NCBI RefSeq assembly: GCF_900142675.1
Contig: NZ_FRBS01000001.1
Span: 1-64,000, forward strand
From: Shouchella rhizosphaerae
Lineage (GTDB): Bacteria > Bacillota > Bacilli > Bacillales > Bacillaceae_D
Length of the DNA stretch: 64,000 nucleotides
Reading direction: 5' to 3'
How positions within the stretch are numbered: position 1 is the first letter of the stretch; every line of letters starts with the position of its first letter. Both the position numbers and the translations under genes were made by a program. Under the pieces are notes generated by a model. It was not told the origin of the DNA, searched no databases, and worked only from the letters and a program-made list of their open reading frames with translations. Shown in pieces: positions 1 to 64,000 of the stretch.

Positions 1-286
<286 letters not shown>

Positions 287-655
287 TATATACATTCTTG
301 ACAATTGAGTCTATTTCGGATTTAGTTTTGAAAGAATCACCCATTCTTTTCATCCTTACGCTTCAGTGCAGACGAAGTCATTCGCCGCCTCTGAAGCAAA
401 GCGATTGACAAAGAGAAGCAAGAAGGTCAAGGATTGAAAGTGTTCGACTGAAGGAGCGTACAACCGTACGTGACTGAAGAAGAATCACGAACAAGACGAA
501 GAGATTCACCGCTTATCTGAAGTCAAAAAAGAACTACGAAGAGAAGCGAGGAGTTCGAGGACAGGAGTGCTCGAAGAAGGGAGCGTACCCAAACGTACGT
601 GACCGACTGAGAGACACGAACTGGACGAAGAAATCCGAAGCTTATCTGAAGTAGA
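287..655 (+). repeat. Long 23S-5S spacer with an imperfect direct repeat
   Basis: About 370 bases separate 23S from 5S rRNA. The spacer contains an imperfect direct repeat about 127 bases apart. Copy one is about 454-523 and copy two about 581-652. Both start with GAGCGTAC, pass through CGTACGTGAC and end in GCTTATCTGAAGT. No tRNA or reading frame is credible here. The repeats probably contribute to the pre-rRNA processing stems that flank the 5S gene (inference). Confidence 0.6.
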
Positions 656-772
656 GTCCGGTGACAATGGCAAAGAGGTCACACCCGTTCCCATGCCGAA
701 CACGGCCGTTAAGCTCTTTTGCGCCGATGGTAGTTGGAGGCTTCCTCCTGCGAGAGTAGGACGTTGCCGGGC
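656..772 (+). rRNA. rrf: 5S ribosomal RNA
   Basis: The sequence matches Bacillus 5S rRNA through the conserved GAGGTCACACCCGTTCCCATGCCGAACAC and GCGCCGATGGTAGT blocks, cited here by their positions 675-703 and 721-734. Helix I forms between GTCCGGTGAC (656-665) and GTTGCCGGGC (763-772), with some G-U pairs, giving a 117-nt RNA. Confidence 0.95.
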
Positions 773-783
773 TTACATATCGT

Positions 784-858
784 TCCACAGTAGCTCAGTG
801 GTAGAGCTATCGGCTGTTAACCGATCGGTCGCAGGTTCGAATCCTGCCTGTGGAGCCA
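784..858 (+). tRNA. tRNA-Asn(GTT)
   Basis: A full cloverleaf is present with acceptor stem TCCACAG/CTGTGGA, anticodon GTT in a CTGTTAA loop, T-loop TTCGAAT and encoded CCA. It is the first tRNA after the 5S gene. Confidence 0.96.
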
Positions 859-861
859 TTA

Positions 862-955
862 GGAGAGCTGTCCGAGTTGGCCGAAGGAGCACGATTGGAA
901 ATCGTGTAGGCGGTGTAAAACCGTCTCGAGGGTTCGAATCCCTCGCTCTCCGCCA
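862..955 (+). tRNA. tRNA-Ser(GGA)
   Basis: Class II tRNA with a long variable arm. The acceptor is GGAGAGC/GCTCTCC, the anticodon GGA and CCA is encoded. Confidence 0.96.
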
Positions 956-967
956 TCATACATAAAA

Positions 968-1042
968 GGCCCGTTGGTCAAGCGGTTAAGACACCGCCCT
1001 TTCACGGCGGTAACACGGGTTCGAATCCCGTACGGGTCACCA
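968..1042 (+). tRNA. tRNA-Glu(TTC)
   Basis: The acceptor is GGCCCGT/ACGGGTC, the anticodon TTC and CCA is encoded. Confidence 0.96.
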
Positions 1043-1078
1043 TTTTTGAAGAGAATAAATAGAATTGTAGGAAATGAT

Positions 1079-1154
1079 GGAGGATTAGCTCAGCTGGGAG
1101 AGCATCTGCCTTACAAGCAGAGGGTCGGCGGTTCGAGCCCGTCATCCTCCACCA
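1079..1154 (+). tRNA. tRNA-Val(TAC)
   Basis: The acceptor is GGAGGAT/ATCCTCC, the anticodon TAC and CCA is encoded. Confidence 0.96.
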
Positions 1155-1187
1155 TCGCAATCAAATTAGAGTAACGTAAAATCTGTA

Positions 1188-1459
1188 TTTATTTCTAACG
1201 ACGCGGGGTGGAGCAACGAGCGCAGCGAGTTGTCTCGACGCACCAAACATCCCCGAAAAAGCTAGCAGAGGAAGAGACAGCCATGCTCTTTCAATCAATA
1301 GCACAGCAAAATTTCATTTATTCCTAACGACGCGGGGTGGAGCAACGAGCGCAAGCGAGTTGTCTCGACGCACCAAACATCCCCGAAAAAGCTAGCAGAG
1401 GAAGAGACAGCCTCCTCTATCAACCAATAGTACAGCAAAATTTCATTTATTCCTAACGA
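1188..1459 (+). repeat. Tandem 129-bp repeats carrying the 5' end of initiator tRNA
   Basis: Two nearly identical units precede the initiator tRNA gene. The string CGCGGGGTGGAGCA, which is the first 14 bases of the initiator tRNA, occurs at 1202, at 1331 and, in the real gene, at 1460, so the period is 129 bases each time. Each unit also repeats the preceding TTTATT(T/C)CTAACGA and a following block that includes CATCCCCGAAAAAGCTAGC. The copies differ by a few substitutions and one-base indels. Neither copy forms a cloverleaf after base 14, so they are tRNA-derived fragments and not functional tRNA genes. The region holds no protein gene. Confidence 0.85.
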
Positions 1460-1536
<77 letters not shown>

Positions 1537-1553
1537 ATACAAAAACAAAAAAT

Positions 1554-1630
1554 GGTCCGGTAGTTCAGTTGGTTAGAATGCCTGCCTGTCACGCAGGAGG
1601 TCGCGGGTTCGAGTCCCGTCCGGACCGCCA
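1554..1630 (+). tRNA. tRNA-Asp(GTC)
   Basis: The acceptor is GGTCCGG/CCGGACC, the anticodon GTC and CCA is encoded. Confidence 0.96.
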
Positions 1631-1642
1631 TTTAAGTAGAAG

Positions 1643-1718
<76 letters not shown>

Positions 1719-1731
1719 TCATACGATTTGG

Positions 1732-1804
1732 GCCGGTCTAGCTCAATTGGTAGAGCAACTGAATCGTAATCAGTAGGTTGGGGGTTCAAGTCCTCTGGCC
1801 GGCA
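1732..1804 (+). tRNA. tRNA-Thr(CGT)
   Basis: The acceptor is GCCGGTC/GGCCGGC with one G-U pair. The anticodon is CGT in loop ATCGTAA. The T stem GGGGG/CCTCT has two G-U pairs. The 3' end continues ATCA, so CCA is not encoded and must be added after transcription. Confidence 0.9.
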
Positions 1805-1871
1805 TCACTTATCAAAAAATCATTGACATTTTGATCAATTATGGATATGATAAGTATTGTCTTTTGAAACT

Positions 1872-1956
1872 GGAGGGGTAGCGAAGTGGCTAAACGCGGC
1901 GGACTGTAAATCCGCTCCCTCAGGGTTCGGCGGTTCGAATCCGTCCCCCTCCACCA
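1872..1956 (+). tRNA. tRNA-Tyr(GTA)
   Basis: Class II tRNA with a long variable arm. The acceptor is GGAGGGG/CCCCTCC, the anticodon GTA and CCA is encoded. Confidence 0.95.
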
Positions 1957-1963
1957 TTTTCAT

Positions 1964-2037
1964 AGGGGCATAGTTTAACGGTAGAACAGAGGTCTCCAAA
2001 ACCTCCAGTGTGGGTTCGATTCCTACTGCCCCTGCCA
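1964..2037 (+). tRNA. tRNA-Trp(CCA)
   Basis: The acceptor is AGGGGCA/TGCCCCT, the anticodon CCA in loop CTCCAAA, and the CCA tail is encoded. Confidence 0.96.
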
Positions 2038-2066
2038 ACTTGAATCGTTTAAGCATGTATCAATAT

Positions 2067-2144
2067 GGCGGTTGTGGCGAAGTGGTTAACGCACCGGATT
2101 GTGGTTCCGGCATTTCGTGGGTTCGATTCCCATCAGCCGCCCCA
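2067..2144 (+). tRNA. tRNA-His(GTG)
   Basis: The anticodon is GTG. The extra 5' G (2067) opposite discriminator C, diagnostic of histidine tRNA, precedes the acceptor GCGGTTG/CAGCCGC. CCA is encoded. Confidence 0.95.
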
Positions 2145-2156
2145 TTTAAATAGCAA

Positions 2157-2230
2157 TGGGCTATAGCCAAGCGGTAAGGCATCGGATTTTGATTCCGTGA
2201 TCCCTGGTTCGAATCCAGGTAGCCCAGCCA
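2157..2230 (+). tRNA. tRNA-Gln(TTG)
   Basis: The acceptor is TGGGCTA/TAGCCCA, the anticodon TTG and CCA is encoded. Confidence 0.96.
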
Positions 2231-2233
2231 TAT

Positions 2234-2305
2234 GCGGAAGTAGTTCAGTGGTAGAATATCACCTTGCCAAGGTGGGGGTCGCGGGTTCGAATCCCGTCTT
2301 CCGCT
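2234..2305 (+). tRNA. tRNA-Gly(GCC)
   Basis: The acceptor is GCGGAAG/CTTCCGC and the anticodon GCC. The discriminator T is followed by TTAG, so CCA is not encoded. Confidence 0.94.
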
Positions 2306-2316
2306 TTAGTTTTTAC

Positions 2317-2390
2317 GGCGGCATAGCCAAGTGGTAAGGCACGGGTCTGCAAAACCCTTATCACCGGTTCAAATCCGGTTGCCGCCTCCA
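2317..2390 (+). tRNA. tRNA-Cys(GCA)
   Basis: The acceptor is GGCGGCA/TGCCGCC, the anticodon GCA and CCA is encoded. Confidence 0.96.
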
Positions 2391-2419
2391 ATTTAAAAAT
2401 AAGTTGTAGTCCTAGATAG

Positions 2420-2505
2420 GCCGGGGTGGTGGAATTGGCAGACACACAGGACTTAAAATCCTGCGGTAGGTGACTACCGTGCCGGTTCGAGTCCGGCCCT
2501 CGGCA
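2420..2505 (+). tRNA. tRNA-Leu(TAA)
   Basis: Class II tRNA with a long variable arm. The acceptor is GCCGGGG/CCTCGGC with one G-U pair and the anticodon TAA. CCA is not encoded. Confidence 0.94.
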
Positions 2506-2531
2506 TCTTATGAAACGACATGAAGAAAATT

Positions 2532-2605
2532 GCGCCCGTAGCTCAACTGGATAGAGTACTTGACTACGAATCAAGCGGTTAGAGGTTCGAATCCTCTCGG
2601 GCGCG
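2532..2605 (+). tRNA. tRNA-Arg(ACG)
   Basis: The acceptor is GCGCCCG/CGGGCGC, the anticodon ACG and CCA is not encoded. It is the last tRNA of the cluster and lies directly before a terminator. Confidence 0.94.
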
Positions 2606-2610
2606 TATGC

Positions 2611-2640
2611 AAACTGACATTTTTAATGTCAGTTTTTTTG
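2611..2640 (+). terminator. Terminator of the rRNA-tRNA operon
   Basis: A hairpin of AACTGACAT and ATGTCAGTT with a short T-rich loop is followed by a run of T. It is placed six bases after tRNA-Arg. Confidence 0.9.
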
Positions 2641-2716
2641 TTTTTAGATGGCTTCCTTCTCTTTTAAACGTAACTGCTTTTTACTAGCAGAATAAAAGAA
2701 GGAGGCGTTTTCCTTT

Positions 2717-5101
2717 ATGAAAAACGACGAATGGGAAACATGCGAGGCAAAGGAAGAGGACAAGGCTTTTGAGCATTTGACGAAAACGCTGCAACAAATT
2801 GAGGATGCAAGGATAGTTTACATCGATGACTTTATTCCTGAAGGGGAAGAAGAAAGTGACCAAACGAAGTATTTTGAAGAAGCGTTAGGCGACGGAAATG
2901 TCAAACTGATTTTAGGGCCAAAACGGTATTATGCCACTGTCAAGCTACCAAGTCGAACCGTGTTAGAAGGGCAAGGGATGGAATTAACAACGATCCAAAC
3001 GCCTAATCATGCGCCAAGTTATGAATGGACGGTGTCGGTAAAGGATAAGGACAATGGTGCCGAGTATATTGCCGTTCGTCATCTAAGCTTAGACGGTAAC
3101 CGCAGAAGGGGTGTAGAGCCAGCCGGAGGTAGCCGTTCCAGTTGCTTAACATTCCATGGTGTAAAGTACGGCTGGGTAAAGGATGTATTTGCCTACAACA
3201 GCACGTTGCATGGATTTGACGTTACGTCGACCGGTCTAGATTACCACTATGGTGGAGATGGGACCGTTGATTCGGGGCCTTCCCAATATGTTTGGATTGA
3301 TGGCTGTAAAGCAACTGACTGGATCGATGATGGATTTACCACTCACCATAGTGAATACATCACCATTTCCAATTGCTATGCCTATGAACCTAACAGTAGA
3401 GGAAATGCAAATGGAATTGAGATCGATGACGGAAGCCGCCATGTGCTTCTATCAAACAATTACTCTATGGGTTGTTATGGGGGTATTGAAATTAAAGCCC
3501 ATGCCAACTCCAGTGCAGCGAACAATGTCCATATTCTTGGGCATATTTCTAGGGAAGACACACGTAGCTATAACTTCCGCCATATCGGCCATCATACCGG
3601 CGATGATCCTGACTCAAAAACGGCCTATCATATTACGGCTACTAATCTCGTATCGCTGCACCCAAACAAAAAAAGGGGGTTCCAGAACAATACAGATCCC
3701 CGTGCTCTTGTGATTAGCGCTTATACCAATGTTAGCATTACCAACTTTACGGCAATTGGCGATCTATCCTACGACTTTGGCAATACGCCTGTCATTGCGA
3801 TTCAATATAAAGCGAAAAATGTATCCCTTAACGGCATTAACGTAAGCCGTTTTCATAACGCCAGCGACGCTATCATTGTATTTGGTGGAGGAAACCGTGG
3901 CGACCACATTTCCTTGTCAAATATTCATATTTATGATGCAGGCAAAAATAACGGAATATACGTCGGCAGCGGACATAGCAACGTCTCCATTTCCAATGTC
4001 AATGCAATTAATTCTAAGGGAGAGGGAGAAAATGCAGTGGAAGCGGCGACAAACTCTGTCAACATTAGCGGTGTATCCGTGACTGGATACAAGTATGCTG
4101 TCCGCAGCGGTGGTGTGGCCTATAAAGAGCCAATTACAGTGATTAAAGGAGGCGCACGGATTGCTTCAAGTACAGGGGCACCTTCCACCGAACAATCGAT
4201 CATACTTGCTAGCACTTCGTCGCCAACAGCTTCAGCTTCTAAAACGATGGTGGCTGCCTCATCTAATTCCCACGCAGTTGGCGAAGGGGCAATCGTCCTA
4301 GGAAGTGCAGGCAATTCACGGGCGCAAGGGCCTCGGAGCGGCATCCTTAGCTCCAGCGGCGCGGTTGCTGGCCAGTCAGGAGGGGCGTTTAGCTCGATGG
4401 TACTTGCGAGTAATTTAGTAGCCAACCCAAATGGCTATTCTGTAGTCGGCGGGTATGGGGCTTCAGGCAACCCAAGCAGCGCCAATATCAAGTGGGAGCT
4501 TAATAGCCGTACTGGTACAGTCCGAGCTGCGGGCACGCTTTCAAGTGCACAGACATTTACCGATTATGCCGAGTACTTCGAAAGCATAGATGGAAACCCC
4601 ATTGCCACTGGCCTGCTTGTCACTCTTGATGGAGATAAAATCCGCGTGGCTGAGGAAGGAGACGATATTCTTGGCGCTATTTCTGAAACAGCAGGGGTGG
4701 TCCTTGGAGAATCGGCACTTTATTGGCAAGGCCGATATTTAACTAACGAGTTTGGCGGCATGGTCTATGAGCCACAAACAATCCGCACGTATGATGTCGA
4801 TGAAGACGGCAATACGCTTCCTACGTATACAGAAGAGGTTGTTGAACTGCCGTTAGAAAATCCCCAATATGATCCAAGCCTGCCTTACACTCCACGCAGT
4901 AAACGCCAAGAGTGGAATATCGTCGGGCTAACAGGCCAAATTCACGTCCGTGTCTCTGACTCCGTCCAGCCAGGAGATTATGTAAAAGCCAACGGTGGAA
5001 TAGGCGTGCCAGGAGAAAATGGACCGATAAAAGTCATGCGTCTTACAAAAGCGTACGATGAGGACAAGGGATATGGTGTCGCTTTGTGTTTTATCAAGTA
5101 A
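2717..5101 (+). CDS. Beta-helix (pectate-lyase-like) protein with C-terminal peptidase G2 domain
   Basis: A 794-residue protein. Residues about 40-460 read as a right-handed parallel beta-helix of the pectate-lyase-like type, with recurring ISN/VSI.N turns, as in phage tail spikes and depolymerases. A Ser/Gly/Ala-rich stretch (about 470-600) contains AVGEGAIVLGS-like motifs and leads into a C-terminal domain with DYAEYFES (about 620) and a final YGVALCF segment. This matches the peptidase G2 (intramolecular autoproteolytic) domain found in Bacillus phage and YobO-like proteins. The last domain probably cuts itself off after folding. There is no signal peptide. The ATG is preceded by AAGGAGG. 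No other phage genes are nearby, so it may be a domesticated or relict tail-fibre-type gene. The substrate is unknown. Confidence 0.8.
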   Translation: MKNDEWETCEAKEEDKAFEHLTKTLQQIEDARIVYIDDFIPEGEEESDQTKYFEEALGDGNVKLILGPKRYYATVKLPSRTVLEGQGMELTTIQTPNHAPSYEWTVSVKDKDNGAEYIAVRHLSLDGNRRRGVEPAGGSRSSCLTFHGVKYGWVKDVFAYNSTLHGFDVTSTGLDYHYGGDGTVDSGPSQYVWIDGCKATDWIDDGFTTHHSEYITISNCYAYEPNSRGNANGIEIDDGSRHVLLSNNYSMGCYGGIEIKAHANSSAANNVHILGHISREDTRSYNFRHIGHHTGDDPDSKTAYHITATNLVSLHPNKKRGFQNNTDPRALVISAYTNVSITNFTAIGDLSYDFGNTPVIAIQYKAKNVSLNGINVSRFHNASDAIIVFGGGNRGDHISLSNIHIYDAGKNNGIYVGSGHSNVSISNVNAINSKGEGENAVEAATNSVNISGVSVTGYKYAVRSGGVAYKEPITVIKGGARIASSTGAPSTEQSIILASTSSPTASASKTMVAASSNSHAVGEGAIVLGSAGNSRAQGPRSGILSSSGAVAGQSGGAFSSMVLASNLVANPNGYSVVGGYGASGNPSSANIKWELNSRTGTVRAAGTLSSAQTFTDYAEYFESIDGNPIATGLLVTLDGDKIRVAEEGDDILGAISETAGVVLGESALYWQGRYLTNEFGGMVYEPQTIRTYDVDEDGNTLPTYTEEVVELPLENPQYDPSLPYTPRSKRQEWNIVGLTGQIHVRVSDSVQPGDYVKANGGIGVPGENGPIKVMRLTKAYDEDKGYGVALCFIK

Positions 5102-5116
5102 CCATTCATTGTATAG

Positions 5117-5145
5117 GAGAGCAGCATTTTTGCTGCTCTCTAATT
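5117..5145 (+). terminator. Terminator of the beta-helix gene
   Basis: The hairpin AGAGCAGCA/TGCTGCTCT is followed by a T-rich stretch, 16 bases after the stop codon. Confidence 0.85.
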
Positions 5146-5182
5146 TATTTTATACTGATGGTTATTTTTTTATTAAAAAGTA

Positions 5183-5211
5183 TTGACCATCTTACCAATG
5201 CGTGGTATATT
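5183..5211 (+). promoter_or_regulatory. Sigma-A promoter of the lone tRNA-Leu
   Basis: TTGACC at 5183-5188 and TATATT at 5206-5211 are separated by 17 bases. The promoter starts the transcription unit that contains tRNA-Leu(CAA), about 45 bases downstream. Confidence 0.75.
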
Positions 5212-5256
5212 AGTTCTTGTCAGTTGATGAGAGCAACCTAGCTTCTCAAAAAATGG

Positions 5257-5338
5257 GCCGGTGTGGCGGAATTGGCAGACGCGCACGACTCAAAATCGTG
5301 TTCCTTCGGGAGTGTCGGTTCGACCCCGACCACCGGTA
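5257..5338 (+). tRNA. tRNA-Leu(CAA)
   Basis: Class II tRNA. The acceptor is GCCGGTG/CACCGGT, the anticodon CAA in loop CTCAAAA, with a variable arm TTCCTTCGGGAG and no encoded CCA. It stands alone with its own promoter and terminator. Confidence 0.93.
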
Positions 5339-5380
5339 TTAGGTGCCAAACCTAAGTAATAGCAATGCCTATTACACGAG

Positions 5381-5456
5381 AGCTTTCTACTTTGTAGGGA
5401 GCTTCAGCCTGTCGACAAAGTCTCGATTTTACCGAGACAGTCGGCAGGCTTTTTTG
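5381..5456 (+). terminator. Two consecutive hairpins after tRNA-Leu
   Basis: The first hairpin is AGCTTTCTAC/GTAGGGAGCTT (5381-5404). The second is stronger, AGCCTGTCGAC with GTCGGCAGGCT and inner stem GTCTCG/CGAGAC (5406-5450), and is followed by TTTTTT. The second is a clear intrinsic terminator. The first recurs as the terminator at 19714. Confidence 0.85.
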
Positions 5457-5702
5457 TACAATAAAGAGAGAAAAAAGGTACAGGGCCAGGAGGAATATTG
5501 GCCAAACAAAACGAAGCTAGAAAGAAGCAACATCTATGCGAAGGCTTAAAAGTAATGAGAGGATTCACTATCATCCTGTGTGCGGTTACACAGTATACTT
5601 TTTGGAGTTTTTAAATATTTGTGATAATTTATAAAAGTTAATAATCTAGAAAATTCTTTGGGAATCTGAAGTAAAATGGGTAGGTAATGGAGGAATTTTA
5701 TA

Positions 5703-6104
5703 ATGCAACTATTTTTTAAAGGGCTGATTAGAGGTTTAGTTCCTTTTGTTATTCTATTAATAATTTCAATATGGAATATGTTACATGGATCTGCAGCCAC
5801 GGCAAAAACTTTTCTGTTTTATAGTCTAGTAATCTTTTTTCTAGGTCTAGCCAGCGTGATATATCAAATAAAACAATGGAGCTTTATAAAGCAAATTATT
5901 GTTCATTATATGGCAATGCTGATTACAGTGTTTCCAGTTTTACTTCTATACGGTTCCTATCCACTAAATTCTTTTATGGATGTGTTAAAGGTGTATTTCC
6001 ATTTTAATGAAGTTGGTCTTATTTTATTTATTTCTTCATTTCTTATTATTAAATTGTGCAAGAAGTTTAATAAATCCAAAGAAGAAAAGAGTGAATCTTT
6101 ATAA
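5703..6104 (+). CDS. DUF3021 family membrane protein
   Basis: A 133-residue protein with four hydrophobic segments (about 10-30, 38-58, 66-86 and 102-120), a short polar N-terminus and a Lys/Glu-rich C-terminal tail. Size and pattern match the DUF3021 family. That family is usually encoded next to a LytTR-type regulator and is thought to modulate it, but no LytTR gene is adjacent here. The ATG follows GGAGG at good spacing. The family assignment is by pattern only, and the function is not established. Confidence 0.6.
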   Translation: MQLFFKGLIRGLVPFVILLIISIWNMLHGSAATAKTFLFYSLVIFFLGLASVIYQIKQWSFIKQIIVHYMAMLITVFPVLLLYGSYPLNSFMDVLKVYFHFNEVGLILFISSFLIIKLCKKFNKSKEEKSESL

Positions 6105-6266
6105 TAAAAGGATTTACAATAAATGTAATACCCCGGCTACCGGTACCATATTAGCTGGATGTGCTCCCGCATAACATCACATAAATATAACCAATGTAAT
6201 CTTTACAGTATGAATCCTTAGATGCTGATTTGTTTCCTACTGTTCCTTTAACTTGTTAGGCACTGT

Positions 6267-6683
6267 ATGAACTGCCTACACGTACTGATCGTTCGCTTCG
6301 GATACTTAAAAAACCCTTTATCCAAAAGCACAGCAAATAAAAAAGGGAGAAGTTATCAAACGCCACTGGAGCATATTTCTCTAAACATGACCTTTTACCG
6401 TTCCATGTTAATTGAAGAGAATCGAATCTATCCGTTTCAAGCGAAAATGGAGACGATCATTAAGGATAAATTAATGGAGGGGTGGAAACCTGCTCAGGAA
6501 AACGCCCCATTAGCGATATCCAATGAATTGCTGATCGAATACCTCGGATCGGCTTTCATGGGAATTGTCATTTGGTGGATTAAAAACGATAAGCCCCTTT
6601 CTACAGAGGAGGTTTCATCTCAGTTTAGTAAAATCGTTGCCTATGGGCACTTAAGAGCTGCCGGCATCGCCATAGAGGAATAA
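6267..6683 (+). pseudogene. TetR/AcrR regulator fragment lacking the DNA-binding domain
   Basis: From about residue 36 the frame reads as the C-terminal ligand-binding half of a TetR family regulator of the TetR_C_8 type (LEHISLNMTFYRSML, then ELLIEYLGSAFMGIVIWW). The N-terminal helix-turn-helix that should precede it is absent. The upstream 150 bases give no matching frame, and the first 35 residues look like chance sequence. It is most likely a 5'-truncated gene. The stop lies just before the start region of the ArsR gene. Confidence 0.6.
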
Positions 6684-6715
6684 AATGAGCGAGAGTAGAA
6701 GCGAAATAATTAGGA

Positions 6716-6743
6716 TTGACATATCGCAAAATGTAGATATAAT
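6716..6743 (+). promoter_or_regulatory. Promoter of the arsR-like gene with an operator-like element
   Basis: TTGACA (6716-6721) and TATAAT (6738-6743) are 16 bases apart. The spacer carries ACATATCGC..ATGT, resembling the perfect palindrome at 7116-7131. Transcription would be expected to start near 6750, at the chosen ATG. Confidence 0.6.
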
Positions 6744-6750
6744 AAAAGGC

Positions 6751-7053
6751 ATGGATCCAATTGAAGTATTCAAAGCGTTGTCTAACGAGTCGAGATTACA
6801 GATTTTACAGTGGCTCAAGGAGCCTGAAAAACATTTTGTGCCCCATGAAGGAGTGGATATGAGGAAAATCGGGGTGTGTGTCAGTCAAGTGAAGGATAAG
6901 TTGAACATGACACAGTCGACAGCATCGCAGTATTTGTTCATTCTACAACGGGCCGGACTGATTCGAACTGAGCGGATCGGCAAATACACGTACTACAAAC
7001 GAGATGAAGAGAAGATCAGTGAGTTGGCTGCATATTTGAATCAGAAACTCTAA
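6751..7053 (+). CDS. ArsR family transcription regulator
   Basis: About 100 residues. Residues 1-95 form a winged helix with the family signature VFKALSNESRLQILQWL at the N-terminus, a recognition helix in TQSTASQYLFILQRAGLI, and a wing with YYKR. The reading frame is open upstream to an ATG at 6685 preceded by GAGGAA. However, a consensus promoter lies inside that extension, and relatives start at the MDPIEVF position, so 6751 is preferred. That would make a leaderless or nearly leaderless mRNA. No typical metal-binding cysteine pair (CVC) sits in the DNA-binding helix. It probably controls the following MFS pump. Confidence 0.75.
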   Translation: MDPIEVFKALSNESRLQILQWLKEPEKHFVPHEGVDMRKIGVCVSQVKDKLNMTQSTASQYLFILQRAGLIRTERIGKYTYYKRDEEKISELAAYLNQKL

Positions 7054-7071
7054 TCTGAACTGAATACTGAT

Positions 7072-7100
7072 ACTGAATACCTTAAACGTATTCAGTTTTT
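7072..7100 (+). terminator. Terminator after arsR-like gene
   Basis: The stem ACTGAATAC/GTATTCAGT with a 7-base loop is followed by TTTTT. Confidence 0.85.
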
Positions 7101-7115
7101 CGGCCTTACATATCG

Positions 7116-7131
7116 ACATATCGCGATATGT
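7116..7131. promoter_or_regulatory. Perfect palindrome, probable ArsR operator
   Basis: ACATATCGCGATATGT is a perfect 16-base palindrome between the arsR-like gene and the MFS gene. Half-sites (CATATCG) recur at 7109 and 7151, and a degenerate copy lies in the arsR promoter. Confidence 0.55.
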
Positions 7132-7185
7132 AAATTAAAAAGGATCCTCATATCGGTAACTGTAAAAACAATAAAAAAAGGAGAA

Positions 7186-8388
7186 GTGAATGCATTGTCT
7201 AACACGTGGAAAGTCTATTTATTGGCTTTAGTTACTTTTTTAGTGGGTACATCAGAGTACGTTATTTCTGGCATCTTAGATAAAATCTCGGATACAATGG
7301 GTATTTCCGTTACTTCTGCGGGGCAGTTAGTCACGATTTTTTCCTTTGTATACGCCATTGGTACCCCGATCCTGATGGCGTTGACTGCTAAGGTGGAAAG
7401 ACAAAAACTGCTGGTTTGGGCGCTAGGTATCTTCGTAATTGGGAATGTACTGTCATTCGTTTTGCCTGGCTATGCATCGTTTCTCGCAGCTCGCGTCATC
7501 ATGGCTCTAGGCGCGGGAATGGTCGTGGTAACTGCTTTGGACATCGCCGCAAAAATTGCTGCTCCAGGCAAACAAGCAAGCGCGATTGCTACCGTGGTCA
7601 TGGGCTTTACGGCTTCCTTGATTATCGGCGTGCCTCTAGGACGTATCGTTGCAGCACAGTTTGGATGGAAAGCTGTTTTTGGTATATTGGCACTGGCCGG
7701 TCTGGTGGCTATGTTCGTTCTGTACGCCATCATCCCTCGAATTCAAGGGGATAAACCGATTCCATTGTCCAAACAACTTGCCCTTTTGAAAAAAGGAAAC
7801 GTAGCGCTAGGGCTTGCGATTACCTTTTTCTGGCTCGGCGGATACTCGATTGCCTACACCTACATTTCACCGTATCTACTTGATGTTGCCGGATTGAAAG
7901 AAGGGATGCTGAGTGGAGTGCTGTTGGCGTTCGGCATCGCTAGCCTGCTCGGATCCAAATTCGGCGGTTTCAGCACGGATAAATGGGGGGTATTCCCGAC
8001 ACTGTCAGGGGGGATGCTCTTGCACGTCATAGCGCTGCTTCTCCTCTCTTTAACCGTTACCTATACGCATGCATGGCTGCCGATTGTCATCCTCTTGATT
8101 TTGTGGTCGTTTGCGGCATGGTCTTCCGGTCCAACGCAACAAGTCAATCTAGTTCGGATTGAACCGAATTATTCTGGAATCATGCTAAGTCTGAACCAAT
8201 CCATGATGCAGTTGTCCATGGCTGCGGGTGCTGCAATCGGAGGCGTTATGGTCGACCGAGTGTCTCTATCATCCATTACATGGGTCGGAGTGGTTGGAGT
8301 CGCTATTGCGATCGTAATAGTGACGTTCTTGAGGGCGCGAATGAGTGCCGGCAGTCAAGGTATCGGAGAGTATCTGGATGAAGTTTAA
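7186..8388 (+). CDS. MFS efflux transporter, DHA1 family (PbuE/AraJ-like)
   Basis: About 400 residues with 12 predicted membrane segments. The N-terminal half aligns by eye with B. subtilis PbuE-type transporters (GTSEYVISGIL, SAGQLVTIFSFVYAIG, then LTAKVERQKL in the loop 2-3 region and VMGFTASLIIGVPLG in helix 5). These proteins export small molecules by proton antiport across the cytoplasmic membrane. The start is ambiguous. GTG at 7186 is only 2 bases after AAGGAG, while TTG at 7195 has an 11-base spacing. It follows the arsR-like gene and the palindrome at 7116, so its expression is probably released by an unknown ligand. The substrate is unknown. Confidence 0.8.
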   Translation: MNALSNTWKVYLLALVTFLVGTSEYVISGILDKISDTMGISVTSAGQLVTIFSFVYAIGTPILMALTAKVERQKLLVWALGIFVIGNVLSFVLPGYASFLAARVIMALGAGMVVVTALDIAAKIAAPGKQASAIATVVMGFTASLIIGVPLGRIVAAQFGWKAVFGILALAGLVAMFVLYAIIPRIQGDKPIPLSKQLALLKKGNVALGLAITFFWLGGYSIAYTYISPYLLDVAGLKEGMLSGVLLAFGIASLLGSKFGGFSTDKWGVFPTLSGGMLLHVIALLLLSLTVTYTHAWLPIVILLILWSFAAWSSGPTQQVNLVRIEPNYSGIMLSLNQSMMQLSMAAGAAIGGVMVDRVSLSSITWVGVVGVAIAIVIVTFLRARMSAGSQGIGEYLDEV

Positions 8389-8440
8389 AAAGGCATGCAA
8401 TTAATGAATTGAAGTTGCACTTGATGGCAAACGACTAAAA

Positions 8441-8472
8441 TGCATCATCTTCTAGTTTCGGAAGATGATGCA
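8441..8472. repeat. Perfect 12-bp hairpin after the MFS gene
   Basis: TGCATCATCTTC and GAAGATGATGCA flank an 8-base loop. No T-run follows on either strand, so it is a weak terminator candidate at best. Confidence 0.5.
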
Positions 8473-8700
8473 TGACAACTAAAAGACACGAGGAGAACCG
8501 TATCACAAATAGTGGTAAAGCGCAGGATCAAGGCTGTGATGATGGGTTCTGCAGAATTGGAAGAATTTAAGGAATCCAGTTTTATCCTAACCTGAAGACA
8601 AGAACTTGATTCCATTGATGGAAAGGACAGTGCTTGTTCAATCATCTACAGACCTGGCCCTAGCTGGGTAGGGAGGCGGTTACACACCTCAAATGAATTC
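8473..8700. other. Non-coding stretch, possible decayed reading frame
   Basis: No complete gene is visible. One forward frame reads coding-like in pieces (RIKAVMMGSAELEEFKESS, and later IIYRPGPSWV) but is interrupted by a stop. The YRPGPSW piece resembles YciI-like proteins. Too little remains to name the source. Confidence 0.25.
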
Positions 8701-10197
8701 CTAATCCGTAATGTCTCCGCACCAGCGAGTGATTCCTTCGTTTATGGTTTGCATTGGATTTGGCTCGGATAAAGAAATCGCCCAGGCAATATGTCCATCC
8801 GGCCGAATAAGCGCTGTATGGACGTCGTTCCAATCCGCATCAGCATCAGCCAAAGAGGCATGTACAACTTGAAGGTTGCTATACGTTTCCCATTGACTGC
8901 TATTCTGTTCATTAGAATGGAAATGCAACAGAAGAAAAGTACCTTTGTGCAGGAGCGAATAGGCGTTTATCAATTGCCCGTCTTTCAGCTTTAAGCGAAG
9001 ATCCTTGAACCGTTTCCCGTTTAAAGGATGGGAAGGGGCTTCGGCGTCGGGTGCATAATGTACATCTAGGGCGGAAATCTGTGCAGCGATTTGATAATTA
9101 GCCTCCGGTATTTGAATCAGATCAGCCAGCATGCTTCGCAGTTCCGTGATGGGAGGAGTCACATCCAGAAGCATGGTTTGGACTTCGGTATTCCGGAGCA
9201 AAGCCGTATTCCATGGGAAACGTTCGGCATGATAACTGTCCAATAACCAGTCCGGAGCCCAGCCTTTGATTGCCCCTGCAAGCTTCCAGCCTAAGTTCAT
9301 CGCTTCTTGTAAGCCAACGTTCATTCCCTGTCCACCAGCCGGAAAATGAATATGCGCCGAATCTCCCGCCAAGAACATTCGACCATTCCGATAGCGTCCC
9401 GCTTGCCGCGTCGCATTTCCGAAACGGGACATCCATTTCACATCGTTCAATCCTAGGTCGCTTCCGGTTGTACGGATGAGCGATGAACGAAACTCTTCCA
9501 ATGTTACGGGTTCATCCTTAGAGATGTTACGTCTCTCCATATCGATCATCAAGACCCGATAGAAATAATCATTGATCGGCATGATGCTGACCAAGCCTTG
9601 TTCTGTAATCCGGGAGATGACACTCATAGGAGCCAAATCAGATAGAACGGCATCCCCCAGAATAGCCGTGAATGTCGCGTCTGTACCTTCAAACGATATA
9701 TTTGCATGTTTGCGAACCAAACTTCTAGCTCCATCCGTACCTACCACATAAGCTGATCGTAATGTTGTTTCTCCATGAGGCCCGGCGATCTTAACGTCAA
9801 CCCCATCCTCATCCTGGTGCACAGATAGAGCCTCAACCTCTCTCCGGACCTCTGCGCCAAGGCTAAGCGCCCATTCCTCCAGCACCTTCTCCGTCTCACT
9901 CTGCGGTAAAAAGAGAGTGTGATTGGAAGAGGAATCCAATACCGAGAAATCTAAGGGGGTTTCTAGTCCGGCGAAATGGCCTCTCGAAAGTAAACGGCCT
10001 TGCTTGATTAATTGTGATTTCATTCCACGCATATCTAAAATTTCCAGGGTGCGTGGATGTACGGTAAGCGCCCGTGAATAAGGAGTTGTCTCCTTTAGTC
10101 GCTCAATGACGCAGGCCTTTACACCGGCTAATGCCAATTCCCCAGCCAACATCATGCCGACAGGACCGCCACCGATAAGGATGACTTCATATTTCAT
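8701..10197 (-). CDS. FAD-dependent aromatic monooxygenase (PheA/TfdB, rifampicin-monooxygenase-like)
   Basis: A 498-residue flavoprotein hydroxylase. The Rossmann motif GGGPVG is at residues 9-14, the DG motif GTDGARS at 153-159 and the GD motif GDSAHIHFPAGGQGMN at 278-293, followed by the C-terminal thioredoxin-like domain usual in this group. Such enzymes use NAD(P)H and oxygen to hydroxylate aromatic rings. Close architectural relatives include rifampicin monooxygenase (Rox) and polyketide hydroxylases, so inactivation of an antibiotic or a phenol is plausible but not shown. It lies downstream of the RidA-like gene in the same direction, opposite a marR gene across an intergenic region with three palindromes. 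Confidence 0.82.
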   Translation of the reverse strand: MKYEVILIGGGPVGMMLAGELALAGVKACVIERLKETTPYSRALTVHPRTLEILDMRGMKSQLIKQGRLLSRGHFAGLETPLDFSVLDSSSNHTLFLPQSETEKVLEEWALSLGAEVRREVEALSVHQDEDGVDVKIAGPHGETTLRSAYVVGTDGARSLVRKHANISFEGTDATFTAILGDAVLSDLAPMSVISRITEQGLVSIMPINDYFYRVLMIDMERRNISKDEPVTLEEFRSSLIRTTGSDLGLNDVKWMSRFGNATRQAGRYRNGRMFLAGDSAHIHFPAGGQGMNVGLQEAMNLGWKLAGAIKGWAPDWLLDSYHAERFPWNTALLRNTEVQTMLLDVTPPITELRSMLADLIQIPEANYQIAAQISALDVHYAPDAEAPSHPLNGKRFKDLRLKLKDGQLINAYSLLHKGTFLLLHFHSNEQNSSQWETYSNLQVVHASLADADADWNDVHTALIRPDGHIAWAISLSEPNPMQTINEGITRWCGDITD

Positions 10198-10221
10198 ATC
10201 AATAACCTCTTTTCTTAAACA

Positions 10222-10623
10222 TTATGGGAAGATCACGATAGCGTCTATTTCGATAAGCCATTCAGGATCGGCTAGCGCTTGAACGCCTATATAGGTACTT
10301 GCTGTCTTCGGCCAGTTAGGGCCAAACACATGAAATCCTGCCTCGAAAATAATCGAAATCAATTCCGGGTTGTGGTTTACCACAAAAATATTCATTTTTG
10401 CAATGTACAATGGATCCGCCCGCACGGCTTCCAATGCATACTTGAGATTGGTGAACACTTGAATCGCTTGCGTGTAATAGTCCCCTGAACCGATCAATGA
10501 TCCTGTTTCATCCACAGAAACCTGACCTGAGATGAAGGCCAGTTTGGAGGCAGTCGTTACCACAACATGAGAAATGACAGATGTAACCTTTTCCGTCAAT
10601 GTCTTTGGATTCACGATTTCCAT
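10222..10623 (-). CDS. RidA/YjgF family protein
   Basis: 133 residues with the chorismate-mutase-like fold typical of RidA (KLAFISGQVSVDETG, QAIQVFTNLKYALEA, VFGPNWPK, LIEIDAIVI). Classical RidA imine deaminases carry an arginine in a PxR(S/T) segment before the last strands. Here the corresponding stretch reads PKTAST, so deaminase activity is doubtful, as in other Rid subgroups. The frame is open 37 codons further upstream. The ATG at 10623 follows GGAGG by 13 bases and starts where the family does. It probably forms an operon with the flavin monooxygenase downstream. Confidence 0.75.
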   Translation of the reverse strand: MEIVNPKTLTEKVTSVISHVVVTTASKLAFISGQVSVDETGSLIGSGDYYTQAIQVFTNLKYALEAVRADPLYIAKMNIFVVNHNPELISIIFEAGFHVFGPNWPKTASTYIGVQALADPEWLIEIDAIVIFP

Positions 10624-10654
10624 AGGCCGGTATGCACCTCCTTCATTAATTATT

Positions 10655-10821
10655 GTTTCTTTGGAAACTCTTTTATTGCTTATAAAAAAAGGCGTGATAA
10701 AGGTTATATATAATTTTAGTTTCATATGAAACAATAATAGTGTACTGGGTCACTCTTTATCCTGTCAACCCCCATCTCAACATAAGCATATCCATTTGTT
10801 TCTCTTTGTTTCCCAGAAAAC
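10655..10821. promoter_or_regulatory. Three related palindromes, probable MarR operators
   Basis: Three dyads of the form GTTTC-N4-GAAAC lie between the divergent RidA-like and marR genes. They are GTTTCTTTGGAAAC (10655-10668), GTTTCATATGAAAC (10719-10732) and GTTTCCCAGAAAAC (10808-10821). The last precedes TATAAT (10831) of the marR promoter. Two are flanked by TTG or CAA, extending the dyad. Confidence 0.6.
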
Positions 10822-10867
10822 AATCTATGATATAATATAATAAATAAGTCAAGGAGCGAGCATAAGC

Positions 10868-11344
10868 ATGGATACTGCCAATAAAAACAAAAACGCCATT
10901 CATGAATTATTCGTTCAGTTTCTTGAGCGAAAAGAGCAATATGAAACTCGAATAACTGCCACATACCTGGAGGATATCCGGAAGCATATTGAATCGGAAT
11001 TCACTTTGAATATGACGGAACTGCACACGATTGCGTGTATCGGTGAATGGGAGCCAATCAATGTCACAACCCTCGCGGAAAGGATAAATGTAAGCAAAGG
11101 GAATACCTCCAAAATTACAAATAAATTACTTAAAGCAGGTTGGGTGCGAAAAGCCCAACTCAACGATAACAAAAAGGAAGTGTATTTTCGGCTAACGCCT
11201 GTCGGCAAAAAGCTGTTTGCTGCTCATGAGGAGCTCCACGTGAAGGAAAAGCAACGGATGTACGAGTTTTTGGAAAGATACAACGAACGTGAGCTTGAAT
11301 TTATCAAACAGCTGTTTGGGGATATGGTTGACTTCTATTGCTGA
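10868..11344 (+). CDS. MarR family transcription regulator
   Basis: 158 residues. The winged helix at about residues 45-115 includes INVTTLAERINVSKGNTSKIT as the helix-turn-helix and KAQLNDNKKEVYFRLTPVG as the wing. Flanking helices form the dimer interface. RBS AAGGAG is 9 bases upstream of the ATG. It is divergent from the RidA-monooxygenase pair and shares three palindromes with it, the usual arrangement for a repressor released by an aromatic or oxidising ligand. The ligand is not known. Confidence 0.85.
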   Translation: MDTANKNKNAIHELFVQFLERKEQYETRITATYLEDIRKHIESEFTLNMTELHTIACIGEWEPINVTTLAERINVSKGNTSKITNKLLKAGWVRKAQLNDNKKEVYFRLTPVGKKLFAAHEELHVKEKQRMYEFLERYNERELEFIKQLFGDMVDFYC

Positions 11345-11367
11345 CGTACCTCAAGAAACCAGAAAAA

Positions 11368-11456
11368 AGTTTTTACCAATTTTCGAATCCTATTCTGAGA
11401 CGGAGTTACGAACGATCGGAAAATTTATGAGTGATTTGTTGGCGCGTGCCGAATAA
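11368..11456 (+). pseudogene. C-terminal remnant of a MarR-like regulator
   Basis: The frame reads PIFESYSETELRTIGKFMSD followed by LLARAE and a stop, which resembles the C-terminal dimerisation helix of MarR proteins. No start or DNA-binding domain is present in frame. Confidence 0.4.
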
Positions 11457-11481
11457 CTCTAGGGAAGGGAAGTTAGGGAGA

Positions 11482-11720
11482 ATGACAACCTTAAAGATTG
11501 AGGATTTAAGATCCAAGATTGGCGGGAAGTAGATTTTAAAAGGGCTTACACTGGAGGTTCATGGCGGCGAGATTCATGCGATTATGGGGTCTAATGGGAC
11601 GTGAAAAAGCACATTGGCTTCGGCCTTAATGGGCCATCCCAAATGCGAAGTTACGGATGGCAAGGTGACATTGGACGCGGACCTTAACCCAAATCTGTAT
11701 GCAGAACGGGTTTGTAGTAG
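11482..11720 (+). pseudogene. sufC: Decayed sufC (Fe-S cluster assembly ATPase) fragment
   Basis: The frame from ATG 11482 reads TTLKIEDL, then GGK-stop-ILKGLTLEV, then HGGEIHAIMGSNGT-stop-KSTLASALMGHP, then EVTDGKVTLD. This is the N-terminal part of SufC, whose Walker A is GPNGTGKST. Two in-frame stops are present (TAG where a Glu is normal and TGA in place of the Walker A glycine), and the rest of the gene is missing after about residue 80. A GGGAG-like RBS remains upstream. The homology ends where the frame runs into the lipoprotein gene. Confidence 0.8.
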
Positions 11721-11784
11721 AACGAATGGAATAGGCTCAATAATCACTTATAATTTCAGTAATAGTTGGTGGTGTAGAAAATCA

Positions 11785-12708
11785 ATGAACGTATTTTCTA
11801 AAAGAACAAAAATGGTATTTGTATTGCTCATTTTATTATTAACGATTACAGGATGCTCCACCAAAATGCCTATATCTTCAAATGAAAATCAATCTTTATC
11901 TGATCAACCTCAAAATACGAAATCTGTAGAAAATGCTGTACCTGAAACACCAGTTGCCGAAGTGAAGGACATACCACCAAACAAACCGGTTGATTATGAT
12001 CCTGCCTGGCCGGACCGTTCGGTGAAGTCTTCTAACGGGCATCTTGTGAATACTTGTGTTCCGGATGAGCTGCGAAATAAAGCAACTACATTAACAACCA
12101 GTGATGGGGTGTATCTGTCTGCACTTGTGCTTGGCAGTGGAGATAAAGGAGTCCTGCTTGCACACGAGCAAGGCTATAACATTTGCTCTTTTCTAGACAT
12201 GGGAACTGAACTGGCTGACAGTGGGTATCTGGTTGTTATTCCTGAATATCGTAATCACGGTGCCTCACAGAATTTTCCGGAGGATAATCAGAATATAGAT
12301 CGTGATGCAGATGCAGCCTTAGGTGAACTCGAGCGATTGGGTGCAAAAAGAGTATTTTTGGCAGGAGCATCATGTGGCGGTAGTACAGCAATCATTGCAG
12401 GCGTTCGTCAGGCGCTGCCTATTGAGGGGCTGATTATTCTTTCTTCTCCTGCACAATGTGGGCCCCTTGATTCAATGCCGAGCGTTGAGAAGATTAAAGC
12501 ACCGTCCATGTTTGTTTTTTCACCTGGCGATTATGGAGGCTCAATTGAAAAAGAAGTGCGCCAATTATATCAAGCATCTGGAGCAACGGATAAAGAGCTA
12601 ATTGTGGATGAGAGTGGTTATCACGGCACAGATATGTACCATAGGGGAGAGCACGGTGATGCCTTAAAGTCCAAGCTTATTGACTTTGTTAAAAAGGTAT
12701 TTAATTAA
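11785..12708 (+). CDS. Lipoprotein with alpha/beta-hydrolase fold
   Basis: About 307 residues. A type II signal peptide ends in the lipobox LTITGC (Cys24), so the protein should be lipid-anchored on the outer face of the membrane. A low-complexity linker (about 30-70) leads to an alpha/beta-hydrolase domain with GASCGG (nucleophile Ser196), DYGG around the acid residue and a C-terminal SGYHG histidine motif. Dienelactone-hydrolase-like esterases are the nearest type. The frame is open upstream into the sufC remnant, but the signal peptide fixes the start at ATG 11785. No good RBS is visible there, so expression may be weak or altered. The substrate is unknown. Confidence 0.7.
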   Translation: MNVFSKRTKMVFVLLILLLTITGCSTKMPISSNENQSLSDQPQNTKSVENAVPETPVAEVKDIPPNKPVDYDPAWPDRSVKSSNGHLVNTCVPDELRNKATTLTTSDGVYLSALVLGSGDKGVLLAHEQGYNICSFLDMGTELADSGYLVVIPEYRNHGASQNFPEDNQNIDRDADAALGELERLGAKRVFLAGASCGGSTAIIAGVRQALPIEGLIILSSPAQCGPLDSMPSVEKIKAPSMFVFSPGDYGGSIEKEVRQLYQASGATDKELIVDESGYHGTDMYHRGEHGDALKSKLIDFVKKVFN

Positions 12709-12914
12709 AGTAAATACCTTTTGTAACAAAACCGTGGTTGATAAGGATTGTCATTCCGCCAAAGGTGCCTTCAAGGTCAAGAGCAAGCCGCTCGTTTCCC
12801 GACAGGGGAACTGAGCGGTAACATGATGCAGGATCAGGGGATGACCACGATCTATCTACTTTTCTTATTATCTGCTAGACAGTGTATTTAGATTTGTTTC
12901 GAAACGGTTCTGAT

Positions 12915-14072
12915 TCACCAGCTTTTCGTTCTAAAAGATCTGAAGAATGCGCGAATGTCATCGGCAAAAAGCTCTGGTTCCTCTAGAGCGGTAAAATGTC
13001 CGCCGCGAGGCATCGAAGTCCAGCGGGTTACATTCAGGTTGCGCATGGCCCATTCCTTAGGCGGCAACAGGATATCCGCCGGGAATAGGGCAAGGCCAGT
13101 CGGAACCTCGATGTAGCCGATTGGCGGCAAAGAATGCGCATTATCATAATACATATGCGCTGTCGATCCTATGGTGTTCGTCACCCAATACACCATAATA
13201 TGCGTAAGGAGTTCATCCTCGCTGAATTTTTGCGCAAGATCGCCGTTACAATCGCTCCATGATCGGAATTTCTCCGTCATCCAACCGGCCAAACCTACGG
13301 GCGAGTCGGAAAGTCCATATGCGAGGGTTTGGGGGCGCGTCGATTGAATGGACATATAGCCGCCCTCCTGAGCCATCCATGCCGAAGCCTTATTCTTGTA
13401 TTGCCGTTCTTCTTCCGAAAGCGTGCCCTGGTCAGATGAAGCTATGAGATCTCGGATAATCCCGATATCGGTCAGATGGATTCCGTATAACCGTTCGGGA
13501 TGGTTTGCCGCCAGGTATCTAGTCACACCGGAGCCTATATCCCCGCCGGCGGCAGCGAATTTACTGTAGCCTAATTTTTCGGTCATGAGCTTAGCCCACA
13601 TTTCGGCGACACGAAAATTGTTGACCCCGAGGTGTTTAGGGCGGCTGGAGAATCCAAAGCCAGGTAATGAAGGGACGATTACGTCAAAAGAGTCCTCGGG
13701 GTTGCCACCATGGCTGGCCGGATCTGTAAGTAGCGGGATGATTTTGTGGTAACGAAGGTAACTGTCGGGCCATCCGTGAGTTAGAATCAGGGGCAAAGGG
13801 TCAGGACCTTTGCCGCGTTCATGTACGAAGTGCACGTCGATCCCATCGATCTTGCAGCGAAACTGGGAGAAGCGGTTCAACTTGGCTTCTTGTGCGCGCC
13901 AATCATAATGGTCCCTCCAATACGAAACTAACGATTTTAAGTAATTTAATTCCGTGCCCCGTTCCCAATCCGCATTTTCCAATTGATCCGGCCAACGGAT
14001 GTGATTGATTCTGTATTGCAGATCGTTCAGGATTTCATCAGAGACCTGGATTTGAAAACGTTCAATCGTCAA
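12915..14072 (-). CDS. Epoxide hydrolase (microsomal-type, EHN domain)
   Basis: 385 residues. The N-terminal EHN segment (about 1-105: F.I.VSDEILNDLQYRI..WPDQ) is followed by an alpha/beta-hydrolase domain. HGWPDS (99-104) carries the oxyanion-hole region, the nucleophile Asp178 lies in GGDIGS and the catalytic His359 in RGGHFTALEEPE. These enzymes add water to epoxides to give diols and act on xenobiotics or lipid epoxides. The start is a TTG codon with GGAGAG upstream. It stands alone, with decayed SDR genes behind it. Confidence 0.85.
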   Translation of the reverse strand: MTIERFQIQVSDEILNDLQYRINHIRWPDQLENADWERGTELNYLKSLVSYWRDHYDWRAQEAKLNRFSQFRCKIDGIDVHFVHERGKGPDPLPLILTHGWPDSYLRYHKIIPLLTDPASHGGNPEDSFDVIVPSLPGFGFSSRPKHLGVNNFRVAEMWAKLMTEKLGYSKFAAAGGDIGSGVTRYLAANHPERLYGIHLTDIGIIRDLIASSDQGTLSEEERQYKNKASAWMAQEGGYMSIQSTRPQTLAYGLSDSPVGLAGWMTEKFRSWSDCNGDLAQKFSEDELLTHIMVYWVTNTIGSTAHMYYDNAHSLPPIGYIEVPTGLALFPADILLPPKEWAMRNLNVTRWTSMPRGGHFTALEEPELFADDIRAFFRSFRTKSW

Positions 14073-14210
14073 AATGATTTCTCTCCTCTTCTTAATACAT
14101 CGTCATTATATCCCTCAAGCTGGTGTGATACGCTGGCATAAATCAATATTTTAACGGACAGAAAGCTCTAATCGTTTCCTCAAATCGTACCATAAAGTTT
14201 TCAGCACGTC

Positions 14211-14290
14211 CTAAATGAATTCACCATTAACACGGATGGTTTGTCCCGTAACCCGCTCTGTAGTTGAAACGGAGAACTGTATCAAAGTAA
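14211..14290 (-). pseudogene. C-terminal remnant of a short-chain dehydrogenase
   Basis: The minus-strand frame reads STTERVTGQTIRVNGEFI and stop. This is the usual C-terminal end of SDR family oxidoreductases. Nothing else of the gene remains in frame. Confidence 0.4.
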
Positions 14291-14399
14291 CGGCAAGTTT
14301 TAAAAATGCTCCCCTTTAAGTAAGCAAGTTTAATAAATAAACCGGCTACTTGCAGAGGAGCATACCAGTTATCGTGGATGCCGAATTTTTTGGTGTCCT

Positions 14400-14663
14400 T
14401 TACAAGGGTTTTACCACATCATCTGAATCCGTGGAGTAAGCCAGCTCTTTCTGTGCTTCCAGAGCGGCCAGTCTGTCCAAAAGGACTGTCCGGATTTGGT
14501 CATAGGCGTCACTGCCCAACGCCATACGTAGCGGGCCCTCTCCCTGGTTGACTCGGCCAATAATCTGCTGCGCCATTTTATCCGGATCGCCGACACTGGG
14601 GCTGAACAAATTTCCGAACTGGGTTTGGATAATCTTCAGCGAAAGAAATACTTTGCGAAGCAA
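14400..14663 (-). pseudogene. C-terminal remnant of a second SDR oxidoreductase
   Basis: 87 codons read GDPDKMAQQIIGRVNQGEG, LRMALGSDAYDQIR and ending STDSDD. This is the C-terminal helix pair of the NAD(P)-dependent SDR subgroup whose tail reads LPLGSDA...STDFDD. The Rossmann domain and the catalytic YxxxK are missing, so it is a truncated gene. Confidence 0.55.
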
Positions 14664-14741
14664 ATATGAACCTCAAAAAGTCAGCCACCTGGCTCTGGAA
14701 GTCAGGTGGCCAAGGCTGGCGGTTCAATGGATTTTTCCTTT

Positions 14742-16049
14742 TCATACACTAGATTTCCTGTAGTAATTTTCCTGTAGTAATGCTTTTAATCCTGCCGTAT
14801 TTATTACATTCCATGGAGTATTTAATTCTGGTTGAAAGAAGAAATCGGCATAGGCCAATTGTTCTAATGTGCATCCAGTTTGAATCGCAAGGGAGACCGT
14901 ATTAATAGTAGCAGTCAAATCAACTTTAGACATGATTTGTCCTCCTAAAATCTCTAAAGTTGTTGGATCGTAAACCAGCTTGAACATAACGATCGTCTCC
15001 GGAGAAAACAAGGGCGTCTCTTGTTCCAAGTAAACAGATTTTATTTCAATGCCAAGCTTTTTTGCCGTTTTATCATTCAAACCAGTTGTAGCGAAATAAT
15101 AATCGAAGATATGCGCACCTGAAGAGCCTTGTACACCAGGAAGCGGATGAATGGCTTCGAATAAATTTTTTACTGCATAATGTGCTTGACGGCGCGCGTT
15201 GGTTCCTAATGAAACATTCATCCGCATTTTACCGGGATTGTACCAAACCGTTGTTGCATCCCCAATGGCGAAAATATCGGGATCGCTTGTACGCATGTAT
15301 TCATCTGTTTTAATTCTGCCATCCGGCCATAATTCCACTGCGCCTCGCAACCATTCCGTGTTGGGACGATTACCGGCAGACAAGATGACTAAGTCAGCTG
15401 AATAGGTGCCTTTTGTAGTTACAACCTCGATGACTCTATCATTTTCATCGCCAACAAATTCGGTGATCGAGTTGCCTAGTACCAATTCCACATCTCGATC
15501 TTTCATTTCTTTTTCAAGTACATCCGTAAATTCTTTATCTAAATAGGAGCTTAAAGGACGATTGTTGATGTCCATTAACGTAACCTTTTTCCCTGATTCG
15601 GCAAATAATGAAGCTGCTCCAGTCCCAATGTATCCTGCGCCAACAATAACAACGTTTTTAATATTTGGATCTGCAGCATGTTTTCTCATATTAAATAGAT
15701 CTTGTCGACTGCTCATCGTACCGATGTTTTTTAAATGATGTCCAGGGACAGGAAGAATAAAGGGCTTTGCACCAGGACTTAAAATGATTTTGTCATAACC
15801 CTCCTTGCGCGTTTCCCCTGTCGCATGATCGAATATTTCCACTTGGTGTTTGCCAGGTTCTACTTTCGTTATTTCAGTGTTGCTGAAGATGGTTACTCCT
15901 TGTTGTTGAATGGATTCAAGATCCTTGGCCGAAGTGGAGGAGAAGTCTCCTTTGTCATACCATTGAACGTTTACTTCTGGACACATCATTCGTAATGCCT
16001 CAACTGCTTCAATACCTCCATGGGATGCTCCTAAAACAATAGTTTTCAT
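14742..16049 (-). CDS. NADH oxidase/CoA-disulfide reductase-like flavoprotein lacking the redox cysteine
   Basis: About 435 residues. It has an N-terminal FAD-binding GASHGG (7-12), a second dinucleotide motif GAGYIG (137-142), SAGNRPNTEWL, AIGD (FAD) and the C-terminal dimerisation domain of the Nox/Npx/CoADR family. Family members have a catalytic cysteine in an SFLSCG motif near residue 42. Here the region reads YDKGDFSSTSAKDLESI, so about 17 residues including the cysteine are missing without a frameshift. Peroxide or four-electron oxygen reduction should be lost, though FAD/NADH reductase activity may persist. The ATG at 16049 with GGAGAGG upstream is preferred over a longer frame. It is divergent from a TetR gene and shares four operators with it. 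Confidence 0.75.
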   Translation of the reverse strand: MKTIVLGASHGGIEAVEALRMMCPEVNVQWYDKGDFSSTSAKDLESIQQQGVTIFSNTEITKVEPGKHQVEIFDHATGETRKEGYDKIILSPGAKPFILPVPGHHLKNIGTMSSRQDLFNMRKHAADPNIKNVVIVGAGYIGTGAASLFAESGKKVTLMDINNRPLSSYLDKEFTDVLEKEMKDRDVELVLGNSITEFVGDENDRVIEVVTTKGTYSADLVILSAGNRPNTEWLRGAVELWPDGRIKTDEYMRTSDPDIFAIGDATTVWYNPGKMRMNVSLGTNARRQAHYAVKNLFEAIHPLPGVQGSSGAHIFDYYFATTGLNDKTAKKLGIEIKSVYLEQETPLFSPETIVMFKLVYDPTTLEILGGQIMSKVDLTATINTVSLAIQTGCTLEQLAYADFFFQPELNTPWNVINTAGLKALLQENYYRKSSV

Positions 16050-16066
16050 TATTACCTCTCCTTTAA

Positions 16067-16172
16067 ATACATTTCTGTATCTTATTTTATAATTAGGATA
16101 CACTATTGTATCTTAAAAGGTCAATTAGATACATATGTGAATCTTATTTATTTAAGATACAGTTTGGTGTAT
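16067..16172. promoter_or_regulatory. Four phased TetR-type operators
   Basis: Dyads of the form ATACA-N4-TGTAT are centred at about 16073.5, 16104.5, 16135.5 and 16164.5 (the last with a 6-base spacer). Their spacing is 31, 31 and 29 bases, about three helical turns, so all lie on one face of the DNA between the divergent flavoprotein and TetR genes. Confidence 0.65.
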
Positions 16173-16196
16173 AATGAACGTACAAGGAGAGAAAGA

Positions 16197-16811
16197 ATGA
16201 TGACGGAACCAAATAAAAGCCGCCGCCGCGGCGACAAATTACAAAATGATATTTATGAAGCAACGTATCGCCTGCTGGAAACGGAAGGGTATAGTGCGAT
16301 TAATTTTACGCGTATTGCTCGTGAGGCGAATACCAGTCGTTCAGTGGTTTATCGTTATTGGGATACCCCGTTTGATTTAGTGTTTGCCGCTGTCCGCCAA
16401 CGGATGCAACAAGCAGAAGCGAGATTCGAGAATCTGGATTTTGACAGGGGCAGTCTCCGCGATCATTTAGTATATGTTGGTCAACATTTTATTTTGGAGT
16501 CCAACAATGGACCGTTTAGATTGTTTAAAATGCTGTTTTCCGAAATGATGAACCAGCAGGAGCGAGAACGGACAGGCCAGATGTTGGCCGAAGCAACGAA
16601 ATCCAATATTAAGATTATGGATGACGTTCTTCAACGGGCCATACAACGGGGGGAAATCACAAAATTCCCACCTAAAGCGACCAAACTCATTCTTTTTGAG
16701 CAAATTCGCTATACGTTTATGCTTGAAAATGGATTGGTGTCGCCTCAAAAATTGGAAGAGATTGTTGATCATGTGGTGTTGCCGGCAATTTTATATTTTT
16801 CTAAACAGTGA
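16197..16811 (+). CDS. TetR/AcrR family transcription regulator
   Basis: 204 residues. The N-terminal helix-turn-helix (about 20-60) reads ATYRLLETEGYSAINFTRIA followed by TSRSVVYRYW, and the rest is an all-helical ligand domain. ATG 16197, 10 bases after AAGGAGAG, is chosen over the longer open frame, which would start inside the operator array. It most likely represses itself and the divergent flavoprotein. Confidence 0.85.
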   Translation: MMTEPNKSRRRGDKLQNDIYEATYRLLETEGYSAINFTRIAREANTSRSVVYRYWDTPFDLVFAAVRQRMQQAEARFENLDFDRGSLRDHLVYVGQHFILESNNGPFRLFKMLFSEMMNQQERERTGQMLAEATKSNIKIMDDVLQRAIQRGEITKFPPKATKLILFEQIRYTFMLENGLVSPQKLEEIVDHVVLPAILYFSKQ

Positions 16812-17187
16812 ATTCTCATCTGGAGTACGAATGTAAAATTACCGGTATAAGAACAAAATAAATACAACAGGACGAGGTTACAGTCGATCGATCGGCGGCC
16901 TTGCTCTGCTTATCGGCAGGATAACTTAATTTAGTTGATGGTGCCTCAATTTGGGGTGAGACATGAAGCAACTTAGTATCAATTCAGTTTGAAGTTTTAG
17001 GTCTATGGTGTTGGGAATGATTACGATTGTCGACTCATGATGAGCGTTCAGATTATCGTAACCGCAATTTTGCCACTCGGGTCAGGTGACAAGTGGGATA
17101 AAACAAGAGCCAACAACTGGCGTCGGTCGATGTCTGCTGTTACAATAGAATTACTGATTTTCAATGTAATGAGGTGACGTTAATTTA
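16812..17187. other. Non-coding stretch, no recognisable feature
   Basis: About 375 bases between the TetR and Rrf2 genes. No complete frame, strong hairpin or consensus promoter stands out. Confidence 0.4.
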
Positions 17188-17634
17188 ATGCCAACTGAAA
17201 AATACACGCCAACAGCAACGCCCAAATGGTTGGGCTATGCCCTTCAGTCACTCGTGTTCATGTCCGGCCAGCAAAAGTCGCATTGTGCCAGCAATGAAAT
17301 TGCTGAACATGTTTGCAGTGAAGCCACGTTAACGCGCCGCGTCCTGTCCCGACTGGTCAAGGCGGGAATCGTTGAGGCAAGAGAAGGGCGAGAGGGTGGC
17401 TATGCCCTTCGCAGAAAACCGGAGGATATCTCTTTTGCTGATGTATACCGGGCGATTCAGGTGGTCGATCCGCTTTATACGGGTTTGCTTGATACAACCA
17501 CCAGCGGGCCTTTTGCCCAAGAAACCCGGGAAATGTTCACTACCGTGATTAATGAGTCGGAAAAACAGTTAATTCAGGTTTTAGAGCGGCATACAATAGC
17601 GGATTTGATCAAGAAAATCAACGAGGGAAATTAA
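17188..17634 (+). CDS. Rrf2 family transcription regulator
   Basis: 148 residues. The winged helix (about 10-80) shows NEIAEHVCSEATLTRRVLSR and the family wing AREGREGGYALRRKPEDIS. Residues 85-148 form the long dimerisation helix. The three clustered cysteines that bind Fe-S in IscR-type members are not present, and only Cys31 and Cys41 lie in the DNA-binding part, so it resembles the YwnA/CymR-like or redox-thiol type. It precedes a drug exporter whose promoter region has matching palindromes, so it is probably the repressor of that exporter. Confidence 0.8.
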   Translation: MPTEKYTPTATPKWLGYALQSLVFMSGQQKSHCASNEIAEHVCSEATLTRRVLSRLVKAGIVEAREGREGGYALRRKPEDISFADVYRAIQVVDPLYTGLLDTTTSGPFAQETREMFTTVINESEKQLIQVLERHTIADLIKKINEGN

Positions 17635-17659
17635 AATAACTTTAAACCCCAAACTGTGA

Positions 17660-17688
17660 TTGACAAACACACAGTTTATGAATATAAT
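17660..17688 (+). promoter_or_regulatory. Consensus promoter of the DHA2 exporter
   Basis: TTGACA (17660-17665) and TATAAT (17683-17688) are 17 bases apart, a perfect sigma-A promoter. The spacer holds ACACAGTTTA, half of the dyad found downstream. Confidence 0.85.
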
Positions 17689-17691
17689 GTA

Positions 17692-17745
17692 ACTTGAGAT
17701 ATCTCAAGTTTTTTTACTTTAAACTGTGATTTTAAAAATCACAGT
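17692..17745. promoter_or_regulatory. Palindromes between promoter and exporter start
   Basis: ACTTGAGATATCTCAAGT (17692-17709) is a perfect palindrome at the expected transcription start and is followed by seven T. A second dyad, ACTGTGATTTT with AAAATCACAGT (17723-17745), lies just before the gene. AAACTGTGATT also occurs at 17651 overlapping the -35. The ACTGTGA sites are the likely Rrf2 operators, and the first palindrome may also terminate the Rrf2 transcript. Confidence 0.6.
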
Positions 17746-17763
17746 ATGGAAGGGAGGATTCAT

Positions 17764-19197
17764 TTGACTGACATGCAGGCTTTTTCCATACGAACGATTA
17801 TCGGTCCTTTAATTGCCGTTGTCGTTGGCATGGTGATGGTCATACTGGACAGCACCATTGTCAATGTGGCTTTTCCAAAGTTTCAACAGGAGTTTGGGAG
17901 TACATTGGCTGTCGTGCAGTGGACGTTCACCGGCTATACCCTGGCGTTGTCTGCTGTCATTCCACTTGCAGGCTGGATGACGGACAAATTCGGAGCTAAG
18001 CGTATTTTTTTAACAACCGTTGCGCTCTTTACCTTGGGATCCGTACTATGTGGAATGGCGCAAACCATTGAGCAATTGATTATTTTCCGGATTGTGCAAG
18101 GTATTGGCGGAGGCATGGTAACTCCGATTGGCATGGCGGTGATATACAGGCTGACGCCGTCCCATAAGATAGGGGAAGTAATGGGTGTGCTAGGTATCCC
18201 TATCCTGATTGCTCCTGCGCTCGGTCCTGTATTATCGGGTTGGCTTCTCGATTATGTATCTTGGCAATGGATTTTTCTCATTAATCTGCCGATTGGCATT
18301 ATAGCCATTGCGTTAGGGATGAAATGGTTGCCAGCCTTTCCGCAGGGTGAAGTGCCAAAGCTCGATACACTTGGCATGATACTGGCCCCGTTGGCTTTCT
18401 CGATGCTGGCCTTTGGAGTAGGCGAAGGGGCCGTAGACTGGACGTCCACCCGCACTGTGGTTGCCCTTACTGTCGGAGCCGCGGCATTGGTCGGATTGAT
18501 TGTAACAGAGCTGCGGCACAGGCAGCCTTTGCTTGAATTGCGTGTGTTCAAATCTTCTGATTTCACACGAGGTATTCTGCTTTTATGGCTTGTGCAAATT
18601 GCATTGTTTGGCGTGATGGTCCTGTTTCCGGTATATCTCCAGACTGTTCGGGGATATTCGCCGCTTGATACGGGATTGATCATGCTTGCTCAAGCGGTCG
18701 GTTCGATCCTTTTCACGCCTGTTGGGGGGCGTCTGTTTGACAAGGTAGGCGCCCGTCCGTTGGCGCTGATCGGTTTAACCGCCGTATCGGCTGCGCTTTT
18801 CTGGCTATCGCACGTTTCACCGGAGGCTGGGCTGACGATGCTTTTGCTGCCCTTGTTTATGATTGGTTCCGGCATGGGGCTTATTATGATGGCGCTAAAT
18901 ACTCACGTCCTCAATTCCGCTCCGCTTGATCTCGTCGGAAGAGTTACTTCACTCACTACAGCAGCGCAGCATGTAATAACATCTTTCGCGGTAGCGGGGC
19001 TTACGGGATTTCTAGCCTTTCGAATGAATGAGACGACTATGAATGTGGAGTTACAAAGTATTGCCGCAGCTTACAGTGATACGTTTCTATTGACTGCAAT
19101 ATTGGCAGCCATAGGTATCGTTCTCAGTCTTACACTGCGGAAGCCACAGCTTCTTGATTCAGCCGTTCCGACACAAGGACATGATACCAATAAGTGA
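17764..19197 (+). CDS. MFS multidrug exporter, DHA2 family (EmrB/QacA/LmrB type)
   Basis: About 477 residues with 14 predicted membrane segments. Helix 1 carries the DHA2 signature LDSTIVNVAFP. Motif A is in GWMTDKFGAKRIF and the antiporter motif C in helix 5 (GIPILIAPALGPVLSGWL). The protein should export lipophilic drugs by proton antiport. The start is TTG 17764, six bases after AGGGAGG. The upstream in-frame ATG (17746) overlaps the Shine-Dalgarno sequence. It is followed by a small membrane protein gene in the same transcript. Confidence 0.88.
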   Translation: MTDMQAFSIRTIIGPLIAVVVGMVMVILDSTIVNVAFPKFQQEFGSTLAVVQWTFTGYTLALSAVIPLAGWMTDKFGAKRIFLTTVALFTLGSVLCGMAQTIEQLIIFRIVQGIGGGMVTPIGMAVIYRLTPSHKIGEVMGVLGIPILIAPALGPVLSGWLLDYVSWQWIFLINLPIGIIAIALGMKWLPAFPQGEVPKLDTLGMILAPLAFSMLAFGVGEGAVDWTSTRTVVALTVGAAALVGLIVTELRHRQPLLELRVFKSSDFTRGILLLWLVQIALFGVMVLFPVYLQTVRGYSPLDTGLIMLAQAVGSILFTPVGGRLFDKVGARPLALIGLTAVSAALFWLSHVSPEAGLTMLLLPLFMIGSGMGLIMMALNTHVLNSAPLDLVGRVTSLTTAAQHVITSFAVAGLTGFLAFRMNETTMNVELQSIAAAYSDTFLLTAILAAIGIVLSLTLRKPQLLDSAVPTQGHDTNK

Positions 19198-19220
19198 ATA
19201 AAAGAGAGGAGTTGCTTGTC

Positions 19221-19652
19221 ATGCAGACAACGACACAACAACAGATAGCCAGTTCCGCTACGATAGGTAGAACATTAATTGCGGGTTCTGCGGCAGGAGT
19301 GATTTCAGCCATTGTATCTAATCTGCTGGCCTGGGGAATTATCGCGGCCAATGATTTTCAATTCGAAATGTTGAATGGGTTTTCGATTACATTATCCGCA
19401 TTTTTCGCTAATGTAATAGGGGCATTCATTTACCGTTTTTGGCAAAAGAGATCGTCCAGGGCAGTAATATACTATGCAATCTTGAGTTTGGCAATGGCTG
19501 TACTGATGACCATCAACACGGCCTCAAATCCGATGGAGCCTCATATTGGAACCGTGGCCAATCCCTTGCATTTTGCAGTCGCGTTATTATCGTTGGTGTT
19601 AATCCCAAAATTCATGCAGCGCCCTGCCGCGGCAGTGCCGCCAAAAGGTTAG
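19221..19652 (+). CDS. Small four-helix membrane protein (DUF6069-like)
   Basis: About 143 residues with four hydrophobic segments (roughly 15-40, 50-75, 82-100 and 112-130), a short N-terminal Gln/Thr-rich tail and a Pro-rich C-terminus. The pattern (TLIAGSAAGVISAIVSNLLAW, then a final SLVLIPKFM) suggests a DUF6069-type protein. ATG 19221 follows GAGAGGAG. It lies 23 bases after the exporter and is probably co-transcribed. The function is unknown. Confidence 0.6.
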   Translation: MQTTTQQQIASSATIGRTLIAGSAAGVISAIVSNLLAWGIIAANDFQFEMLNGFSITLSAFFANVIGAFIYRFWQKRSSRAVIYYAILSLAMAVLMTINTASNPMEPHIGTVANPLHFAVALLSLVLIPKFMQRPAAAVPPKG

Positions 19653-19713
19653 CAGCCGGGCCGTGTGACGACCGAAAAAAACCTCATTCAGAACAATTCG
19701 CAAGGTCATAGAT

Positions 19714-19741
19714 GCTTTCTACTTTGTAGGGAGCTTTTTTT
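19714..19741 (+). terminator. Terminator of the exporter operon
   Basis: The hairpin GCTTTCTAC/GTAGGGAGC with a TTT loop is followed by eight T. The same hairpin sequence occurs at 5381-5404. Confidence 0.85.
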
Positions 19742-19787
19742 ATGTAATGGGTTTTTTGTCTCCACTACGATTTTTGTCAGATCATCT

Positions 19788-20312
19788 CTAGGTTAATAAC
19801 TGTTTGATTTTTGCTATTTTTTCTTCTGCTTCAAGAGTGCCATCCATTATATAATCCGCATGTTTGCTGACGATCTCTTCATGTGTAATAAATAGCGGTC
19901 TTGCTTCTTCTAAATAACATTTAGCCCATTTTAAAATGTCATTCCCAGAGGAATTCGCAAAATCTCTCAGTAGATACCTTGCAAAGGTGATATCCAAGGG
20001 GGTTTTTATATAAATGACTTTATCTATGTACATACCCATTTGTTTGTTTTCATAACCGATTGGATAATCGAGAAAAATATAATCATATTTATCTTGTGCT
20101 TCCTTCAAGTCGTTTATCATCCTATCTAATCTATAAGCATTAAAATAATCAGCTGGTTTGTTTAGAATGTTTTTCATATCGGGGGCATTTTCGAATTCAT
20201 AATGATCAAAGTAAAAAGCACATGCGCTCGGAAATTCCTTTACTAACTGATTAACCAAAGTCGTCTTTCCTCCAGCAGTTACTCCACTAATAGCAATAAC
20301 TTCAGCACTCAT
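19788..20312 (-). CDS. P-loop kinase, uridine-kinase-like
   Basis: 174 residues. The Walker A motif is at residues 9-17 (GVTAGGKTT), YDYIFLDYPIG is the central strand, and FARYLLRD resembles the lid arginines of uridine/nucleoside kinases. Such small stand-alone P-loop kinases phosphorylate nucleosides or related small molecules. The substrate cannot be told from sequence. It is monocistronic, opposite the MerR gene across 250 bases. Confidence 0.65.
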   Translation of the reverse strand: MSAEVIAISGVTAGGKTTLVNQLVKEFPSACAFYFDHYEFENAPDMKNILNKPADYFNAYRLDRMINDLKEAQDKYDYIFLDYPIGYENKQMGMYIDKVIYIKTPLDITFARYLLRDFANSSGNDILKWAKCYLEEARPLFITHEEIVSKHADYIMDGTLEAEEKIAKIKQLLT

Positions 20313-20505
20313 TTACTCAACTCCATTCGGGATTATTTCAATGTTTTAAGGCAATATGAGCTAAATCTAATTAGGTACCAGCATATACCTAAGGCTCGTT
20401 TTCTGTTCATCATTCACCTCTCCATCCAAAATGGTAAGCTATATTGCACTTAATGTCACTTGCTAGACTTCCTATCTCTATCTACCAAACCATACTAAAT
20501 AAAGC

Positions 20506-20536
20506 TTGCGCCTACAGTTACTGTAGGTATTACAAT
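20506..20536 (+). promoter_or_regulatory. MerR-type promoter with 19-bp spacer and dyad
   Basis: The -35 TTGCGC (20506-20511) and -10 TACAAT (20531-20536) are 19 bases apart. The dyad CCTACAG-TTA-CTGTAGG (20511-20527) lies within the spacer, the arrangement that MerR proteins untwist. Confidence 0.8.
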
Positions 20537-20558
20537 CAGGATAAAAGGAGGCAGTCAA

Positions 20559-21359
20559 ATGGATGAAACCTATTCAATTGGTCAATGTTCGAAACTGACG
20601 GGCGTCCCAGTGAGAACGCTCCACTATTATGAAGAGTTAGGTCTTTTAAACCCACTTAGACAGGCAAACGGGCATCGGGTATATCAGATTGAGGACATGG
20701 TAGAATTACAGAAAATATTGAGTTTGAAGGCGCTTGGCTTTAGTCTAACCCAAATAGGTGAACTGTTGAAACTGCCAAAATTTGATCAATCTCTGGTTGA
20801 GACGTTGAGGTTGCAACAGCAAGCGTTTGAAGTAAAGCTTGTAAAGATAAAACAATCTCTTGAACTGATAAGCCGTATGATGGCAATCGTTCAGTCTGAG
20901 GATCAATTGGAGCATCCGCTATTGTTCAGTCTGATTCGCAATATGAACCAAGAAGATATGCAGCGAGAGTGGGTGGCGAACCATCTATCCGAGTATACAG
21001 CACAAACGCTATTTGATCGGTCAGCGGAAGCGTTAAAGAAAATGGATGCGGAAACGGTGCGCTTCTCCCGAGATGTGAAACGATTATCGCATGGTCCGAG
21101 CAATTCACAGGAAGCTGAGACCGTGATCGGTGCATACGTGAACTGGGCAATGACTTACATTGATCAGAAGGCAATCGACAATTTGAGAAACTTGGATGAG
21201 GAACAGCTTACCCAACTTGACCAATTAGTGGAGATGCCATTAAATGAAAAGGAGACAGCATGGTTGGATAAGGCATTGGCACATTATTTTTCTAAATATA
21301 TGTTGACTGAGCAAGGCGAGCTAACAGCGAGTGCTCCTATTATTACCCGAGAATCATGA
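20559..21359 (+). CDS. MerR family regulator with TipAS-like ligand domain
   Basis: 266 residues. The N-terminal winged helix carries YSIGQCSKLTGVPVRTLHYY followed by EELGLL and Arg/Tyr of the second wing. A coiled coil (about 80-120) leads to a C-terminal helical domain of the TipAS antibiotic-recognition type. It is autoregulated from the 19-bp-spaced promoter just upstream. The following serine hydrolase gene starts 52 bases after the stop in the same direction and is the likely target. Confidence 0.85.
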   Translation: MDETYSIGQCSKLTGVPVRTLHYYEELGLLNPLRQANGHRVYQIEDMVELQKILSLKALGFSLTQIGELLKLPKFDQSLVETLRLQQQAFEVKLVKIKQSLELISRMMAIVQSEDQLEHPLLFSLIRNMNQEDMQREWVANHLSEYTAQTLFDRSAEALKKMDAETVRFSRDVKRLSHGPSNSQEAETVIGAYVNWAMTYIDQKAIDNLRNLDEEQLTQLDQLVEMPLNEKETAWLDKALAHYFSKYMLTEQGELTASAPIITRES

Positions 21360-21411
21360 AAGTTTCGTAGAATGTGATCGTTCACTCACAATTAAACGGA
21401 GGTGCAAAATA

Positions 21412-22797
21412 GTGAAAAAAGAAAAGGTGGAACAACAATTCAAGGCATTATTCGAAGACGTCAAACAGCAAGGAAGTTTCAATGGTGTTGTTCTTGTAGC
21501 TGTTGGTGGGGAAGCAGTGTTATGTGAAGCGATGGGAATAGCAGAATACAAAAGCGGGGGCGCACGCGATTTAACAACGGACTCCATGTTTGAACTCGCT
21601 TCTGTATCCAAACCGATTACGGCTGTAGGTATTATCCGTTTGCAGCAACTGGGGCAATTGCACTGCGATGATCTGATCGCTAATTGGATTCCCGAACTGC
21701 CGTATCCAGGGATTACGATACGGCATCTGTTAAACCATACATCAGGCTTGCCTGATTACATGGAGTTATTTGCAAACGTGTGGGATCCTACGCGTTATGC
21801 TCGCAATGAGGATGTGTTGCAAATGCTGATTAAGCATCAGCCTGATCCGTTGTTCGCTCCTAATGACAGTTGGATGTACAGCAACACGGGCTATATTATG
21901 CTAGCTATCCTGATTGAGAAGATTAGTGGCAAGCGTTATGGCGACTTTTTGGACGAGCAGATCTTTCAACCGCTTGGAATGACGCGAACGAAAGTGTATA
22001 ATCGCCGGGTGGATCCGGGTCCTGTGCCTGATGATTATGCTTGGGGATACGTCTATCGGATTGGACATGGCGGATATGTGCTGCCTGATGAAGTGCCTGA
22101 ACTACATTACGTACACTATTTAGACGGCTTGCAAGGAGATGGAATGGTCAACAGTACAGTGGGCGATTTGTTGCGACTGGATCGAGCCTTGTATAATGAT
22201 GAGTTTGTTCGTCCAATGCTGCGTCAACTCATGTTTTCGCCGGTGAAGATGAATAATGGCGAGACATTCAATTATGGGATGGGTTGGCTGATCGAGCGTG
22301 ACGAGCAGCTGGGGCGTTTCGTCCACCATACCGGGGGATGGCCGGGCTACTCTACATGGTTTAAACGTTATATCGATCGAGATATGACATTGATTATGCT
22401 GCAAAACGGAGAGCGCGACCATGCTTATACGCAGCAACTAGTGAAGAGCATCGAACAGATTATGGCTGGAGAAGAATACGATGTACCGAGGCCTTTGGAG
22501 ACAAAGAAAGTGATTCCGCTTGACCCAAAGAATGTGGAAACGCTGCTTGGTAAGTACAGATTTGCCAGCGAGACGGAAGGTTCCCTTGATGTAGACGTAT
22601 ATATGGAACAGGATAAGCTCTATATGAAGTTGGACAATGGAATGCGGTTGTCATTGCTGCCACTGACATCGACCCGTTATTATGAAGAACAGACGGCGAC
22701 GGAGCTTGAGTTTCTTGACAGTGAAGATGGCAAGGGCATGCGTCTGATCTGGTATACAGAGGATGAGCCAGAAGTGGCTGAACGGGTCGGCTGTTGA
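21412..22797 (+). CDS. Serine hydrolase of the class C beta-lactamase/PBP family
   Basis: 461 residues. It has the three family motifs: SVSK (Ser64, Lys67) for acylation, Tyr156-Ser-Asn158 (YxN) and HTG in HHTGGWPG near residue 320, in place of KTG. A C-terminal beta-barrel extension of about 100 residues follows. There is no signal peptide, so it is probably a cytoplasmic esterase or peptidase and not a secreted beta-lactamase. The start GTG 21412 follows GGAGG by 9 bases. It is probably co-transcribed with the upstream MerR/TipAS gene, which suggests drug-type substrates. Confidence 0.8.
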   Translation: MKKEKVEQQFKALFEDVKQQGSFNGVVLVAVGGEAVLCEAMGIAEYKSGGARDLTTDSMFELASVSKPITAVGIIRLQQLGQLHCDDLIANWIPELPYPGITIRHLLNHTSGLPDYMELFANVWDPTRYARNEDVLQMLIKHQPDPLFAPNDSWMYSNTGYIMLAILIEKISGKRYGDFLDEQIFQPLGMTRTKVYNRRVDPGPVPDDYAWGYVYRIGHGGYVLPDEVPELHYVHYLDGLQGDGMVNSTVGDLLRLDRALYNDEFVRPMLRQLMFSPVKMNNGETFNYGMGWLIERDEQLGRFVHHTGGWPGYSTWFKRYIDRDMTLIMLQNGERDHAYTQQLVKSIEQIMAGEEYDVPRPLETKKVIPLDPKNVETLLGKYRFASETEGSLDVDVYMEQDKLYMKLDNGMRLSLLPLTSTRYYEEQTATELEFLDSEDGKGMRLIWYTEDEPEVAERVGC

Positions 22798-23090
22798 CAC
22801 ACTACGCTTTGTGAAAGAAATGACCATCAATGCTGCCGATTCCGAGCAATGATGGTCCGTTTTGGTGATTTTAATTACCATTCCTGAAGCAAGTGCTCCA
22901 TGTTAATTTATCAATAGAAAGGAGTGTATGGACTAAATTTTCAAGTCTTAATAACCTTGATTGGAAAGAGAGTCAGCAAACTTCTTCACAGGATGAGGCA
23001 CAGAGAGATAAAATTACTTCTAATCGTTAATAAATTATCGAAAATATGAGGGGAAAAATGGATATTGACAACAGGAGGTGTTATTTCAAA
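22798..23090. other. Non-coding stretch with a weak terminator and a decayed frame
   Basis: ACCATCA/TGATGGT (about 22823-22857) can form the terminator of the hydrolase. At 22918-23030 an RBS (AAAGGAG) precedes ATG-GAC-stop. One base over, a coding-like frame reads FSSLNNLDWKESQQTSS and stops. This is a small frameshifted remnant of unknown origin. Confidence 0.35.
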
Positions 23091-23438
23091 ATGAAAACTT
23101 ATTACTGTGGCTTAGAGGTTTCTTTAGATGTAATTGGAGGAAAGTGGAAGGCTCTCGTTTTATATTATTTGATAAAAGGCCCAAAGCGGACGAGTGAGTT
23201 AAAGAGACTGATACCAACTATTACTCAAAAAATGCTAATTCAAACGCTTAGAGAATTAGAAATGAGTGGGCTCATACTCAGAAAAATGTATAATCAAGTA
23301 CCTCCGAAAGTCGAGTATTCAACTACTGAACTTGGTCAATCTCTTGAATCTATTTTGGAAGCACTTTGCAATTGGGGTGGGATTTATGCAGAGAGCTCAT
23401 TCGCCCAAGATGAATTCGAAATTTTGCATATGGATTAA
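23091..23438 (+). CDS. HxlR family transcription regulator
   Basis: 115 residues. It has the HxlR signature with a conserved cysteine near the N-terminus (YYCGLEVSLDVIGGKWKALVL), the recognition helix in TITQKMLIQTLRELEMSGLI and the wing VPPKVEYSTTELG. ATG 23091 lies 10 bases after AGGAGGTG. An upstream in-frame ATG (23058) after GAGGGG is possible. It precedes the ABM monooxygenase gene, a pairing common for thiol-sensing quinone or aldehyde regulators such as YodB and HypR. Confidence 0.85.
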   Translation: MKTYYCGLEVSLDVIGGKWKALVLYYLIKGPKRTSELKRLIPTITQKMLIQTLRELEMSGLILRKMYNQVPPKVEYSTTELGQSLESILEALCNWGGIYAESSFAQDEFEILHMD

Positions 23439-23454
23439 ACGTATAACGCTGTAC

Positions 23455-23484
23455 GAATGTCCCCACGAAAGGCGTGGGGACATT
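23455..23484 (+). terminator. Hairpin after hxlR-like gene
   Basis: GAATGTCCCCACG and CGTGGGGACATTC form a strong 13-bp stem. The T-tract is weak. Confidence 0.6.
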
Positions 23485-23799
23485 CTAGTCTTTATCTGAA
23501 TTAACATTCATAAACCCAAGCCTAGGCTAATTTACAATAACCAATAATAACATTGTAGGATTTCTGGAGTGGATAAAGGTATTGAGCGAAGTGGCTCACC
23601 ATAGTCCCAAAAATTTAGTTTTCATTTTTAATCAAGGAATGCGCGTGTATGACTACAATGAAAAACACAATTATTACTTTTTGGTTACTATATAACTAAA
23701 AAGTGTGTACTTTTCAATTTGACACGTTTGATTCATAATGACTCTTGTGCGATATAGGGAAGGAATGAGGTTTCAAAAACATGTTAAAGGGGTGTGCCT

Positions 23800-24135
23800 A
23801 TGTCCACAAATCAAGTTATTCTAAATATCCGTTTCAAAATAAAACCAGGTAAGAAAGAAATTTTTCGCGACAGTCTCTTTGCCATGATTAACAATTTCAG
23901 AAACGAACCTACCTTCGTAACGGCCATCGTCTCCGATGATATCGATAATTCGAATGATCTTGTTATTTATGAAATCTGGCAAGGTACAAGAGATCGTTGG
24001 ATACAGGAAGAATTTCCAAAGCCTTATCGCAAAGAATACGAAGAAGCTCTTACTAGTTTAATTGATGACAGAATTGTTAGCTGGCTTGAGCCTATCGGTG
24101 AATGGGGAAGCCAATTGACAAATGTTACTCGTTAA
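23800..24135 (+). CDS. Antibiotic biosynthesis monooxygenase (ABM) domain protein
   Basis: 111 residues with a single ferredoxin-like ABM domain (VILNIRFKIKPGKKEIFRDSL, VIYEIWQGTRDRWIQEEF). Family members are cofactor-free quinol monooxygenases (YgiN type) or haem-degrading enzymes. Here the neighbouring HxlR regulator makes quinone detoxification the more likely role. ATG 23800 is 7 bases after AAAGGGG. A GTG two codons earlier has poor spacing. A 361-base gap with a T-rich putative promoter separates it from the regulator. Confidence 0.75.
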   Translation: MSTNQVILNIRFKIKPGKKEIFRDSLFAMINNFRNEPTFVTAIVSDDIDNSNDLVIYEIWQGTRDRWIQEEFPKPYRKEYEEALTSLIDDRIVSWLEPIGEWGSQLTNVTR

Positions 24136-25210
24136 GTAAGACGTGATAATCCTAGTGGAGGCTTGATAAGCTCCCACTACCATTTTTATTTTTTGGTTGA
24201 AACAGCGGTTTTCTTGCCGCTGTTTTACGACAATCTGTTTGGAGAGTCGTTTGGATTAAGTCCTTGAATCCGCTAAAGATAACGTTCCACTGAGCTGTGT
24301 TGGGCAAGAGAGGCATGATCGTCCTTGCCTCGGAGAAAAGCAGTATCTAAACAGTAGATGGGGGAATGGCACAAAGCTAAACTTATTTTTAGTTCGGTGC
24401 AAAACAGCAGAGAGGAATGGGGCCTCGACAGTTCTTTATTTGTTTAATTATTGAATTGTAAAAAATTAAACTAAAGAAGCTTATTAAATGAATAATACAG
24501 AACAGATTGTAATGATTTTACACCTCGCTCATTCCAAAAAAGCTAAAATTTGACCATTATATCACATAAAAAGAATTGCAACTGATCCTTATCATTAAAC
24601 CAAGCCTTTGGCATATAAATAGAACATTCTTGAAATATGGACTGCTGGCGCCGAAACATGGTACACTTTATACTAAGATTTTATTCTTTGCATAGCGAAA
24701 GGAGCTGTATTTAAATGACTGCAACTTTTGAGGTGTCCATTACTTAAAACTGAATATGGGCGTAATACTGATTTAATGGGGATAGTGCCCTTTTCTTCAG
24801 TATGCCAAAAAGTAACCTTTCGTGAATACTGAAGCGTTGGTCAAAAGCAACGGTAGCACACTCTAGGGTGTGTTATTTTTATGCAAAATTCTTGAATGGC
24901 CCGCAGCAGACAGCGATGAACGGTTGTTTGCTGCGGTATTTTTGCGTCAAGAAATTTTTTGATTTATGCGAGATAGATGTTTTTAAGGGCTTTTTTCGGC
25001 AAAATCCGGTCTCTGAATCAAGCATCAAAGCGATCCGGTTTATGCCATCAAAGTAGCCTTTGAAAGTGGAGAATGACTCATCGAGTGCTGGGACAGCTAC
25101 CTTACTTTAAAAGGAGGCGGCATTTGTAGAAAATAGAGCGGAATATTTACGTAACAAGATGCTCAGCATGTTGCTTGAAAGTATGGGAAAGAAAAAAGGA
25201 GGAAAAGCCG
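24136..25210. other. Gene-poor 1-kb stretch with several hairpins and decayed fragments
   Basis: No complete gene of normal size is present. A terminator for the ABM gene is at 24153-24190 (TAGTGG../..CCACTA then T-rich). Two further terminator-like hairpins lie at 24855-24880 (CACAC/GTGTG then T-run) and 24901-24944 (CCGCAGCA/TGCTGCGG then TATTTTT). At 24715-24747 an excellent RBS (AAAGGAG) precedes a 10-codon frame, MTATFEVSIT, perhaps the stub of a lost gene. Just before the kinase gene a frame VENRAEYLRNKMLSMLLESM, preceded by GGAGG but broken by a stop, looks like another remnant. Confidence 0.4.
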
Positions 25211-26290
25211 ATGAGCACAGCATTTCATGCGGCGATTAATACAGCCGAAAAATTATTGATTTCTAAAATTCCGGAATTATTTGGTTTGGAAGGTTATTCC
25301 TTTTCTCAAATTCCGCCCCATGATGGAGGTAGGAATTTAGTATACACATGCAAAAAGGCAGGTGAAAAGGAAAAAATGCTTAGGATCGCATTTTTAAGCG
25401 ACAGAAAGAAGGAGGATTTTTTAAGCGAGCTGGAATATGTTCGCTATTTATACGATCACGGCGGCAGCGTTTCAAATGTCGTCGACTCCCAAAAAGGGAA
25501 TCTAGTGGAAGAGATCGCATATGAGAACCAGACGTTCTTTGTCAGTCTGTTTGAACGAGCCAGAGGGAAGAAGCTCGCAGAAAACCATTATCGTTATCGG
25601 GATGGAGCGCCTATCGCTGAATACTTTTATAATTGCGGTAAAACGCTTGGTAAGCTGCACCACTTATCAAAAGAATATAAACCGGTCCATCGGAGGTACG
25701 ATTTTTTTGATAAATATAATAGAGCATATATTGATCAATTGCTCCCGGATTCATTATCTCTGGTTAAGGAAAAACTGTTTCAGCTTCTGAAAACATTGGA
25801 GGGGTTGAACAGGAGTTCCGACCATTATGGCATGGTTCATTTTGATTATAGTGACGGTAATTATCACGTAGATTTTGAAAATGGCGATATTACTGTTTTT
25901 GACTTTGATAACTCTTGCTTCTGTTGGTATATGTACGATTTGGCGAATCTTTGGACGATTGGCGCTGGCTGGATTCGATTTGAAAAAGACAACAGCAAAC
26001 GCAGGGAATTTATGGACGATTATTTTGAAAACGTTCTCGACGGTTACCGATCTGAAACGGAAATCGATGATTTTATGCTGGAGCAACTTCCTTTATTTAT
26101 TCAAGCGATACTTATGGAAAATATGATAGACGCATTTGAGGTGATGCGAAACAATGGAGAAGAGGCAAAATGCGACGAAGAACTGTCGTACCTAATAAAA
26201 TGCTTGGAAGAAGATATTCCATATAAAGGATTTTTCCATAAGATTTACTCATGCGAAGCGCCTTTTGAATATGAAGAACGTAAGATTTAA
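25211..26290 (+). CDS. APH family phosphotransferase (aminoglycoside/homoserine kinase-like)
   Basis: 359 residues. The protein-kinase-like catalytic loop reads HFDYSDGN (His210, Asp212, Asn217), followed by the metal-binding DFDN about 20 residues later. The N-lobe has LRIAFLSDRKKEDFLSELE. The length and the YDLANLW segment resemble the SrkA/homoserine-kinase-II-like branch, so the substrate may be a Ser/Thr residue or a small alcohol and not an aminoglycoside. ATG 25211 follows AGGAGG by 9 bases. The upstream extension of 12 codons is poorly supported. It is monocistronic. Confidence 0.75.
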   Translation: MSTAFHAAINTAEKLLISKIPELFGLEGYSFSQIPPHDGGRNLVYTCKKAGEKEKMLRIAFLSDRKKEDFLSELEYVRYLYDHGGSVSNVVDSQKGNLVEEIAYENQTFFVSLFERARGKKLAENHYRYRDGAPIAEYFYNCGKTLGKLHHLSKEYKPVHRRYDFFDKYNRAYIDQLLPDSLSLVKEKLFQLLKTLEGLNRSSDHYGMVHFDYSDGNYHVDFENGDITVFDFDNSCFCWYMYDLANLWTIGAGWIRFEKDNSKRREFMDDYFENVLDGYRSETEIDDFMLEQLPLFIQAILMENMIDAFEVMRNNGEEAKCDEELSYLIKCLEEDIPYKGFFHKIYSCEAPFEYEERKI

Positions 26291-26397
26291 GGCGGCGGCT
26301 CTGTCTGTCCTTACTTCGCTGATGGGGGCCAACAAGGTAGCTAGCTAACCGAGAATGAATGGCATTCTTCGGGCAATGAAGTGGTTCATCCGTCATT

Positions 26398-26640
26398 ATG
26401 GCGTTTACCCCATTGAAGGGCGATCCGGGCGACTTCTTGCCAAGAATCAAAGGCTTTGAGCGTTCCAGGCTTCATTTTCCAAACAACCCGTGGCTCTTTC
26501 TTGGATGTTTAACTGCACCGGGACGGGTGACGATATAATCAATATGCACATAATTGCTGACAGCCGTTTTCGGCTGATTGGGATGAAAGAGTGCTGTTTA
26601 TAAATCAGCGCTGACATCGGTGTATCTCCTCCCGGCAGTC
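26398..26640 (-). pseudogene. Remnant of a MobP/MobL-type relaxase N-terminus
   Basis: The minus strand reads, through three frames, MSALIYKQHSF, then QPKTAVSNYVHIDYIVTRPG with AVKHPRKSHGLFGK, then MKPGTLKAFDSWQEVARI. The combination YxxYI(V/A)TRPGA plus HGLFG is typical of the first 100 residues of Gram-positive plasmid and ICE relaxases. At least two frameshifts and loss of the rest of the protein make it non-functional. It lies directly downstream of the broken ribbon-helix-helix gene, as in mobilization modules. Confidence 0.5.
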
Positions 26641-27080
26641 GTTCCAGATTTTGATCGAAGGCATCGCCGGAAAGGACACAGCTTTTCGGCATCGTTCAGT
26701 TTCATCTTGGTGTACTCGACAGCCAATTAACGATGTCCGTTCAATTTCTAGAAAGGTGATGTAACGGTGCGTATCGATGAGGTCGGCAATAATCGCAACC
26801 GTGGAATAGTATGCCGCGGCGGACATGATCAGGTCTTTGCTGGCCAGTCCGGCTAATCGATTGCCGAGGCCGTTTATCGCAACGCCAATCTCTTGACGGA
26901 TGATAGTAGTAATGAAATCAATTTCCTGGGTGTAGACTTCGATGGACATCCCTTTTTGAATGAAAGCCCGTCTGAGTCTGCCATGCTGAAATGCTTGGAA
27001 GCCGCGTATTTCTTGAGTGAATCGTACTGTGATTTGGGCAACTTGACGGTGATCTTGTTCGTTTTTTCTCTTCTGGCCAA
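26605..27080 (-). pseudogene. Frameshifted ribbon-helix-helix mobilization protein
   Basis: The minus strand starts MARREKTNKITVKLPKSQYD, followed by SLKKYAASKHFSMAD, a ribbon-helix-helix DNA-binding domain. Near 26965 the frame shifts by one base and continues as AFIQKGMSIEVYTQEIDFIT, then QEIGVAINGLGNRLAG and further helical sequence. The order of RHH accessory protein then relaxase matches MobC-type relaxosome pairs. One indel separates it from an intact gene. Confidence 0.5.
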
Positions 27081-27450
27081 TAGTATCTCCTTTCTCTAAG
27101 ACTGTTGTATAGCGCCATTCGATTGTCGGAAGGAACTACTAAAAAATGCCAGTGGAAGTTCTGCTTTCATGCTGTTTTCTCGCAAAATGACATTTTGCTA
27201 TTCCTGCCTGTACACTACTCCCAAGAGTCCCAATTGGAGGGCCTCTTGGAGAGTGGAAAATCTGAAAAGAATAATCAATGAGAAAAAAGATAGGCGTACA
27301 TATTGGTTTCCTCCATGCTTGTTAGTTAAACCAATAAGAAAAGCAAGAGTATATGAGACTGAAAAAATGGTTACTTTTGGAGGGTTTATGACTTTCGATG
27401 TCGAATATTTTTGACAGAGGATACAATGATTCTAAGGAGTTTAATTCACA

Positions 27451-29103
27451 ATGGAAAAAATAGATAAAATTATTAAGCACTATATTGAAAACCAAGAAGA
27501 CAAAGTCGCTGAGAACGTAACATTTTTGCGAAATAATGTAATTGGTAAATCTAGCAATGAGATCGCTGAATTATTAGCAAATGTTGTACCGGAAGAGACG
27601 GGAGGAATAGTGGCAATTTCGGGATTTTATTATCAATTTCTGGTTGCGATTGAGTACATAATTGACATGCTTAAGGACAAGTGGGATTACATTTTTATAG
27701 AGCATCTGGATGATATTGTAGTTGGAAAAGATAATACGGTAAGGTTCGTCCAAGTGAAGACTAGCGAAAAAGTAAAAATGAACGCTACTTCCAGTCCCGC
27801 ATCGGGCTTATACTATCGTTCACCAATAGCAGGAAGGACGGAAAAAAGAAACGATAGTTGGATTGACAAATTGTTATCCAAGGCTGAACTGCTCCAGCAA
27901 AAAGATGGGTATTTAACTCAGTTTCAGCTATATTCGAGTTACCATATTATAAAAACCAGAGATTTCGATTTCGATGTGTATACAGGCAACTCAAATTACG
28001 ATTTGGACATAGCGGATACCGATCATTTGTTTTTAAAAGTCAGTGCTCCTGTATGTGATAAGAATGGAGAGGTTTATGATTATGAAACAAAATGTGGAGA
28101 AAAAACCAAGGAACTACTAAGAAGATTTTATTTGCATACCGGAACGGGACTTCAGAAATTAGAGGTGTTTGAGGATCATTTGTGTATGAGACTCAGCGAG
28201 TGGCTATTCCACGATGTTGGGGACAGGGTCAGGGTTCATCCAAAGGATCTGAACACTTTAATTGGTCACTTATGCACAAGATGTACATACAGAGATAGTG
28301 CGGAAAGGTTACTTATCACCAGGGATAAATTAGAAGAAATTTTGAGTGAAATCAGAACAAGATGTCTAGACGCAGTGGAGCAAACTACTGAAAAGCATGG
28401 TAACAAATCAACTATTTCTAGAGTTATTGATTCTATAGTTAGTAATAATGAAACCTGTGCTCATGCAGATGCATTCAAAGATAAATTATATACCTATCGT
28501 GAGTATCTTAAACAATGGGTTGATAATGGAGGCAATATTAGATCTCTGATTGAGCGCTATGTGGATGGTACTATTAAAAGCTCAGCTTATGTCAACTTGA
28601 ATGAGATAAACAGGCAGCAAAAATTACTCGATTTTTTCAATATTGTGTTCATCATGATGATCGTCAAGGATTCCTTTCTAGAATTCACTGATTCAAATAA
28701 CCTATTAACTAAGAAATGCACGGTTTCAAATCTTTTATTTTCATTCTTAAGCTTGGAATCAAGAAATAATTTAGAAGCAGGTTTACAGAAGCTTGAATCT
28801 ATCATACAACAATCTGATACAAATGATCATCTTTACTTGTTGGATAAATCGCTTAGAATCGTATTTCAAAATTACGGGGACAGGAGATTTACAGAAACAG
28901 TTCGTCGTGAAATTAAAAGCTTCTCCGAGATTCAAATAGAAGGATTTGAAAATGAGCAACCTCTTAATAAAGTAACATATTATGTTGACATCATCCCAGG
29001 AACGGAAATGAAATTAGACTTCTCGGAAGCCTTGAATGAACAAGATTGTTTCCAAGATAAGATGCAAGAAATATGGAATAAGTATTGCAATGAGGTGAGA
29101 TGA
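27451..29103 (+). CDS. Lamassu/ABC-3C defence nuclease (Cap4/DUF4297-type), LmuA/DdmA-like
   Basis: 550 residues. The N-terminal domain has the DUF4297/Cap4 dsDNA endonuclease pattern: GG-x-VAISGFYYQ (51-62), Glu84 with Asp87/Asp88 in EHLDDIVV, and Gln101-Val-Lys103, together a PD-(D/E)xK active site. The remaining 400 residues are helical and unassigned, and presumably bind the partner subunits. In Lamassu and DdmABC systems the SMC-like subunit senses invading DNA and the nuclease then degrades DNA, causing plasmid loss or abortive infection. ATG 27451 follows TAAGGAG. It is the first gene of a three-gene operon whose ends overlap and is clearly AT-richer than the flanking genes. Confidence 0.82.
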   Translation: MEKIDKIIKHYIENQEDKVAENVTFLRNNVIGKSSNEIAELLANVVPEETGGIVAISGFYYQFLVAIEYIIDMLKDKWDYIFIEHLDDIVVGKDNTVRFVQVKTSEKVKMNATSSPASGLYYRSPIAGRTEKRNDSWIDKLLSKAELLQQKDGYLTQFQLYSSYHIIKTRDFDFDVYTGNSNYDLDIADTDHLFLKVSAPVCDKNGEVYDYETKCGEKTKELLRRFYLHTGTGLQKLEVFEDHLCMRLSEWLFHDVGDRVRVHPKDLNTLIGHLCTRCTYRDSAERLLITRDKLEEILSEIRTRCLDAVEQTTEKHGNKSTISRVIDSIVSNNETCAHADAFKDKLYTYREYLKQWVDNGGNIRSLIERYVDGTIKSSAYVNLNEINRQQKLLDFFNIVFIMMIVKDSFLEFTDSNNLLTKKCTVSNLLFSFLSLESRNNLEAGLQKLESIIQQSDTNDHLYLLDKSLRIVFQNYGDRRFTETVRREIKSFSEIQIEGFENEQPLNKVTYYVDIIPGTEMKLDFSEALNEQDCFQDKMQEIWNKYCNEVR

Positions 29104-29642
29104 TGGATATTTTTAACGCAACTCATAACAGGTTACTTGAAAATGGTTTTGAGGTATTCGACATCAAAGAAATCGAAAAATTAGGAGCCTCATTTTATAA
29201 ATCTTCTATAAATAATGTGGTGTTAAAAAAACTGCATTATAGCAAGGAAATAAATTTGATAAAATCATTCTCAATGGAAATAAGATCGATTTTACTAGAG
29301 GGTAAGGAAAATATCTGGAATACATATTTGCTATTCTGCTTTGGCAGTGAAATTGATTTTGAAACAAACTATAAAATTGAACGAGACACTAAGGCGCTGC
29401 GTAAATATGCAATAAGTAGTGAATTAGACTTGAACCGAGTTCCCTTTTTAGACGAATTTAGGGTGATCAAAAAGCCGATTAAGAATGAAGTAACGTTAGA
29501 AGATGAAAGTATATATCTACAAGAAATCATTCATTTTCTTCAAGAAAGTGATGGGAAGCATAATAAATTGAGCCTAGATCAGTTGGATGTGTTGATGAAT
29601 AAATTATTAAAGATGGTGGAGCAGCGCTATGAAAATAGATAA
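29103..29642 (+). CDS. ABC-3C middle component/LmuC (DdmB)-like protein
   Basis: About 179 residues without catalytic motifs, mainly helical with a Lys/Glu-rich surface (KKLHYSKEINLIKSFSMEIRSI). Size, position between nuclease and SMC-like genes, and the NTYLLFCFG segment match the small middle components of ABC three-component and Lamassu operons, which bridge effector and ATPase. ATG 29103 is 5 bases after GAGGTG, and the preceding ATG (29100) overlaps the nuclease stop codon as ATGA, so translation is coupled. The 3' end overlaps the next gene by 14 bases. Confidence 0.7.
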   Translation: MDIFNATHNRLLENGFEVFDIKEIEKLGASFYKSSINNVVLKKLHYSKEINLIKSFSMEIRSILLEGKENIWNTYLLFCFGSEIDFETNYKIERDTKALRKYAISSELDLNRVPFLDEFRVIKKPIKNEVTLEDESIYLQEIIHFLQESDGKHNKLSLDQLDVLMNKLLKMVEQRYENR

Positions 29643-32307
29643 AATAACTCTTAAAAATTTCAGGAATTATTATGGGGAAGTTTCATTTGATCTAACGAGA
29701 AAAATAACCATTCTGCACGGAGATAACGGATTTGGAAAAAGTTCATTTTTTGACGCCATCGAGTGGTGCTTTACAAGTAAAATTTCGCGAATGAATGGCA
29801 CCGATGCAGAAGTAAAGAGGGATATATTTAACAAACGGTGTAAATTTCAAGAGAATGAGATTTTATCAGTTTCTATTGAATTCGAAGGAAACACATTAAC
29901 CCGATGGTTCAATGTCACTGGAAATATTGATCATGGAAACGACTATGGGAATACGCAGGTTTCCTTGAGTAGTAGGGATGGAAAGCTATATCGAGGGCAA
30001 GTAGATGTTGAAACATTCTTAAAACAAGGGACTTTAGATCAGACAAGTTTTGGACGCGGTAATTATGGACAACTAATTAAACAGACATTTATATTATCTC
30101 AAAGCCAAGTCGCAGATTTTGTTACATCAGAAGAACCTTCTGAACGATTCAGAGCGTTAGCGGACATTATGGGGTTTAGGGCTTTACTAAATGAGTCTGA
30201 TAACATGAAGAAAATACATACTTCTTTAATCAAGCAATCTGAGGTTATACGTAATCAAATTATCTCACTTGAGAATTCGATAAAGGGAAAGGAAGAGGTA
30301 AAAAAGGAAGTCGATATTTTTGAGTTTAATAAGAAACTATACGACATTGGTATTACTGAACTAGATAGCGATCTGGATACTCAAATTGCTCAATCAAACA
30401 GGCAGGCACTGGCTGATAAGATTAACGCTGAGGAATTTTTAGAACTTTACGAGGTGATGAATCTAGAGCGTTTCTATACTGTCAGCATAATTGTAAATCA
30501 AATTTCTAAGAAAGAATCAATTCATGAAAATTTGGAGACCCGAAGAGAAGAAATAAAAGAATTCTTGAAGAAAATAAATCAGAGAACAAGTTCCCTTATA
30601 AAAGAAAGGGAGAACATTCAGAAGTACAATCAAACGCGAACAATTATTCAAGAAAAGGAGCAAGAGTTAGCTGCTTATGACATGAATTCCATAGACTTAA
30701 ATAAAGTCAGAGAGAACCTTAGCGTTTTACGAAAGCAGGCTTCTTCCTTAGAATTTGCGTTGTCTTTTCAGACTACAATAGAACAAAATCTAGAACAACA
30801 AAAAAAATTGCCCGCTAACCGGGAACTTTCCATAAAAAAAGAGGCAACTCTGAGAAAGAGAAAAGAAAAGTTGTTGGTTTTGAAAGAAAAACTATCTTTT
30901 GTAATACAAGAAAATAAGGATAATTTACTACTTCAACTTATTGCAAACATAAAAGATATAAAGGGTTACGTTGTTGCAAATAGCTTGGAGAAATGCCCGG
31001 TGTGCTCTTCTACCCCTGAAGAAAACCTGGAGTCTTGCATTGATCATAATATTCTTTTATATACAACAAAGTTAGAAGAGGATACTTCTTACGTAAGTAA
31101 AGCCATCTCATTAAATACCAAGATTTCGAATAAGTTAGCTAAAATAGCCGAGCGAATCAACGAAACGAACAATAGCATTACTAAAATGAATTTAGAGCTA
31201 GATCGTTTAAAAGAGGAGTACAACAACTACAGAAACAACGATTTGTTTTCTGAAGAACTGAGTCAAGCTGATACTGCCGATTTAAAAGACGAGTTAAGTA
31301 AAGTAAGAGAGGAAATTATTTTACAGCAAAAAATCATTGAATTAATAATCTCTCTTGAAAAACTTAAAGAAGAATTGAAGGATTTAGATAGCGAGTCTTC
31401 TTCAAAGAAAATAAAAACAGAAAACGAGGTAGAACAGTCGATTGAACGAATGACAAGAGCGAGCGATAGAGTAGTAAAACATCGGAACCAAATAGAAAGT
31501 AATATTCAAAAACTGTATTCTGAAATTCAGGATGACCACATTATTTTAAAGCGTCTGCAATCATTTTTAAAGCCTGAACAATATGATATTCCACTTCAAT
31601 CGTTAATTTCAAAAAATAAAAATATGATATCCAGTAATGAAAGGAAGATAAGCAGACTATCGGATATAAACCAAGTGCAGTATGTAATTAGGCACAATCA
31701 GGAAATTCAAACTCAAATTCAAGAAGTCAAAAATACAGTTGAGGATCTTAATAACAAAAAAATTGAAATTGATAAGATTGCTGATTCCCTGAAAAATTAC
31801 AAAATGAAGTTATTTGATTTCTTCGATTCTGATACAAAAGATTATTTAAATGATAGTAATTCTCCTATACAGAAGTATTACAGGTATTTAAATCCGCTTC
31901 CATCTAATAATCTAATTCAATTCGACGGGGCAGATGAAAAACTGTCTATTAAAGTTGTTTTTGAGGATAGATTCGAAGAAAGTAATGCTCAAAATATTCT
32001 GAGTTCCGGGCAACTAAACGTACTAGCGATTTCTATTTTCTTAGCAATTAATGAAGCTCAAAATATCAATGCTCTCGATTTCATTGCAATTGATGATCCC
32101 ATTCAAAATATGGATGATGTAAATCAATACTCAATTTGCGATGTGTTGGGTCAGATTGATAAGCAAATTATTTTCTCTACTCATGACCTAGACTTTGTAA
32201 AACTATTTCTGAAAAAGAATGAATATAAAAAAGATGATATGCAAGTTTTTAGTTTTACAAGCCCGTTTCTTACGCAGAACAAAATACAGCAGATACTTTA
32301 TGAGTGA
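29629..32307 (+). CDS. SMC/Rad50-like ATPase of the Lamassu/ABC-3C system, LmuB/DdmC-like
   Basis: 892 residues. The N-terminal ATPase half has Walker A GDNGFGKS (31-38) and a Q-loop region. Long coiled-coil arms (about 190-430 and 470-730) flank a zinc-hook-like CPVC (456-459). The C-terminal half has the ABC signature LSSGQ (791-795), Walker B ending in Asp822-Asp823 of IDDPIQNMD and an H-loop in STHDLDF. The IDDP form of Walker B is normal for this branch. It should recognise foreign DNA structures or ends and trigger the nuclease. It is the last gene of the operon, and no clear terminator follows. Confidence 0.88.
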   Translation: MKIDKITLKNFRNYYGEVSFDLTRKITILHGDNGFGKSSFFDAIEWCFTSKISRMNGTDAEVKRDIFNKRCKFQENEILSVSIEFEGNTLTRWFNVTGNIDHGNDYGNTQVSLSSRDGKLYRGQVDVETFLKQGTLDQTSFGRGNYGQLIKQTFILSQSQVADFVTSEEPSERFRALADIMGFRALLNESDNMKKIHTSLIKQSEVIRNQIISLENSIKGKEEVKKEVDIFEFNKKLYDIGITELDSDLDTQIAQSNRQALADKINAEEFLELYEVMNLERFYTVSIIVNQISKKESIHENLETRREEIKEFLKKINQRTSSLIKERENIQKYNQTRTIIQEKEQELAAYDMNSIDLNKVRENLSVLRKQASSLEFALSFQTTIEQNLEQQKKLPANRELSIKKEATLRKRKEKLLVLKEKLSFVIQENKDNLLLQLIANIKDIKGYVVANSLEKCPVCSSTPEENLESCIDHNILLYTTKLEEDTSYVSKAISLNTKISNKLAKIAERINETNNSITKMNLELDRLKEEYNNYRNNDLFSEELSQADTADLKDELSKVREEIILQQKIIELIISLEKLKEELKDLDSESSSKKIKTENEVEQSIERMTRASDRVVKHRNQIESNIQKLYSEIQDDHIILKRLQSFLKPEQYDIPLQSLISKNKNMISSNERKISRLSDINQVQYVIRHNQEIQTQIQEVKNTVEDLNNKKIEIDKIADSLKNYKMKLFDFFDSDTKDYLNDSNSPIQKYYRYLNPLPSNNLIQFDGADEKLSIKVVFEDRFEESNAQNILSSGQLNVLAISIFLAINEAQNINALDFIAIDDPIQNMDDVNQYSICDVLGQIDKQIIFSTHDLDFVKLFLKKNEYKKDDMQVFSFTSPFLTQNKIQQILYE

Positions 32308-32520
32308 ATTTTTTACTCTCCAATCTCTGTTCATTGTTGCGGAAAAAAAGTTAGTTTTGGGCAAAAAAGCAACATTATGATCTTCACCAGATCTATAAAG
32401 GTAAAAAGATTTCGTTACTTCTACAACCATTCTTGTCACCTTAAAAGGAAGGTAGTCACAATCTCGATTTTGAGTTGCAAGGGAATAGGAGTCGTAAGAA
32501 GAGTGCTGGCAGCCCCCCCA

Positions 32521-33372
32521 CTAATCCAACTCCCTATTTTTCCCCGGCTTTGCGGCATACAATTTCCGGTACGTCTCTGGCGTCATCCCTTCTTTCTGCC
32601 GGAACGTGGCGACGAAGTGGCTCGCATCGCGAAAGCCGACCGCTTCTCCGATGCGGCGAACGGTCCAGTCGGGACGGGAAGGAAGCCATTCTTTTGCTTT
32701 GCGGAGCCTTAATTGGATCAAGTAAGCGTATGCGGTCTGGCCGAATAGATCGCGAAAGCGTTCGTTCAGTTGCCGTTTCCCGATGCCGAGCTGTGCCGCC
32801 ATCTCCGCCAATCCGATTTCTGGGTTGGCGTATTCTTGTTCGAGCCAGTGAAGCAAGTCTTGGACTCGGTCTAGTCGTTTGGAGATAGGCGGCCGTTTAT
32901 CGGTGCGGGCTTCTGTTCGAAGCAACGTCAGAAAGCGGTATAAGTCGGCGGAGTAGCGCCATCCCGACGGATCGCCGCCAGATTCGGCAAAGGCAAGCAA
33001 GCTCTTCATTTGGCCGGTGATTGGATCGTGGCCCGCTCCCCACTGAAAGTGTTCAATGATGCTCCAACCGAGTGATTGGACGATGTTCCCAGCCGTGCTC
33101 CCGTGAAACGTAATGTAACCGGTTTGCCAGCTGTCGCTTCTTGGCTTGTAGTGGTGGGGTGTGCCTGGCGCGAGGAGAATGCCTGATCGTTCTGGCATGT
33201 TCCAGGTGCGCCCGTTCATTGACAGTTCGCCTTCTCCTGCCAGCGTTTGAAGCCAATGGTAACATGGGTACCCGTGTGGCCTTGTTACCGGTTCTTGGTC
33301 ATATTGAATGCCGATTGTCTCTAGCTGCAAGGGCAACAGCTCCGATGGGGTGGCAGGGACGGCTCGACGCAT
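32521..33372 (-). CDS. AraC family transcription regulator
   Basis: 283 residues. An N-terminal cupin-like sensing domain (PHGYPCYHWLQTLAGEGEL.., ILLAPGTPHHYKP) is followed by two C-terminal helix-turn-helix motifs (about 180-275: IGLAEMAAQLGIGKRQLNERF and VRRIGEAVGFRDASHFVATF). The start at 33372 is chosen because GGAGG lies 8 bases upstream. The frame continues five codons further. It is divergent from the GH42 beta-galactosidase and is probably its sugar-responsive activator. Confidence 0.88.
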   Translation of the reverse strand: MRRAVPATPSELLPLQLETIGIQYDQEPVTRPHGYPCYHWLQTLAGEGELSMNGRTWNMPERSGILLAPGTPHHYKPRSDSWQTGYITFHGSTAGNIVQSLGWSIIEHFQWGAGHDPITGQMKSLLAFAESGGDPSGWRYSADLYRFLTLLRTEARTDKRPPISKRLDRVQDLLHWLEQEYANPEIGLAEMAAQLGIGKRQLNERFRDLFGQTAYAYLIQLRLRKAKEWLPSRPDWTVRRIGEAVGFRDASHFVATFRQKEGMTPETYRKLYAAKPGKNRELD

Positions 33373-33492
33373 CTTACATACCTCCATATTCTTATATCCA
33401 TGTACATCAATTTTATATTGGATCTAGTGATTACAACACATATGATTAAACTATTAAATGCAGTTTTATCATATATGGTGAGGTGTGGCAAG

Positions 33493-35547
33493 ATGATTAA
33501 TGCGAAAAAACCGAAGATTTGGTTCGGCGGTGATTACAATCCTGACCAATGGGATTCATCGATTTGGGATGAAGATTTACGCATGTTTAAACTGGCGGGA
33601 ATCGACGTGGTGACGCTCAATGTGTTCGCTTGGGCAAAAAACCAACCGGATGAGAATACATATGACTTCGGCTGGCTTGATACGATGATGGATAAGCTGC
33701 ATGAAGACGGGATTGGCGTCTGCCTTGCGACGAGCACGGCCGCCCATCCGGCTTGGATGGCGCGCAAGTACCCTGATGTGCTCCAAGTCGACTTTTACGG
33801 GCGCAAACGAAAGTTTGGCGGACGTCATAATTCTTGTCCGAACAGCCCGACTTACCGCAAGTATGCAGTTCGCATGGCAGAAAAGCTTGCCGAGCGTTAT
33901 AAAGATCATCCGGCTTTGCTTATTTGGCATATTAACAACGAGTATGGCGGGGCAGGCAATTGTTACTGCGACAATTGTGAAACCGCTTTCCGGGAATGGG
34001 CGAAGGCGCGTTACGGTTCCCTTGATGAAGTGAATCGAGCATGGAATACCGGATTTTGGGGGCACACGTTCCATAGTTGGGAAGACATCGTTTTGCCGAG
34101 CGGACTGAGCGAGGAGTGGCCAGGTGCGAACGGGCGGACGGAGACGAATTTCCAAGGAATCTCCCTCGACTATATGCGCTTCCATTCCGACAGTTTGCTC
34201 GAATGTTACAAGCTGGAATACGAAGCAGTCAAAAAGCATACGCCGTCCATTCCTGTCACGACGAATCTGATGGGCGCCTTTAAAAAACTAGACTACCATA
34301 AATGGGCAAAGCATATGGATGTCGTATCATGGGACAATTATCCACGGTTCGATACGCCTCACAGTTACACGGGGATGATGCACGACTTGATGCGCGGTTT
34401 GAAGCACGGACAGCCGTTCATGCTGATGGAACAGACGCCAAGCCAGCAAAATTGGCAGCCGTACAACTCGCTAAAACGTCCTGGTGTCATGAGGCTATGG
34501 AGTTACCAAGCAGCGGCGAGGGGCGCCGATACGATTCTGTTTTTCCAGCTTCGCCGCTCAGTCGGCGCCTGCGAGAAATATCATGGTGCCGTGATCGAGC
34601 ATGTCGGCCATGAGCATACGCGCGTCTTTCGAGAATGTGCCACACTCGGGCAGGAGCTCGGCAAGCTTGGAAATACGCTTTTGGATGCTAACGTTCAGGC
34701 GAAAGTCGCATTGCTGTTTGATTGGGAAAACTGGTGGGCGGTCGAAATGTCCAGCGGCCCGTCGATCGATCTTCGCTATGTGGACGAAGTCCATAAATAT
34801 TATGATGCCCTTTACCGTTTAGGCATCTCGGTGGACGTCGTCGGCGTCGATGCCGATTTCAGTAGGTATGATCTTGTCATTGCCCCAGTGATGTATATGG
34901 TGAAAGCAGGTATAGCTGACAAGCTAGAAAAATATGTACATGGCGGCGGCTCCCTCATCACAACCTTCTTCAGTGGCATCGTCGATGAAAATGATCTTGT
35001 CAAAACAGGCGGATATCCTGGCGAACTGCGGAAACTGCTTGGCATATGGGCGGAGGAAATTGACGCCTTGCTTCCGAGTCAACGTAACCGAATTGTCCTC
35101 TCAGATCAAGCTCCCGGATTAAAATCGGAATACGAGTGCGGCATTCTTTGCGACTTGATCCATTCAGAAGGAGCAGAGGTCAAAGCGGTGTACGGCGACG
35201 ATTTTTACCGAGGCATGCCGGTTCTGACCGTGAACAAATTTGGGGCAGGCCAAGCCTGGTATGTGGCGACTAGCCCAGAAGCGTCGTTCCTGCAAGATTG
35301 GTTGTCTCAGCTATGCTCTTCCATTGGCATTCACCCTCTCATTAACGAGATGCCGGTAGGAGTGGAAACGACGCTTCGTTCAAAGGAAGGTCAATCGTAT
35401 CTCTTCGTACTTAATCATAACGAGAACCCTGTCAACATCAAGCTTGGCGAACGTGCTGGCGTTGAGTTGCTGAGCGGCCGCACGCTAGATGGTGAACAAG
35501 AGGAGCTTGCTGGCCGTGATGTATGGATTATTAAACAGAAACCATAA
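33493..35547 (+). CDS. Beta-galactosidase, glycoside hydrolase family 42
   Basis: 684 residues. An N-terminal TIM barrel has the acid/base Glu150 in HINNEYGG and the nucleophile Glu313 in FMLMEQTPSQQNW. Four cysteines (115, 157, 159, 162) form the zinc site typical of GH42. A trimerisation domain (about 380-600) and a small beta domain follow. There is no signal peptide, so it cleaves galactosides taken up into the cytoplasm. ATG 33493 lies 7 bases after GAGGTG. The longer frame is discounted. No transporter gene is adjacent. Confidence 0.93.
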   Translation: MINAKKPKIWFGGDYNPDQWDSSIWDEDLRMFKLAGIDVVTLNVFAWAKNQPDENTYDFGWLDTMMDKLHEDGIGVCLATSTAAHPAWMARKYPDVLQVDFYGRKRKFGGRHNSCPNSPTYRKYAVRMAEKLAERYKDHPALLIWHINNEYGGAGNCYCDNCETAFREWAKARYGSLDEVNRAWNTGFWGHTFHSWEDIVLPSGLSEEWPGANGRTETNFQGISLDYMRFHSDSLLECYKLEYEAVKKHTPSIPVTTNLMGAFKKLDYHKWAKHMDVVSWDNYPRFDTPHSYTGMMHDLMRGLKHGQPFMLMEQTPSQQNWQPYNSLKRPGVMRLWSYQAAARGADTILFFQLRRSVGACEKYHGAVIEHVGHEHTRVFRECATLGQELGKLGNTLLDANVQAKVALLFDWENWWAVEMSSGPSIDLRYVDEVHKYYDALYRLGISVDVVGVDADFSRYDLVIAPVMYMVKAGIADKLEKYVHGGGSLITTFFSGIVDENDLVKTGGYPGELRKLLGIWAEEIDALLPSQRNRIVLSDQAPGLKSEYECGILCDLIHSEGAEVKAVYGDDFYRGMPVLTVNKFGAGQAWYVATSPEASFLQDWLSQLCSSIGIHPLINEMPVGVETTLRSKEGQSYLFVLNHNENPVNIKLGERAGVELLSGRTLDGEQEELAGRDVWIIKQKP

Positions 35548-35611
35548 TTTCTAGTGTGTAAACCTCTTGTGCTCTAGCATTGCAGGACAAGGAACAAGCA
35601 TTAAAAGAAAG

Positions 35612-35655
35612 AATGGGAGTAGAGATCAAGTCTGATCGCTGCTCCCATTTTTTGG
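35612..35655 (+). terminator. Terminator of the beta-galactosidase gene
   Basis: AATGGGAG and CTCCCATT bracket a partly paired loop (GATC pairs inside) and are followed by six T. Confidence 0.8.
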
Positions 35656-35798
35656 CCATTTTTTCTGCAATTGCTCCAATATTCAAGGGATTTCACTAAG
35701 GATGGGGAAGTAATTTTGTCTGTCCGATCTAGGTAAATGTACTTATAATTGATCTATAATCGATTATGAATCACGACTACTAGTAGAGTGGTGAAATC

Positions 35799-37646
35799 AT
35801 GCTAAGCGCAAGGGAATTTCATTTAACAAATAAGCTGTTGAATACGAAAGCTCCGATTAGAATCAAAGATTTGTCAATCGAGTTTGGGGTGAGCACAAGA
35901 GCGATTAAGTATGACCTTGAAAATGTTCGCAAATGGTTTAAGTTGCAGGGGAAGACGGTGAATTCCCAGACAAGCAAGGGGATTTGGCTTCAATGCAGTG
36001 ATCGGGAGCGGACTGAATTAAGGGGGATTTTGACACAATTTAAGCGATCGCAAATTTACCCCGATCAAACGATGCGTGTCAGAAGGATTATTCTGTCCCT
36101 ATTATGGACGAATGATTATAAAACCGCTGCTCAATTATCGGAGATGCTAGCGGTCAGCAGAAACACGATTTTAAGCGATTTGAATCATGTAGACGAGTTT
36201 TTAACGTCATGGAATATTGAGTTGGAGCGGAAGCAAAGAACAGGGTATCGCCTTCATGGCAATGAACTTCAGCTGCGGCTGATGCTTGAGCATATTATTT
36301 ACAACAGCTTAGATGATTATCAAATCTATAAGCTAACGACTCGAATTACGAAAAAAGAGCGGCAAATCGAGATTGGCACGATATTGGAAGAGCCATTAAA
36401 ACCTATTTATGAAATGGCTGAAAATCATATGAGCGCGTTCTATTCGCCATCCTTGGCATCTTTGTTGCGGCTCTCTGATTTGTTGAAATTCCTACTGCGG
36501 CTCACGTTTTCGGTGAAAAGATTAACGATGGGGCGTGCCATTCATAGCTATCGGATGTTGCAGCCTTCTCATGATCAAGATGAACTCTCCTTGTTTCTGG
36601 TGAACGTTATGGAGAAAGTCTACACAGATATGCAGTTGCCGTTGCTCGAGGAAGAATACGCGTATGTAGCCGGAATCATGGAAAAAGAATCTGAACAAAT
36701 CGATGTAGTCGATATCACAGAGAAGATGATCCAGTATGTAAGCGAACAAGAAAGAATTGACTATAAAAAAGACCCTAAACTTTATAGCAATCTGCTCTCT
36801 CATTTGTCACTGAGGCTTCAAAATGGCTCATTTTATTTAAATGAAATGAACCCAATGGAGGACGAAGTGAAAAGAAACCATGCGTCTCTTTTTCAAAGCG
36901 TCAAGGAATCTTGTCGAAAGTATGTGAAACAACACACATTGATAGCCCAAGATTCTTTTATCTCTTTTATTGTTCTGCACTTCCTCGTTTCCTATGAAAA
37001 TACATTTAAACGAAAAAAGAAAGTAAAAGTTTTATATGTATGTTCAACAGGAAGAGGGGTTGCCCGGTTAATCAAAAATCGGGTAGAAAAAGAAATTCCT
37101 GCCGTCGATATTGTCTGTTATTGTTCCTTGCTTGAAGTGGAAGAGATTTGTCAGGCTGAAGAGGTGGATTTGATTATCAGCGTTTTTCCTGTTGAAGCCG
37201 CCGTTCCTGTTGTCGTTGTCGAGCCGCTGCCTGCAAAAAGAGATATCGAAGAAATTCGCAAACAAGTACGAGCGATGATCGGTTCAGACGACGAGCAGAC
37301 GAACGAGCTGTTGGAGAACAATGAGTTTACGATCAGTGAAGATAGTGAGAACCTCAGCCAGGAAATTATTTTAAAAGGCTTTGAAGCTGCTCACGCATTG
37401 TTGGAAGCCTTTCCAATTAAATCAGAAGAAAGATGGAAAAATGCGTTTATGATGCACGTTTTTTTAATGGTTCACCGCTATTACTTTGATAAGCAATATG
37501 ACCAGTACCTCTATGCAAATAATCAAATGCTAGACAGCGACGAGGAAATGTTCCATAGCGTGCAGCAAATTTTACAGGATAAAGATTTACATGTTCATGA
37601 AGCTGAGGTTATTACTCTTTTACAGTACTTGAAAAAATGGAAGTGA
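35799..37646 (+). CDS. PRD-domain transcription regulator with EIIB-like domain (BglG/MtlR/LicR class)
   Basis: 615 residues. Two N-terminal HTH domains (about 1-65 and 85-150: RIKDLSIEFGVSTRAIKYDL and TAAQLSEMLAVSRNTILSDL) precede two PTS-regulation domains (about 180-290 and 300-400). An EIIB-like P-loop follows with Cys in VLYVCSTGRGVARL (about 410). No convincing EIIA histidine domain is seen in the last 100 residues. Such regulators are phosphorylated by PTS proteins and activate transcription of the adjacent operon. It ends 4 bases before the amidohydrolase gene, so it is the first gene of the nine-gene operon. Confidence 0.85.
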   Translation: MLSAREFHLTNKLLNTKAPIRIKDLSIEFGVSTRAIKYDLENVRKWFKLQGKTVNSQTSKGIWLQCSDRERTELRGILTQFKRSQIYPDQTMRVRRIILSLLWTNDYKTAAQLSEMLAVSRNTILSDLNHVDEFLTSWNIELERKQRTGYRLHGNELQLRLMLEHIIYNSLDDYQIYKLTTRITKKERQIEIGTILEEPLKPIYEMAENHMSAFYSPSLASLLRLSDLLKFLLRLTFSVKRLTMGRAIHSYRMLQPSHDQDELSLFLVNVMEKVYTDMQLPLLEEEYAYVAGIMEKESEQIDVVDITEKMIQYVSEQERIDYKKDPKLYSNLLSHLSLRLQNGSFYLNEMNPMEDEVKRNHASLFQSVKESCRKYVKQHTLIAQDSFISFIVLHFLVSYENTFKRKKKVKVLYVCSTGRGVARLIKNRVEKEIPAVDIVCYCSLLEVEEICQAEEVDLIISVFPVEAAVPVVVVEPLPAKRDIEEIRKQVRAMIGSDDEQTNELLENNEFTISEDSENLSQEIILKGFEAAHALLEAFPIKSEERWKNAFMMHVFLMVHRYYFDKQYDQYLYANNQMLDSDEEMFHSVQQILQDKDLHVHEAEVITLLQYLKKWK

Positions 37647-37650
37647 TTAT

Positions 37651-38817
37651 ATGATTCAAGGCATTATTATCCAGAACGGCTTCGTGATTGACCCGGAAAC
37701 TTTAACGATTAGCAAAAAAGAGATTGGCATCGTCAATGGTGTTTTTACGGCAGTAGAAGATGTGATACAGGCAGGTGGAGAGGTTCAGTATATCGATGCA
37801 ACCAATCATTATGTTGCACCAGGTTTTATCGACTTGCATGCCCATGTGTTTGAAGATTATACCGAGCTGGGCATTGAGCCCGATTTAGTAGGGATCGATC
37901 AGGGAGTCACAACAATCGTGGATGCTGGCAGTGCGGGGTACGAGAACTATCCACTTTTTAAGGAAACCGTGATCGAGAAAAGCAAGACAGAAATATTGGC
38001 CTTTTTAAACCTGTCACGAAAGGGCTTATGTAATGGCCTATCTGAGCTTGCCAAATTAGACGAGTTAATGACGCTAAAAGAAGCAAACGAAATTTTCCAA
38101 CAAGAGCAGAGCCTTGTAGGCATAAAAGCGCGTATGAGCGGTTCCGTTGTGAAAAACAGTGGAATCAAGCCATTAGTCCATGCCAGACAGTTGGCAGACC
38201 GGCTTGGCAAGCCAATTATGGTCCATATCGGGAATCCACCGCCGCCTTTACAGGAGATTTTTCCCCTTCTTAAACAGGGGGATATTGTCACGCATGCTTT
38301 TCATGGAAAGAAGCATGGAATTTTAACTGAGTCAGGAGACATGATTCCGGAAGCAAGAAGTGCGATTGAAAGAGGCGTCCGCTTCGATGTGGGGCATGGC
38401 ACTTCGAGCTTTAGCTATAAAACAATGAAACGATTTAAGGACAACTATGATCTTCCATTTACGATAAGCACAGATATTTATAAAAACAACTATGCAACTC
38501 CAGTAGGCAGCCTGATGGTGACGATGACCAAGCTTCTTGCACTAGGGTACCGATTGACAGATGTGGTTGCCGCTGTAACAAAAAGAGCAGCCGACACGCT
38601 TCACTTAACAGAGCAAGGAACATTTCGCCTTGGGACCATAGCAGATGTGACGATATTCGGCCTTAAAGAAGAAGGGATGTCTACACTTATTGATTCAGAA
38701 GGTGAACAACTGAGCTATCATCAAGTGCTTACCCCGTATATAACCGTTAAGACTGGAAAGGTGGCATACACGAAGGAAAATGGAAGGGAAAGTGCAAGAA
38801 TTATACCGCAAGAGTGA
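37651..38817 (+). CDS. Amidohydrolase/deacetylase family metallohydrolase (EF0837-like)
   Basis: 388 residues with a TIM-barrel amidohydrolase fold. The metal-binding His63-Ala-His65 is in DLHAHVFED, a probable carboxylated lysine in VGIKARMSG, later histidines in MVHIGNPP and THAFHGKKHG, and the catalytic Asp in STDIYKNNY. It belongs to the group annotated as dihydroorotase-like deacetylases. A relative from Enterococcus faecalis (EF0837) and others were reported to hydrolyse acetylated hydroxy acids, but the physiological substrate is unknown. Here it probably removes an acyl group from the imported compound. The 3' end overlaps the next gene by 38 bases. Confidence 0.82.
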   Translation: MIQGIIIQNGFVIDPETLTISKKEIGIVNGVFTAVEDVIQAGGEVQYIDATNHYVAPGFIDLHAHVFEDYTELGIEPDLVGIDQGVTTIVDAGSAGYENYPLFKETVIEKSKTEILAFLNLSRKGLCNGLSELAKLDELMTLKEANEIFQQEQSLVGIKARMSGSVVKNSGIKPLVHARQLADRLGKPIMVHIGNPPPPLQEIFPLLKQGDIVTHAFHGKKHGILTESGDMIPEARSAIERGVRFDVGHGTSSFSYKTMKRFKDNYDLPFTISTDIYKNNYATPVGSLMVTMTKLLALGYRLTDVVAAVTKRAADTLHLTEQGTFRLGTIADVTIFGLKEEGMSTLIDSEGEQLSYHQVLTPYITVKTGKVAYTKENGRESARIIPQE

Positions 38818-39109
38818 AAACTACGAACTGTGCGTGGAAGTGATGCAATTTACAGAAAACCTATTAAGGCAAGAGCATATTCAGACGACAGACGCGCAGA
38901 AGCTATCGTTATTGTCCCATCTTTCAGCGATGGTCTACCGTTCCACGCATAAGGAACGGATCGAGCCTATCGATAAACATCTATTTCAGGAAGTATCCAA
39001 GCAATCAATCGAAATGGCAGAAAAAGTGTGCAACAGATTGACGGATTTGCATGAGGATGAGAAATACTTGCTTTCTATCCATTTTGAAACAGCTAAAATG
39101 AAGGATTAA
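38780..39109 (+). CDS. Small PRD-domain protein (EF_0829/AHA_3910 family)
   Basis: 109 residues consisting of one PTS-regulation-like helical domain (LLSHLSAMVYRSTHKERIEP, then LSIHFETAK). The conserved histidines (His47, His56 and the near-terminal SIHFE) suit phosphorylation. Stand-alone PRD proteins of this family occur only in this operon type. It overlaps the amidohydrolase by 38 bases, which is unusual. Its role is unknown. A phosphorylation-dependent switch on the transporter or regulator is an inference. Confidence 0.7.
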   Translation: MEGKVQELYRKSENYELCVEVMQFTENLLRQEHIQTTDAQKLSLLSHLSAMVYRSTHKERIEPIDKHLFQEVSKQSIEMAEKVCNRLTDLHEDEKYLLSIHFETAKMKD

Positions 39110-39130
39110 TCATTGGAGGGGGAATGTAAA

Positions 39131-39493
39131 ATGAGTCAAGTTGTTGTGGTTATCGGGGATCGCTTAGGTAAAGGACATCATGTAGCAAAAGGCGTTGAAG
39201 CTGCTGGTGGGAAGGCGATTGTCATTCCCGGTGTTGGCGCGGACATGCGTCTTGGTGATGTTATGGATACAGAGAATGCTGATATCGGTATTTCATTCTG
39301 TGGAAGCGGTGGAGCAGGTGCCATCACTGCACAAACAAAATACGGCTACCCAGCACATTATGGCATGCGTTCTGTTGATGAAGGCATCACAGCCATTAAT
39401 GAAGGAAAAAAAGTACTCGGTTTTGGTTTTATGGATACAGAAGAGCTTGGCAAGAGAATTACGGAAGCCTATTTAAAGAAAGTGCAAGGGTAA
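39131..39493 (+). CDS. Glycine-rich SFCGS family protein (EF_0830 family)
   Basis: 120 residues, alpha/beta, soluble. The name-giving motif GISFCGSGGAGAITAQ contains the only cysteine (Cys60), following DMRLGDVMDTENAD. The fold pattern (VVVVIGDRLGKGHHVAKGVEAAGG) resembles a small phosphate-binding or EIIB-like domain. ATG 39131 lies 8 bases after GGAGGGGG. It is always found with DUF4310, DUF4311 and DUF4312 proteins. The biochemical role is not known. Confidence 0.8.
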   Translation: MSQVVVVIGDRLGKGHHVAKGVEAAGGKAIVIPGVGADMRLGDVMDTENADIGISFCGSGGAGAITAQTKYGYPAHYGMRSVDEGITAINEGKKVLGFGFMDTEELGKRITEAYLKKVQG

Positions 39494-39494
39494 C

Positions 39495-39851
39495 ATGATG
39501 GAGAAGATGGTCCAGCACACCGTTCTAGTAAGCGGCAAAGGAAAGTCTAAGGAGCTTGCCATTAACACGGCGCTCGGGAAAATCCAGAGAAAAGTAATGG
39601 ATGAGTATAAAGCGATGATTATCCGGATTGAACCTGTAAGCATCCATGTCAATGAAGCGATTGAGCATACGTACACGGAGCGCTTTTTGCTCTTTTTCTT
39701 CCCGAGAAAAAGAAGCGAGTATACGGTCAAGTTAGAAGTGGATGTAAAGATTACACTGCTGAAAGTAGAGGAGATTCCTTTTAAAAAAATCGAGTCGCCT
39801 GATGGGATTGTAAATCATATTTTCCGCAATAGACAAGTAGCGGATAAATAG
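39495..39851 (+). CDS. DUF4312 family protein (EF_0831 family)
   Basis: 118 residues, soluble, with no membrane segments. It has a ferredoxin-like alternation of strands and helices (HTVLVSGKGKSKELAINTAL, then EYTVKLEVDVKITLL) and a basic loop FFFPRKRSE. It starts one base after the SFCGS stop codon. The function is unknown. Position and size suggest a cytoplasmic subunit of the DUF4310/4311 membrane complex. Confidence 0.78.
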   Translation: MMEKMVQHTVLVSGKGKSKELAINTALGKIQRKVMDEYKAMIIRIEPVSIHVNEAIEHTYTERFLLFFFPRKRSEYTVKLEVDVKITLLKVEEIPFKKIESPDGIVNHIFRNRQVADK

Positions 39852-39865
39852 CGGAGGAGAAACAT

Positions 39866-40651
39866 ATGGAGATGATAGAGGTAGCAATAAAATCAATCAT
39901 TATTGGTGCTTTTGTCGGTGTTGGTGTCGGTGCTGGGGCCGCCCGGATGTTCCATGCACCAAAAGCACAAGGAATGGGGGCATTCCGGACACTTGGGGAG
40001 CTAAATGCTTGCGCGGGAGATGCGGCGTCCCACTTTTCATTCGGATTAGGCTTCTTCTTTAATGCGTGGGCGTCCTCTGTCGGGGCAGGTGCCTTCACAC
40101 AGGATGTGGACCACCGTATTATTCCTAACTGGGCGGCAGCGGTATTAATGCGCAAAGGCAAGCGCCCAGAAGATACGCTACATAATCCGAAAAAAATGGC
40201 GATTTCAGGCGGCATTATTGGGATTATCGTCGTTGCCTTTTTGAACTTGACAGCTTCTGCGATTCCGGAATCATTGCAAGCGATTGCCGTCCACGTCCTT
40301 GTGCCGGCAGCCAATTTGTTAATCGATCCGATTATGCCCGTCATTTTCTGGTTGGCCGCATTAGACGCTGGCAAGCGCTCTGGTTTCTGGGGGACGATTT
40401 TCGGTGGTGCTGCCCATTTGATTATGGGGAATGCCGTGCCAGGTGTGGTGCTTGGCATATTAATCGGCAAGGGAGTCGATGATAGCGGTTGGACGAAAGT
40501 AACGAAGACATTGCTTATTTCAGTTATTGTTCTCTTTATTTTAAGCGCATTTTTCCGTGGCTTCGATATTCAGTTATTGGAGAGCATGAACATGGCTCCA
40601 CCAGAATGGCTTTTAGACTTTCATAAACTGTTAGGATTAGAGGTGAAGTAA
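39866..40651 (+). CDS. DUF4311 family membrane protein (EF_0832 family)
   Basis: 261 residues with about six to seven membrane segments. The first helix is glycine-rich (IIIGAFVGVGVGAGAARM). Conserved-looking loops include FRTLGELNACAGDAASHFSFGLGFFF and FTQDVDHRIIPNW. The polar residues inside the membrane part suggest a transport channel and not an anchor. RBS GGAGGAG is 6 bases upstream. It is translationally close to the DUF4310 gene (1-base gap), and together they may form a carrier unlike known PTS EIIC or MFS proteins. Confidence 0.8.
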   Translation: MEMIEVAIKSIIIGAFVGVGVGAGAARMFHAPKAQGMGAFRTLGELNACAGDAASHFSFGLGFFFNAWASSVGAGAFTQDVDHRIIPNWAAAVLMRKGKRPEDTLHNPKKMAISGGIIGIIVVAFLNLTASAIPESLQAIAVHVLVPAANLLIDPIMPVIFWLAALDAGKRSGFWGTIFGGAAHLIMGNAVPGVVLGILIGKGVDDSGWTKVTKTLLISVIVLFILSAFFRGFDIQLLESMNMAPPEWLLDFHKLLGLEVK

Positions 40652-40652
40652 G

Positions 40653-41327
40653 GTGACAACGCAATCAAAGTCTCTCGCTGAAAAAGATATGTATAAAACA
40701 TTTTGGTATGCGGACTGGTCCTTTCCCATTTTTGTCGCCCTTCTTTCGTCAGGCATTTTTGCCGGAACGCATATGTACTATGTGTATAAAATTGGCGCTT
40801 TTAATGATGTCGCAATTGTCGCTATGTTGGAAGCTGGGATTCAAGGAGCAGGCTATGGGGCAGCTGCCGCTTTTGGCGCGAGCTTTTTATTCGCCCGCGT
40901 GTTGGAAGGGGCGCTTGTAGGGATATTAGACATTGGCGGATCCTTGCAAACCGGTCTTGGCATAGGTGTGCCGGCAATCCTGCTAGCGTCGGGTATCACA
41001 GCCCCAATTGAAAATTTTATCCTTTCCTTGCTAACAGGCGCTGTGTTAGGGGCACTCGTTGGCTATGCCATTTTAGCGATTCGCAAATTAACAGTCGGGC
41101 AATCCAATTCCACGTTTGGTGCTGATATTATGATGGGCGCCGGAAATACATCGGGCCGCTTTCTCGGACCGTTAATCGTCCTTTCTGCAGCAAGTGCTTC
41201 GATCCCAATCGGAATTGGTTCAACCATTGGTGCGGCGATTTTCTATATATGGAAAAAGCCAGTAGCAGGCGGAGCGATTTTAGGCGCCATGATTTTTGGC
41301 GCAATATTTCCAATCTCTTTAGAATAG
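40653..41327 (+). CDS. DUF4310 family membrane protein (EF_0833 family)
   Basis: 224 residues with about six membrane segments rich in Gly and Ala (AAAAFGASFLFARVLEGALV, ADIMMGAGNTSGRFLGPLIV). The N-terminal 25 residues are polar and cytoplasmic. The start is GTG 40653 with AGGTGAAGTAAGG nearby. It lies between DUF4311 and the DgaE-like gene. It is presumed to be the second membrane subunit of the same transporter. Confidence 0.8.
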   Translation: MTTQSKSLAEKDMYKTFWYADWSFPIFVALLSSGIFAGTHMYYVYKIGAFNDVAIVAMLEAGIQGAGYGAAAAFGASFLFARVLEGALVGILDIGGSLQTGLGIGVPAILLASGITAPIENFILSLLTGAVLGALVGYAILAIRKLTVGQSNSTFGADIMMGAGNTSGRFLGPLIVLSAASASIPIGIGSTIGAAIFYIWKKPVAGGAILGAMIFGAIFPISLE

Positions 41328-41339
41328 GATGAGTGAGCG

Positions 41340-42452
41340 ATGAGTTTTTTTGCACAGTTGGGTCTTCGTAAAGTCATTAACGCAAGTGGGAAAATGACGG
41401 CTCTAGGTGCGTCTGCAGTCAGTGATGAAGTTGCAGATGCGCTAAAGCGTGCCGCGCAAGATTATGTCGATATCGATGAAATGATGGAATTCGCCGGCAG
41501 TGTGATCGCAGAATACACAGGCGCGGAAGACGGCTGCCCTACATGCGGGGCAGCCGCAGGAATTGCCATCGCCACAGCTTCGGTGATAACCGGAAAAAAT
41601 CTTTCATTAATCGAAAGAATGCCGGACTCCGAAGGGCTCAGAAATGAAGTAATTATTCAAAAAGGCCAGCAAGTTCATTTTGGGGCCAGCATTGCGCAAA
41701 TGGTTCGAATCGGTGGCGGGAAACCGATCGAGGTTGGCAATGCGAATAAGGTCGAGCCAGATCATATCGAACAGGCGATTACAGAGAAAACAGCCGCACT
41801 TCTTTATATAAAATCCCATCATGCTGTTCAAAAAGGCATGCAGTCGCTTGAAACAATGATGAGGATTGCGAAGGAACACCAGTTACCATTCATTGTTGAT
41901 GCAGCGGCAGAAGAAGATTTTCAAGCATATATCCGAATGGGCGCAGATATCGTTATTTACAGCGGTGGAAAAGCATTGGAAGGTCCCACGTCTGGTTTGA
42001 TTTGCGGGAAAAAGAAATGGATGGAAGCGTGCCGCATGCAATATAAAGGAGTTGGCCGGCCAATGAAAGTTGGGAAAGAAGGGGTTGCCGGGCTTATTGC
42101 TGCTTTAAAACAATATCCGTCTAAGGAAGACAATGGCGATGAACAGATTGAACGTATGACAAAGCTGACCGAGGCTTTGGCAGATGCGAAAGGATTGCAT
42201 TGTTCGATCAAACAAGACGAGGCGGGAAGAGCCATTTACCGTGCGCAAATTCAAGTCGATGCCAACAAAGCAGGCATGACAGCTGCAGAGCTTCTCCACC
42301 GGCTTGAATCAGGCAACCCAGCCATCTTTTTACGGCATCATTATGTAAATGTGGGAATATTATCGGTTGATCCCCGTCCTTTACTGAAAGGACAAGAAGA
42401 CATCATTGCAAGTGAAATCAAACGGATACTGAAAGAGGGGCAGTCCTCATGA
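41340..42452 (+). CDS. dgaE: DgaE family PLP-dependent ammonia lyase (SelA-like fold)
   Basis: 370 residues of the fold-type I PLP enzyme class related to SelA. Lys211 in YSGGKALEGPTSG is the expected Schiff-base lysine and Asp187 in FIVDAAAEED the pyridine-nitrogen partner. CPTCG (66-69) is an unusual cysteine pair. In Salmonella, DgaE dehydrates and deaminates D-glucosaminate-6-phosphate to 2-keto-3-deoxy-6-phosphogluconate. Here the same chemistry on a related amino-sugar acid is likely. The gene overlaps dgaF by 4 bases. Confidence 0.82.
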   Translation: MSFFAQLGLRKVINASGKMTALGASAVSDEVADALKRAAQDYVDIDEMMEFAGSVIAEYTGAEDGCPTCGAAAGIAIATASVITGKNLSLIERMPDSEGLRNEVIIQKGQQVHFGASIAQMVRIGGGKPIEVGNANKVEPDHIEQAITEKTAALLYIKSHHAVQKGMQSLETMMRIAKEHQLPFIVDAAAEEDFQAYIRMGADIVIYSGGKALEGPTSGLICGKKKWMEACRMQYKGVGRPMKVGKEGVAGLIAALKQYPSKEDNGDEQIERMTKLTEALADAKGLHCSIKQDEAGRAIYRAQIQVDANKAGMTAAELLHRLESGNPAIFLRHHYVNVGILSVDPRPLLKGQEDIIASEIKRILKEGQSS

Positions 42453-43165
42453 ACGAAAAAGTCATTTTCAACGTATTGGCCAAAGATGTAGAAAACGCAA
42501 AAGAGCTAGTGCAAGTAGCAGGAGACCGTGTGCTCATAGGCGTAATGGTCAAACATTTTCCATCAGCCAAAGAAGCAATTGAACAGGTGGCATTGTATAA
42601 AAACAACGATATTCCTGTCTCAGTAGGACTAGGAGCTGGCGACCCTGCAATGTGGAAAATGGTTGCTGATGTTTCCGCCAAGACGGTGCCAAACCATATC
42701 AATCAAGTCTTTCCAGCAGCCGGCTATACACGTGGGCGGATGAGCGAGCTAAAGGCGTCGACTACACTCGTCAATGCACTCATCGAACCATCTGGGACAG
42801 CTGGTGAAGTCTATATTTCTACTGGTCCAAGCAGTTCTAACTTTAAAGAAAACGTTTCCTGTGAACTGGCTGCGGCCATGCTTGCTGAAATTGGCGTAGA
42901 TTCTGTCAAGTTTTATCCGATCGATGGTGAAAAACGTCTTGACGAAGTCGCGGCAATGGTCAAGGCGGCTGTCAATGCCGGTTTAACAATCTTTGAGCCA
43001 ACAGGGGGAATTGATGTGGACAATGTCGAGCGCATCGTTCAAGTCTGTCTTGACAACGGGGCAAAAACGGTGATTCCTCATTTGTATACATCACTGATTG
43101 ACCAAGAGACCGGCAAAACAGAAGTGGAGAAAATCAAGCAGTTAATTAGTATGAAATGGAAGTAA
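42449..43165 (+). CDS. dgaF: DgaF family 2-dehydro-3-deoxy-phosphogluconate aldolase
   Basis: 238 residues with a TIM-barrel class I aldolase fold. VGLGAGDPAMWKMVADVSAK contains the probable Schiff-base region, and EPTGGIDVDNVERIVQVCLDNG forms the phosphate-binding end. It belongs to the EF_0839/DgaF aldolase group, which is distinct from Eda. It would split the keto-deoxy acid phosphate made by DgaE into pyruvate and glyceraldehyde-3-phosphate. The start ATG overlaps the dgaE stop (ATGA). It is the last gene of the operon. Confidence 0.82.
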   Translation: MNEKVIFNVLAKDVENAKELVQVAGDRVLIGVMVKHFPSAKEAIEQVALYKNNDIPVSVGLGAGDPAMWKMVADVSAKTVPNHINQVFPAAGYTRGRMSELKASTTLVNALIEPSGTAGEVYISTGPSSSNFKENVSCELAAAMLAEIGVDSVKFYPIDGEKRLDEVAAMVKAAVNAGLTIFEPTGGIDVDNVERIVQVCLDNGAKTVIPHLYTSLIDQETGKTEVEKIKQLISMKWK

Positions 43166-43169
43166 AAGG

Positions 43170-43268
43170 ATGAAAAAAGACGGCGCATATGCAGTCATTT
43201 TTGATATGGACGGTGTGATTGTCGACAGTGAGCCTGTTTATCGCAGTTACATGATCAACGTAATCTAA
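43170..43268 (+). pseudogene. N-terminal stub of a HAD-superfamily phosphatase
   Basis: 32 codons from ATG 43170 contain motif I of the beta-phosphoglucomutase-like HAD group (VIFDMDGVIVDSEPVYRSYM), then a stop. The rest of the enzyme is missing. Its start is 5 bases after the dgaF stop codon, so it was once the next gene of the operon and has been deleted. Confidence 0.75.
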
Positions 43269-43270
43269 AA

Positions 43271-43414
43271 ATGTCAAAGAAGCTTGATCAAACCATACAG
43301 TTCAATCAAGATCGGACATTCTTTGTCTTTGTCGGTACATCCCATGTTATTCTTGAACTAAGTATCCCTACATTATTAGAAAAAGAGGGATATAGAGTAG
43401 AACGAATTTTATAA
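43271..43414 (+). pseudogene. C-terminal remnant of a TraB/GumN-like protein
   Basis: The frame reads TFFVFVGTSHVILELSIPTL and LEKEGYRVERIL with a stop. This resembles the C-terminal end of TraB/GumN (YbaP-like) proteins, where VGAAHL..DGI..LL...GY.V is typical. It directly abuts the HAD stub, which marks a deletion junction near 43265. Confidence 0.5.
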
Positions 43415-43672
43415 TCTATGTGGACGTTATACGTGTTAAATTTTCATCTACACTCCGTTTCATGTCATTAATAAGAAACCGGTCTAAGTGGCATGATTTG
43501 GCTGACATGGTTCAAACCAATTTCATAAGTTCCTTGTCTTTCAAGATTGATCATCTTGAAAGGGTTAGCCCTTCCTATGCTTGTTAAGGAAGAAATATCC
43601 TACTTATGGGAGGTTTAAACCTTAAGATGAACGGTAAAAGATGCATATGAATGAAACGGAGGAGAATGACAC

Positions 43673-44659
43673 ATGAAGCACATAAAAGAATTACTGACCC
43701 AAAAAATAGGACTTGGAACAGCACCACTTGGTAATATGTTTCGTGAAGTGCCAGAAGAAGAAGCCCAAGCGACGATCGAAGCAGCCTGGAATGCAGGCAT
43801 TCGTTATTATGACACAGCACCATTTTATGGGGCAGGTCTGGCAGAGCTTCGTTTAGGGAAGTTTCTCTCCAAGCAAAATCGAGATGACTATGTTTTAAGT
43901 ACAAAGATCGGTCGTGTCATTGAAGACGAAACGGAGGAAAAAGAAGGCCTCTTTACGAATGGTCGAACCAATAAAATGACAACAGACTACTCTGCAGAGG
44001 CTACGCACACCTCCATTGATCAAAGCATGGAAAGACTGCAGACCAATCGTCTGGACTTTGTGTTTGTACACGATCTGTCACCTGATTTTCATGGGGACGA
44101 ATGGATCGCCAAATTTGAAGAAGCGCGAACAGGTGCTTTCCTTGTACTTGATGACTTACAGAAACAAGGTGTCATAAAAGGATGGGGTCTCGGTGTAAAC
44201 ACAACAATCCCAATTGAGCTTGCCCTTCAACTTGAAGAAGTGCATCCAACTATTAGTTTACAAGCAACCCAATACACCCTTCTTGATCATGAAGACACAC
44301 TGCGCAGAATGATGCCTGAAGTCGAGCAATCGAATTCAGCCATTGTTGTAGGTGCACCGTATAGCTCGGGAGCCCTACTTGGCGGAGATCACTATAACTA
44401 CGGTGAGATCCCACGAGACGTTCAAACGAAAATCAACAAAGTAACAGAAGTAGCAGAGTCTTACGGCGTCAGCCTAAAAGCAGCAGCGCTACAGTTTTCA
44501 ACAGCGCATCCAGCTGTTGCTGCGGTCATTCCTGGATCAACGAGACCCGATCGCATTAAGGAAGACCTCGAAGCCTTACGAGAGAAAATCCCAGAAGCGT
44601 TCTGGCAGGAATTAATTGAAAAACAACTCATCTCAGCGGTCGCACCATTGCCGTTGTAA
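43673..44659 (+). CDS. Aldo/keto reductase (D-threo-aldose 1-dehydrogenase/pyridoxal dehydrogenase type)
   Basis: 328 residues with the (beta/alpha)8 AKR fold. The catalytic tetrad is visible: Asp and Tyr in YYDTAPFYGAGLAE, Lys in LSTKIGR and His in FVFVHDL. The NADP-binding end reads AVIPGSTRPDRIKEDL. The LGTAPLGNMFREV start and YGAGLAELRLG pattern match the D-threo-aldose/fucose dehydrogenase and pyridoxal 4-dehydrogenase branch. RBS AGGAGAA is upstream. It is monocistronic, with its own terminator. Confidence 0.85.
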   Translation: MKHIKELLTQKIGLGTAPLGNMFREVPEEEAQATIEAAWNAGIRYYDTAPFYGAGLAELRLGKFLSKQNRDDYVLSTKIGRVIEDETEEKEGLFTNGRTNKMTTDYSAEATHTSIDQSMERLQTNRLDFVFVHDLSPDFHGDEWIAKFEEARTGAFLVLDDLQKQGVIKGWGLGVNTTIPIELALQLEEVHPTISLQATQYTLLDHEDTLRRMMPEVEQSNSAIVVGAPYSSGALLGGDHYNYGEIPRDVQTKINKVTEVAESYGVSLKAAALQFSTAHPAVAAVIPGSTRPDRIKEDLEALREKIPEAFWQELIEKQLISAVAPLPL

Positions 44660-44666
44660 AGGAAAG

Positions 44667-44699
44667 AGACATCCAGTGTTTGTGCTGGATGTCTTTTTA
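44667..44699 (+). terminator. Terminator of the aldo/keto reductase gene
   Basis: AGACATCCAG and CTGGATGTCT flank an 8-base loop and are followed by TTTTAT. Confidence 0.88.
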
Positions 44700-45146
44700 T
44701 CTGAAAGGAACGATTCAAAACCTAACAAAAAAGGAGACGCGTTGCTCATGGTAAAATCTTAAGCTAGGCATTAGTCGCAACAGGCTGTTTTCTTCCCGCT
44801 TGTGAATAAGTTTTCGCACTGGGCAAGAAGGAATGGTATCTTATTTACAGATAATCTTACGAACGACAATTGAACGAGCACATGCTGCGAGAATCTAATT
44901 CATGGCGGCCGCGAAACGCTAAAGGAGCTGAACAAAGCTCTTAATCCACGTAAATGGATGCATAGAGTGACTTGACGAATTATCCCTCATCTATCAGGAC
45001 GACCATTTTATCATATCCATGCGGTAAATCCTTATGAACCGTTGGACTAGTGAGCTAGCAGTTGTACATCCCGCAAGGATTAAACGTTCCGAGCTTGGTC
45101 TTGCGGGATGCTGTCTGATCAATTAAACAAGCTTGCTTACACTTTC
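44700..45146. other. Non-coding stretch with one hairpin
   Basis: No complete gene is present. A hairpin CATCCCGCAAG/CTTGCGGGATG (45067-45110) lies near the end of the convergent MarR gene and may limit read-through. A short forward frame reading TLKELNKALNPRKWMHRVT is coding-like but not identified. Confidence 0.35.
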
Positions 45147-45683
45147 TTACATAGGTGAATCGGGTTTACTTTGATCATCAATTTTTACTAGCTTTCGCGG
45201 CTTTTGTTCTTTTTTACCGTACCAGAGCAATACATCGGCGAATAAATCTAAAATACGGATGAAATTTTCCTTGTCTTCCTCTGAAATTTTGTCTGCGTAT
45301 TGAAAGATTTCCTCAAAGCAGAGCTTGTAAACAAATCGCGTATATTGTTCGTACACTTCGCGTCCTTTGGCAGAAGGCTTAACATAAATATCTTTACGAT
45401 TTCCGCTTAAGTGATACTTTTCCAGTAAGCCTTTTTCTGTTAGGTGTTTAACATTCTTTGAGAACGTGCTGCGGCTGACTCCAAGGCGCGCAGCCATTTC
45501 GGACATTTTCTCATCCTTCTCCTCAGCTTCTAGAATATACTCCAAAGTTTGGATCTGCGCTGCGGAAAACGTTATATCTGTACCATAGCTTCGCTGCTGC
45601 TTATAAGTATTGGAATAGGCGTTGCCATACTTAATGATCTTCTCAATAAGGGCTCGATGCTTCCCCATCCATTCTAGTTTCAT
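45147..45683 (-). CDS. MarR family transcription regulator
   Basis: 178 residues. The winged helix (about 45-115) includes MSEMAARLGVSRSTFSKNVK and the wing YHLSGNRKDIYVKPSAKGREV. A long C-terminal helix and a basic, proline-containing tail follow. The start at 45683 is 8 bases after AAGGGA. The frame extends 16 codons further. It lies downstream of the lipase gene on the same strand with an 85-base gap. Confidence 0.82.
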   Translation of the reverse strand: MKLEWMGKHRALIEKIIKYGNAYSNTYKQQRSYGTDITFSAAQIQTLEYILEAEEKDEKMSEMAARLGVSRSTFSKNVKHLTEKGLLEKYHLSGNRKDIYVKPSAKGREVYEQYTRFVYKLCFEEIFQYADKISEEDKENFIRILDLFADVLLWYGKKEQKPRKLVKIDDQSKPDSPM

Positions 45684-45768
45684 TAATAAATCCCTTCCAT
45701 AGTTAAATCGTGTTCCTTTAGAAAGGATCATAACATATTCTGATTACGTATTTCACAGACCTTTACAA

Positions 45769-46578
45769 TTAGATGCGTTTTTCTAGCCACGCAATCGCTT
45801 CTGCGATGACTTCGTCGCGGCTCGGCTCGTTGAAGATTTCATGCATCAAATGAGCATAAATTTTTAAAGATTTATCAGCGGATGCGATATCTCCATAAAA
45901 ATCACGGGAATCCTGCTCGCTGACAAGGCCGTCATTCGCACCATGCATGACAAAGACCGGATCAACGAAATTTTCAGCATACTGCTTTAGCCACGCTACA
46001 CCCTCACCTAAACGATTAAACAGATCCACGGAAATTTGCTTTTCTACAAGCGGGTCATTCGCATAGGCCGCTACAACTTCAGGGTCGCTGCACACTCCGC
46101 TGCCAAGTTCATTCGGAAGATAAGTGCCCGCGGGAAGAGCAAGCGGGAGTTCCCCTGCAACTTGGGTATTATAGCGGGTAAGTGCTCCTGACAACACGAT
46201 TCCTTTTACCTTGCCCGGGTATTTAGTGCCAAATGCTGCTGACGCAAAGCCACCCATACTATGTCCAATCACAAACACGGGCTTATTGGCGCTTTCCTGC
46301 AATGCTTGATCAACCATTACATTCACGTCATCAATAATTTGGTGAAAGTTGCTATAAAATGTGCGTTTGCCTTCTGATCTGGCATGGCCGCGATGATCAA
46401 AACGGTATACATTAAAGCCGCGCTCGTTTAAGTTTTCCGTCAAATAGTCGTAGCGTCCGGCGTGCTCACATAAGCCATGAACAATGACGACGGCAGCCCT
46501 CGCATTGTCTACCAAATTTTTTACAAAGTAAAGCTTTGTACCATCAAAAGACGGAATAGTTGTTTCAATAGAATCCAT
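45769..46578 (-). CDS. Alpha/beta-hydrolase, monoacylglycerol-lipase-like
   Basis: 269 residues. It has HG (34-35) for the oxyanion hole, nucleophile Ser107 in GHSMGG, Asp in HGANDGLV and a C-terminal His in HLMHEIFNEP, the full triad of the lysophospholipase/monoglyceride lipase family. Residues 130-180 form the lid. It is cytoplasmic, without a signal peptide. It likely releases fatty acids from monoacylglycerols or lysophospholipids. RBS AAGGAGG is 11 bases upstream. Confidence 0.85.
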   Translation of the reverse strand: MDSIETTIPSFDGTKLYFVKNLVDNARAAVVIVHGLCEHAGRYDYLTENLNERGFNVYRFDHRGHARSEGKRTFYSNFHQIIDDVNVMVDQALQESANKPVFVIGHSMGGFASAAFGTKYPGKVKGIVLSGALTRYNTQVAGELPLALPAGTYLPNELGSGVCSDPEVVAAYANDPLVEKQISVDLFNRLGEGVAWLKQYAENFVDPVFVMHGANDGLVSEQDSRDFYGDIASADKSLKIYAHLMHEIFNEPSRDEVIAEAIAWLEKRI

Positions 46579-46795
46579 GAGTCATGTCCTCCTTTTGTAT
46601 TCAATAAAAATAAAATTGTTTCCTATAGAAATTATTTTATCACCAACAGCATAGTTTGTATATAAGAAATTGAAGCGGTTACAAATGACGAAGTTTTTCG
46701 CGCGGTGAGAAATGAACGCATCGGCTATGTAGTTGCTTAGACCGGACTTACTGAACTACCAATCCTTGTAACGGGGTAGGTTGAATTTATTCTTG

Positions 46796-46966
46796 CTATA
46801 ATAAAACAAGTGCAGAAATGATGATTATTATTGATAAAAACAGATTGGCAGCTTTCTCAAAACCTCGAACTACGACTAATCCATATATTGTTAATGCAAA
46901 TGAAGCAATAAAAGCTATAATTACTAGTGTATAAGCGACTCCTGTTTGCGAAGTAATCCATTCCAT
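46796..46966 (-). CDS. Small two-helix membrane protein (56 residues)
   Basis: An uninterrupted frame from ATG 46966 to TAG 46796 encodes 56 residues. Two hydrophobic helices (about 11-33, TLVIIAFIASFALTIYGLVV, and 42-56, FLSIIIIISALVLL) are joined by the basic turn VRGFEKAAN. Codon use is like the AT-rich TetR gene next door. A good Shine-Dalgarno sequence is missing, which lowers confidence. It is divergent from the TetR gene 44 bases away. It is not recognised as any known family. Confidence 0.45.
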   Translation of the reverse strand: MEWITSQTGVAYTLVIIAFIASFALTIYGLVVVRGFEKAANLFLSIIIIISALVLL

Positions 46967-47010
46967 ACTATTATGTTTATAATTACTACTTCAATATAAG
47001 GAGCACTATA

Positions 47011-47592
47011 ATGAGTGAACAAAAAAAGAAGATCATCTCAGCAGCTAGAAATTTATTTCAAACAAAAGGTTTTTCAGAAACCTCAATGAATCAAATTATA
47101 GAAGCTGCACAATCAAGTAAAGGGAATTTGTATCACCATTTCAAAAACAAAGAAAATCTGTTTGTATATATTCTTGAAGAAGATGCTAATCAATGGCTGA
47201 AAGATTGGAAAATAGAAGCTGAAAAAAAACAAAATAATTCAAACCATATTTTATATACACTCTCAGAATTTGTAGCCAAGTCAAGCGTTAACCTTTATTA
47301 CCATAAAGCAACAGAAGAGTTTTATCTTAGTGCGTTCAAATCAGACGAGGTCATGAAAAAGATTAAAAATATAGATAAACTATACCTTGATTTTTTTGTG
47401 GATATTATTAAGGAATGCCAAACGTCTAAACAAATCAACCAAAATGAAGACCCGAGCGTATTAGGCTATTTTCTTATGAGTCTATTATTTATAAGTAGTG
47501 ATTATAAACATTATTATGATGATTTTGAGGAAAATGAGAATAATTTTCATAAGAAAGCCATAGATATTTTCTTAAATGGGGTAAGAAGGTAG
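47011..47592 (+). CDS. TetR family transcription regulator
   Basis: 193 residues. The N-terminal HTH (about 5-50) reads IISAARNLFQTKGFSETSMN then SSKGNLYHHFKNKE, of the QacR/TetR_N class. The ligand domain is helical and rich in Lys, Glu and Asn. RBS AAGGAG is upstream. Both genes downstream carry a GACCG/CGGTC dyad in their leaders and are the likely targets. The AT-rich codon use of this trio differs from the surrounding genes and suggests acquisition as a block. Confidence 0.87.
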   Translation: MSEQKKKIISAARNLFQTKGFSETSMNQIIEAAQSSKGNLYHHFKNKENLFVYILEEDANQWLKDWKIEAEKKQNNSNHILYTLSEFVAKSSVNLYYHKATEEFYLSAFKSDEVMKKIKNIDKLYLDFFVDIIKECQTSKQINQNEDPSVLGYFLMSLLFISSDYKHYYDDFEENENNFHKKAIDIFLNGVRR

Positions 47593-47649
47593 CATAAATT
47601 TCGCTTCCTTCGAATCCCTGTTGTTAAATATATTTTTTTATATTACAAT

Positions 47650-47663
47650 AGACCGAACGGTCT
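47650..47663. promoter_or_regulatory. TetR-type operator before the monooxygenase gene
   Basis: AGACCGAACGGTCT is a 14-base dyad followed by GTCTGT. It has the classic TetR-family form GACCG-NN-CGGTC and lies 28 bases before the start codon. Confidence 0.75.
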
Positions 47664-47691
47664 GTCTGTTATTGAGAGGAGAGTAAATGTC

Positions 47692-48828
47692 ATGAATCAT
47701 AAGCATGTAGCGATTATTGGAAGTGGTGTTGCAGGGGTAGCTACCGCATTATTTTTAAAAAAGGCAGGCATTGAAAGTACTATTTATGAAAGTAGATCAG
47801 CCGAAATAGAAACGGGTGCAGGTTTTTTACTGTCTCCAAATGGAGTGAAAGTTTTAGGTGAAATAGGGTGTAAGGATGAGGTCATTGCTAATTCAACGAT
47901 CATAAAAAGTATTTGTCAAATAAACAGTGAAAATGAAGTGGAAGCAATCATAAATAATTACAATGAAAAACACTTTAATGCTCCTTTAATTAATGTTATG
48001 AGGTCAAATATCTTAAATCCTCTTTTAAAAGAAGCTCAGCGTCAAGGGATAGAAATTAAATACAGCAAAAAGTTGATTTCGGTAAAGCAACTTTCTAATT
48101 CAATTGAAGCTTTTTTTGAAGATGAAACATCAATAAAAACCGATATTCTTATTGGGGCAGATGGAACTTTTTCAACAACTAGAGAAGCTGTTGCATCAAG
48201 CGCTAAATTAGATTATAGCGGTATGTGGGGACTTCAAGGGGTCTCGTATGTCGAAGATTTTGAATGGGATGAATCCAGTAGTTATTTATACTACGATGAA
48301 AATCTATTCTTTATTTTTGGAAAAGCACATCCTACAAACAAGTTAAATATTCTATGGCAAGCCTTCTCTATGCGTCCTGAGAAACTTCCTACAAAATATT
48401 TTGAGAAAGCCAATAAAGAAACCATTAGAGAGTTTATATCTAAACAAATGAATGATTGGAAAGTGACTAAAAACCTTCGGCGTATGATAGAAAACACAGA
48501 GATGTTTTTCCCTAGGAGTATTTACGAGGTCAACGATTTACCTATGTGGTCAAAAGGTCGTGTTGTTCTCGTTGGAGACGCTGTCCATACAGCGAATCCT
48601 TTTTTAGGTCAAGGAGCTTCATTTAGTCTAGAAGATTCGATGGTACTTGCAAAAATGCTCAGAGATCATGATTACCGAGATGCGTTTTATTATTATGAAA
48701 AAGACCGAAGAAAGAGGACAGAAGAAGTAACTGCTATGTTCCAGAACATGGATATTGAATTGAATATTGAAAAAAAGATTAACGAATACAAAATTACGTG
48801 GGAAGAAGAAAAGAATGATTTAACGTAA
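47692..48828 (+). CDS. FAD-dependent monooxygenase (PHBH/TetX-like)
   Basis: 378 residues. Rossmann motif GSGVAG (10-15), DG motif GADGTFS (about 157-163) and GD motif GDAVHTANPFLGQGAS (about 300-315) give a complete group A flavin hydroxylase. The length equals that of tetracycline-degrading TetX and related enzymes. With an adjacent TetR regulator and MFS exporter, an antibiotic- or xenobiotic-modifying role is plausible. The substrate is not known. RBS GAGAGGAG is upstream. Confidence 0.85.
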   Translation: MNHKHVAIIGSGVAGVATALFLKKAGIESTIYESRSAEIETGAGFLLSPNGVKVLGEIGCKDEVIANSTIIKSICQINSENEVEAIINNYNEKHFNAPLINVMRSNILNPLLKEAQRQGIEIKYSKKLISVKQLSNSIEAFFEDETSIKTDILIGADGTFSTTREAVASSAKLDYSGMWGLQGVSYVEDFEWDESSSYLYYDENLFFIFGKAHPTNKLNILWQAFSMRPEKLPTKYFEKANKETIREFISKQMNDWKVTKNLRRMIENTEMFFPRSIYEVNDLPMWSKGRVVLVGDAVHTANPFLGQGASFSLEDSMVLAKMLRDHDYRDAFYYYEKDRRKRTEEVTAMFQNMDIELNIEKKINEYKITWEEEKNDLT

Positions 48829-48850
48829 CGTAATTGATATTATTTTTTAG

Positions 48851-48878
48851 GACAGACAAACCGATCGGTCTGTCTGTC
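48851..48878. promoter_or_regulatory. TetR-type operator before the MFS gene
   Basis: A 28-base dyad (arms GACAGACAAACCGA and TCGGTCTGTCTGTC) has one mismatch and is centred on ACCGATCGGT. It shares GACCG/CGGTC and the TCTGTCTGT flank with the site at 47650. Confidence 0.8.
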
Positions 48879-48907
48879 TAACTATCTACTTGAGAGGACA
48901 ATTTTTA

Positions 48908-50149
48908 ATGGAAATTTCATTATCACTTTATAAAAATCGTACGTTTATTTTATTATCTATAGCAAACATGTTTGCTATATCAGGATTTAGTATGTTTTTA
49001 ACCACCACTACGTGGTACATCGTTTCGGATTTAGGTATGGCAAGTATACTGGGAATCGTGTTAATTGCATCGAGTGTACCTAGACTTGCTTTGATGGTAT
49101 TTGGTGGTTTTTTAGCTGATAGATTTAAGAAAACAACTATTATGTTTTCAACTAACTTAGTTCAATTTCCTGTATTAGGACTGTTAACATTTTTGGTAGC
49201 TTATGATTATATAAGTGTGTTTTCTTTAATTGCTATTTCTGCTGTTTTCGGTGCTTTGGATGCGTTCTTCGGTCCTGCGAGTACATCTATGATACCTAAG
49301 ATTGTAAAACACTCTCAAATTCAAAAAGCAAATGCTGTATATCAAGGTATCACACAAGTATGTTTTCTTGTAGGTCCTATTTTAGCCGGAGTCCTTTTGG
49401 AGTATGGTGATGCCTCAATCAGTTATTTGGTAGCTACAATACTTATTGGATTTTCAGCCTTTTTCGTATTCCCACCATTTATTCAAGAGGCTTCTGTTGA
49501 CAGTGACAATTTAGAGTCACCGTTAAAAGATATTAAAGAGGGTTTTCGATATGTAATGTCCTCTTCATTTTTAAAGACGGGCATTATGGTGTTAATCTTT
49601 AGTAACTTCTTTGTATTTGGAGGGTTACATTTAGCTATCCCTATTCTCGTTGACACATTCGGTGGAACGCCACTTAATTTAAGCTTTATGGAGGTTTCAT
49701 TAGGTATAGGCATTGTTGCAGGAACATCCATACTAGCAAAAGTACAGATTGATCGTAAGGGATACCTAGCACTTTTATCTCTGTTCGCTTTGCTTGTATT
49801 TTTTATTCTCTTTAGCCAAGCAACTAATCTGTATTTACTCACTGTCCTACTCTTCTTTATTGGTGGTGGATATGCACTTACGTATATTCCAGTGTTTTCA
49901 GGTGTTCAAGAAAAGACACCACAGCACATCATGGGCAGGGTTACTAGCCTAGTTTATCTTGCCATGAATGGGTTTGACCCTATTGCGTATGCTGTTTTAA
50001 GTGCTTTAATAGCTGCCGCTTACCCAATTCAATGGATTCTGTTCTCCTTTGGATTAGCTGGATTGTTTGCCAGTATCATTTTATATACGCGAGCTAAAGA
50101 ATTTATTCAATATAGAAGCATGAACAAGAATCAACCTGATGAATTCTAA
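48908..50149 (+). CDS. MFS exporter (MFS_3, enterobactin-exporter-like)
   Basis: 413 residues with 12 predicted membrane segments. Motif A is in GGFLADRFKKTTIMF and FGPASTSMIPKIV is typical of the EntS/MFS_3 group. The C-terminal half includes GVQEKTPQHIMGRVTSLVYL. ATG 48908 follows GAGAGGA by 8 bases. A TTG six codons earlier overlaps that RBS. It probably exports the substrate or product linked to the upstream monooxygenase, and both genes share one operator type. Confidence 0.85.
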   Translation: MEISLSLYKNRTFILLSIANMFAISGFSMFLTTTTWYIVSDLGMASILGIVLIASSVPRLALMVFGGFLADRFKKTTIMFSTNLVQFPVLGLLTFLVAYDYISVFSLIAISAVFGALDAFFGPASTSMIPKIVKHSQIQKANAVYQGITQVCFLVGPILAGVLLEYGDASISYLVATILIGFSAFFVFPPFIQEASVDSDNLESPLKDIKEGFRYVMSSSFLKTGIMVLIFSNFFVFGGLHLAIPILVDTFGGTPLNLSFMEVSLGIGIVAGTSILAKVQIDRKGYLALLSLFALLVFFILFSQATNLYLLTVLLFFIGGGYALTYIPVFSGVQEKTPQHIMGRVTSLVYLAMNGFDPIAYAVLSALIAAAYPIQWILFSFGLAGLFASIILYTRAKEFIQYRSMNKNQPDEF

Positions 50150-50226
50150 ATAGAGTCCCACCTAATTGCAGTAAAAGCTCGTTCTAAGTAAATAGAACAT
50201 ATTCGTAGGCCGATAAACTCACTAAT

Positions 50227-50324
50227 TAAACGCCTTACGGAAAAAAGGAACCCACCATTTGGTGAATGCTCTCCGTTCGCTACAACGGAGATGCTATTCA
50301 CTTAAATGGTGGTTCTAGGCGTTT
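50227..50324. repeat. Long imperfect hairpin of about 98 bases
   Basis: Outer arms AAACGCCT/AGGCGTTT, middle arms GAACCCACCATTT/AAATGGTGGTTC and inner arms TCTCCGTT/AACGGAGA form one extended stem with a CGCTAC loop. No T-run follows. It separates the MFS gene from the convergent ABC operon and could be a bidirectional terminator, an RNA element or a small non-autonomous repeat. Confidence 0.6.
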
Positions 50325-50373
50325 AGGGATGATGACATTTACGTAATACGTAGTTTTTTCCTTGATCGTTTGT

Positions 50374-51147
50374 TTAAATCAATCGTTGATAGTGGCGAAA
50401 TGCTCCAACAACAAGCAGACATGAAGCTGCAAAGAGAAGAAGCAGGTAGCTTCCATGTTGTAGGACAAGGCTCCAATCAGGCTGTGCGCCAAGCACTTCC
50501 CGTCCTGCTTCAACCGCCCAATTTAGCGGGTTGAAACGGGCGATGACCTCAACCCAATGTGGCACTAATTGCAAAGGCATAAACAAGCCTGACAAAAACA
50601 ATAAAGGCATCGTCGCAAAGCTGACGGCAGCGGTTAAGCTAGATTCGTTGCGGACGATCAGCCCAAGTGAGATGGATAAAGCGCCCATCGCAAGTCCTAG
50701 TAGCACGGCAATCAGGATGAGCTGGACAATGCCTAACAATCCTCCACTAAAGCTGGCGCCTAGTATCGCGGCGACACCAATCATAAGCGCAGCCTGAAAG
50801 GATAAGGTTAATGCATCTTGCAGTAAGGAGCCGAGCAGCAAAGCGAGACGGCTTATCGGTGAAATCAACAACCGGTCAAGCACTCCATCTTTGTAGTCGC
50901 TCAGGACGCCCATACCGCTGTAGGCTCCAGCCATCATCGTGCTCATCATCACAATCCCTGGACCAAGATAATCGATATAAGAGCTGGCAGCAAAACCAGG
51001 AATACTCCCTATGCTGGAAAAGACATGGCCAAACAAAATCATCCACAACATTGGCTGTACCACGGTTATGATCAATACAAAAGGGGAGCGGAGCAAGCCT
51101 CTCAAATAACGCATGAACACCCATGCCGTATCCGTAAACAGCTTCAT
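50374..51147 (-). CDS. ABC-2 type permease (DrrB-like drug exporter subunit)
   Basis: 257 residues with six membrane segments. The ABC-2 signature segment GPGIVMMSTMMAGAYSGMGV is followed by RLLISPISRLALLLG, and LFLSGLFMPLQLVP sits near the end, typical of daunorubicin-exporter permeases. The start overlaps the stop of the ATPase gene (ATGA), so the two are translated together. It works with the ATPase to export drugs or lipids. Confidence 0.88.
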   Translation of the reverse strand: MKLFTDTAWVFMRYLRGLLRSPFVLIITVVQPMLWMILFGHVFSSIGSIPGFAASSYIDYLGPGIVMMSTMMAGAYSGMGVLSDYKDGVLDRLLISPISRLALLLGSLLQDALTLSFQAALMIGVAAILGASFSGGLLGIVQLILIAVLLGLAMGALSISLGLIVRNESSLTAAVSFATMPLLFLSGLFMPLQLVPHWVEVIARFNPLNWAVEAGREVLGAQPDWSLVLQHGSYLLLLFAASCLLVVGAFRHYQRLI

Positions 51148-52082
51148 GAAGTCTCGTCCTTCCTTAATGTTTTTCCTGTATACAACAGGTAGGCATCCCC
51201 AATATCTGGTCTTGATACCTTAATAGAATCTACTGGTATATGTTGTTCTTCCAGTAGTCTGATAACATTGGGGAGCTTCTCAGCTCCGTTCTCTGTAACG
51301 ACATGCAATGTCGATTCATCTTGCTGTTCCGGCTGTTGGACGGAATAAGCTGCAGCGAGCACTTGCGCAGCTACTTGAGCTTCTCGGCATTCGATTGTAA
51401 TTGTGTCCCCGCCGACCTTGTTTTTCATCTCATCTGGTGTGCCCTCAGCAACGATTCTGCCTTCATTCATAAATGCGATCCGGTCAGCTAGCTCGTCGGC
51501 TTCTTCCATATAATGAGTCGTCAGCAAAACCGTCATGCCAGCATCGCTTTGCAACTGTTTGATCATTTGCCACAGCTCCGCGCGAGATTCGGGGTCAAGT
51601 CCGGTAGTCGGTTCATCAAGAAAAAGCAGCTTCGGGCGATGAATAATCCCCATTGCGAGATCCAGCTTTCTTTTCATTCCACCAGAGTAATGTTTGCTCA
51701 GTCGATCGGCGGCCTCTTGCAAATGAAAGACAGTAAGCAGCTCATTTACTCTTTCTTTGAGCGCCTTCTTAGGCAGGCCGTAAATTCTGCCTTGCAGCAT
51801 TAAGTTTTCCCTTCCTGTTGCTGTCGGGTCGACGCCTGAGTTTTGGGCGACACATCCAATCATTTGTTTATTGATTTTGGGAGAGCCAAAATAGTGGATT
51901 TCCCCTTGATCAGCCGATGCCAAGGTGGTCAGGATGCGAAACGTTGTTGATTTGCCGGAACCATTCGGTCCTAGCAAGGCATAAATGCTTCCTTCTGCTA
52001 TTGTTAATGACAAATCTTGAACCGCTTTTATTTTTTTTCCGTACGTTTTTCTAACCTTTTTTAACTGAATCGCTGCATTCAT
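51144..52082 (-). CDS. ABC transporter ATP-binding protein (DrrA-like)
   Basis: 312 residues. Walker A GPNGSGKST (38-46), Q-loop in VAQNSGVD, signature YSGGMKRKLDLAMG, Walker B LLFLDEPTTGLDP and H-loop TTHYMEEA are all present. The C-terminal 80 residues (TITIECREAQVAAQVLA..) are the regulatory tail usual in DrrA-type exporters. The gene is the middle of a MerR-ATPase-permease operon with 4-base overlaps at both ends. Confidence 0.9.
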   Translation of the reverse strand: MNAAIQLKKVRKTYGKKIKAVQDLSLTIAEGSIYALLGPNGSGKSTTFRILTTLASADQGEIHYFGSPKINKQMIGCVAQNSGVDPTATGRENLMLQGRIYGLPKKALKERVNELLTVFHLQEAADRLSKHYSGGMKRKLDLAMGIIHRPKLLFLDEPTTGLDPESRAELWQMIKQLQSDAGMTVLLTTHYMEEADELADRIAFMNEGRIVAEGTPDEMKNKVGGDTITIECREAQVAAQVLAAAYSVQQPEQQDESTLHVVTENGAEKLPNVIRLLEEQHIPVDSIKVSRPDIGDAYLLYTGKTLRKDETS

Positions 52083-52819
52083 CCGTTCGATTCACCTGCT
52101 TTCCTTTCTTTTTCCTTGATTGCTTCTGAAATAAAATCCACCACTTCCTTAGTCATCGGATAAAACATAACACCGTTACTTTCCTCTTTTATTGCGTTCC
52201 AGGCATTGCCTAAAAATTCGTCATCACGTCCAAACATTTCATAGGTTCCTTCCATCCAGCGTTCAGCAAGTTTTTGGGCGATCGGAGAGTCAGGCAGTTC
52301 GTGGAGGTTTTCTCGAATTTCATAAATGAGCGCTACCCACCGATCCAATTTTTGCTGATCCATATTAACGGACAGCATTTTTTCCTGTTCCTCCCGGCTC
52401 ATATACCGATCGAGCACTTTTATTGCTTCTCGTTCACCTTGCTGAAACATTTGCATAACGCCAAAAATCAGCGGCCAATTTACCTGTTTTTCAATCTGAA
52501 TCGAATATAAAATTCCTTGCAATGAGCGTTGAAGGTCATCAAGCCTTTTCTTTTCTTCATCGACCATTAACAACTGCTCGGTAAGCGCTGATTCCCACGA
52601 TGGGGGAGGTTCCCTCAGAATAAACTGAATTTTTTCTAAAGAGAATCCTAAGTATTTTAACGCTAAAATTTGCTCCAAACGCATCACTTCTTGGTCGCCA
52701 TACAAACGGTGGCCGCCTTCTGTGGCGGCAGCAGGTTTCAGCAAGCCAATCTCGTCATAGTAGTCAAGTGTTCTAACTGTAACGCCTGTTTTCTTGGACA
52801 GCTGGCCGATTGTGTACAT
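52079..52819 (-). CDS. MerR family regulator of the ABC exporter
   Basis: About 246 residues. The N-terminal winged helix reads YTIGQLSKKTGVTVRTLDYY then DEIGLLKPA and GGHRLYGDQEVMRLEQI. A coiled coil and a helical TipAS-like domain follow. ATG 52819 is 6 bases after GGAGG. The frame also starts at the preceding GTG. Its promoter has the 19-bp spacing of MerR targets, so it activates its own operon with the exporter genes when it binds a drug. Confidence 0.88.
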   Translation of the reverse strand: MYTIGQLSKKTGVTVRTLDYYDEIGLLKPAAATEGGHRLYGDQEVMRLEQILALKYLGFSLEKIQFILREPPPSWESALTEQLLMVDEEKKRLDDLQRSLQGILYSIQIEKQVNWPLIFGVMQMFQQGEREAIKVLDRYMSREEQEKMLSVNMDQQKLDRWVALIYEIRENLHELPDSPIAQKLAERWMEGTYEMFGRDDEFLGNAWNAIKEESNGVMFYPMTKEVVDFISEAIKEKERKAGESNG

Positions 52820-52853
52820 CACTAGCCTCCTTCAAATCTAAGTGATTGAATTT

Positions 52854-52884
52854 ATTATAAAACAGCACGTAACGTGGCGTTCAA
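52854..52884 (-). promoter_or_regulatory. MerR-type promoter with 19-bp spacer
   Basis: On the minus strand, TTGAAC (52884-52879) and TATAAT (52859-52854) are 19 bases apart. The dyad CACGT-T-ACGTG lies inside the spacer. Confidence 0.82.
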
Positions 52885-53051
52885 TCCCTAATTTTTATTT
52901 TGAATGACATACAGATTTAATTTTTGTTAAAGAACATAAGTAAAGCGTTAACTAAATTGCCGCTTGGTCCGGTCGAAAGAAGTATGGGGGGCGAGCTTTT
53001 TTGTAGAAGAGGCTAAGTAGGCACTACGTACAGTGACTATCTTTGAAGATA

Positions 53052-53101
53052 AACGCTCATGTCATCAGTGGCGAGAGTGGACTGCCAGTGACATGAGCGT
53101 T
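53052..53101. terminator. Strong 13-bp hairpin downstream of the arginase-like gene
   Basis: AACGCTCATGTCA and TGACATGAGCGTT form a perfect stem around a 24-base loop that can pair further (TGGC/GCCA). On the minus strand it lies about 55 bases after the arginase-like gene. There is no T-run, so termination is only probable. Confidence 0.5.
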
Positions 53102-53156
53102 CACAGTTTTCGGGAGGTACTCTTTTTATACACGTCAAAGCGTGAAATAGTAAAAC

Positions 53157-54071
53157 TTACTTATTTAATAGTGGGATTTGCCGAAGTAAGTTCTTTAAAT
53201 TAATAGCATCCCACGGCATATGCTCCGTTATTCCTAATCCGACGACATCCGTTTCTTCAGATAGCTCTTTAATCAGATTAATCAGTTGAGGGATTTGCAT
53301 CGTTCCCTCCGGAGTAAGGTTAAAAGGTGCTTCAGGGTTGGCGAATAACAAAGAACGGAATGCTTTTGGGTCAAGGACATCTAAGTCAAGGTGAATGGCC
53401 AGGTGCTTAATGCCGCTTTCTTTAATCCACTTTTTAATGGATGCAGTACTATTTGCTAACTCCTCAGTCCCAGCCGTTCTAATACCGAGTCTTTGAATTA
53501 CTTCTGTATCTGGTTCTGTAGGAGCTATACCCAGTCTTTGAAACGCTTCTGCAAACAATTCCATTTCTTGCTCTGTAGGAGCCGCTAATCCCGCGATAAA
53601 GACATTTTCTGGTTTTAAAGGGATTTTCACATGTTTTGCGAACTCCTCATCTCCTTCTCCCAGAAGATTCCCGAGAGGTAACGAATGTGCATTGTCATAT
53701 CCGACATATCTAACTAAATCACTATGAGCATCAATCCAAATCAATCCTAATTCTCCGCCGTATCGTTCGTTTAAATAGGCAAATGGGGCCTGCTCGACTA
53801 AGCAGTCGCCACCAAACATGACAATACGATCCGGTTTATGGGCCTTGATGATATGCTGCGCAGCTTCTAACTGTGCAAGCAACTGCGTTCTCCCATTCAT
53901 ACCGTTCTCGTTCTCAAGCGGAGTACCATCATAAGCTTGAACAGGCACATGAATAAGAGGTTGATCATTGTCTGGAGCAAGCCAAGCAAGCAGTTCGGCT
54001 CCAAAAGAGTAGTTAGGGTTGTTTCCTCCTTGCCATTGGGGCATTAATAAGCGTACTGTTTTTTGTGTCAT
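53157..54071 (-). CDS. Arginase/agmatinase superfamily protein
   Basis: 304 residues with the ureohydrolase fold. Metal-ligand motifs are visible: GGDC (87-90), DAHSD (114-118) and HLDLDVLDP (about 225). In arginases and agmatinases the first motif is GGDH, and here the histidine ligand is replaced by Cys90, so the metal site or reaction may differ. It may hydrolyse a guanidino or other amide compound. It is divergent from an hxlR gene and shares an inverted repeat with it, which suggests control by that regulator. RBS AAAGGAG is upstream. Confidence 0.82.
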   Translation of the reverse strand: MTQKTVRLLMPQWQGGNNPNYSFGAELLAWLAPDNDQPLIHVPVQAYDGTPLENENGMNGRTQLLAQLEAAQHIIKAHKPDRIVMFGGDCLVEQAPFAYLNERYGGELGLIWIDAHSDLVRYVGYDNAHSLPLGNLLGEGDEEFAKHVKIPLKPENVFIAGLAAPTEQEMELFAEAFQRLGIAPTEPDTEVIQRLGIRTAGTEELANSTASIKKWIKESGIKHLAIHLDLDVLDPKAFRSLLFANPEAPFNLTPEGTMQIPQLINLIKELSEETDVVGLGITEHMPWDAINLKNLLRQIPLLNK

Positions 54072-54110
54072 CGTTTTTCTCCTTTACTTCAAAGTAAGGT
54101 AAATTAAAAA

Positions 54111-54139
54111 GTAGTACGCACTATTTTGATAGGTACTAC
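54111..54139. promoter_or_regulatory. Inverted repeat between arginase-like and hxlR genes
   Basis: GTAGTAC (54111-54117) and GTACTAC (54133-54139) form an inverted repeat with a 15-base spacer. It sits 40 bases from the arginase-like start and 20 bases from the hxlR start, and is the likely HxlR operator. Confidence 0.55.
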
Positions 54140-54158
54140 CCGAAAGGATAGTGTAAAG

Positions 54159-54500
54159 ATGAGTATGGCTGAATACAAAGGCAAAGTGAAACATATTCAA
54201 GATACGCCTTTTGGTTACACATTGTCTGTTATTGGCGGTAAATGGAAAATGGTTATTATTTACCTTTTGGCGGAAAACGAAACGGTACGCTTCAATGAGT
54301 TGAAAAGGCAAATAGGAACAATTACTTATAAAACATTAAGTTCGCAACTGAAAGAATTGGAAGCTGATGGCATGGTGAAACGGAAAGAGTATCCGCAAAT
54401 CCCTCCTAAAGTCGAGTACAGCCTCACTGAAAAAGCAGAGACATTATTACCTGTTTTGGAGGAATTATGTGAATGGGGAGTCGCTAACCAAAACAATTAA
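54159..54500 (+). CDS. HxlR family transcription regulator
   Basis: 113 residues. HxlR signature FGYTLSVIGGKWKMVIIYLL, recognition helix TITYKTLSSQLKELEADGMV and wing QIPPKVEYSLTEKAE are all present. The N-terminal cysteine used for thiol sensing in many HxlR proteins is absent (Phe-Gly-Tyr there), so another signal is likely. ATG 54159 lies 10 bases after AAAGGA. It is divergent from the arginase-like gene. Confidence 0.86.
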   Translation: MSMAEYKGKVKHIQDTPFGYTLSVIGGKWKMVIIYLLAENETVRFNELKRQIGTITYKTLSSQLKELEADGMVKRKEYPQIPPKVEYSLTEKAETLLPVLEELCEWGVANQNN

Positions 54501-54666
54501 ACTGGCAATTTCCTAGCAAGTTTACTAGTTAGGGGAGTGCGCAGTGGGTTGCCCGTGCCGCATATCTCGCCGCGAAATGGTTTGGTATCACTTGCAAAAA
54601 AACAGATGTTTAAAATGAACATATAAAAGAAAGCAAAATCCCTAATCGTGGCCTGTAGTACTCTTC

Positions 54667-55290
54667 CTAAGTGGTTTGCTTATTTTTCACATGTCTTAAA
54701 GAAATCATATATTGAATACCGCTTTTTTTAGCTGCAGAGGTGGAAAGCTGTTTTCGTTTGTATTCTTCAAAGCCGAGCTTGCGATACAATTTCATTGCAG
54801 GCAAGTTGGTATCGGCTACTTCCTCTATAATGTATTGCTCAAACGGTGTCATTTCCATGATCGTATCGATAAGATGAGAAGCTGCCCCCTGGCTTCTAAA
54901 TTTAAGAGCGGTGCCGACAAATTCAATTGATCCGGTGTTAGACGGAGGATCTTCAAAAGGTTTTTCAAACGCCCGTTTTAAAATGATCCCTGCTAACACC
55001 CCTTTATAAAGGCCCAGGAATTTTCTTAGCTGTTTTCTGTCCAACTGTAACGATAAGGTATGGCAGTCGGTACATGCTGCCATAGCCGCAATTTCCTGCC
55101 CAGATACAGCTACATAAAACTGGTCCATTTTGAACATATGGGCAAAAGCGTTGGCAATTACTTTTTTGTCATTGGAGAAATAATCGAGCCATTGGCTGAA
55201 TCCATCGGCAAATATATGGGCCATTTGATTTCTTGCATCATGGGGCATTTGATCTGCTCTAACTACTTCGAATGGCGGGCGAATGTTCAT
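54667..55290 (-). CDS. GNAT family N-acetyltransferase
   Basis: 207 residues. The acetyl-CoA binding region is FRSQGAASHLIDTI (the R/Q-x-x-G-x-A/G motif), followed by EVADTNLPAMKLYRKLGFEEYKRK with the typical A..LY.K.GF. The substrate is unknown. ATG 55290 follows GGAAGGAG and lies one base after the stop of the TetR gene, so the two form an operon. Confidence 0.82.
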   Translation of the reverse strand: MNIRPPFEVVRADQMPHDARNQMAHIFADGFSQWLDYFSNDKKVIANAFAHMFKMDQFYVAVSGQEIAAMAACTDCHTLSLQLDRKQLRKFLGLYKGVLAGIILKRAFEKPFEDPPSNTGSIEFVGTALKFRSQGAASHLIDTIMEMTPFEQYIIEEVADTNLPAMKLYRKLGFEEYKRKQLSTSAAKKSGIQYMISLRHVKNKQTT

Positions 55291-55291
55291 G

Positions 55292-55900
55292 CTATTTTTC
55301 TCCTTCCTTAGAAAGTCCAGCAATAATGATTTGTACTGAAGGCATTATAAATCGTTCTTTTAATGTAATTTTCATAATGGCCAGTCCTTGTATAGTTGAA
55401 AAAAAATGCATTGCCATTTCATCCGGCGGTCCTTGCTTAAATTCATTTTTTTTCTGTCCTCTTTTGATTAAATCAGCTGTCGCCACTAGCATTTGTTTAT
55501 TCAATGCCACGATTTCATGATGTTTCTGGCTGGCACCTCCTGAGAAGAAGGACTGTGTCATCAGAACCATCAAGTTGGCAAGGTCGTCACTTGTGGACAA
55601 ATCGGTATATATTTCTTTTACAAATTGCTCAAGTTGTTTTTTAGGTGAATCCCCCGTGCGGAATGAATCAACTACTGCTTGCAGCCCGGCCATTGCGAAA
55701 TCCACCAACTCAATAAAAAGGACTTCTTTGTTTTTATAATGTCGGTATAACAAGCCAATGCTGATACCAGCTAAATCGGCAATTTGCTGCACATTCGTCG
55801 AGCCATAACCTTGATGAACAAACAGGTGCATGGCGGCAGATTGAATTTTATCACGAGTTGCGCTACGCATTTCTTCGAATTGTTTTTTGGTACGGGGCAT
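55292..55900 (-). CDS. TetR family transcription regulator
   Basis: 202 residues. The HTH (about 15-60) reads IQSAAMHLFVHQGYGSTNVQ then GISIGLLYRHYKNKE. The C-terminal domain resembles TetR_C types with FFSTIQGLAIMK near the end. It is translated just before the GNAT gene. A dyad over its own promoter indicates autorepression. Confidence 0.86.
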   Translation of the reverse strand: MPRTKKQFEEMRSATRDKIQSAAMHLFVHQGYGSTNVQQIADLAGISIGLLYRHYKNKEVLFIELVDFAMAGLQAVVDSFRTGDSPKKQLEQFVKEIYTDLSTSDDLANLMVLMTQSFFSGGASQKHHEIVALNKQMLVATADLIKRGQKKNEFKQGPPDEMAMHFFSTIQGLAIMKITLKERFIMPSVQIIIAGLSKEGEK

Positions 55901-55924
55901 AGCTGTAGTTGCCTCCTCACTTTT

Positions 55925-55944
55925 ATGAGTGAAATTTTACTCAT
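55925..55944. promoter_or_regulatory. TetR autoregulatory dyad
   Basis: ATGAGTGAAATTTTACTCAT (arms ATGAGT-N-AAA and TTT-N-ACTCAT) lies upstream of the TetR gene. On the minus strand it is just downstream of TATAAT (55954-55949), so binding would block initiation. Confidence 0.65.
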
Positions 55945-56040
55945 TCATTATAAAACGAAAAGATGATAGAAGGCAAGCAAAAAAACGTGGAAGAGCTTCT
56001 TGCTTCTGTTACCGAAAATCAAAAAACTGTATTTTTTCTC

Positions 56041-56071
56041 TTGACTTTGAGTGCGCTTTAATTTGTAATAT
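56041..56071 (+). promoter_or_regulatory. MerR-type promoter with 19-bp spacer
   Basis: TTGACT (56041-56046) and TAATAT (56066-56071) are 19 bases apart. The spacer contains TTGAGTGCGCTTTAA, a dyad resembling AdhR/NmlR sites. Confidence 0.8.
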
Positions 56072-56094
56072 TAAAATTCAAAGGGGGGAGTAGC

Positions 56095-56472
56095 ATGGAT
56101 GGTTGGTCCATTCAAGAAGTGTCGAAGAAAACAGGCTTATCCGTTCATACGCTTCGTTATTACGAACGCATTGGGTTAATGGACTATATTGCCCGTACCG
56201 ATTCAGGGCGCCGAACTTACAGTGAGCATGATCTGGAATGGCTTACGTTGCTAACGAATTTGCGCTCAACTGGAATGGCAATTAAAGACATGCAGCATTT
56301 TGCTGAAATGGTGCGGAATGGAGAGGCCACCATTCCTGATCGACGTAAACTGCTGGAAGCACATCAACAAAAGTTGGAGAAGCAACTAGAGGGTATTGAA
56401 CGTACGTTAGCAATTATGGAGAAGAAAATTTCGGTTTATCGATCATGGGAGGAAAGTTTAGGTACTACATAA
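56095..56472 (+). CDS. MerR family regulator (AdhR/NmlR-like)
   Basis: 125 residues. The winged helix WSIQEVSKKTGLSVHTLRYY is followed by ERIGLMDYIARTDSGRRTYS and a dimerisation coiled coil (about 80-118). The length and the LRYYERIGL..R...GRR.Y pattern match the aldehyde- or thiol-stress regulators AdhR and NmlR. There is no cysteine in the usual position, so it may respond otherwise. It starts downstream of a 19-bp-spaced promoter and precedes an aldo/keto reductase, the usual target of such regulators. Confidence 0.85.
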   Translation: MDGWSIQEVSKKTGLSVHTLRYYERIGLMDYIARTDSGRRTYSEHDLEWLTLLTNLRSTGMAIKDMQHFAEMVRNGEATIPDRRKLLEAHQQKLEKQLEGIERTLAIMEKKISVYRSWEESLGTT

Positions 56473-56492
56473 AAAAGAAGAGGTGAATCGTC

Positions 56493-57453
56493 ATGAAACA
56501 AGTACTTTTAGGGCAAACAGGCGTAACGGTAAGCGAGCTTTGCTTAGGATGTATGAATTTTGGCACAAAAACGGAGCAAGTTGTTTCTGAGAGGCTGTTA
56601 GACCAATACGTCGATGCTGGTGGAAGTTTCTTGGACACAGCGAATAATTATGCGTTTTGGAACGAAGGGGGAGAAGGCGGTGAGAGCGAACGGCTCCTTG
56701 GCCACTGGATGAAGGAGAGAGGGAATCGTAGCAACTTGTTTCTGGCCACAAAGGTTGGTGCTCTACCGACTGTACCTGGAGGGGGACTAAGTGATGGAGA
56801 AGGATTGTCGAAACAATCGATAGAGCGGGCCATAGACCAAAGCTTGCAGCGTTTACGGACCGATTACATTGATTTGTATTATGCTCATATCGATGATATA
56901 AAAACCCCATTAGAGGAGACACTCGAAGCGTTTGAGAAGTTAGTCCGCCTCGGCAAAGTCCGTTTTATAGGCTGCAGCAACTATACAGTTTCGTTTAGCA
57001 GAGGCGAGGCTGATTAGCCAAGAACAGAAAGGGGCACATTATTGCTGTATTCAGCAACGTCATACGTATCTGCACCCCAATAAGGTGGCGAACTTTGGCG
57101 TGCAGAAATACGCAACCCAAGAGCTTCTCGTCTATTGCAAGAAGGAGAACATTTCGGTCTTGGCCTATTCGCCCTTGCTGGGGGGCTACTACAACCGTAG
57201 CGGGGAGCTTCCATCCGCCTATAGTGGGGATGAGTCGGAGGCAAATCTGAAAGAGTTGATAGAAATTGCGCGAGAGCTAGGTGTCACGCCAAACCAGGTT
57301 GTACTGGCCTGGCTACGTGAGTCTTCTTTCCCTTCAATTCCGATTATTGCGGCTAGTACTAGCAATCAGCTTGATGAAAATTTAAATGCTTTACAAGTTG
57401 AGCTTACCCGAGATAACCTTAACCGTCTTAGTACATTAGGTCAAGTAAGATAA
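56493..57453 (+). pseudogene. Aldo/keto reductase, broken by one frameshift
   Basis: Codons 56493-56990 read as the N-terminal half of an AKR (LCLGCMNFGTKTEQVVSERL, DTANNYAFWNEGGEGGESER, ATKVGAL, YYAHIDD, FIGCSNYT). Then the frame shifts: one base is missing near 56988-56994. The other frame continues as RLAEARLISQEQKGAHYCCI, LAYSPLLGGYYNRSGELPSA and IPIIAASTSNQLDENL to the stop at 57453. Restored, the protein would have about 320 residues with Asp, Tyr, Lys and His of the tetrad present. It is either a recent inactivation or a sequencing error. It follows the MerR gene by 20 bases. Confidence 0.8.
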
Positions 57454-57492
57454 CAGGGGGACGGGCGGGGAGGATTAGCTTACCCGACCAAC

Positions 57493-57549
57493 GGAGCCGT
57501 CGCGTGTCCAGCGCCGTTTTTTCAGCCGGCTCCCTTTTTGTATTCAAGG
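57493..57549 (+). terminator. Terminator after the aldo/keto reductase
   Basis: GGAGCCG and CGGCTCC bracket a long GC-rich loop and are followed by CTTTTTG. Confidence 0.7.
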
Positions 57550-57601
57550 GGTGAGCGTTGCTCACAATGTTTCGTATATGAACGTTTTGTCAGGAGGGAG
57601 C

Positions 57602-57631
57602 TTGACAAAAAGTATATAGCAACTATATACT
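57602..57631 (+). promoter_or_regulatory. marR promoter overlapped by a 21-bp palindrome (MarR box 1)
   Basis: TTGACA (57602-57607) and TATACT (57626-57631) or TATATA (57624-57629) form the promoter. The palindrome has arms AGTATATAG (57611-57619) and CTATATACT (57623-57631) around CAA, and so covers the spacer and the -10. Confidence 0.8.
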
Positions 57632-57676
57632 ATCTTTAAATGTAGAAATGAATTTTGCTTTATAAGGCGGTGGAGG

Positions 57677-58150
57677 ATGATGGAGGCAAGGGAGTGGCAA
57701 AAACAAGAATTAAGTGATGCATTCTTAGGTGCAGTCTACGCGTACATGGATTATGAGAAAACGACGCATCTCTTAAAAACGAAGGAGGGGAAGCAGATCT
57801 ATTACGCAGAAATTCATATCGTATCCGCGATTCATGACCATGAAGGCATTCATGTGTCGGGTTTGGCGGATTTGCTTGGCGTAACGATTGGGGCTGTTTC
57901 GCAAATATTAATGAAACTGGAAAGGAAAGGACTTGTCAAAAAAGAACGTGATGCACGTAATCAATCGCGTTTTTTATTAAAACTAACGCCGGATGGAGAA
58001 GTTACGCATCTTAATCATTTGAAGTTCCACGAGGAGTTTGATGAATTATTTTGTTCGGCACTCGACGAGGGAAGTGTAGAACAAGTTCGTTTCTTAAAAC
58101 AGTTTTTTAGCCGAATAGAACATAAACTACAGGAAATAACAAAAAAATAA
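57677..58150 (+). CDS. MarR family regulator, possible metal sensor
   Basis: 157 residues. The winged helix (about 45-115) includes GIHVSGLADLLGVTIGAVSQILMKLERKGL and the wing KERDARNQSRFLLKLTPDGE. After the wing, THLNHLKFHEEFDEL carries three histidines and several acids, a pattern like the metal-binding C-terminal helices of zinc-responsive AdcR/ZitR. That reading is an inference. The same 21-bp palindrome lies before this gene, before the ABC importer (weaker) and before the ABC transporter at 63368. Box 1 covers its own promoter. Confidence 0.82.
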   Translation: MMEAREWQKQELSDAFLGAVYAYMDYEKTTHLLKTKEGKQIYYAEIHIVSAIHDHEGIHVSGLADLLGVTIGAVSQILMKLERKGLVKKERDARNQSRFLLKLTPDGEVTHLNHLKFHEEFDELFCSALDEGSVEQVRFLKQFFSRIEHKLQEITKK

Positions 58151-58162
58151 TTTTTTTAAGCA

Positions 58163-58183
58163 ACGCCTATAGCAACTTAATAC
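58163..58183. promoter_or_regulatory. MarR box 2 (degenerate) before the importer operon
   Basis: The sequence with TATAG-CAA-CT and ATACT matches box 1 at 16 of 21 positions. It lies about 90 bases before the first permease gene. Confidence 0.5.
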
Positions 58184-58233
58184 TTTGAAGTCAGATTCCA
58201 TCAAACATGATGGAATTAAAAAATATTTGTAAT

Positions 58234-58248
58234 TGAGAATGATTATCT
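58234..58248. promoter_or_regulatory. Fur-like box before the importer operon
   Basis: TGAGAATGATTATCT matches the 7-1-7 Fur consensus TGATAAT-N-ATTATCA at 12 of 14 arm positions. It lies 26 bases upstream of the first permease start codon, where iron-dependent repression would act. Confidence 0.65.
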
Positions 58249-58274
58249 TCTTCATAGGAAAGGGAACAGATTTC

Positions 58275-59216
58275 ATGGTGGGCTTCTTAAAAAGGTGCAT
58301 AGGCCTGATCATTACTCTTTTGGGGGTGACGGCACTTTCGTTTTTAATGGCCAATATTTCAATTGTTGATCCCGCTGAAGCTTATGCACGAAATGTATTT
58401 TTGCATCCGACGGAAGAACAAATTGTTCAAATTCGTACGGAAATGGGGCTGGATCGGCCGTTATACCAGCAATATATACAATGGTTAGGCAGCAGTTTGC
58501 GTGGGGATTTAGGGGTTTCTTTACAGACAAAAAATACAGTCGCATCCGATATTGGCCAGAAGCTGCCTGTAACCATGCAACTAGTTAGCCTGTCCCTATT
58601 GTGGGTGGTGGTCTTTACCATTCCTGTTGGCCTTATCACTGCCTTGCGAAAAAATAGTTGGTTTGACCACGTTGTTAGAATAGCAACGATATTGGGTGCT
58701 TCACTGCCCAACTTCTGGCTGGGATTCTTGGTACTTCTTTTGTTCGCTGTAACCTTTCCAATTGTGAAGGTTGTGGACTACGGCAATCTTATGAGTCTTA
58801 TTCTTCCTTCTCTCGTTCTAGCTGTTCCGGTTGCTTCGATATCCATTCGCTTATTTCGCGCGACGCTGCTTTCCAATCTGAATAAGGATTATGTTGCTTA
58901 TGCGAAAGCAAGGGGACTGAGCAACGGAAGGATTGTATGGGTTCACGTGACAAGGAATTCTCTGCCGCCGCTCATTATGTTGTTTGGTCAATACATGGGT
59001 CACATGATTGCGGGAAGTGCCATCGTGGAAAGCATTTTTTCCTTGAAGGGCGTCGGTATGTATCTGATTGACGCGATTATGGCTCGGGACTTACCGACGA
59101 TCAATGGTTGTGTATTGGTCATTGCCCTTATTTTTGTTTTTGGCAGAGTGCTTGCGGATATCGTCAATTGGCGGCTCAACCCCCGGATGATGGACAAGGG
59201 GGAAGGGGCTTTATGA
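58275..59216 (+). CDS. NikB/DppB-type ABC permease
   Basis: 313 residues with six membrane segments and the N-terminal CIGLIITLLGVTALSFLM start typical of the family. The EAA-like loop reads YVAYAKARGLSNGRIVWVHV then RNSLPP. It forms the membrane channel with the next gene product for import of nickel, peptide or a metal chelate. ATG 58275 is 9 bases after AAAGGGA. The operon order BCDE-A equals that of nik/opp-type importers. Confidence 0.87.
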   Translation: MVGFLKRCIGLIITLLGVTALSFLMANISIVDPAEAYARNVFLHPTEEQIVQIRTEMGLDRPLYQQYIQWLGSSLRGDLGVSLQTKNTVASDIGQKLPVTMQLVSLSLLWVVVFTIPVGLITALRKNSWFDHVVRIATILGASLPNFWLGFLVLLLFAVTFPIVKVVDYGNLMSLILPSLVLAVPVASISIRLFRATLLSNLNKDYVAYAKARGLSNGRIVWVHVTRNSLPPLIMLFGQYMGHMIAGSAIVESIFSLKGVGMYLIDAIMARDLPTINGCVLVIALIFVFGRVLADIVNWRLNPRMMDKGEGAL

Positions 59217-60037
59217 TTATAAAAATTGTTAACAACAAGCAGGCGCTGGCAGGACTTGTAATGATCGCATTGGTAAGCCTGGTTGCTGCAACTGCTCCGC
59301 TGATTGTACCCAATGACCCGCACAAAATTGATATCGTGAACCGATTCTTATCCGCAAACGCGCAATACCCACTCGGTACGGATCAACTGGGACGTTGTGT
59401 GTTATCGAGGCTGCTCCTTGGGGCGAGCTACTCGCTGGGCATTGCCGTACCGACACTGATGGCGCTAGGGGGCATTGGATTAATACTGGGAACGTCAGCC
59501 GCTTATTTAGGCGGGCGTTTGGAACGGGCTTTACTGATCATCTGTGATCTATTTATGGCTTTTCCATCGCTGGTCATCGTACTGTCTCTTGTCGGGGCGT
59601 TGGGACAAGGAATACCCAGCATCGTTGTGGCCGTGATGTTCTCGCTGTGGGCTTGGTATGCCAAAGTGGTGTGGAGCTATGCGTGTCTGGAAAAGAGCAA
59701 GGACTACATTCTTGCATGCATTATAGCCGGGTGCAATCACAGAAGAATTATATTTCGACACATCCTTCCTAATCTGTTTCCCCAATTCCTGGTGTACCTG
59801 AGCACGGGAATGGCTTCCATGATCATCATGATATCCGGGTTTTCATTTTTAGGATTAGGCTTTGAATCAGGCACGCCAGAATGGGGAGCGATGTTGAACG
59901 AAGCCAGGGCGAGTTTTTATTCTCATCCGACATTTGTCCTTTACCCTGGCCTTTGTATTCTGGTAACGGCAGCGGGCTTCAATTTATTCGGAGAAGCGCT
60001 TAGAGACATCATTTCTCCGGAGGAGGTGAGCGAATGA
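59213..60037 (+). CDS. NikC/DppC-type ABC permease
   Basis: 274 residues. The N-terminal helix is followed by a periplasmic-type loop with YPLGTDQLGRCVLSRLLLGA, the DppC/NikC signature. There are five further helices and an EAA loop CIIAGCNHRRIIFRHILPNL. The start overlaps the previous stop (ATGA). A 35-codon upstream extension of the frame is ignored because it lies inside the first permease gene. Confidence 0.87.
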   Translation: MIIKIVNNKQALAGLVMIALVSLVAATAPLIVPNDPHKIDIVNRFLSANAQYPLGTDQLGRCVLSRLLLGASYSLGIAVPTLMALGGIGLILGTSAAYLGGRLERALLIICDLFMAFPSLVIVLSLVGALGQGIPSIVVAVMFSLWAWYAKVVWSYACLEKSKDYILACIIAGCNHRRIIFRHILPNLFPQFLVYLSTGMASMIIMISGFSFLGLGFESGTPEWGAMLNEARASFYSHPTFVLYPGLCILVTAAGFNLFGEALRDIISPEEVSE

Positions 60038-60825
60038 ATGGTTTGTTGGAAGTGAAAAATCTTTGTGTTGGACTTAAGGAGCAGCCGAGCCGTCTGATTG
60101 TCAAGCATGTAGATTTTACGCTTCGCCAAGGAAAGGCACTAGCTCTTGTAGGGGAAAGCGGAAGCGGAAAGACGATGACCTGCAAGGCGCTTATGCGGTT
60201 ATTAAATAGGAAGAAATTCGAAGTTTCCGGGAGCATCCGGTATAGGGAGGTGGGGCTGCTAACCCTTAAAGAAAAAGAAATGCGTTCGTTATGCGGAAGC
60301 AAAATAGCGATGATTGTTCAACATCCGATGACCGCCTTCAATCCGACAATTAAAATCGGCGCGCAAATCGTAGAGGCGATAAGGGTTCATCGAAAAATCG
60401 GCAAAAAAGAAGCGTATGAGATTGGTATTCAAGCACTGGAGCAAATGCATTTGCCGCGCTGCGAACAATTAATGAACAGTTATTCTTACACATTAAGTGG
60501 AGGAATGCTGCAAAGAATCATGATCGCAGTAGCCTTGATTCACAAGCCGGAGATTCTTATAGCGGATGAGGCGACCACGGCTTTGGACGTGAAGAACCAA
60601 AGCATTGTACTTGAGGAACTCGATCAATTGAAGAAAAAGGGGATTGCGCTTCTTTTGGTTACTCACGACTTGGGCGTGGCCGCGAAGCTTGCGGATGATA
60701 TGGTGGTTATGAAAAGTGGGGAGATCATTGAACGCGGGACTGTTTTCGAACTCTTCGCATCACCTCGGGAAGCATACACCAAAGAACTGCTGGGAGCCAG
60801 GTTAATGAAAGGAGCAGGACTGTGA
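60034..60825 (+). CDS. NikD/DppD-type ABC ATPase
   Basis: 263 residues. Walker A GESGSGKT (40-47), Q-loop MIVQHPMTAFNP, signature LSGGMLQRIMIA, Walker B ILIADEATTALD and H-loop VTHDLGV are all present. The short length lacks the C-terminal oligopeptide-binding extension of full DppD proteins, as in NikD. RBS GGAGGTGAG is upstream, and the start overlaps the NikC stop by 4 bases. Confidence 0.88.
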   Translation: MNGLLEVKNLCVGLKEQPSRLIVKHVDFTLRQGKALALVGESGSGKTMTCKALMRLLNRKKFEVSGSIRYREVGLLTLKEKEMRSLCGSKIAMIVQHPMTAFNPTIKIGAQIVEAIRVHRKIGKKEAYEIGIQALEQMHLPRCEQLMNSYSYTLSGGMLQRIMIAVALIHKPEILIADEATTALDVKNQSIVLEELDQLKKKGIALLLVTHDLGVAAKLADDMVVMKSGEIIERGTVFELFASPREAYTKELLGARLMKGAGL

Positions 60826-61637
60826 TAGAGCTGAAGCAGGTATCCAAGCAATATCAAGTAAAAGACAAGCGAGGAAATAAACGAACTATCGATGCGGTGA
60901 AACCATTATCGCTTTCGTTGGATCATCAAACCAGTTACGCCCTTGTAGGCGAAAGCGGAAGCGGAAAAAGCACCTTGGCCCGTCTGATGCTGGGGATCGA
61001 GCGACCGACAAGCGGCGAGGTATGTCTGGAGGGGAATAATATCGCCTTGCAGCGTCCAGGAGAATTTCGCAAGAAAAGGGCAGTGCTCCAGATGGTGTTG
61101 CAAAATGCACAGAGCTCACTCGATCCCAGACTTCCGGTATTTGATTCGATCGCCGAGCCGATCCGGTGTTTGAAGAAGATGGACAAACAAAGCGAGCGCC
61201 AAAAAATTCTGGAACTGGCCGACAAAGTTTGCTTAACCGTTGATCAGCTTAGCCGCCTTCCGCATGAGTTGAGCGGCGGTCAATTGAAGAGGGTTTGTAT
61301 TGCTCGCGCAATGAGCATATCCCCAAAGTTTATTGTTTTTGATGAATCCGTTAGCGGGCTGGATGTGACGGTCCGAAAGCAAATTCTCGACTTGATTCTT
61401 CAGCTAAAAAATGACGGAATAGGCGCATTCCTGTTTATTACCCATGATATCGATGTAGCGATCTATATGGCGGATCACATCATTGTGATGAAAGATGGAT
61501 CTATCGTTGAACGGGTTGAACATGCTGCTTCTTATGATGATTTTAAACATGAGTATTCGAGGAAGATGATTGAGTCGCTTCCTCCGAAGTCTCCGGAATA
61601 CCGGAACCAACAACATCGGATGGCTGCGACCCTTTAA
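60822..61637 (+). CDS. NikE/DppF-type ABC ATPase
   Basis: 271 residues. Walker A GESGSGKST (43-51), Q-loop LQMVLQNAQSSLDPR, signature ELSGGQLKRVCIA, Walker B FIVFDESVSGLD and H-loop ITHDIDV are all present. FDES replaces the usual xDEP, as in several NikE proteins. It pairs with NikD to energise the importer. The start overlaps NikD by 4 bases. Confidence 0.88.
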   Translation: MIELKQVSKQYQVKDKRGNKRTIDAVKPLSLSLDHQTSYALVGESGSGKSTLARLMLGIERPTSGEVCLEGNNIALQRPGEFRKKRAVLQMVLQNAQSSLDPRLPVFDSIAEPIRCLKKMDKQSERQKILELADKVCLTVDQLSRLPHELSGGQLKRVCIARAMSISPKFIVFDESVSGLDVTVRKQILDLILQLKNDGIGAFLFITHDIDVAIYMADHIIVMKDGSIVERVEHAASYDDFKHEYSRKMIESLPPKSPEYRNQQHRMAATL

Positions 61638-61666
61638 CAGTAGTAGGCTAAGAGGAGACGATTCCC

Positions 61667-63280
61667 ATGAGAAAAATGATTGATGCTCTCGTTGTAATAG
61701 CGTTATTGCTATTTGTTTTAACTGCTTGCTTACAGACAAATACCGAACAAACGGAGGGTGAGATTACATTAACGGAAAGCTGGGATTTTGCCGGAGGTTT
61801 TTACCCGATTGAAACGCTAACGGTAAATGCCAATTACGGTCCACAGTTTTACATGGTCAATTTTTATGAAACGCTTGTCCGTTATAAGGATGGAGAAATC
61901 ATTCCTGGTCTGGCAGAGTCCTGGGAGATATCGGAGGACGGCTTGATCTATACATTTCATTTAAGAGAACAAGTGAAGTTTTCCGACGGCTCACCTTTTA
62001 ATGCGGAAGCGGTCAAACGAAATCTGGAGGTAATCCCGGCGAATCTCGGACCAATGAATGGAGGTCTGGGAACGGTGTCTACACTCCTGGACCAGATTGT
62101 TGTCATCGACACTCATACGGTTGAAGTGCATCTTACAGCCCCTTACTATGGAGCGCTAAAGGATTTTACACTGATGAACCCAATGGCGATGGTATCGCCC
62201 GATGCATTCAATGCGGACGGCTCTCCGGGAGATGTCCTCAGAACGGGCACGTTCGGAACGGGTCCTTACATGTATGAGGGGGAAACGGACGGGACGACGT
62301 ACACCTTTGTTAAAAATCCGCATTATTGGGGCGAGGAGCCCGAGGTCGAACGCTTTCATGTGAAGGTGATTCCGGATAACGATACCAAGCTGCTGGCTTT
62401 GCGCAATGGGGAAGTAGACATTCTCGTAGGAACACGGCATATGTCCTATGATCGTTTTAATGAAATGAAAAAATCGGGCTACGGAGCGCAGATTTCAGAA
62501 GGGATAGCCAGCAACACGCGGTATCTTGCATTTAATGTGTCCAAAGCGCCTTTCGATGATCGGAATGTACGACTGGCAGCCAGCCGCGCAATCGACAAAG
62601 AGGGAGTTGTACAAAGCATATTTACGGGAATTGAAACGAAGGCCGACAGTATTTTCGATCCTGCAATGCCTTACAGCAACGTGGAACTTGTTCCCCATGC
62701 ATACGACATGGATCAAGCCAAGTTGATTTTAGAAGACGCTGGCTGGGTGGATACGGATGGCGACGGCGTCAGGGAAAAAGACGGCAAGCGCTTGGCAGGC
62801 GAGATTCTGTATATTAAGGGAGATGCCATGATCGATGATTTACTTTTGGCGATTTCGGCGCAATGGAATGAACTCGGTATGGACATCAAGCCAAAGGGGA
62901 TGGAAAAAATGACTTTTCACGCTGAGTTCGCAAAGGCCGATTTTGACCTCGCTTTTTATGAAACTTACGGCTCTGCCTGGGATCCCCACACATCGATGAC
63001 AAATATGAAGCCCGATTACAGACATGGTTATCCTGCGGCCCAGGCGCTGGCGCTCGTAGAGAACGGCAACGAGATCATAGATGCGCTTAATGTCAGCACA
63101 GATGAAGAGCAGATTCAGGAGATTTATGATTTGGTTTTAAACGAAATCAACGACCAGGCCATTCTTATTCCTCTTTCCTATACCAAAGAACTGGCCCTGT
63201 ACAATAGTCAAAGAATAGCGCATTACTCGTTTAACGGACAACCGGCTGATATTGACGTCGCTGCTATTCAGCTAAAATAA
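61667..63280 (+). CDS. NikA/CntA-type extracellular solute-binding lipoprotein
   Basis: 537 residues. A lipoprotein signal peptide ends in LTAC (Cys21). The mature part is a family 5 solute-binding protein (LTESWDFAGGFYPIETL, GLAESWEISEDGLIYTFHLR, FNVSKAPFDDRNVRLAASRAIDK). FYETYGSAWDPHTSMTNMK matches the region that distinguishes nickel or metallophore binders (NikA, CntA) from peptide binders. It captures the substrate outside and delivers it to NikBC. ATG 61667 follows AGGAGA. That the gene is last in the operon is common in Firmicute nik loci. Confidence 0.85.
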   Translation: MRKMIDALVVIALLLFVLTACLQTNTEQTEGEITLTESWDFAGGFYPIETLTVNANYGPQFYMVNFYETLVRYKDGEIIPGLAESWEISEDGLIYTFHLREQVKFSDGSPFNAEAVKRNLEVIPANLGPMNGGLGTVSTLLDQIVVIDTHTVEVHLTAPYYGALKDFTLMNPMAMVSPDAFNADGSPGDVLRTGTFGTGPYMYEGETDGTTYTFVKNPHYWGEEPEVERFHVKVIPDNDTKLLALRNGEVDILVGTRHMSYDRFNEMKKSGYGAQISEGIASNTRYLAFNVSKAPFDDRNVRLAASRAIDKEGVVQSIFTGIETKADSIFDPAMPYSNVELVPHAYDMDQAKLILEDAGWVDTDGDGVREKDGKRLAGEILYIKGDAMIDDLLLAISAQWNELGMDIKPKGMEKMTFHAEFAKADFDLAFYETYGSAWDPHTSMTNMKPDYRHGYPAAQALALVENGNEIIDALNVSTDEEQIQEIYDLVLNEINDQAILIPLSYTKELALYNSQRIAHYSFNGQPADIDVAAIQLK

Positions 63281-63281
63281 A

Positions 63282-63320
63282 AAAGCTTTCCCTCGTCTGT
63301 AAGGGTGAGGAGAGCTTTTG
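63282..63320 (+). terminator. Terminator of the importer operon
   Basis: AAAAGCTTTCCCTC and GAGGAGAGCTTTT pair around a short loop, with A-rich and T-rich flanks, so it may act in both directions. Confidence 0.65.
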
Positions 63321-63329
63321 TTCGGTCAA

Positions 63330-63350
63330 AGTGTATAGCAGCTATATACT
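63330..63350. promoter_or_regulatory. MarR box 3 before the ABC transporter gene
   Basis: Arms AGTGTATAG and CTATATACT around CAG match box 1 at 19 of 21 positions. TATACT (63345-63350) may be the -10 of the following gene. Confidence 0.75.
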
Positions 63351-63367
63351 TTTGGGAGGTGTGCTGA

Positions 63368-64000
63368 TTGGGAGGACAATATAATAACCCAAAGAAAAAT
63401 CGTTCGACAGATGACAATCGCAGCGGCAACTTGGCCGGGGAGGAAGCTCCGCGTATGCTGCCGATAAGCGATACGTTTCGCATGTTGCGCCCGATCCAGA
63501 TTCACTTGATCACGTGCGCGTTCCTCACCGGGGCGAGCGCGGTAGCCGGCTTTGCGCCGTACTTGGCCATTGTGGAGATCGCCAGAGCCTTGTTCGTAGC
63601 CGCCAATGCCGCAGAGGCTGCCAGTACAGTGTGGATCTGGGTCGGCATCGGCGCCGCAGGCGCTGCGTTGCGACTCATTATGCTCGGGTTGTCCACGCAT
63701 GTCGGCCACAACGCCGACGCAGAAATGCTGCATCATCTCCGAGGTCAAATTGTGAAGCGGCTTGGCGTTCTGCCTCTCGGCTGGTTCCGAGCCGCCGGTT
63801 CCGGACAGGTGAAGAAGGCGATGACCGATGATTTGGAAGCGATGCATGAACTGTTCGCCCATGCGTTGGGAGCGGTTGTCGGCGCAGCCGTTTCGCTTGC
63901 TGTCGGCTTCACTTACCTGATGCTTGTGGATTGGCGGATGGCGCTCATTACGCTCGCAGTCCCGGTGCTGGCCGCAATTACGTATAAGATGGCGATGCGA
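63368..64000 (+). CDS. ABC transporter, IrtA/YbtP-type (partial, runs off the window)
   Basis: 211 codons from TTG 63368, 8 bases after GGGAGG, stay open to the window end. After a 40-residue polar N-terminus, membrane helices start (IHLITCAFLTGASAVAGFAP). The segment LPLGWFRAAGSGQVKKAMTD then DLEAMHELFAHA is typical of the siderophore-linked ABC transporters IrtA/IrtB and YbtP/YbtQ, which fuse the membrane and ATPase domains. The ATPase half must lie beyond the window. There is no ATG start, so simple ORF calls miss it. MarR box 3 lies just upstream, linking it to the NikA-E importer. Confidence 0.75.
   Translation, partial: MGGQYNNPKKNRSTDDNRSGNLAGEEAPRMLPISDTFRMLRPIQIHLITCAFLTGASAVAGFAPYLAIVEIARALFVAANAAEAASTVWIWVGIGAAGAALRLIMLGLSTHVGHNADAEMLHHLRGQIVKRLGVLPLGWFRAAGSGQVKKAMTDDLEAMHELFAHALGAVVGAAVSLAVGFTYLMLVDWRMALITLAVPVLAAITYKMAMR

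Follow-up and report, generated by a model that had tools for sequence, protein, structure and literature searches.

In the 64-kb window, i.e., the whole stretch of DNA analysed here, three uninterrupted and overlapping open reading frames were found on the + strand (27451-29103, 29103-29642 and 29629-32307 in the ORF listing). The features of the locus are listed below.

24488..24526, + strand: start of a second ABM-like gene (13 codons), cut by the left edge of the island and uninterrupted in the sibling L054
24527..32364, no strand: island of about 7.8 kb, absent from two sibling species (blastn)
25175..26290, + strand: APH/choline-kinase-like phosphotransferase gene (Pfam APH, 5e-22)
26386..27135, - strand: degraded RHH (CopG-like) and MobL/MobA-type relaxase remnants in several frames, with homology to MT836959.1
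27451..29103, + strand: lmuA, 550 aa, an N-terminal Cap4/DUF4297-type PD-(D/E)XK nuclease followed by a C-terminal region of about 360 aa with no named domain
29103..29642, + strand: lmuC, 179 aa, ABC-3C MC1 type, alternative start at 29100
29629..32307, + strand: lmuB, 892 aa, SMC/Rad50-like ATPase (PADLOC LmuB 4e-59, SMC_N 1.2e-13, AAA_23 8.5e-12)

The start of lmuB overlaps the end of lmuC by 14 bases, and ribosome-site-like sequences accompany the complete operon frames: AAGGAG lies 5' of lmuA (27434-27439), and GAGGTGAG (29092-29099) is upstream of both lmuC starts, which give 179 aa from the ATG at 29103 or 180 aa from the ATG at 29100. Promoter-like and terminator-like sites were at chance level relative to shuffled sequence. 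PADLOC profiles matched the first, second and third gene as LmuA (3.3e-27), LmuC (7.4e-06) and LmuB (4e-59), while Pfam returned, in operon order, Cap4_nuclease (1.1e-10), ABC-3C Middle Component 1 (MComp1, 1.8e-09) and SMC_N/AAA_23, the first two passing the Pfam curated cut-off. An earlier note on this DNA had described three coupled genes, encoding a Cap4 nuclease, a middle protein and an SMC-like ATPase, as an intact operon. ORFs and alignments confirmed the genes and every residue named there, the profiles agreed with the three assignments, and the operon appears intact at the sequence level.

In LmuA, the nuclease residues are G58-F-Y-Y-Q62, E84, D87/D88 and Q101-V-K103. E84, D88, Q101 and K103 are invariant across nine aligned operons; in a larger alignment of 14 LmuA, including that of the window, D88, Q101 and K103 were present in 14/14 and E84 in 13/14. 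Counting against the assignment, Pfam Cap4_nuclease was found in only six of the nine aligned LmuA at E<=1, and in three of five further LmuA at E<=0.1. A PDB sequence search with LmuA returned 'Anti-bacteriophage protein A' (8zue). Because HamA profiles also match LmuA (best 1.3e-12), a Hachiman-like (HamAB) system, or one built on another Cap4/DUF1837 nuclease, was considered. However, the match to the best LmuA profile is much stronger (3.3e-27), the two partner genes encode an MC1 protein and an SMC-like ATPase, and the operon contains no helicase (HamB) gene. Unless a helicase encoded elsewhere is the partner, operon content rejects this reading, and its probability is negligible. Also counting against the Lamassu assignment, the first protein of a Planococcus plasmid relative (L085) matches HamA and not LmuA, and its middle protein gave no PADLOC match at 1e-3, though its ATPase is LmuB (PADLOC, 3.2e-66). 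Among viral contigs searched for LmuA relatives, 22 pattern matches were obtained, of which 0 were confirmed.

Residues 190-550 of LmuA, its C-terminal part, taken alone matched 0 PADLOC families at E<=0.001, and no CTD model appeared among the Pfam hits of nine LmuA members at E<=1. The earlier observation of a nuclease C-terminus lacking an obvious domain thus holds for residues 190-550, which matched neither a PADLOC nor a Pfam family under the cut-offs applied. The whole-protein alignment to a PADLOC LmuA profile, however, extends to residue 463, and the region without family match is present in all 14 aligned LmuA, that of the window included. The C-terminal domains of LmuA are called variable in the accessible part of PMC10586767, and hence are not obligatory for membership. 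This stretch of 360 aa is the expected docking part for LmuB and LmuC. Two related loci have the LmuB family in common with the window and carry effectors ending in Pfam CTD5, one (L092) with a trypsin-like effector and an MC1 protein by Pfam, the other (L093) with an LmuC profile match. Between CTD5 and the LmuA C-terminus, hhalign detected no relation (probability 0.6%), a weak result as the template was shallow, with two sequences; CTD5 therefore found no support as the C-terminus of this LmuA.

For the middle component, the modest PADLOC score (7.4e-06) counts against the assignment. With Pfam at E<=1, only MComp1 and a sub-threshold DUF5071 were obtained, and MComp1 was recovered in 8/9 aligned middle proteins at the same threshold. 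In the closest relative, Rossellomorea sp. BNER (L002), a PADLOC match of the middle protein was absent at 1e-5. A PDB sequence search with LmuC gave nothing meaningful, and none of the rows returned by such searches for the three proteins was named Lamassu, Lmu or Ddm.

LmuB contains a Walker A motif (GDNGFGKSS), a zinc hook (C456-P-V-C459), a signature region (LSSGQ) and a Walker B motif (I821-D-D-P824). Neither the CPVC hook nor IDDP varies among the LmuB of the nine aligned operons, with Asp823 in 9/9. This Asp, replacing the usual catalytic Glu, suggests slow ATP turnover, in which case LmuB would be a switch and not a motor. A size of about 650 aa is given for LmuB of this family in the available part of PMC10586767; as the PADLOC LmuB profiles matched, among those listed, are 611-1213 long, 892 aa is not an unusual size. 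A search of a phage collection for LmuB returned one record, in which only 46 residues matched.

These features are in line with type II Lamassu and with ABC-3C systems carrying Cap4. Gene order, the Cap4 LmuA with its conserved residues, the small LmuC between effector and ATPase, and an SMC/Rad50-like LmuB bearing both Walker motifs and the zinc hook (frequent in this class) are all shared, whereas the LmuA C-terminus of the window differs in matching no PADLOC or Pfam family at those thresholds. Vibrio DdmABC likewise has the order nuclease, small protein and SMC-like protein, with Cap4 in the first protein according to the accessible part of PMC12409362. The same source assigns DUF6521 to DdmB, whereas the middle protein of the window is MC1, and the accessible part of PMC10586767 reports that the C-terminal Walker B of DdmABC's SMC-like protein has Gln for Glu, whereas the window has Asp (IDDP). 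As far as these partial descriptions go, the MC1 middle protein and the Walker B Asp rule out DdmABC as the exact subtype. Hence, of the likeness to DdmABC, Lamassu-Cap4 and ABC-3C proposed in the earlier note, the gene order and the Lamassu/ABC-3C part stood and the DdmABC subtype did not. Wadjet (JetABCD, with the JetD nuclease) differs as well, since the operon has three genes and no Jet protein was among the matches listed (for LmuB, the best 25 of 32). The system is an additional member of an already described family and leaves the knowledge of Lamassu unchanged.

The order LmuA-LmuC-LmuB with similar lengths was found in 8/15 related loci (LmuA 538-580, LmuC 178-225, LmuB 892-986 aa), ORFs having been listed for 9/15, of which the ninth, from Heyndrickxia (L009), is broken. 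The whole operon is common to Rossellomorea sp. BNER and the Bacillus-like loci L003-L008, with LmuB 29-45% identical over its length; the differences are ordinary divergence and different flanking genes. Pairwise-identity correlations among the three proteins reached 0.94-0.98 (36 pairs), a parallel divergence which shared ancestry alone also gives. Near-full-length LmuB occurs in at least 8 of 397 genomes of the host's order, that of the window included, a lower bound because the survey scored two candidates per genome. Some relatives have defence neighbours, namely BREX PglZ (L003), type I RM (L004) and type III RM (L010), in a check of four flanking ORFs chosen for looking like defence genes. 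Two plasmid relatives adjoin restriction genes and include a product named 'ABC-three component system middle component 1' by NCBI. This distribution bears on whether the genes could encode a Rad50/SbcC-like nuclease-ATPase set for chromosome repair and not defence. The ATPase and hook of LmuB do resemble Rad50, and the best PDB profile matches of LmuB were Rad50 chains, SMC and related ATPases being matched as well. A Cap4 effector with an MC1 partner, the patchy distribution, an island missing from two siblings, the defence neighbours and the other effectors of two related loci all argue against it; a repair role was rejected on distribution and context and is regarded as very improbable.

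The operon lies in an island with a GC content of 36.5%, against about 44% in the remainder of the window. The alignments of two siblings (L054 and L055) break off after window position 24526 and resume at 32365, with about 0.56 kb between in the siblings. The ABM-like gene cut at the left edge neighbours a first ABM copy at 23794-24135 (Pfam ABM, 3.8e-08). The phosphotransferase gene is island cargo outside the Lamassu system, and its matches in 12 other genomes of the genus are at most 30% identical. The island ends share one 9-mer (at 24535 and at 32362, where 0.17 would be expected), as well as a pair of overlapping inverted 9-mers that lie in AT-rich sequence; an end-repeat scan of the island gave no evidence of target duplication, and no integrase was seen among the ORFs listed in it. 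Acquisition with a mobile module, as the earlier note had it, therefore stands insofar as operon and mobilization genes share one sibling-absent island, and falls short as a single event, for want of clear end repeats and an integrase.

The broken RHH and relaxase genes reported upstream were recovered by homology to MT836959.1 (blastn 3e-8 against the whole phage collection; tblastn 9e-28 and 9e-11 against this record alone, E-values for an 8 kb subject), whose uninterrupted ORFs match RHH_1, MobL and Relaxase above the Pfam cut-off. As judged from this homology, the scar is made of broken reverse-strand pieces of a linked RHH and relaxase pair. MT836959.1 is an unannotated record of the phage collection that, by its ORFs, looks like a mobile-element contig and not a phage. 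When fragments of the scar were scanned singly, none of seven reached the Pfam cut-off, and two that were compared with plasmids by tblastn had no match; a blastn search of plasmids yielded just three rows, all at chance level. Scar DNA has one copy in its own genome; apart from the copy in the window itself, a search of 198 relatives found only two short matches, of 25 and 36 bases. Such decay raises the question of a Lamassu relic, uninterrupted but silent or already inactive. LmuB is indeed in separated pieces in Heyndrickxia L009 (G292 is probably the same genome, with nearly identical coordinates), a partial LmuB match in G304 has four stops, and no promoter rose above chance. Against this stand the three complete frames, ribosome-site-like sequences and conserved motifs, preserved despite the decayed mobilization neighbours, which make a relic unlikely.

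Taken together, the operon is most probably (roughly 0.87) a horizontally acquired and apparently intact three-gene (type II) Lamassu/ABC-3C defence operon, since all three proteins match profiles, nuclease, hook and ATPase residues are conserved in relatives, some relatives have defence-gene neighbours, the distribution is patchy, and two sibling sites lack the insert. By analogy with the mechanism in relatives, as far as the available parts of PMC10586767, PMC12409362 and PMC12904381 describe it, an LmuB dimer together with LmuC would keep LmuA inactive and would probe DNA for the aberrant ends or hairpins that phage or plasmid replication produces. Once such DNA is engaged, LmuA would be freed, oligomerise and cleave DNA indiscriminately, so that the infected or plasmid-bearing cell would die or the invader would be lost. 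As the LmuA C-terminus has no PADLOC or Pfam match, both the release and the oligomerisation step are extrapolated from distant relatives. More tentatively, and with considerable doubt, the operon may represent a distinct Cap4-MC1 Lamassu branch, thinly spread in the order of the host. In this branch, CTD5 would be replaced by a docking domain not yet described at the C-terminus, and the Glu-to-Asp Walker B would make a slow one-way switch. Such a branch could respond to a trigger other than the hairpins or ends sensed by DdmABC.

The LmuA C-terminal region offers a concrete target for how LmuA is held and then released, and a compact uninterrupted Cap4-MC1 Lamassu with siblings lacking the insert allows a clean with/without comparison. 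The absence of the insert from two sibling species, which sets the island limits, is new here, as is the alternative insert of a third sibling, which carries a different, helicase-bearing sequence in that slot. Hence, one small locus holds Lamassu in one genome, a helicase-bearing insert in another, and neither in two.

The three genes read in the earlier note as a Lamassu/ABC-3C defence operon with a Cap4 nuclease were recovered at the coordinates it gave, with unbroken reading frames and with every residue it had named. The features concerned are the following:

about 24527-32364, island absent from two sibling species
25175-26290 (+), gene for an APH/choline-kinase-like phosphotransferase, within the island
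26386-27135 (-), scar of degraded RHH/relaxase gene remnants
27451-29103 (+), lmuA, first gene (Cap4 nuclease)
29103-29642 (+), lmuC, middle gene
29629-32307 (+), lmuB, third gene (SMC-like ATPase)

The encoded proteins have 550 residues (LmuA), 179 or 180 residues (LmuC, from the ATG at 29103 or at 29100) and 892 residues (LmuB). The lmuC start overlaps the lmuA stop, the last 14 bases of lmuC are shared with lmuB, and ribosome-site-like sequences lie upstream of lmuA (AAGGAG, 27434-27439) and of lmuC (GAGGTGAG, 29092-29099). The defence-operon reading is borne out by profile matches on all three proteins, both in PADLOC (LmuA 3.3e-27, LmuC 7.4e-06, LmuB 4e-59) and, above the curated cut-offs, in Pfam, where the first protein matched Cap4_nuclease (1.1e-10), the middle one MComp1, i.e., ABC-3C Middle Component 1 or MC1 (1.8e-09), and the third SMC_N (1.2e-13) and AAA_23 (8.5e-12). 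In NCBIfam, the first two proteins had no match at E <= 1, and none of the ten models matched by LmuB (RecF, Rad50, SMC, arcadin-4, an archaeal SMC-related protein, CbiO) reached its cut-off. The genome holds a single LmuA match and a single LmuB match, both at this operon, and the LmuA profile matched none of 14 control genomes. Judged from its sequence, the operon is a well-supported, ordinary example of an established defence family, and the earlier note proves correct in almost every respect.

The label "Lamassu/DdmABC-like" had to be divided, since the profiles favor Lamassu/ABC-3C whereas the middle protein and the Walker B motif speak against DdmABC proper, which was rejected as subtype. 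Indeed, the middle protein is MC1, whereas DdmB carries a DUF6521 domain (review PMC12409362), and the Walker B residue is Asp in all nine aligned LmuB, whereas Glu is generally replaced by Gln in LmuB (PMC10586767, section 8). Hence, the operon is classed as a Lamassu type II/ABC-3C system of the Cap4-MC1 sort. In a pattern scan, DDPxQ occurred in 28 ORFs, the window's copy counted and part of them without LmuB confirmation; D[EDQ]P was absent from the ATPase ORFs of loci L017, L024, L026, L031, L032 and L082, and another form was seen in L027. No paper treating Cap4-MC1 Lamassu as a separate type was found, a weak negative as the search did not cover the main Lamassu papers.

Relatives were encoded at 15 loci in a scan of GTDB contigs. 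Gene order was checked at the nine with ORFs listed (L002-L010, leaving out L011-L016), and the three-gene order was present in eight of them (L002-L008, L010), L009 being broken. In this last locus (Heyndrickxia sporothermodurans, 1786-9452), a decayed relative, LmuB is split into three parts set apart by other ORFs. Across nine aligned operons, the window's among them, LmuA keeps E84, D88, Q101 and K103, with QAK in place of QVK in L006, and LmuB keeps the Walker A core, the CPVC hook, IDDP and the signature-region residues S792, S793 and Q795. When 397 genomes from the host's order were searched with an LmuB profile, two candidates per genome being scored so that counts are lower bounds, at least 20 matched at E <= 1e-10; the match covers nearly the whole of LmuB in eight of these 20, the window's genome included, and lies in pieces in one further (G292). 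LmuA and LmuC profile matches lie upstream of LmuB in five of the seven other full-length loci (L087-L091). The remaining two have other effectors, namely a trypsin-like protease with CTD5, adjoining a metallo-hydrolase (L092), and a CTD5 protein (L093); the LmuB family thus swaps effectors, as a review describes for Lamassu. Pfam Cap4_nuclease was matched by six of the nine aligned LmuA (E <= 1) and by three of the five newly found ones (E <= 0.1; not by L087 and L089). Taking all 14 LmuA together, D88, Q101 and K103 are present in every one and E84 in 13, with Asp in the remaining one.

As the earlier note had remarked, the LmuA C-terminus is without obvious domain: residues 190-550 alone matched no PADLOC family at E <= 0.001, and a Pfam search with the nine aligned LmuA (E <= 1) gave no hit to an ABC-3C CTD model. 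With the full-length protein, the PADLOC LmuA alignment extends to residue 463, and a remote relation of this region to other LmuA tails is therefore likely. It diverges faster than the nuclease part in 8/8 comparisons with the window (46% against 60% identity for L002, Rossellomorea sp. BNER).

A mechanism may be proposed from the parts and motifs observed here, with steps inferred from PMC10586767, PMC12409362 and PMC12904381 and details from reviews. LmuB would sense DNA ends or hairpins, LmuA would then be freed and form a tetramer, and Cap4 would degrade DNA, leading to cell death or plasmid removal.

Between the kinase gene and lmuA, fragments on the reverse strand match an RHH protein and a relaxase that are adjacent in MT836959.1. 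This record was matched at 3e-8 by blastn against the whole collection, and at 9e-28 and 9e-11 by tblastn, E-values that apply to that 8 kb subject alone. Its unbroken ORFs passed the cut-offs of RHH_1 (9.9e-07), MobL (3e-08) and Relaxase (9.8e-06), the relaxase ORF continuing past the end of the record. The window's copies are scattered over several frames, in agreement with the broken RHH and relaxase genes first noticed there, and these remnants indicate that a mobilizable element formerly occupied the site. MT836959.1 (L059) is itself filed as an unverified bacteriophage; with RHH, relaxase and DUF3991 genes, it resembles a mobilizable element.

GC content is about 44% outside the island, 36.5% inside and 31-35% in the three operon genes. 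The site was compared in the window and three siblings only (L054, L055, L056), in which the GH42 gene downstream of the island shows 97% identity. In L054 and L055, the alignment to the window ends at 24526 and restarts at 32365; the stretch of about 0.56 kb that separates these points in the siblings holds an ABM-like gene, unbroken in L054, of which the window retains the first 13 codons only. These sites without the island provide a useful empty-site comparison. The L056 slot contains ORFs with helicase domains (ResIII/DEAD, Helicase_C), lying in two frames that overlap, and has end points different from the window's; PADLOC matches of this insert (L056:5347-8411, sibling genome G010) are of the shared-helicase kind, the best being PbeA (7.9e-10) and mREase_IV (5.7e-07). 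With Lamassu in one of the four genomes compared, a helicase insert in one and neither in two, the locus is a variable slot. Full LmuB was found in 0/12 other genomes of the genus searched; in G002, the match was confined to residues 3-54, within a frame of 385 aa. Besides, positions 25310-26289 of the kinase gene share 69% DNA identity with a Paenibacillus cellulosilyticus replicon, and a second non-aligning stretch of about 2.9 kb lies upstream (16873-19732), where L054 and L055 have different sequence.

Among flanking genes, four ORFs chosen for a defence-like look in three of the eight three-gene relatives, the flanks of the other five being left out, revealed BREX PglZ (L003), type I RM (L004) and type III RM (L010). 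LmuB matches were also present in 17 plasmid records. The two opened (Planococcus, Priestia) both show, close to restriction genes, one gene followed by an "ABC-three component system middle component 1" and then by an SMC/AAA ATPase; the first protein of the Planococcus plasmid (L085) matched HamA profiles and not LmuA. In 3/24 loci scanned for the exact GlmS end motif (L007:4177, L091:1389, L092:1397), glmS is followed at a distance of 0.5-1.6 kb by a Lamassu-type operon, and the neighbourhood downstream of glmS is one used by Tn7.
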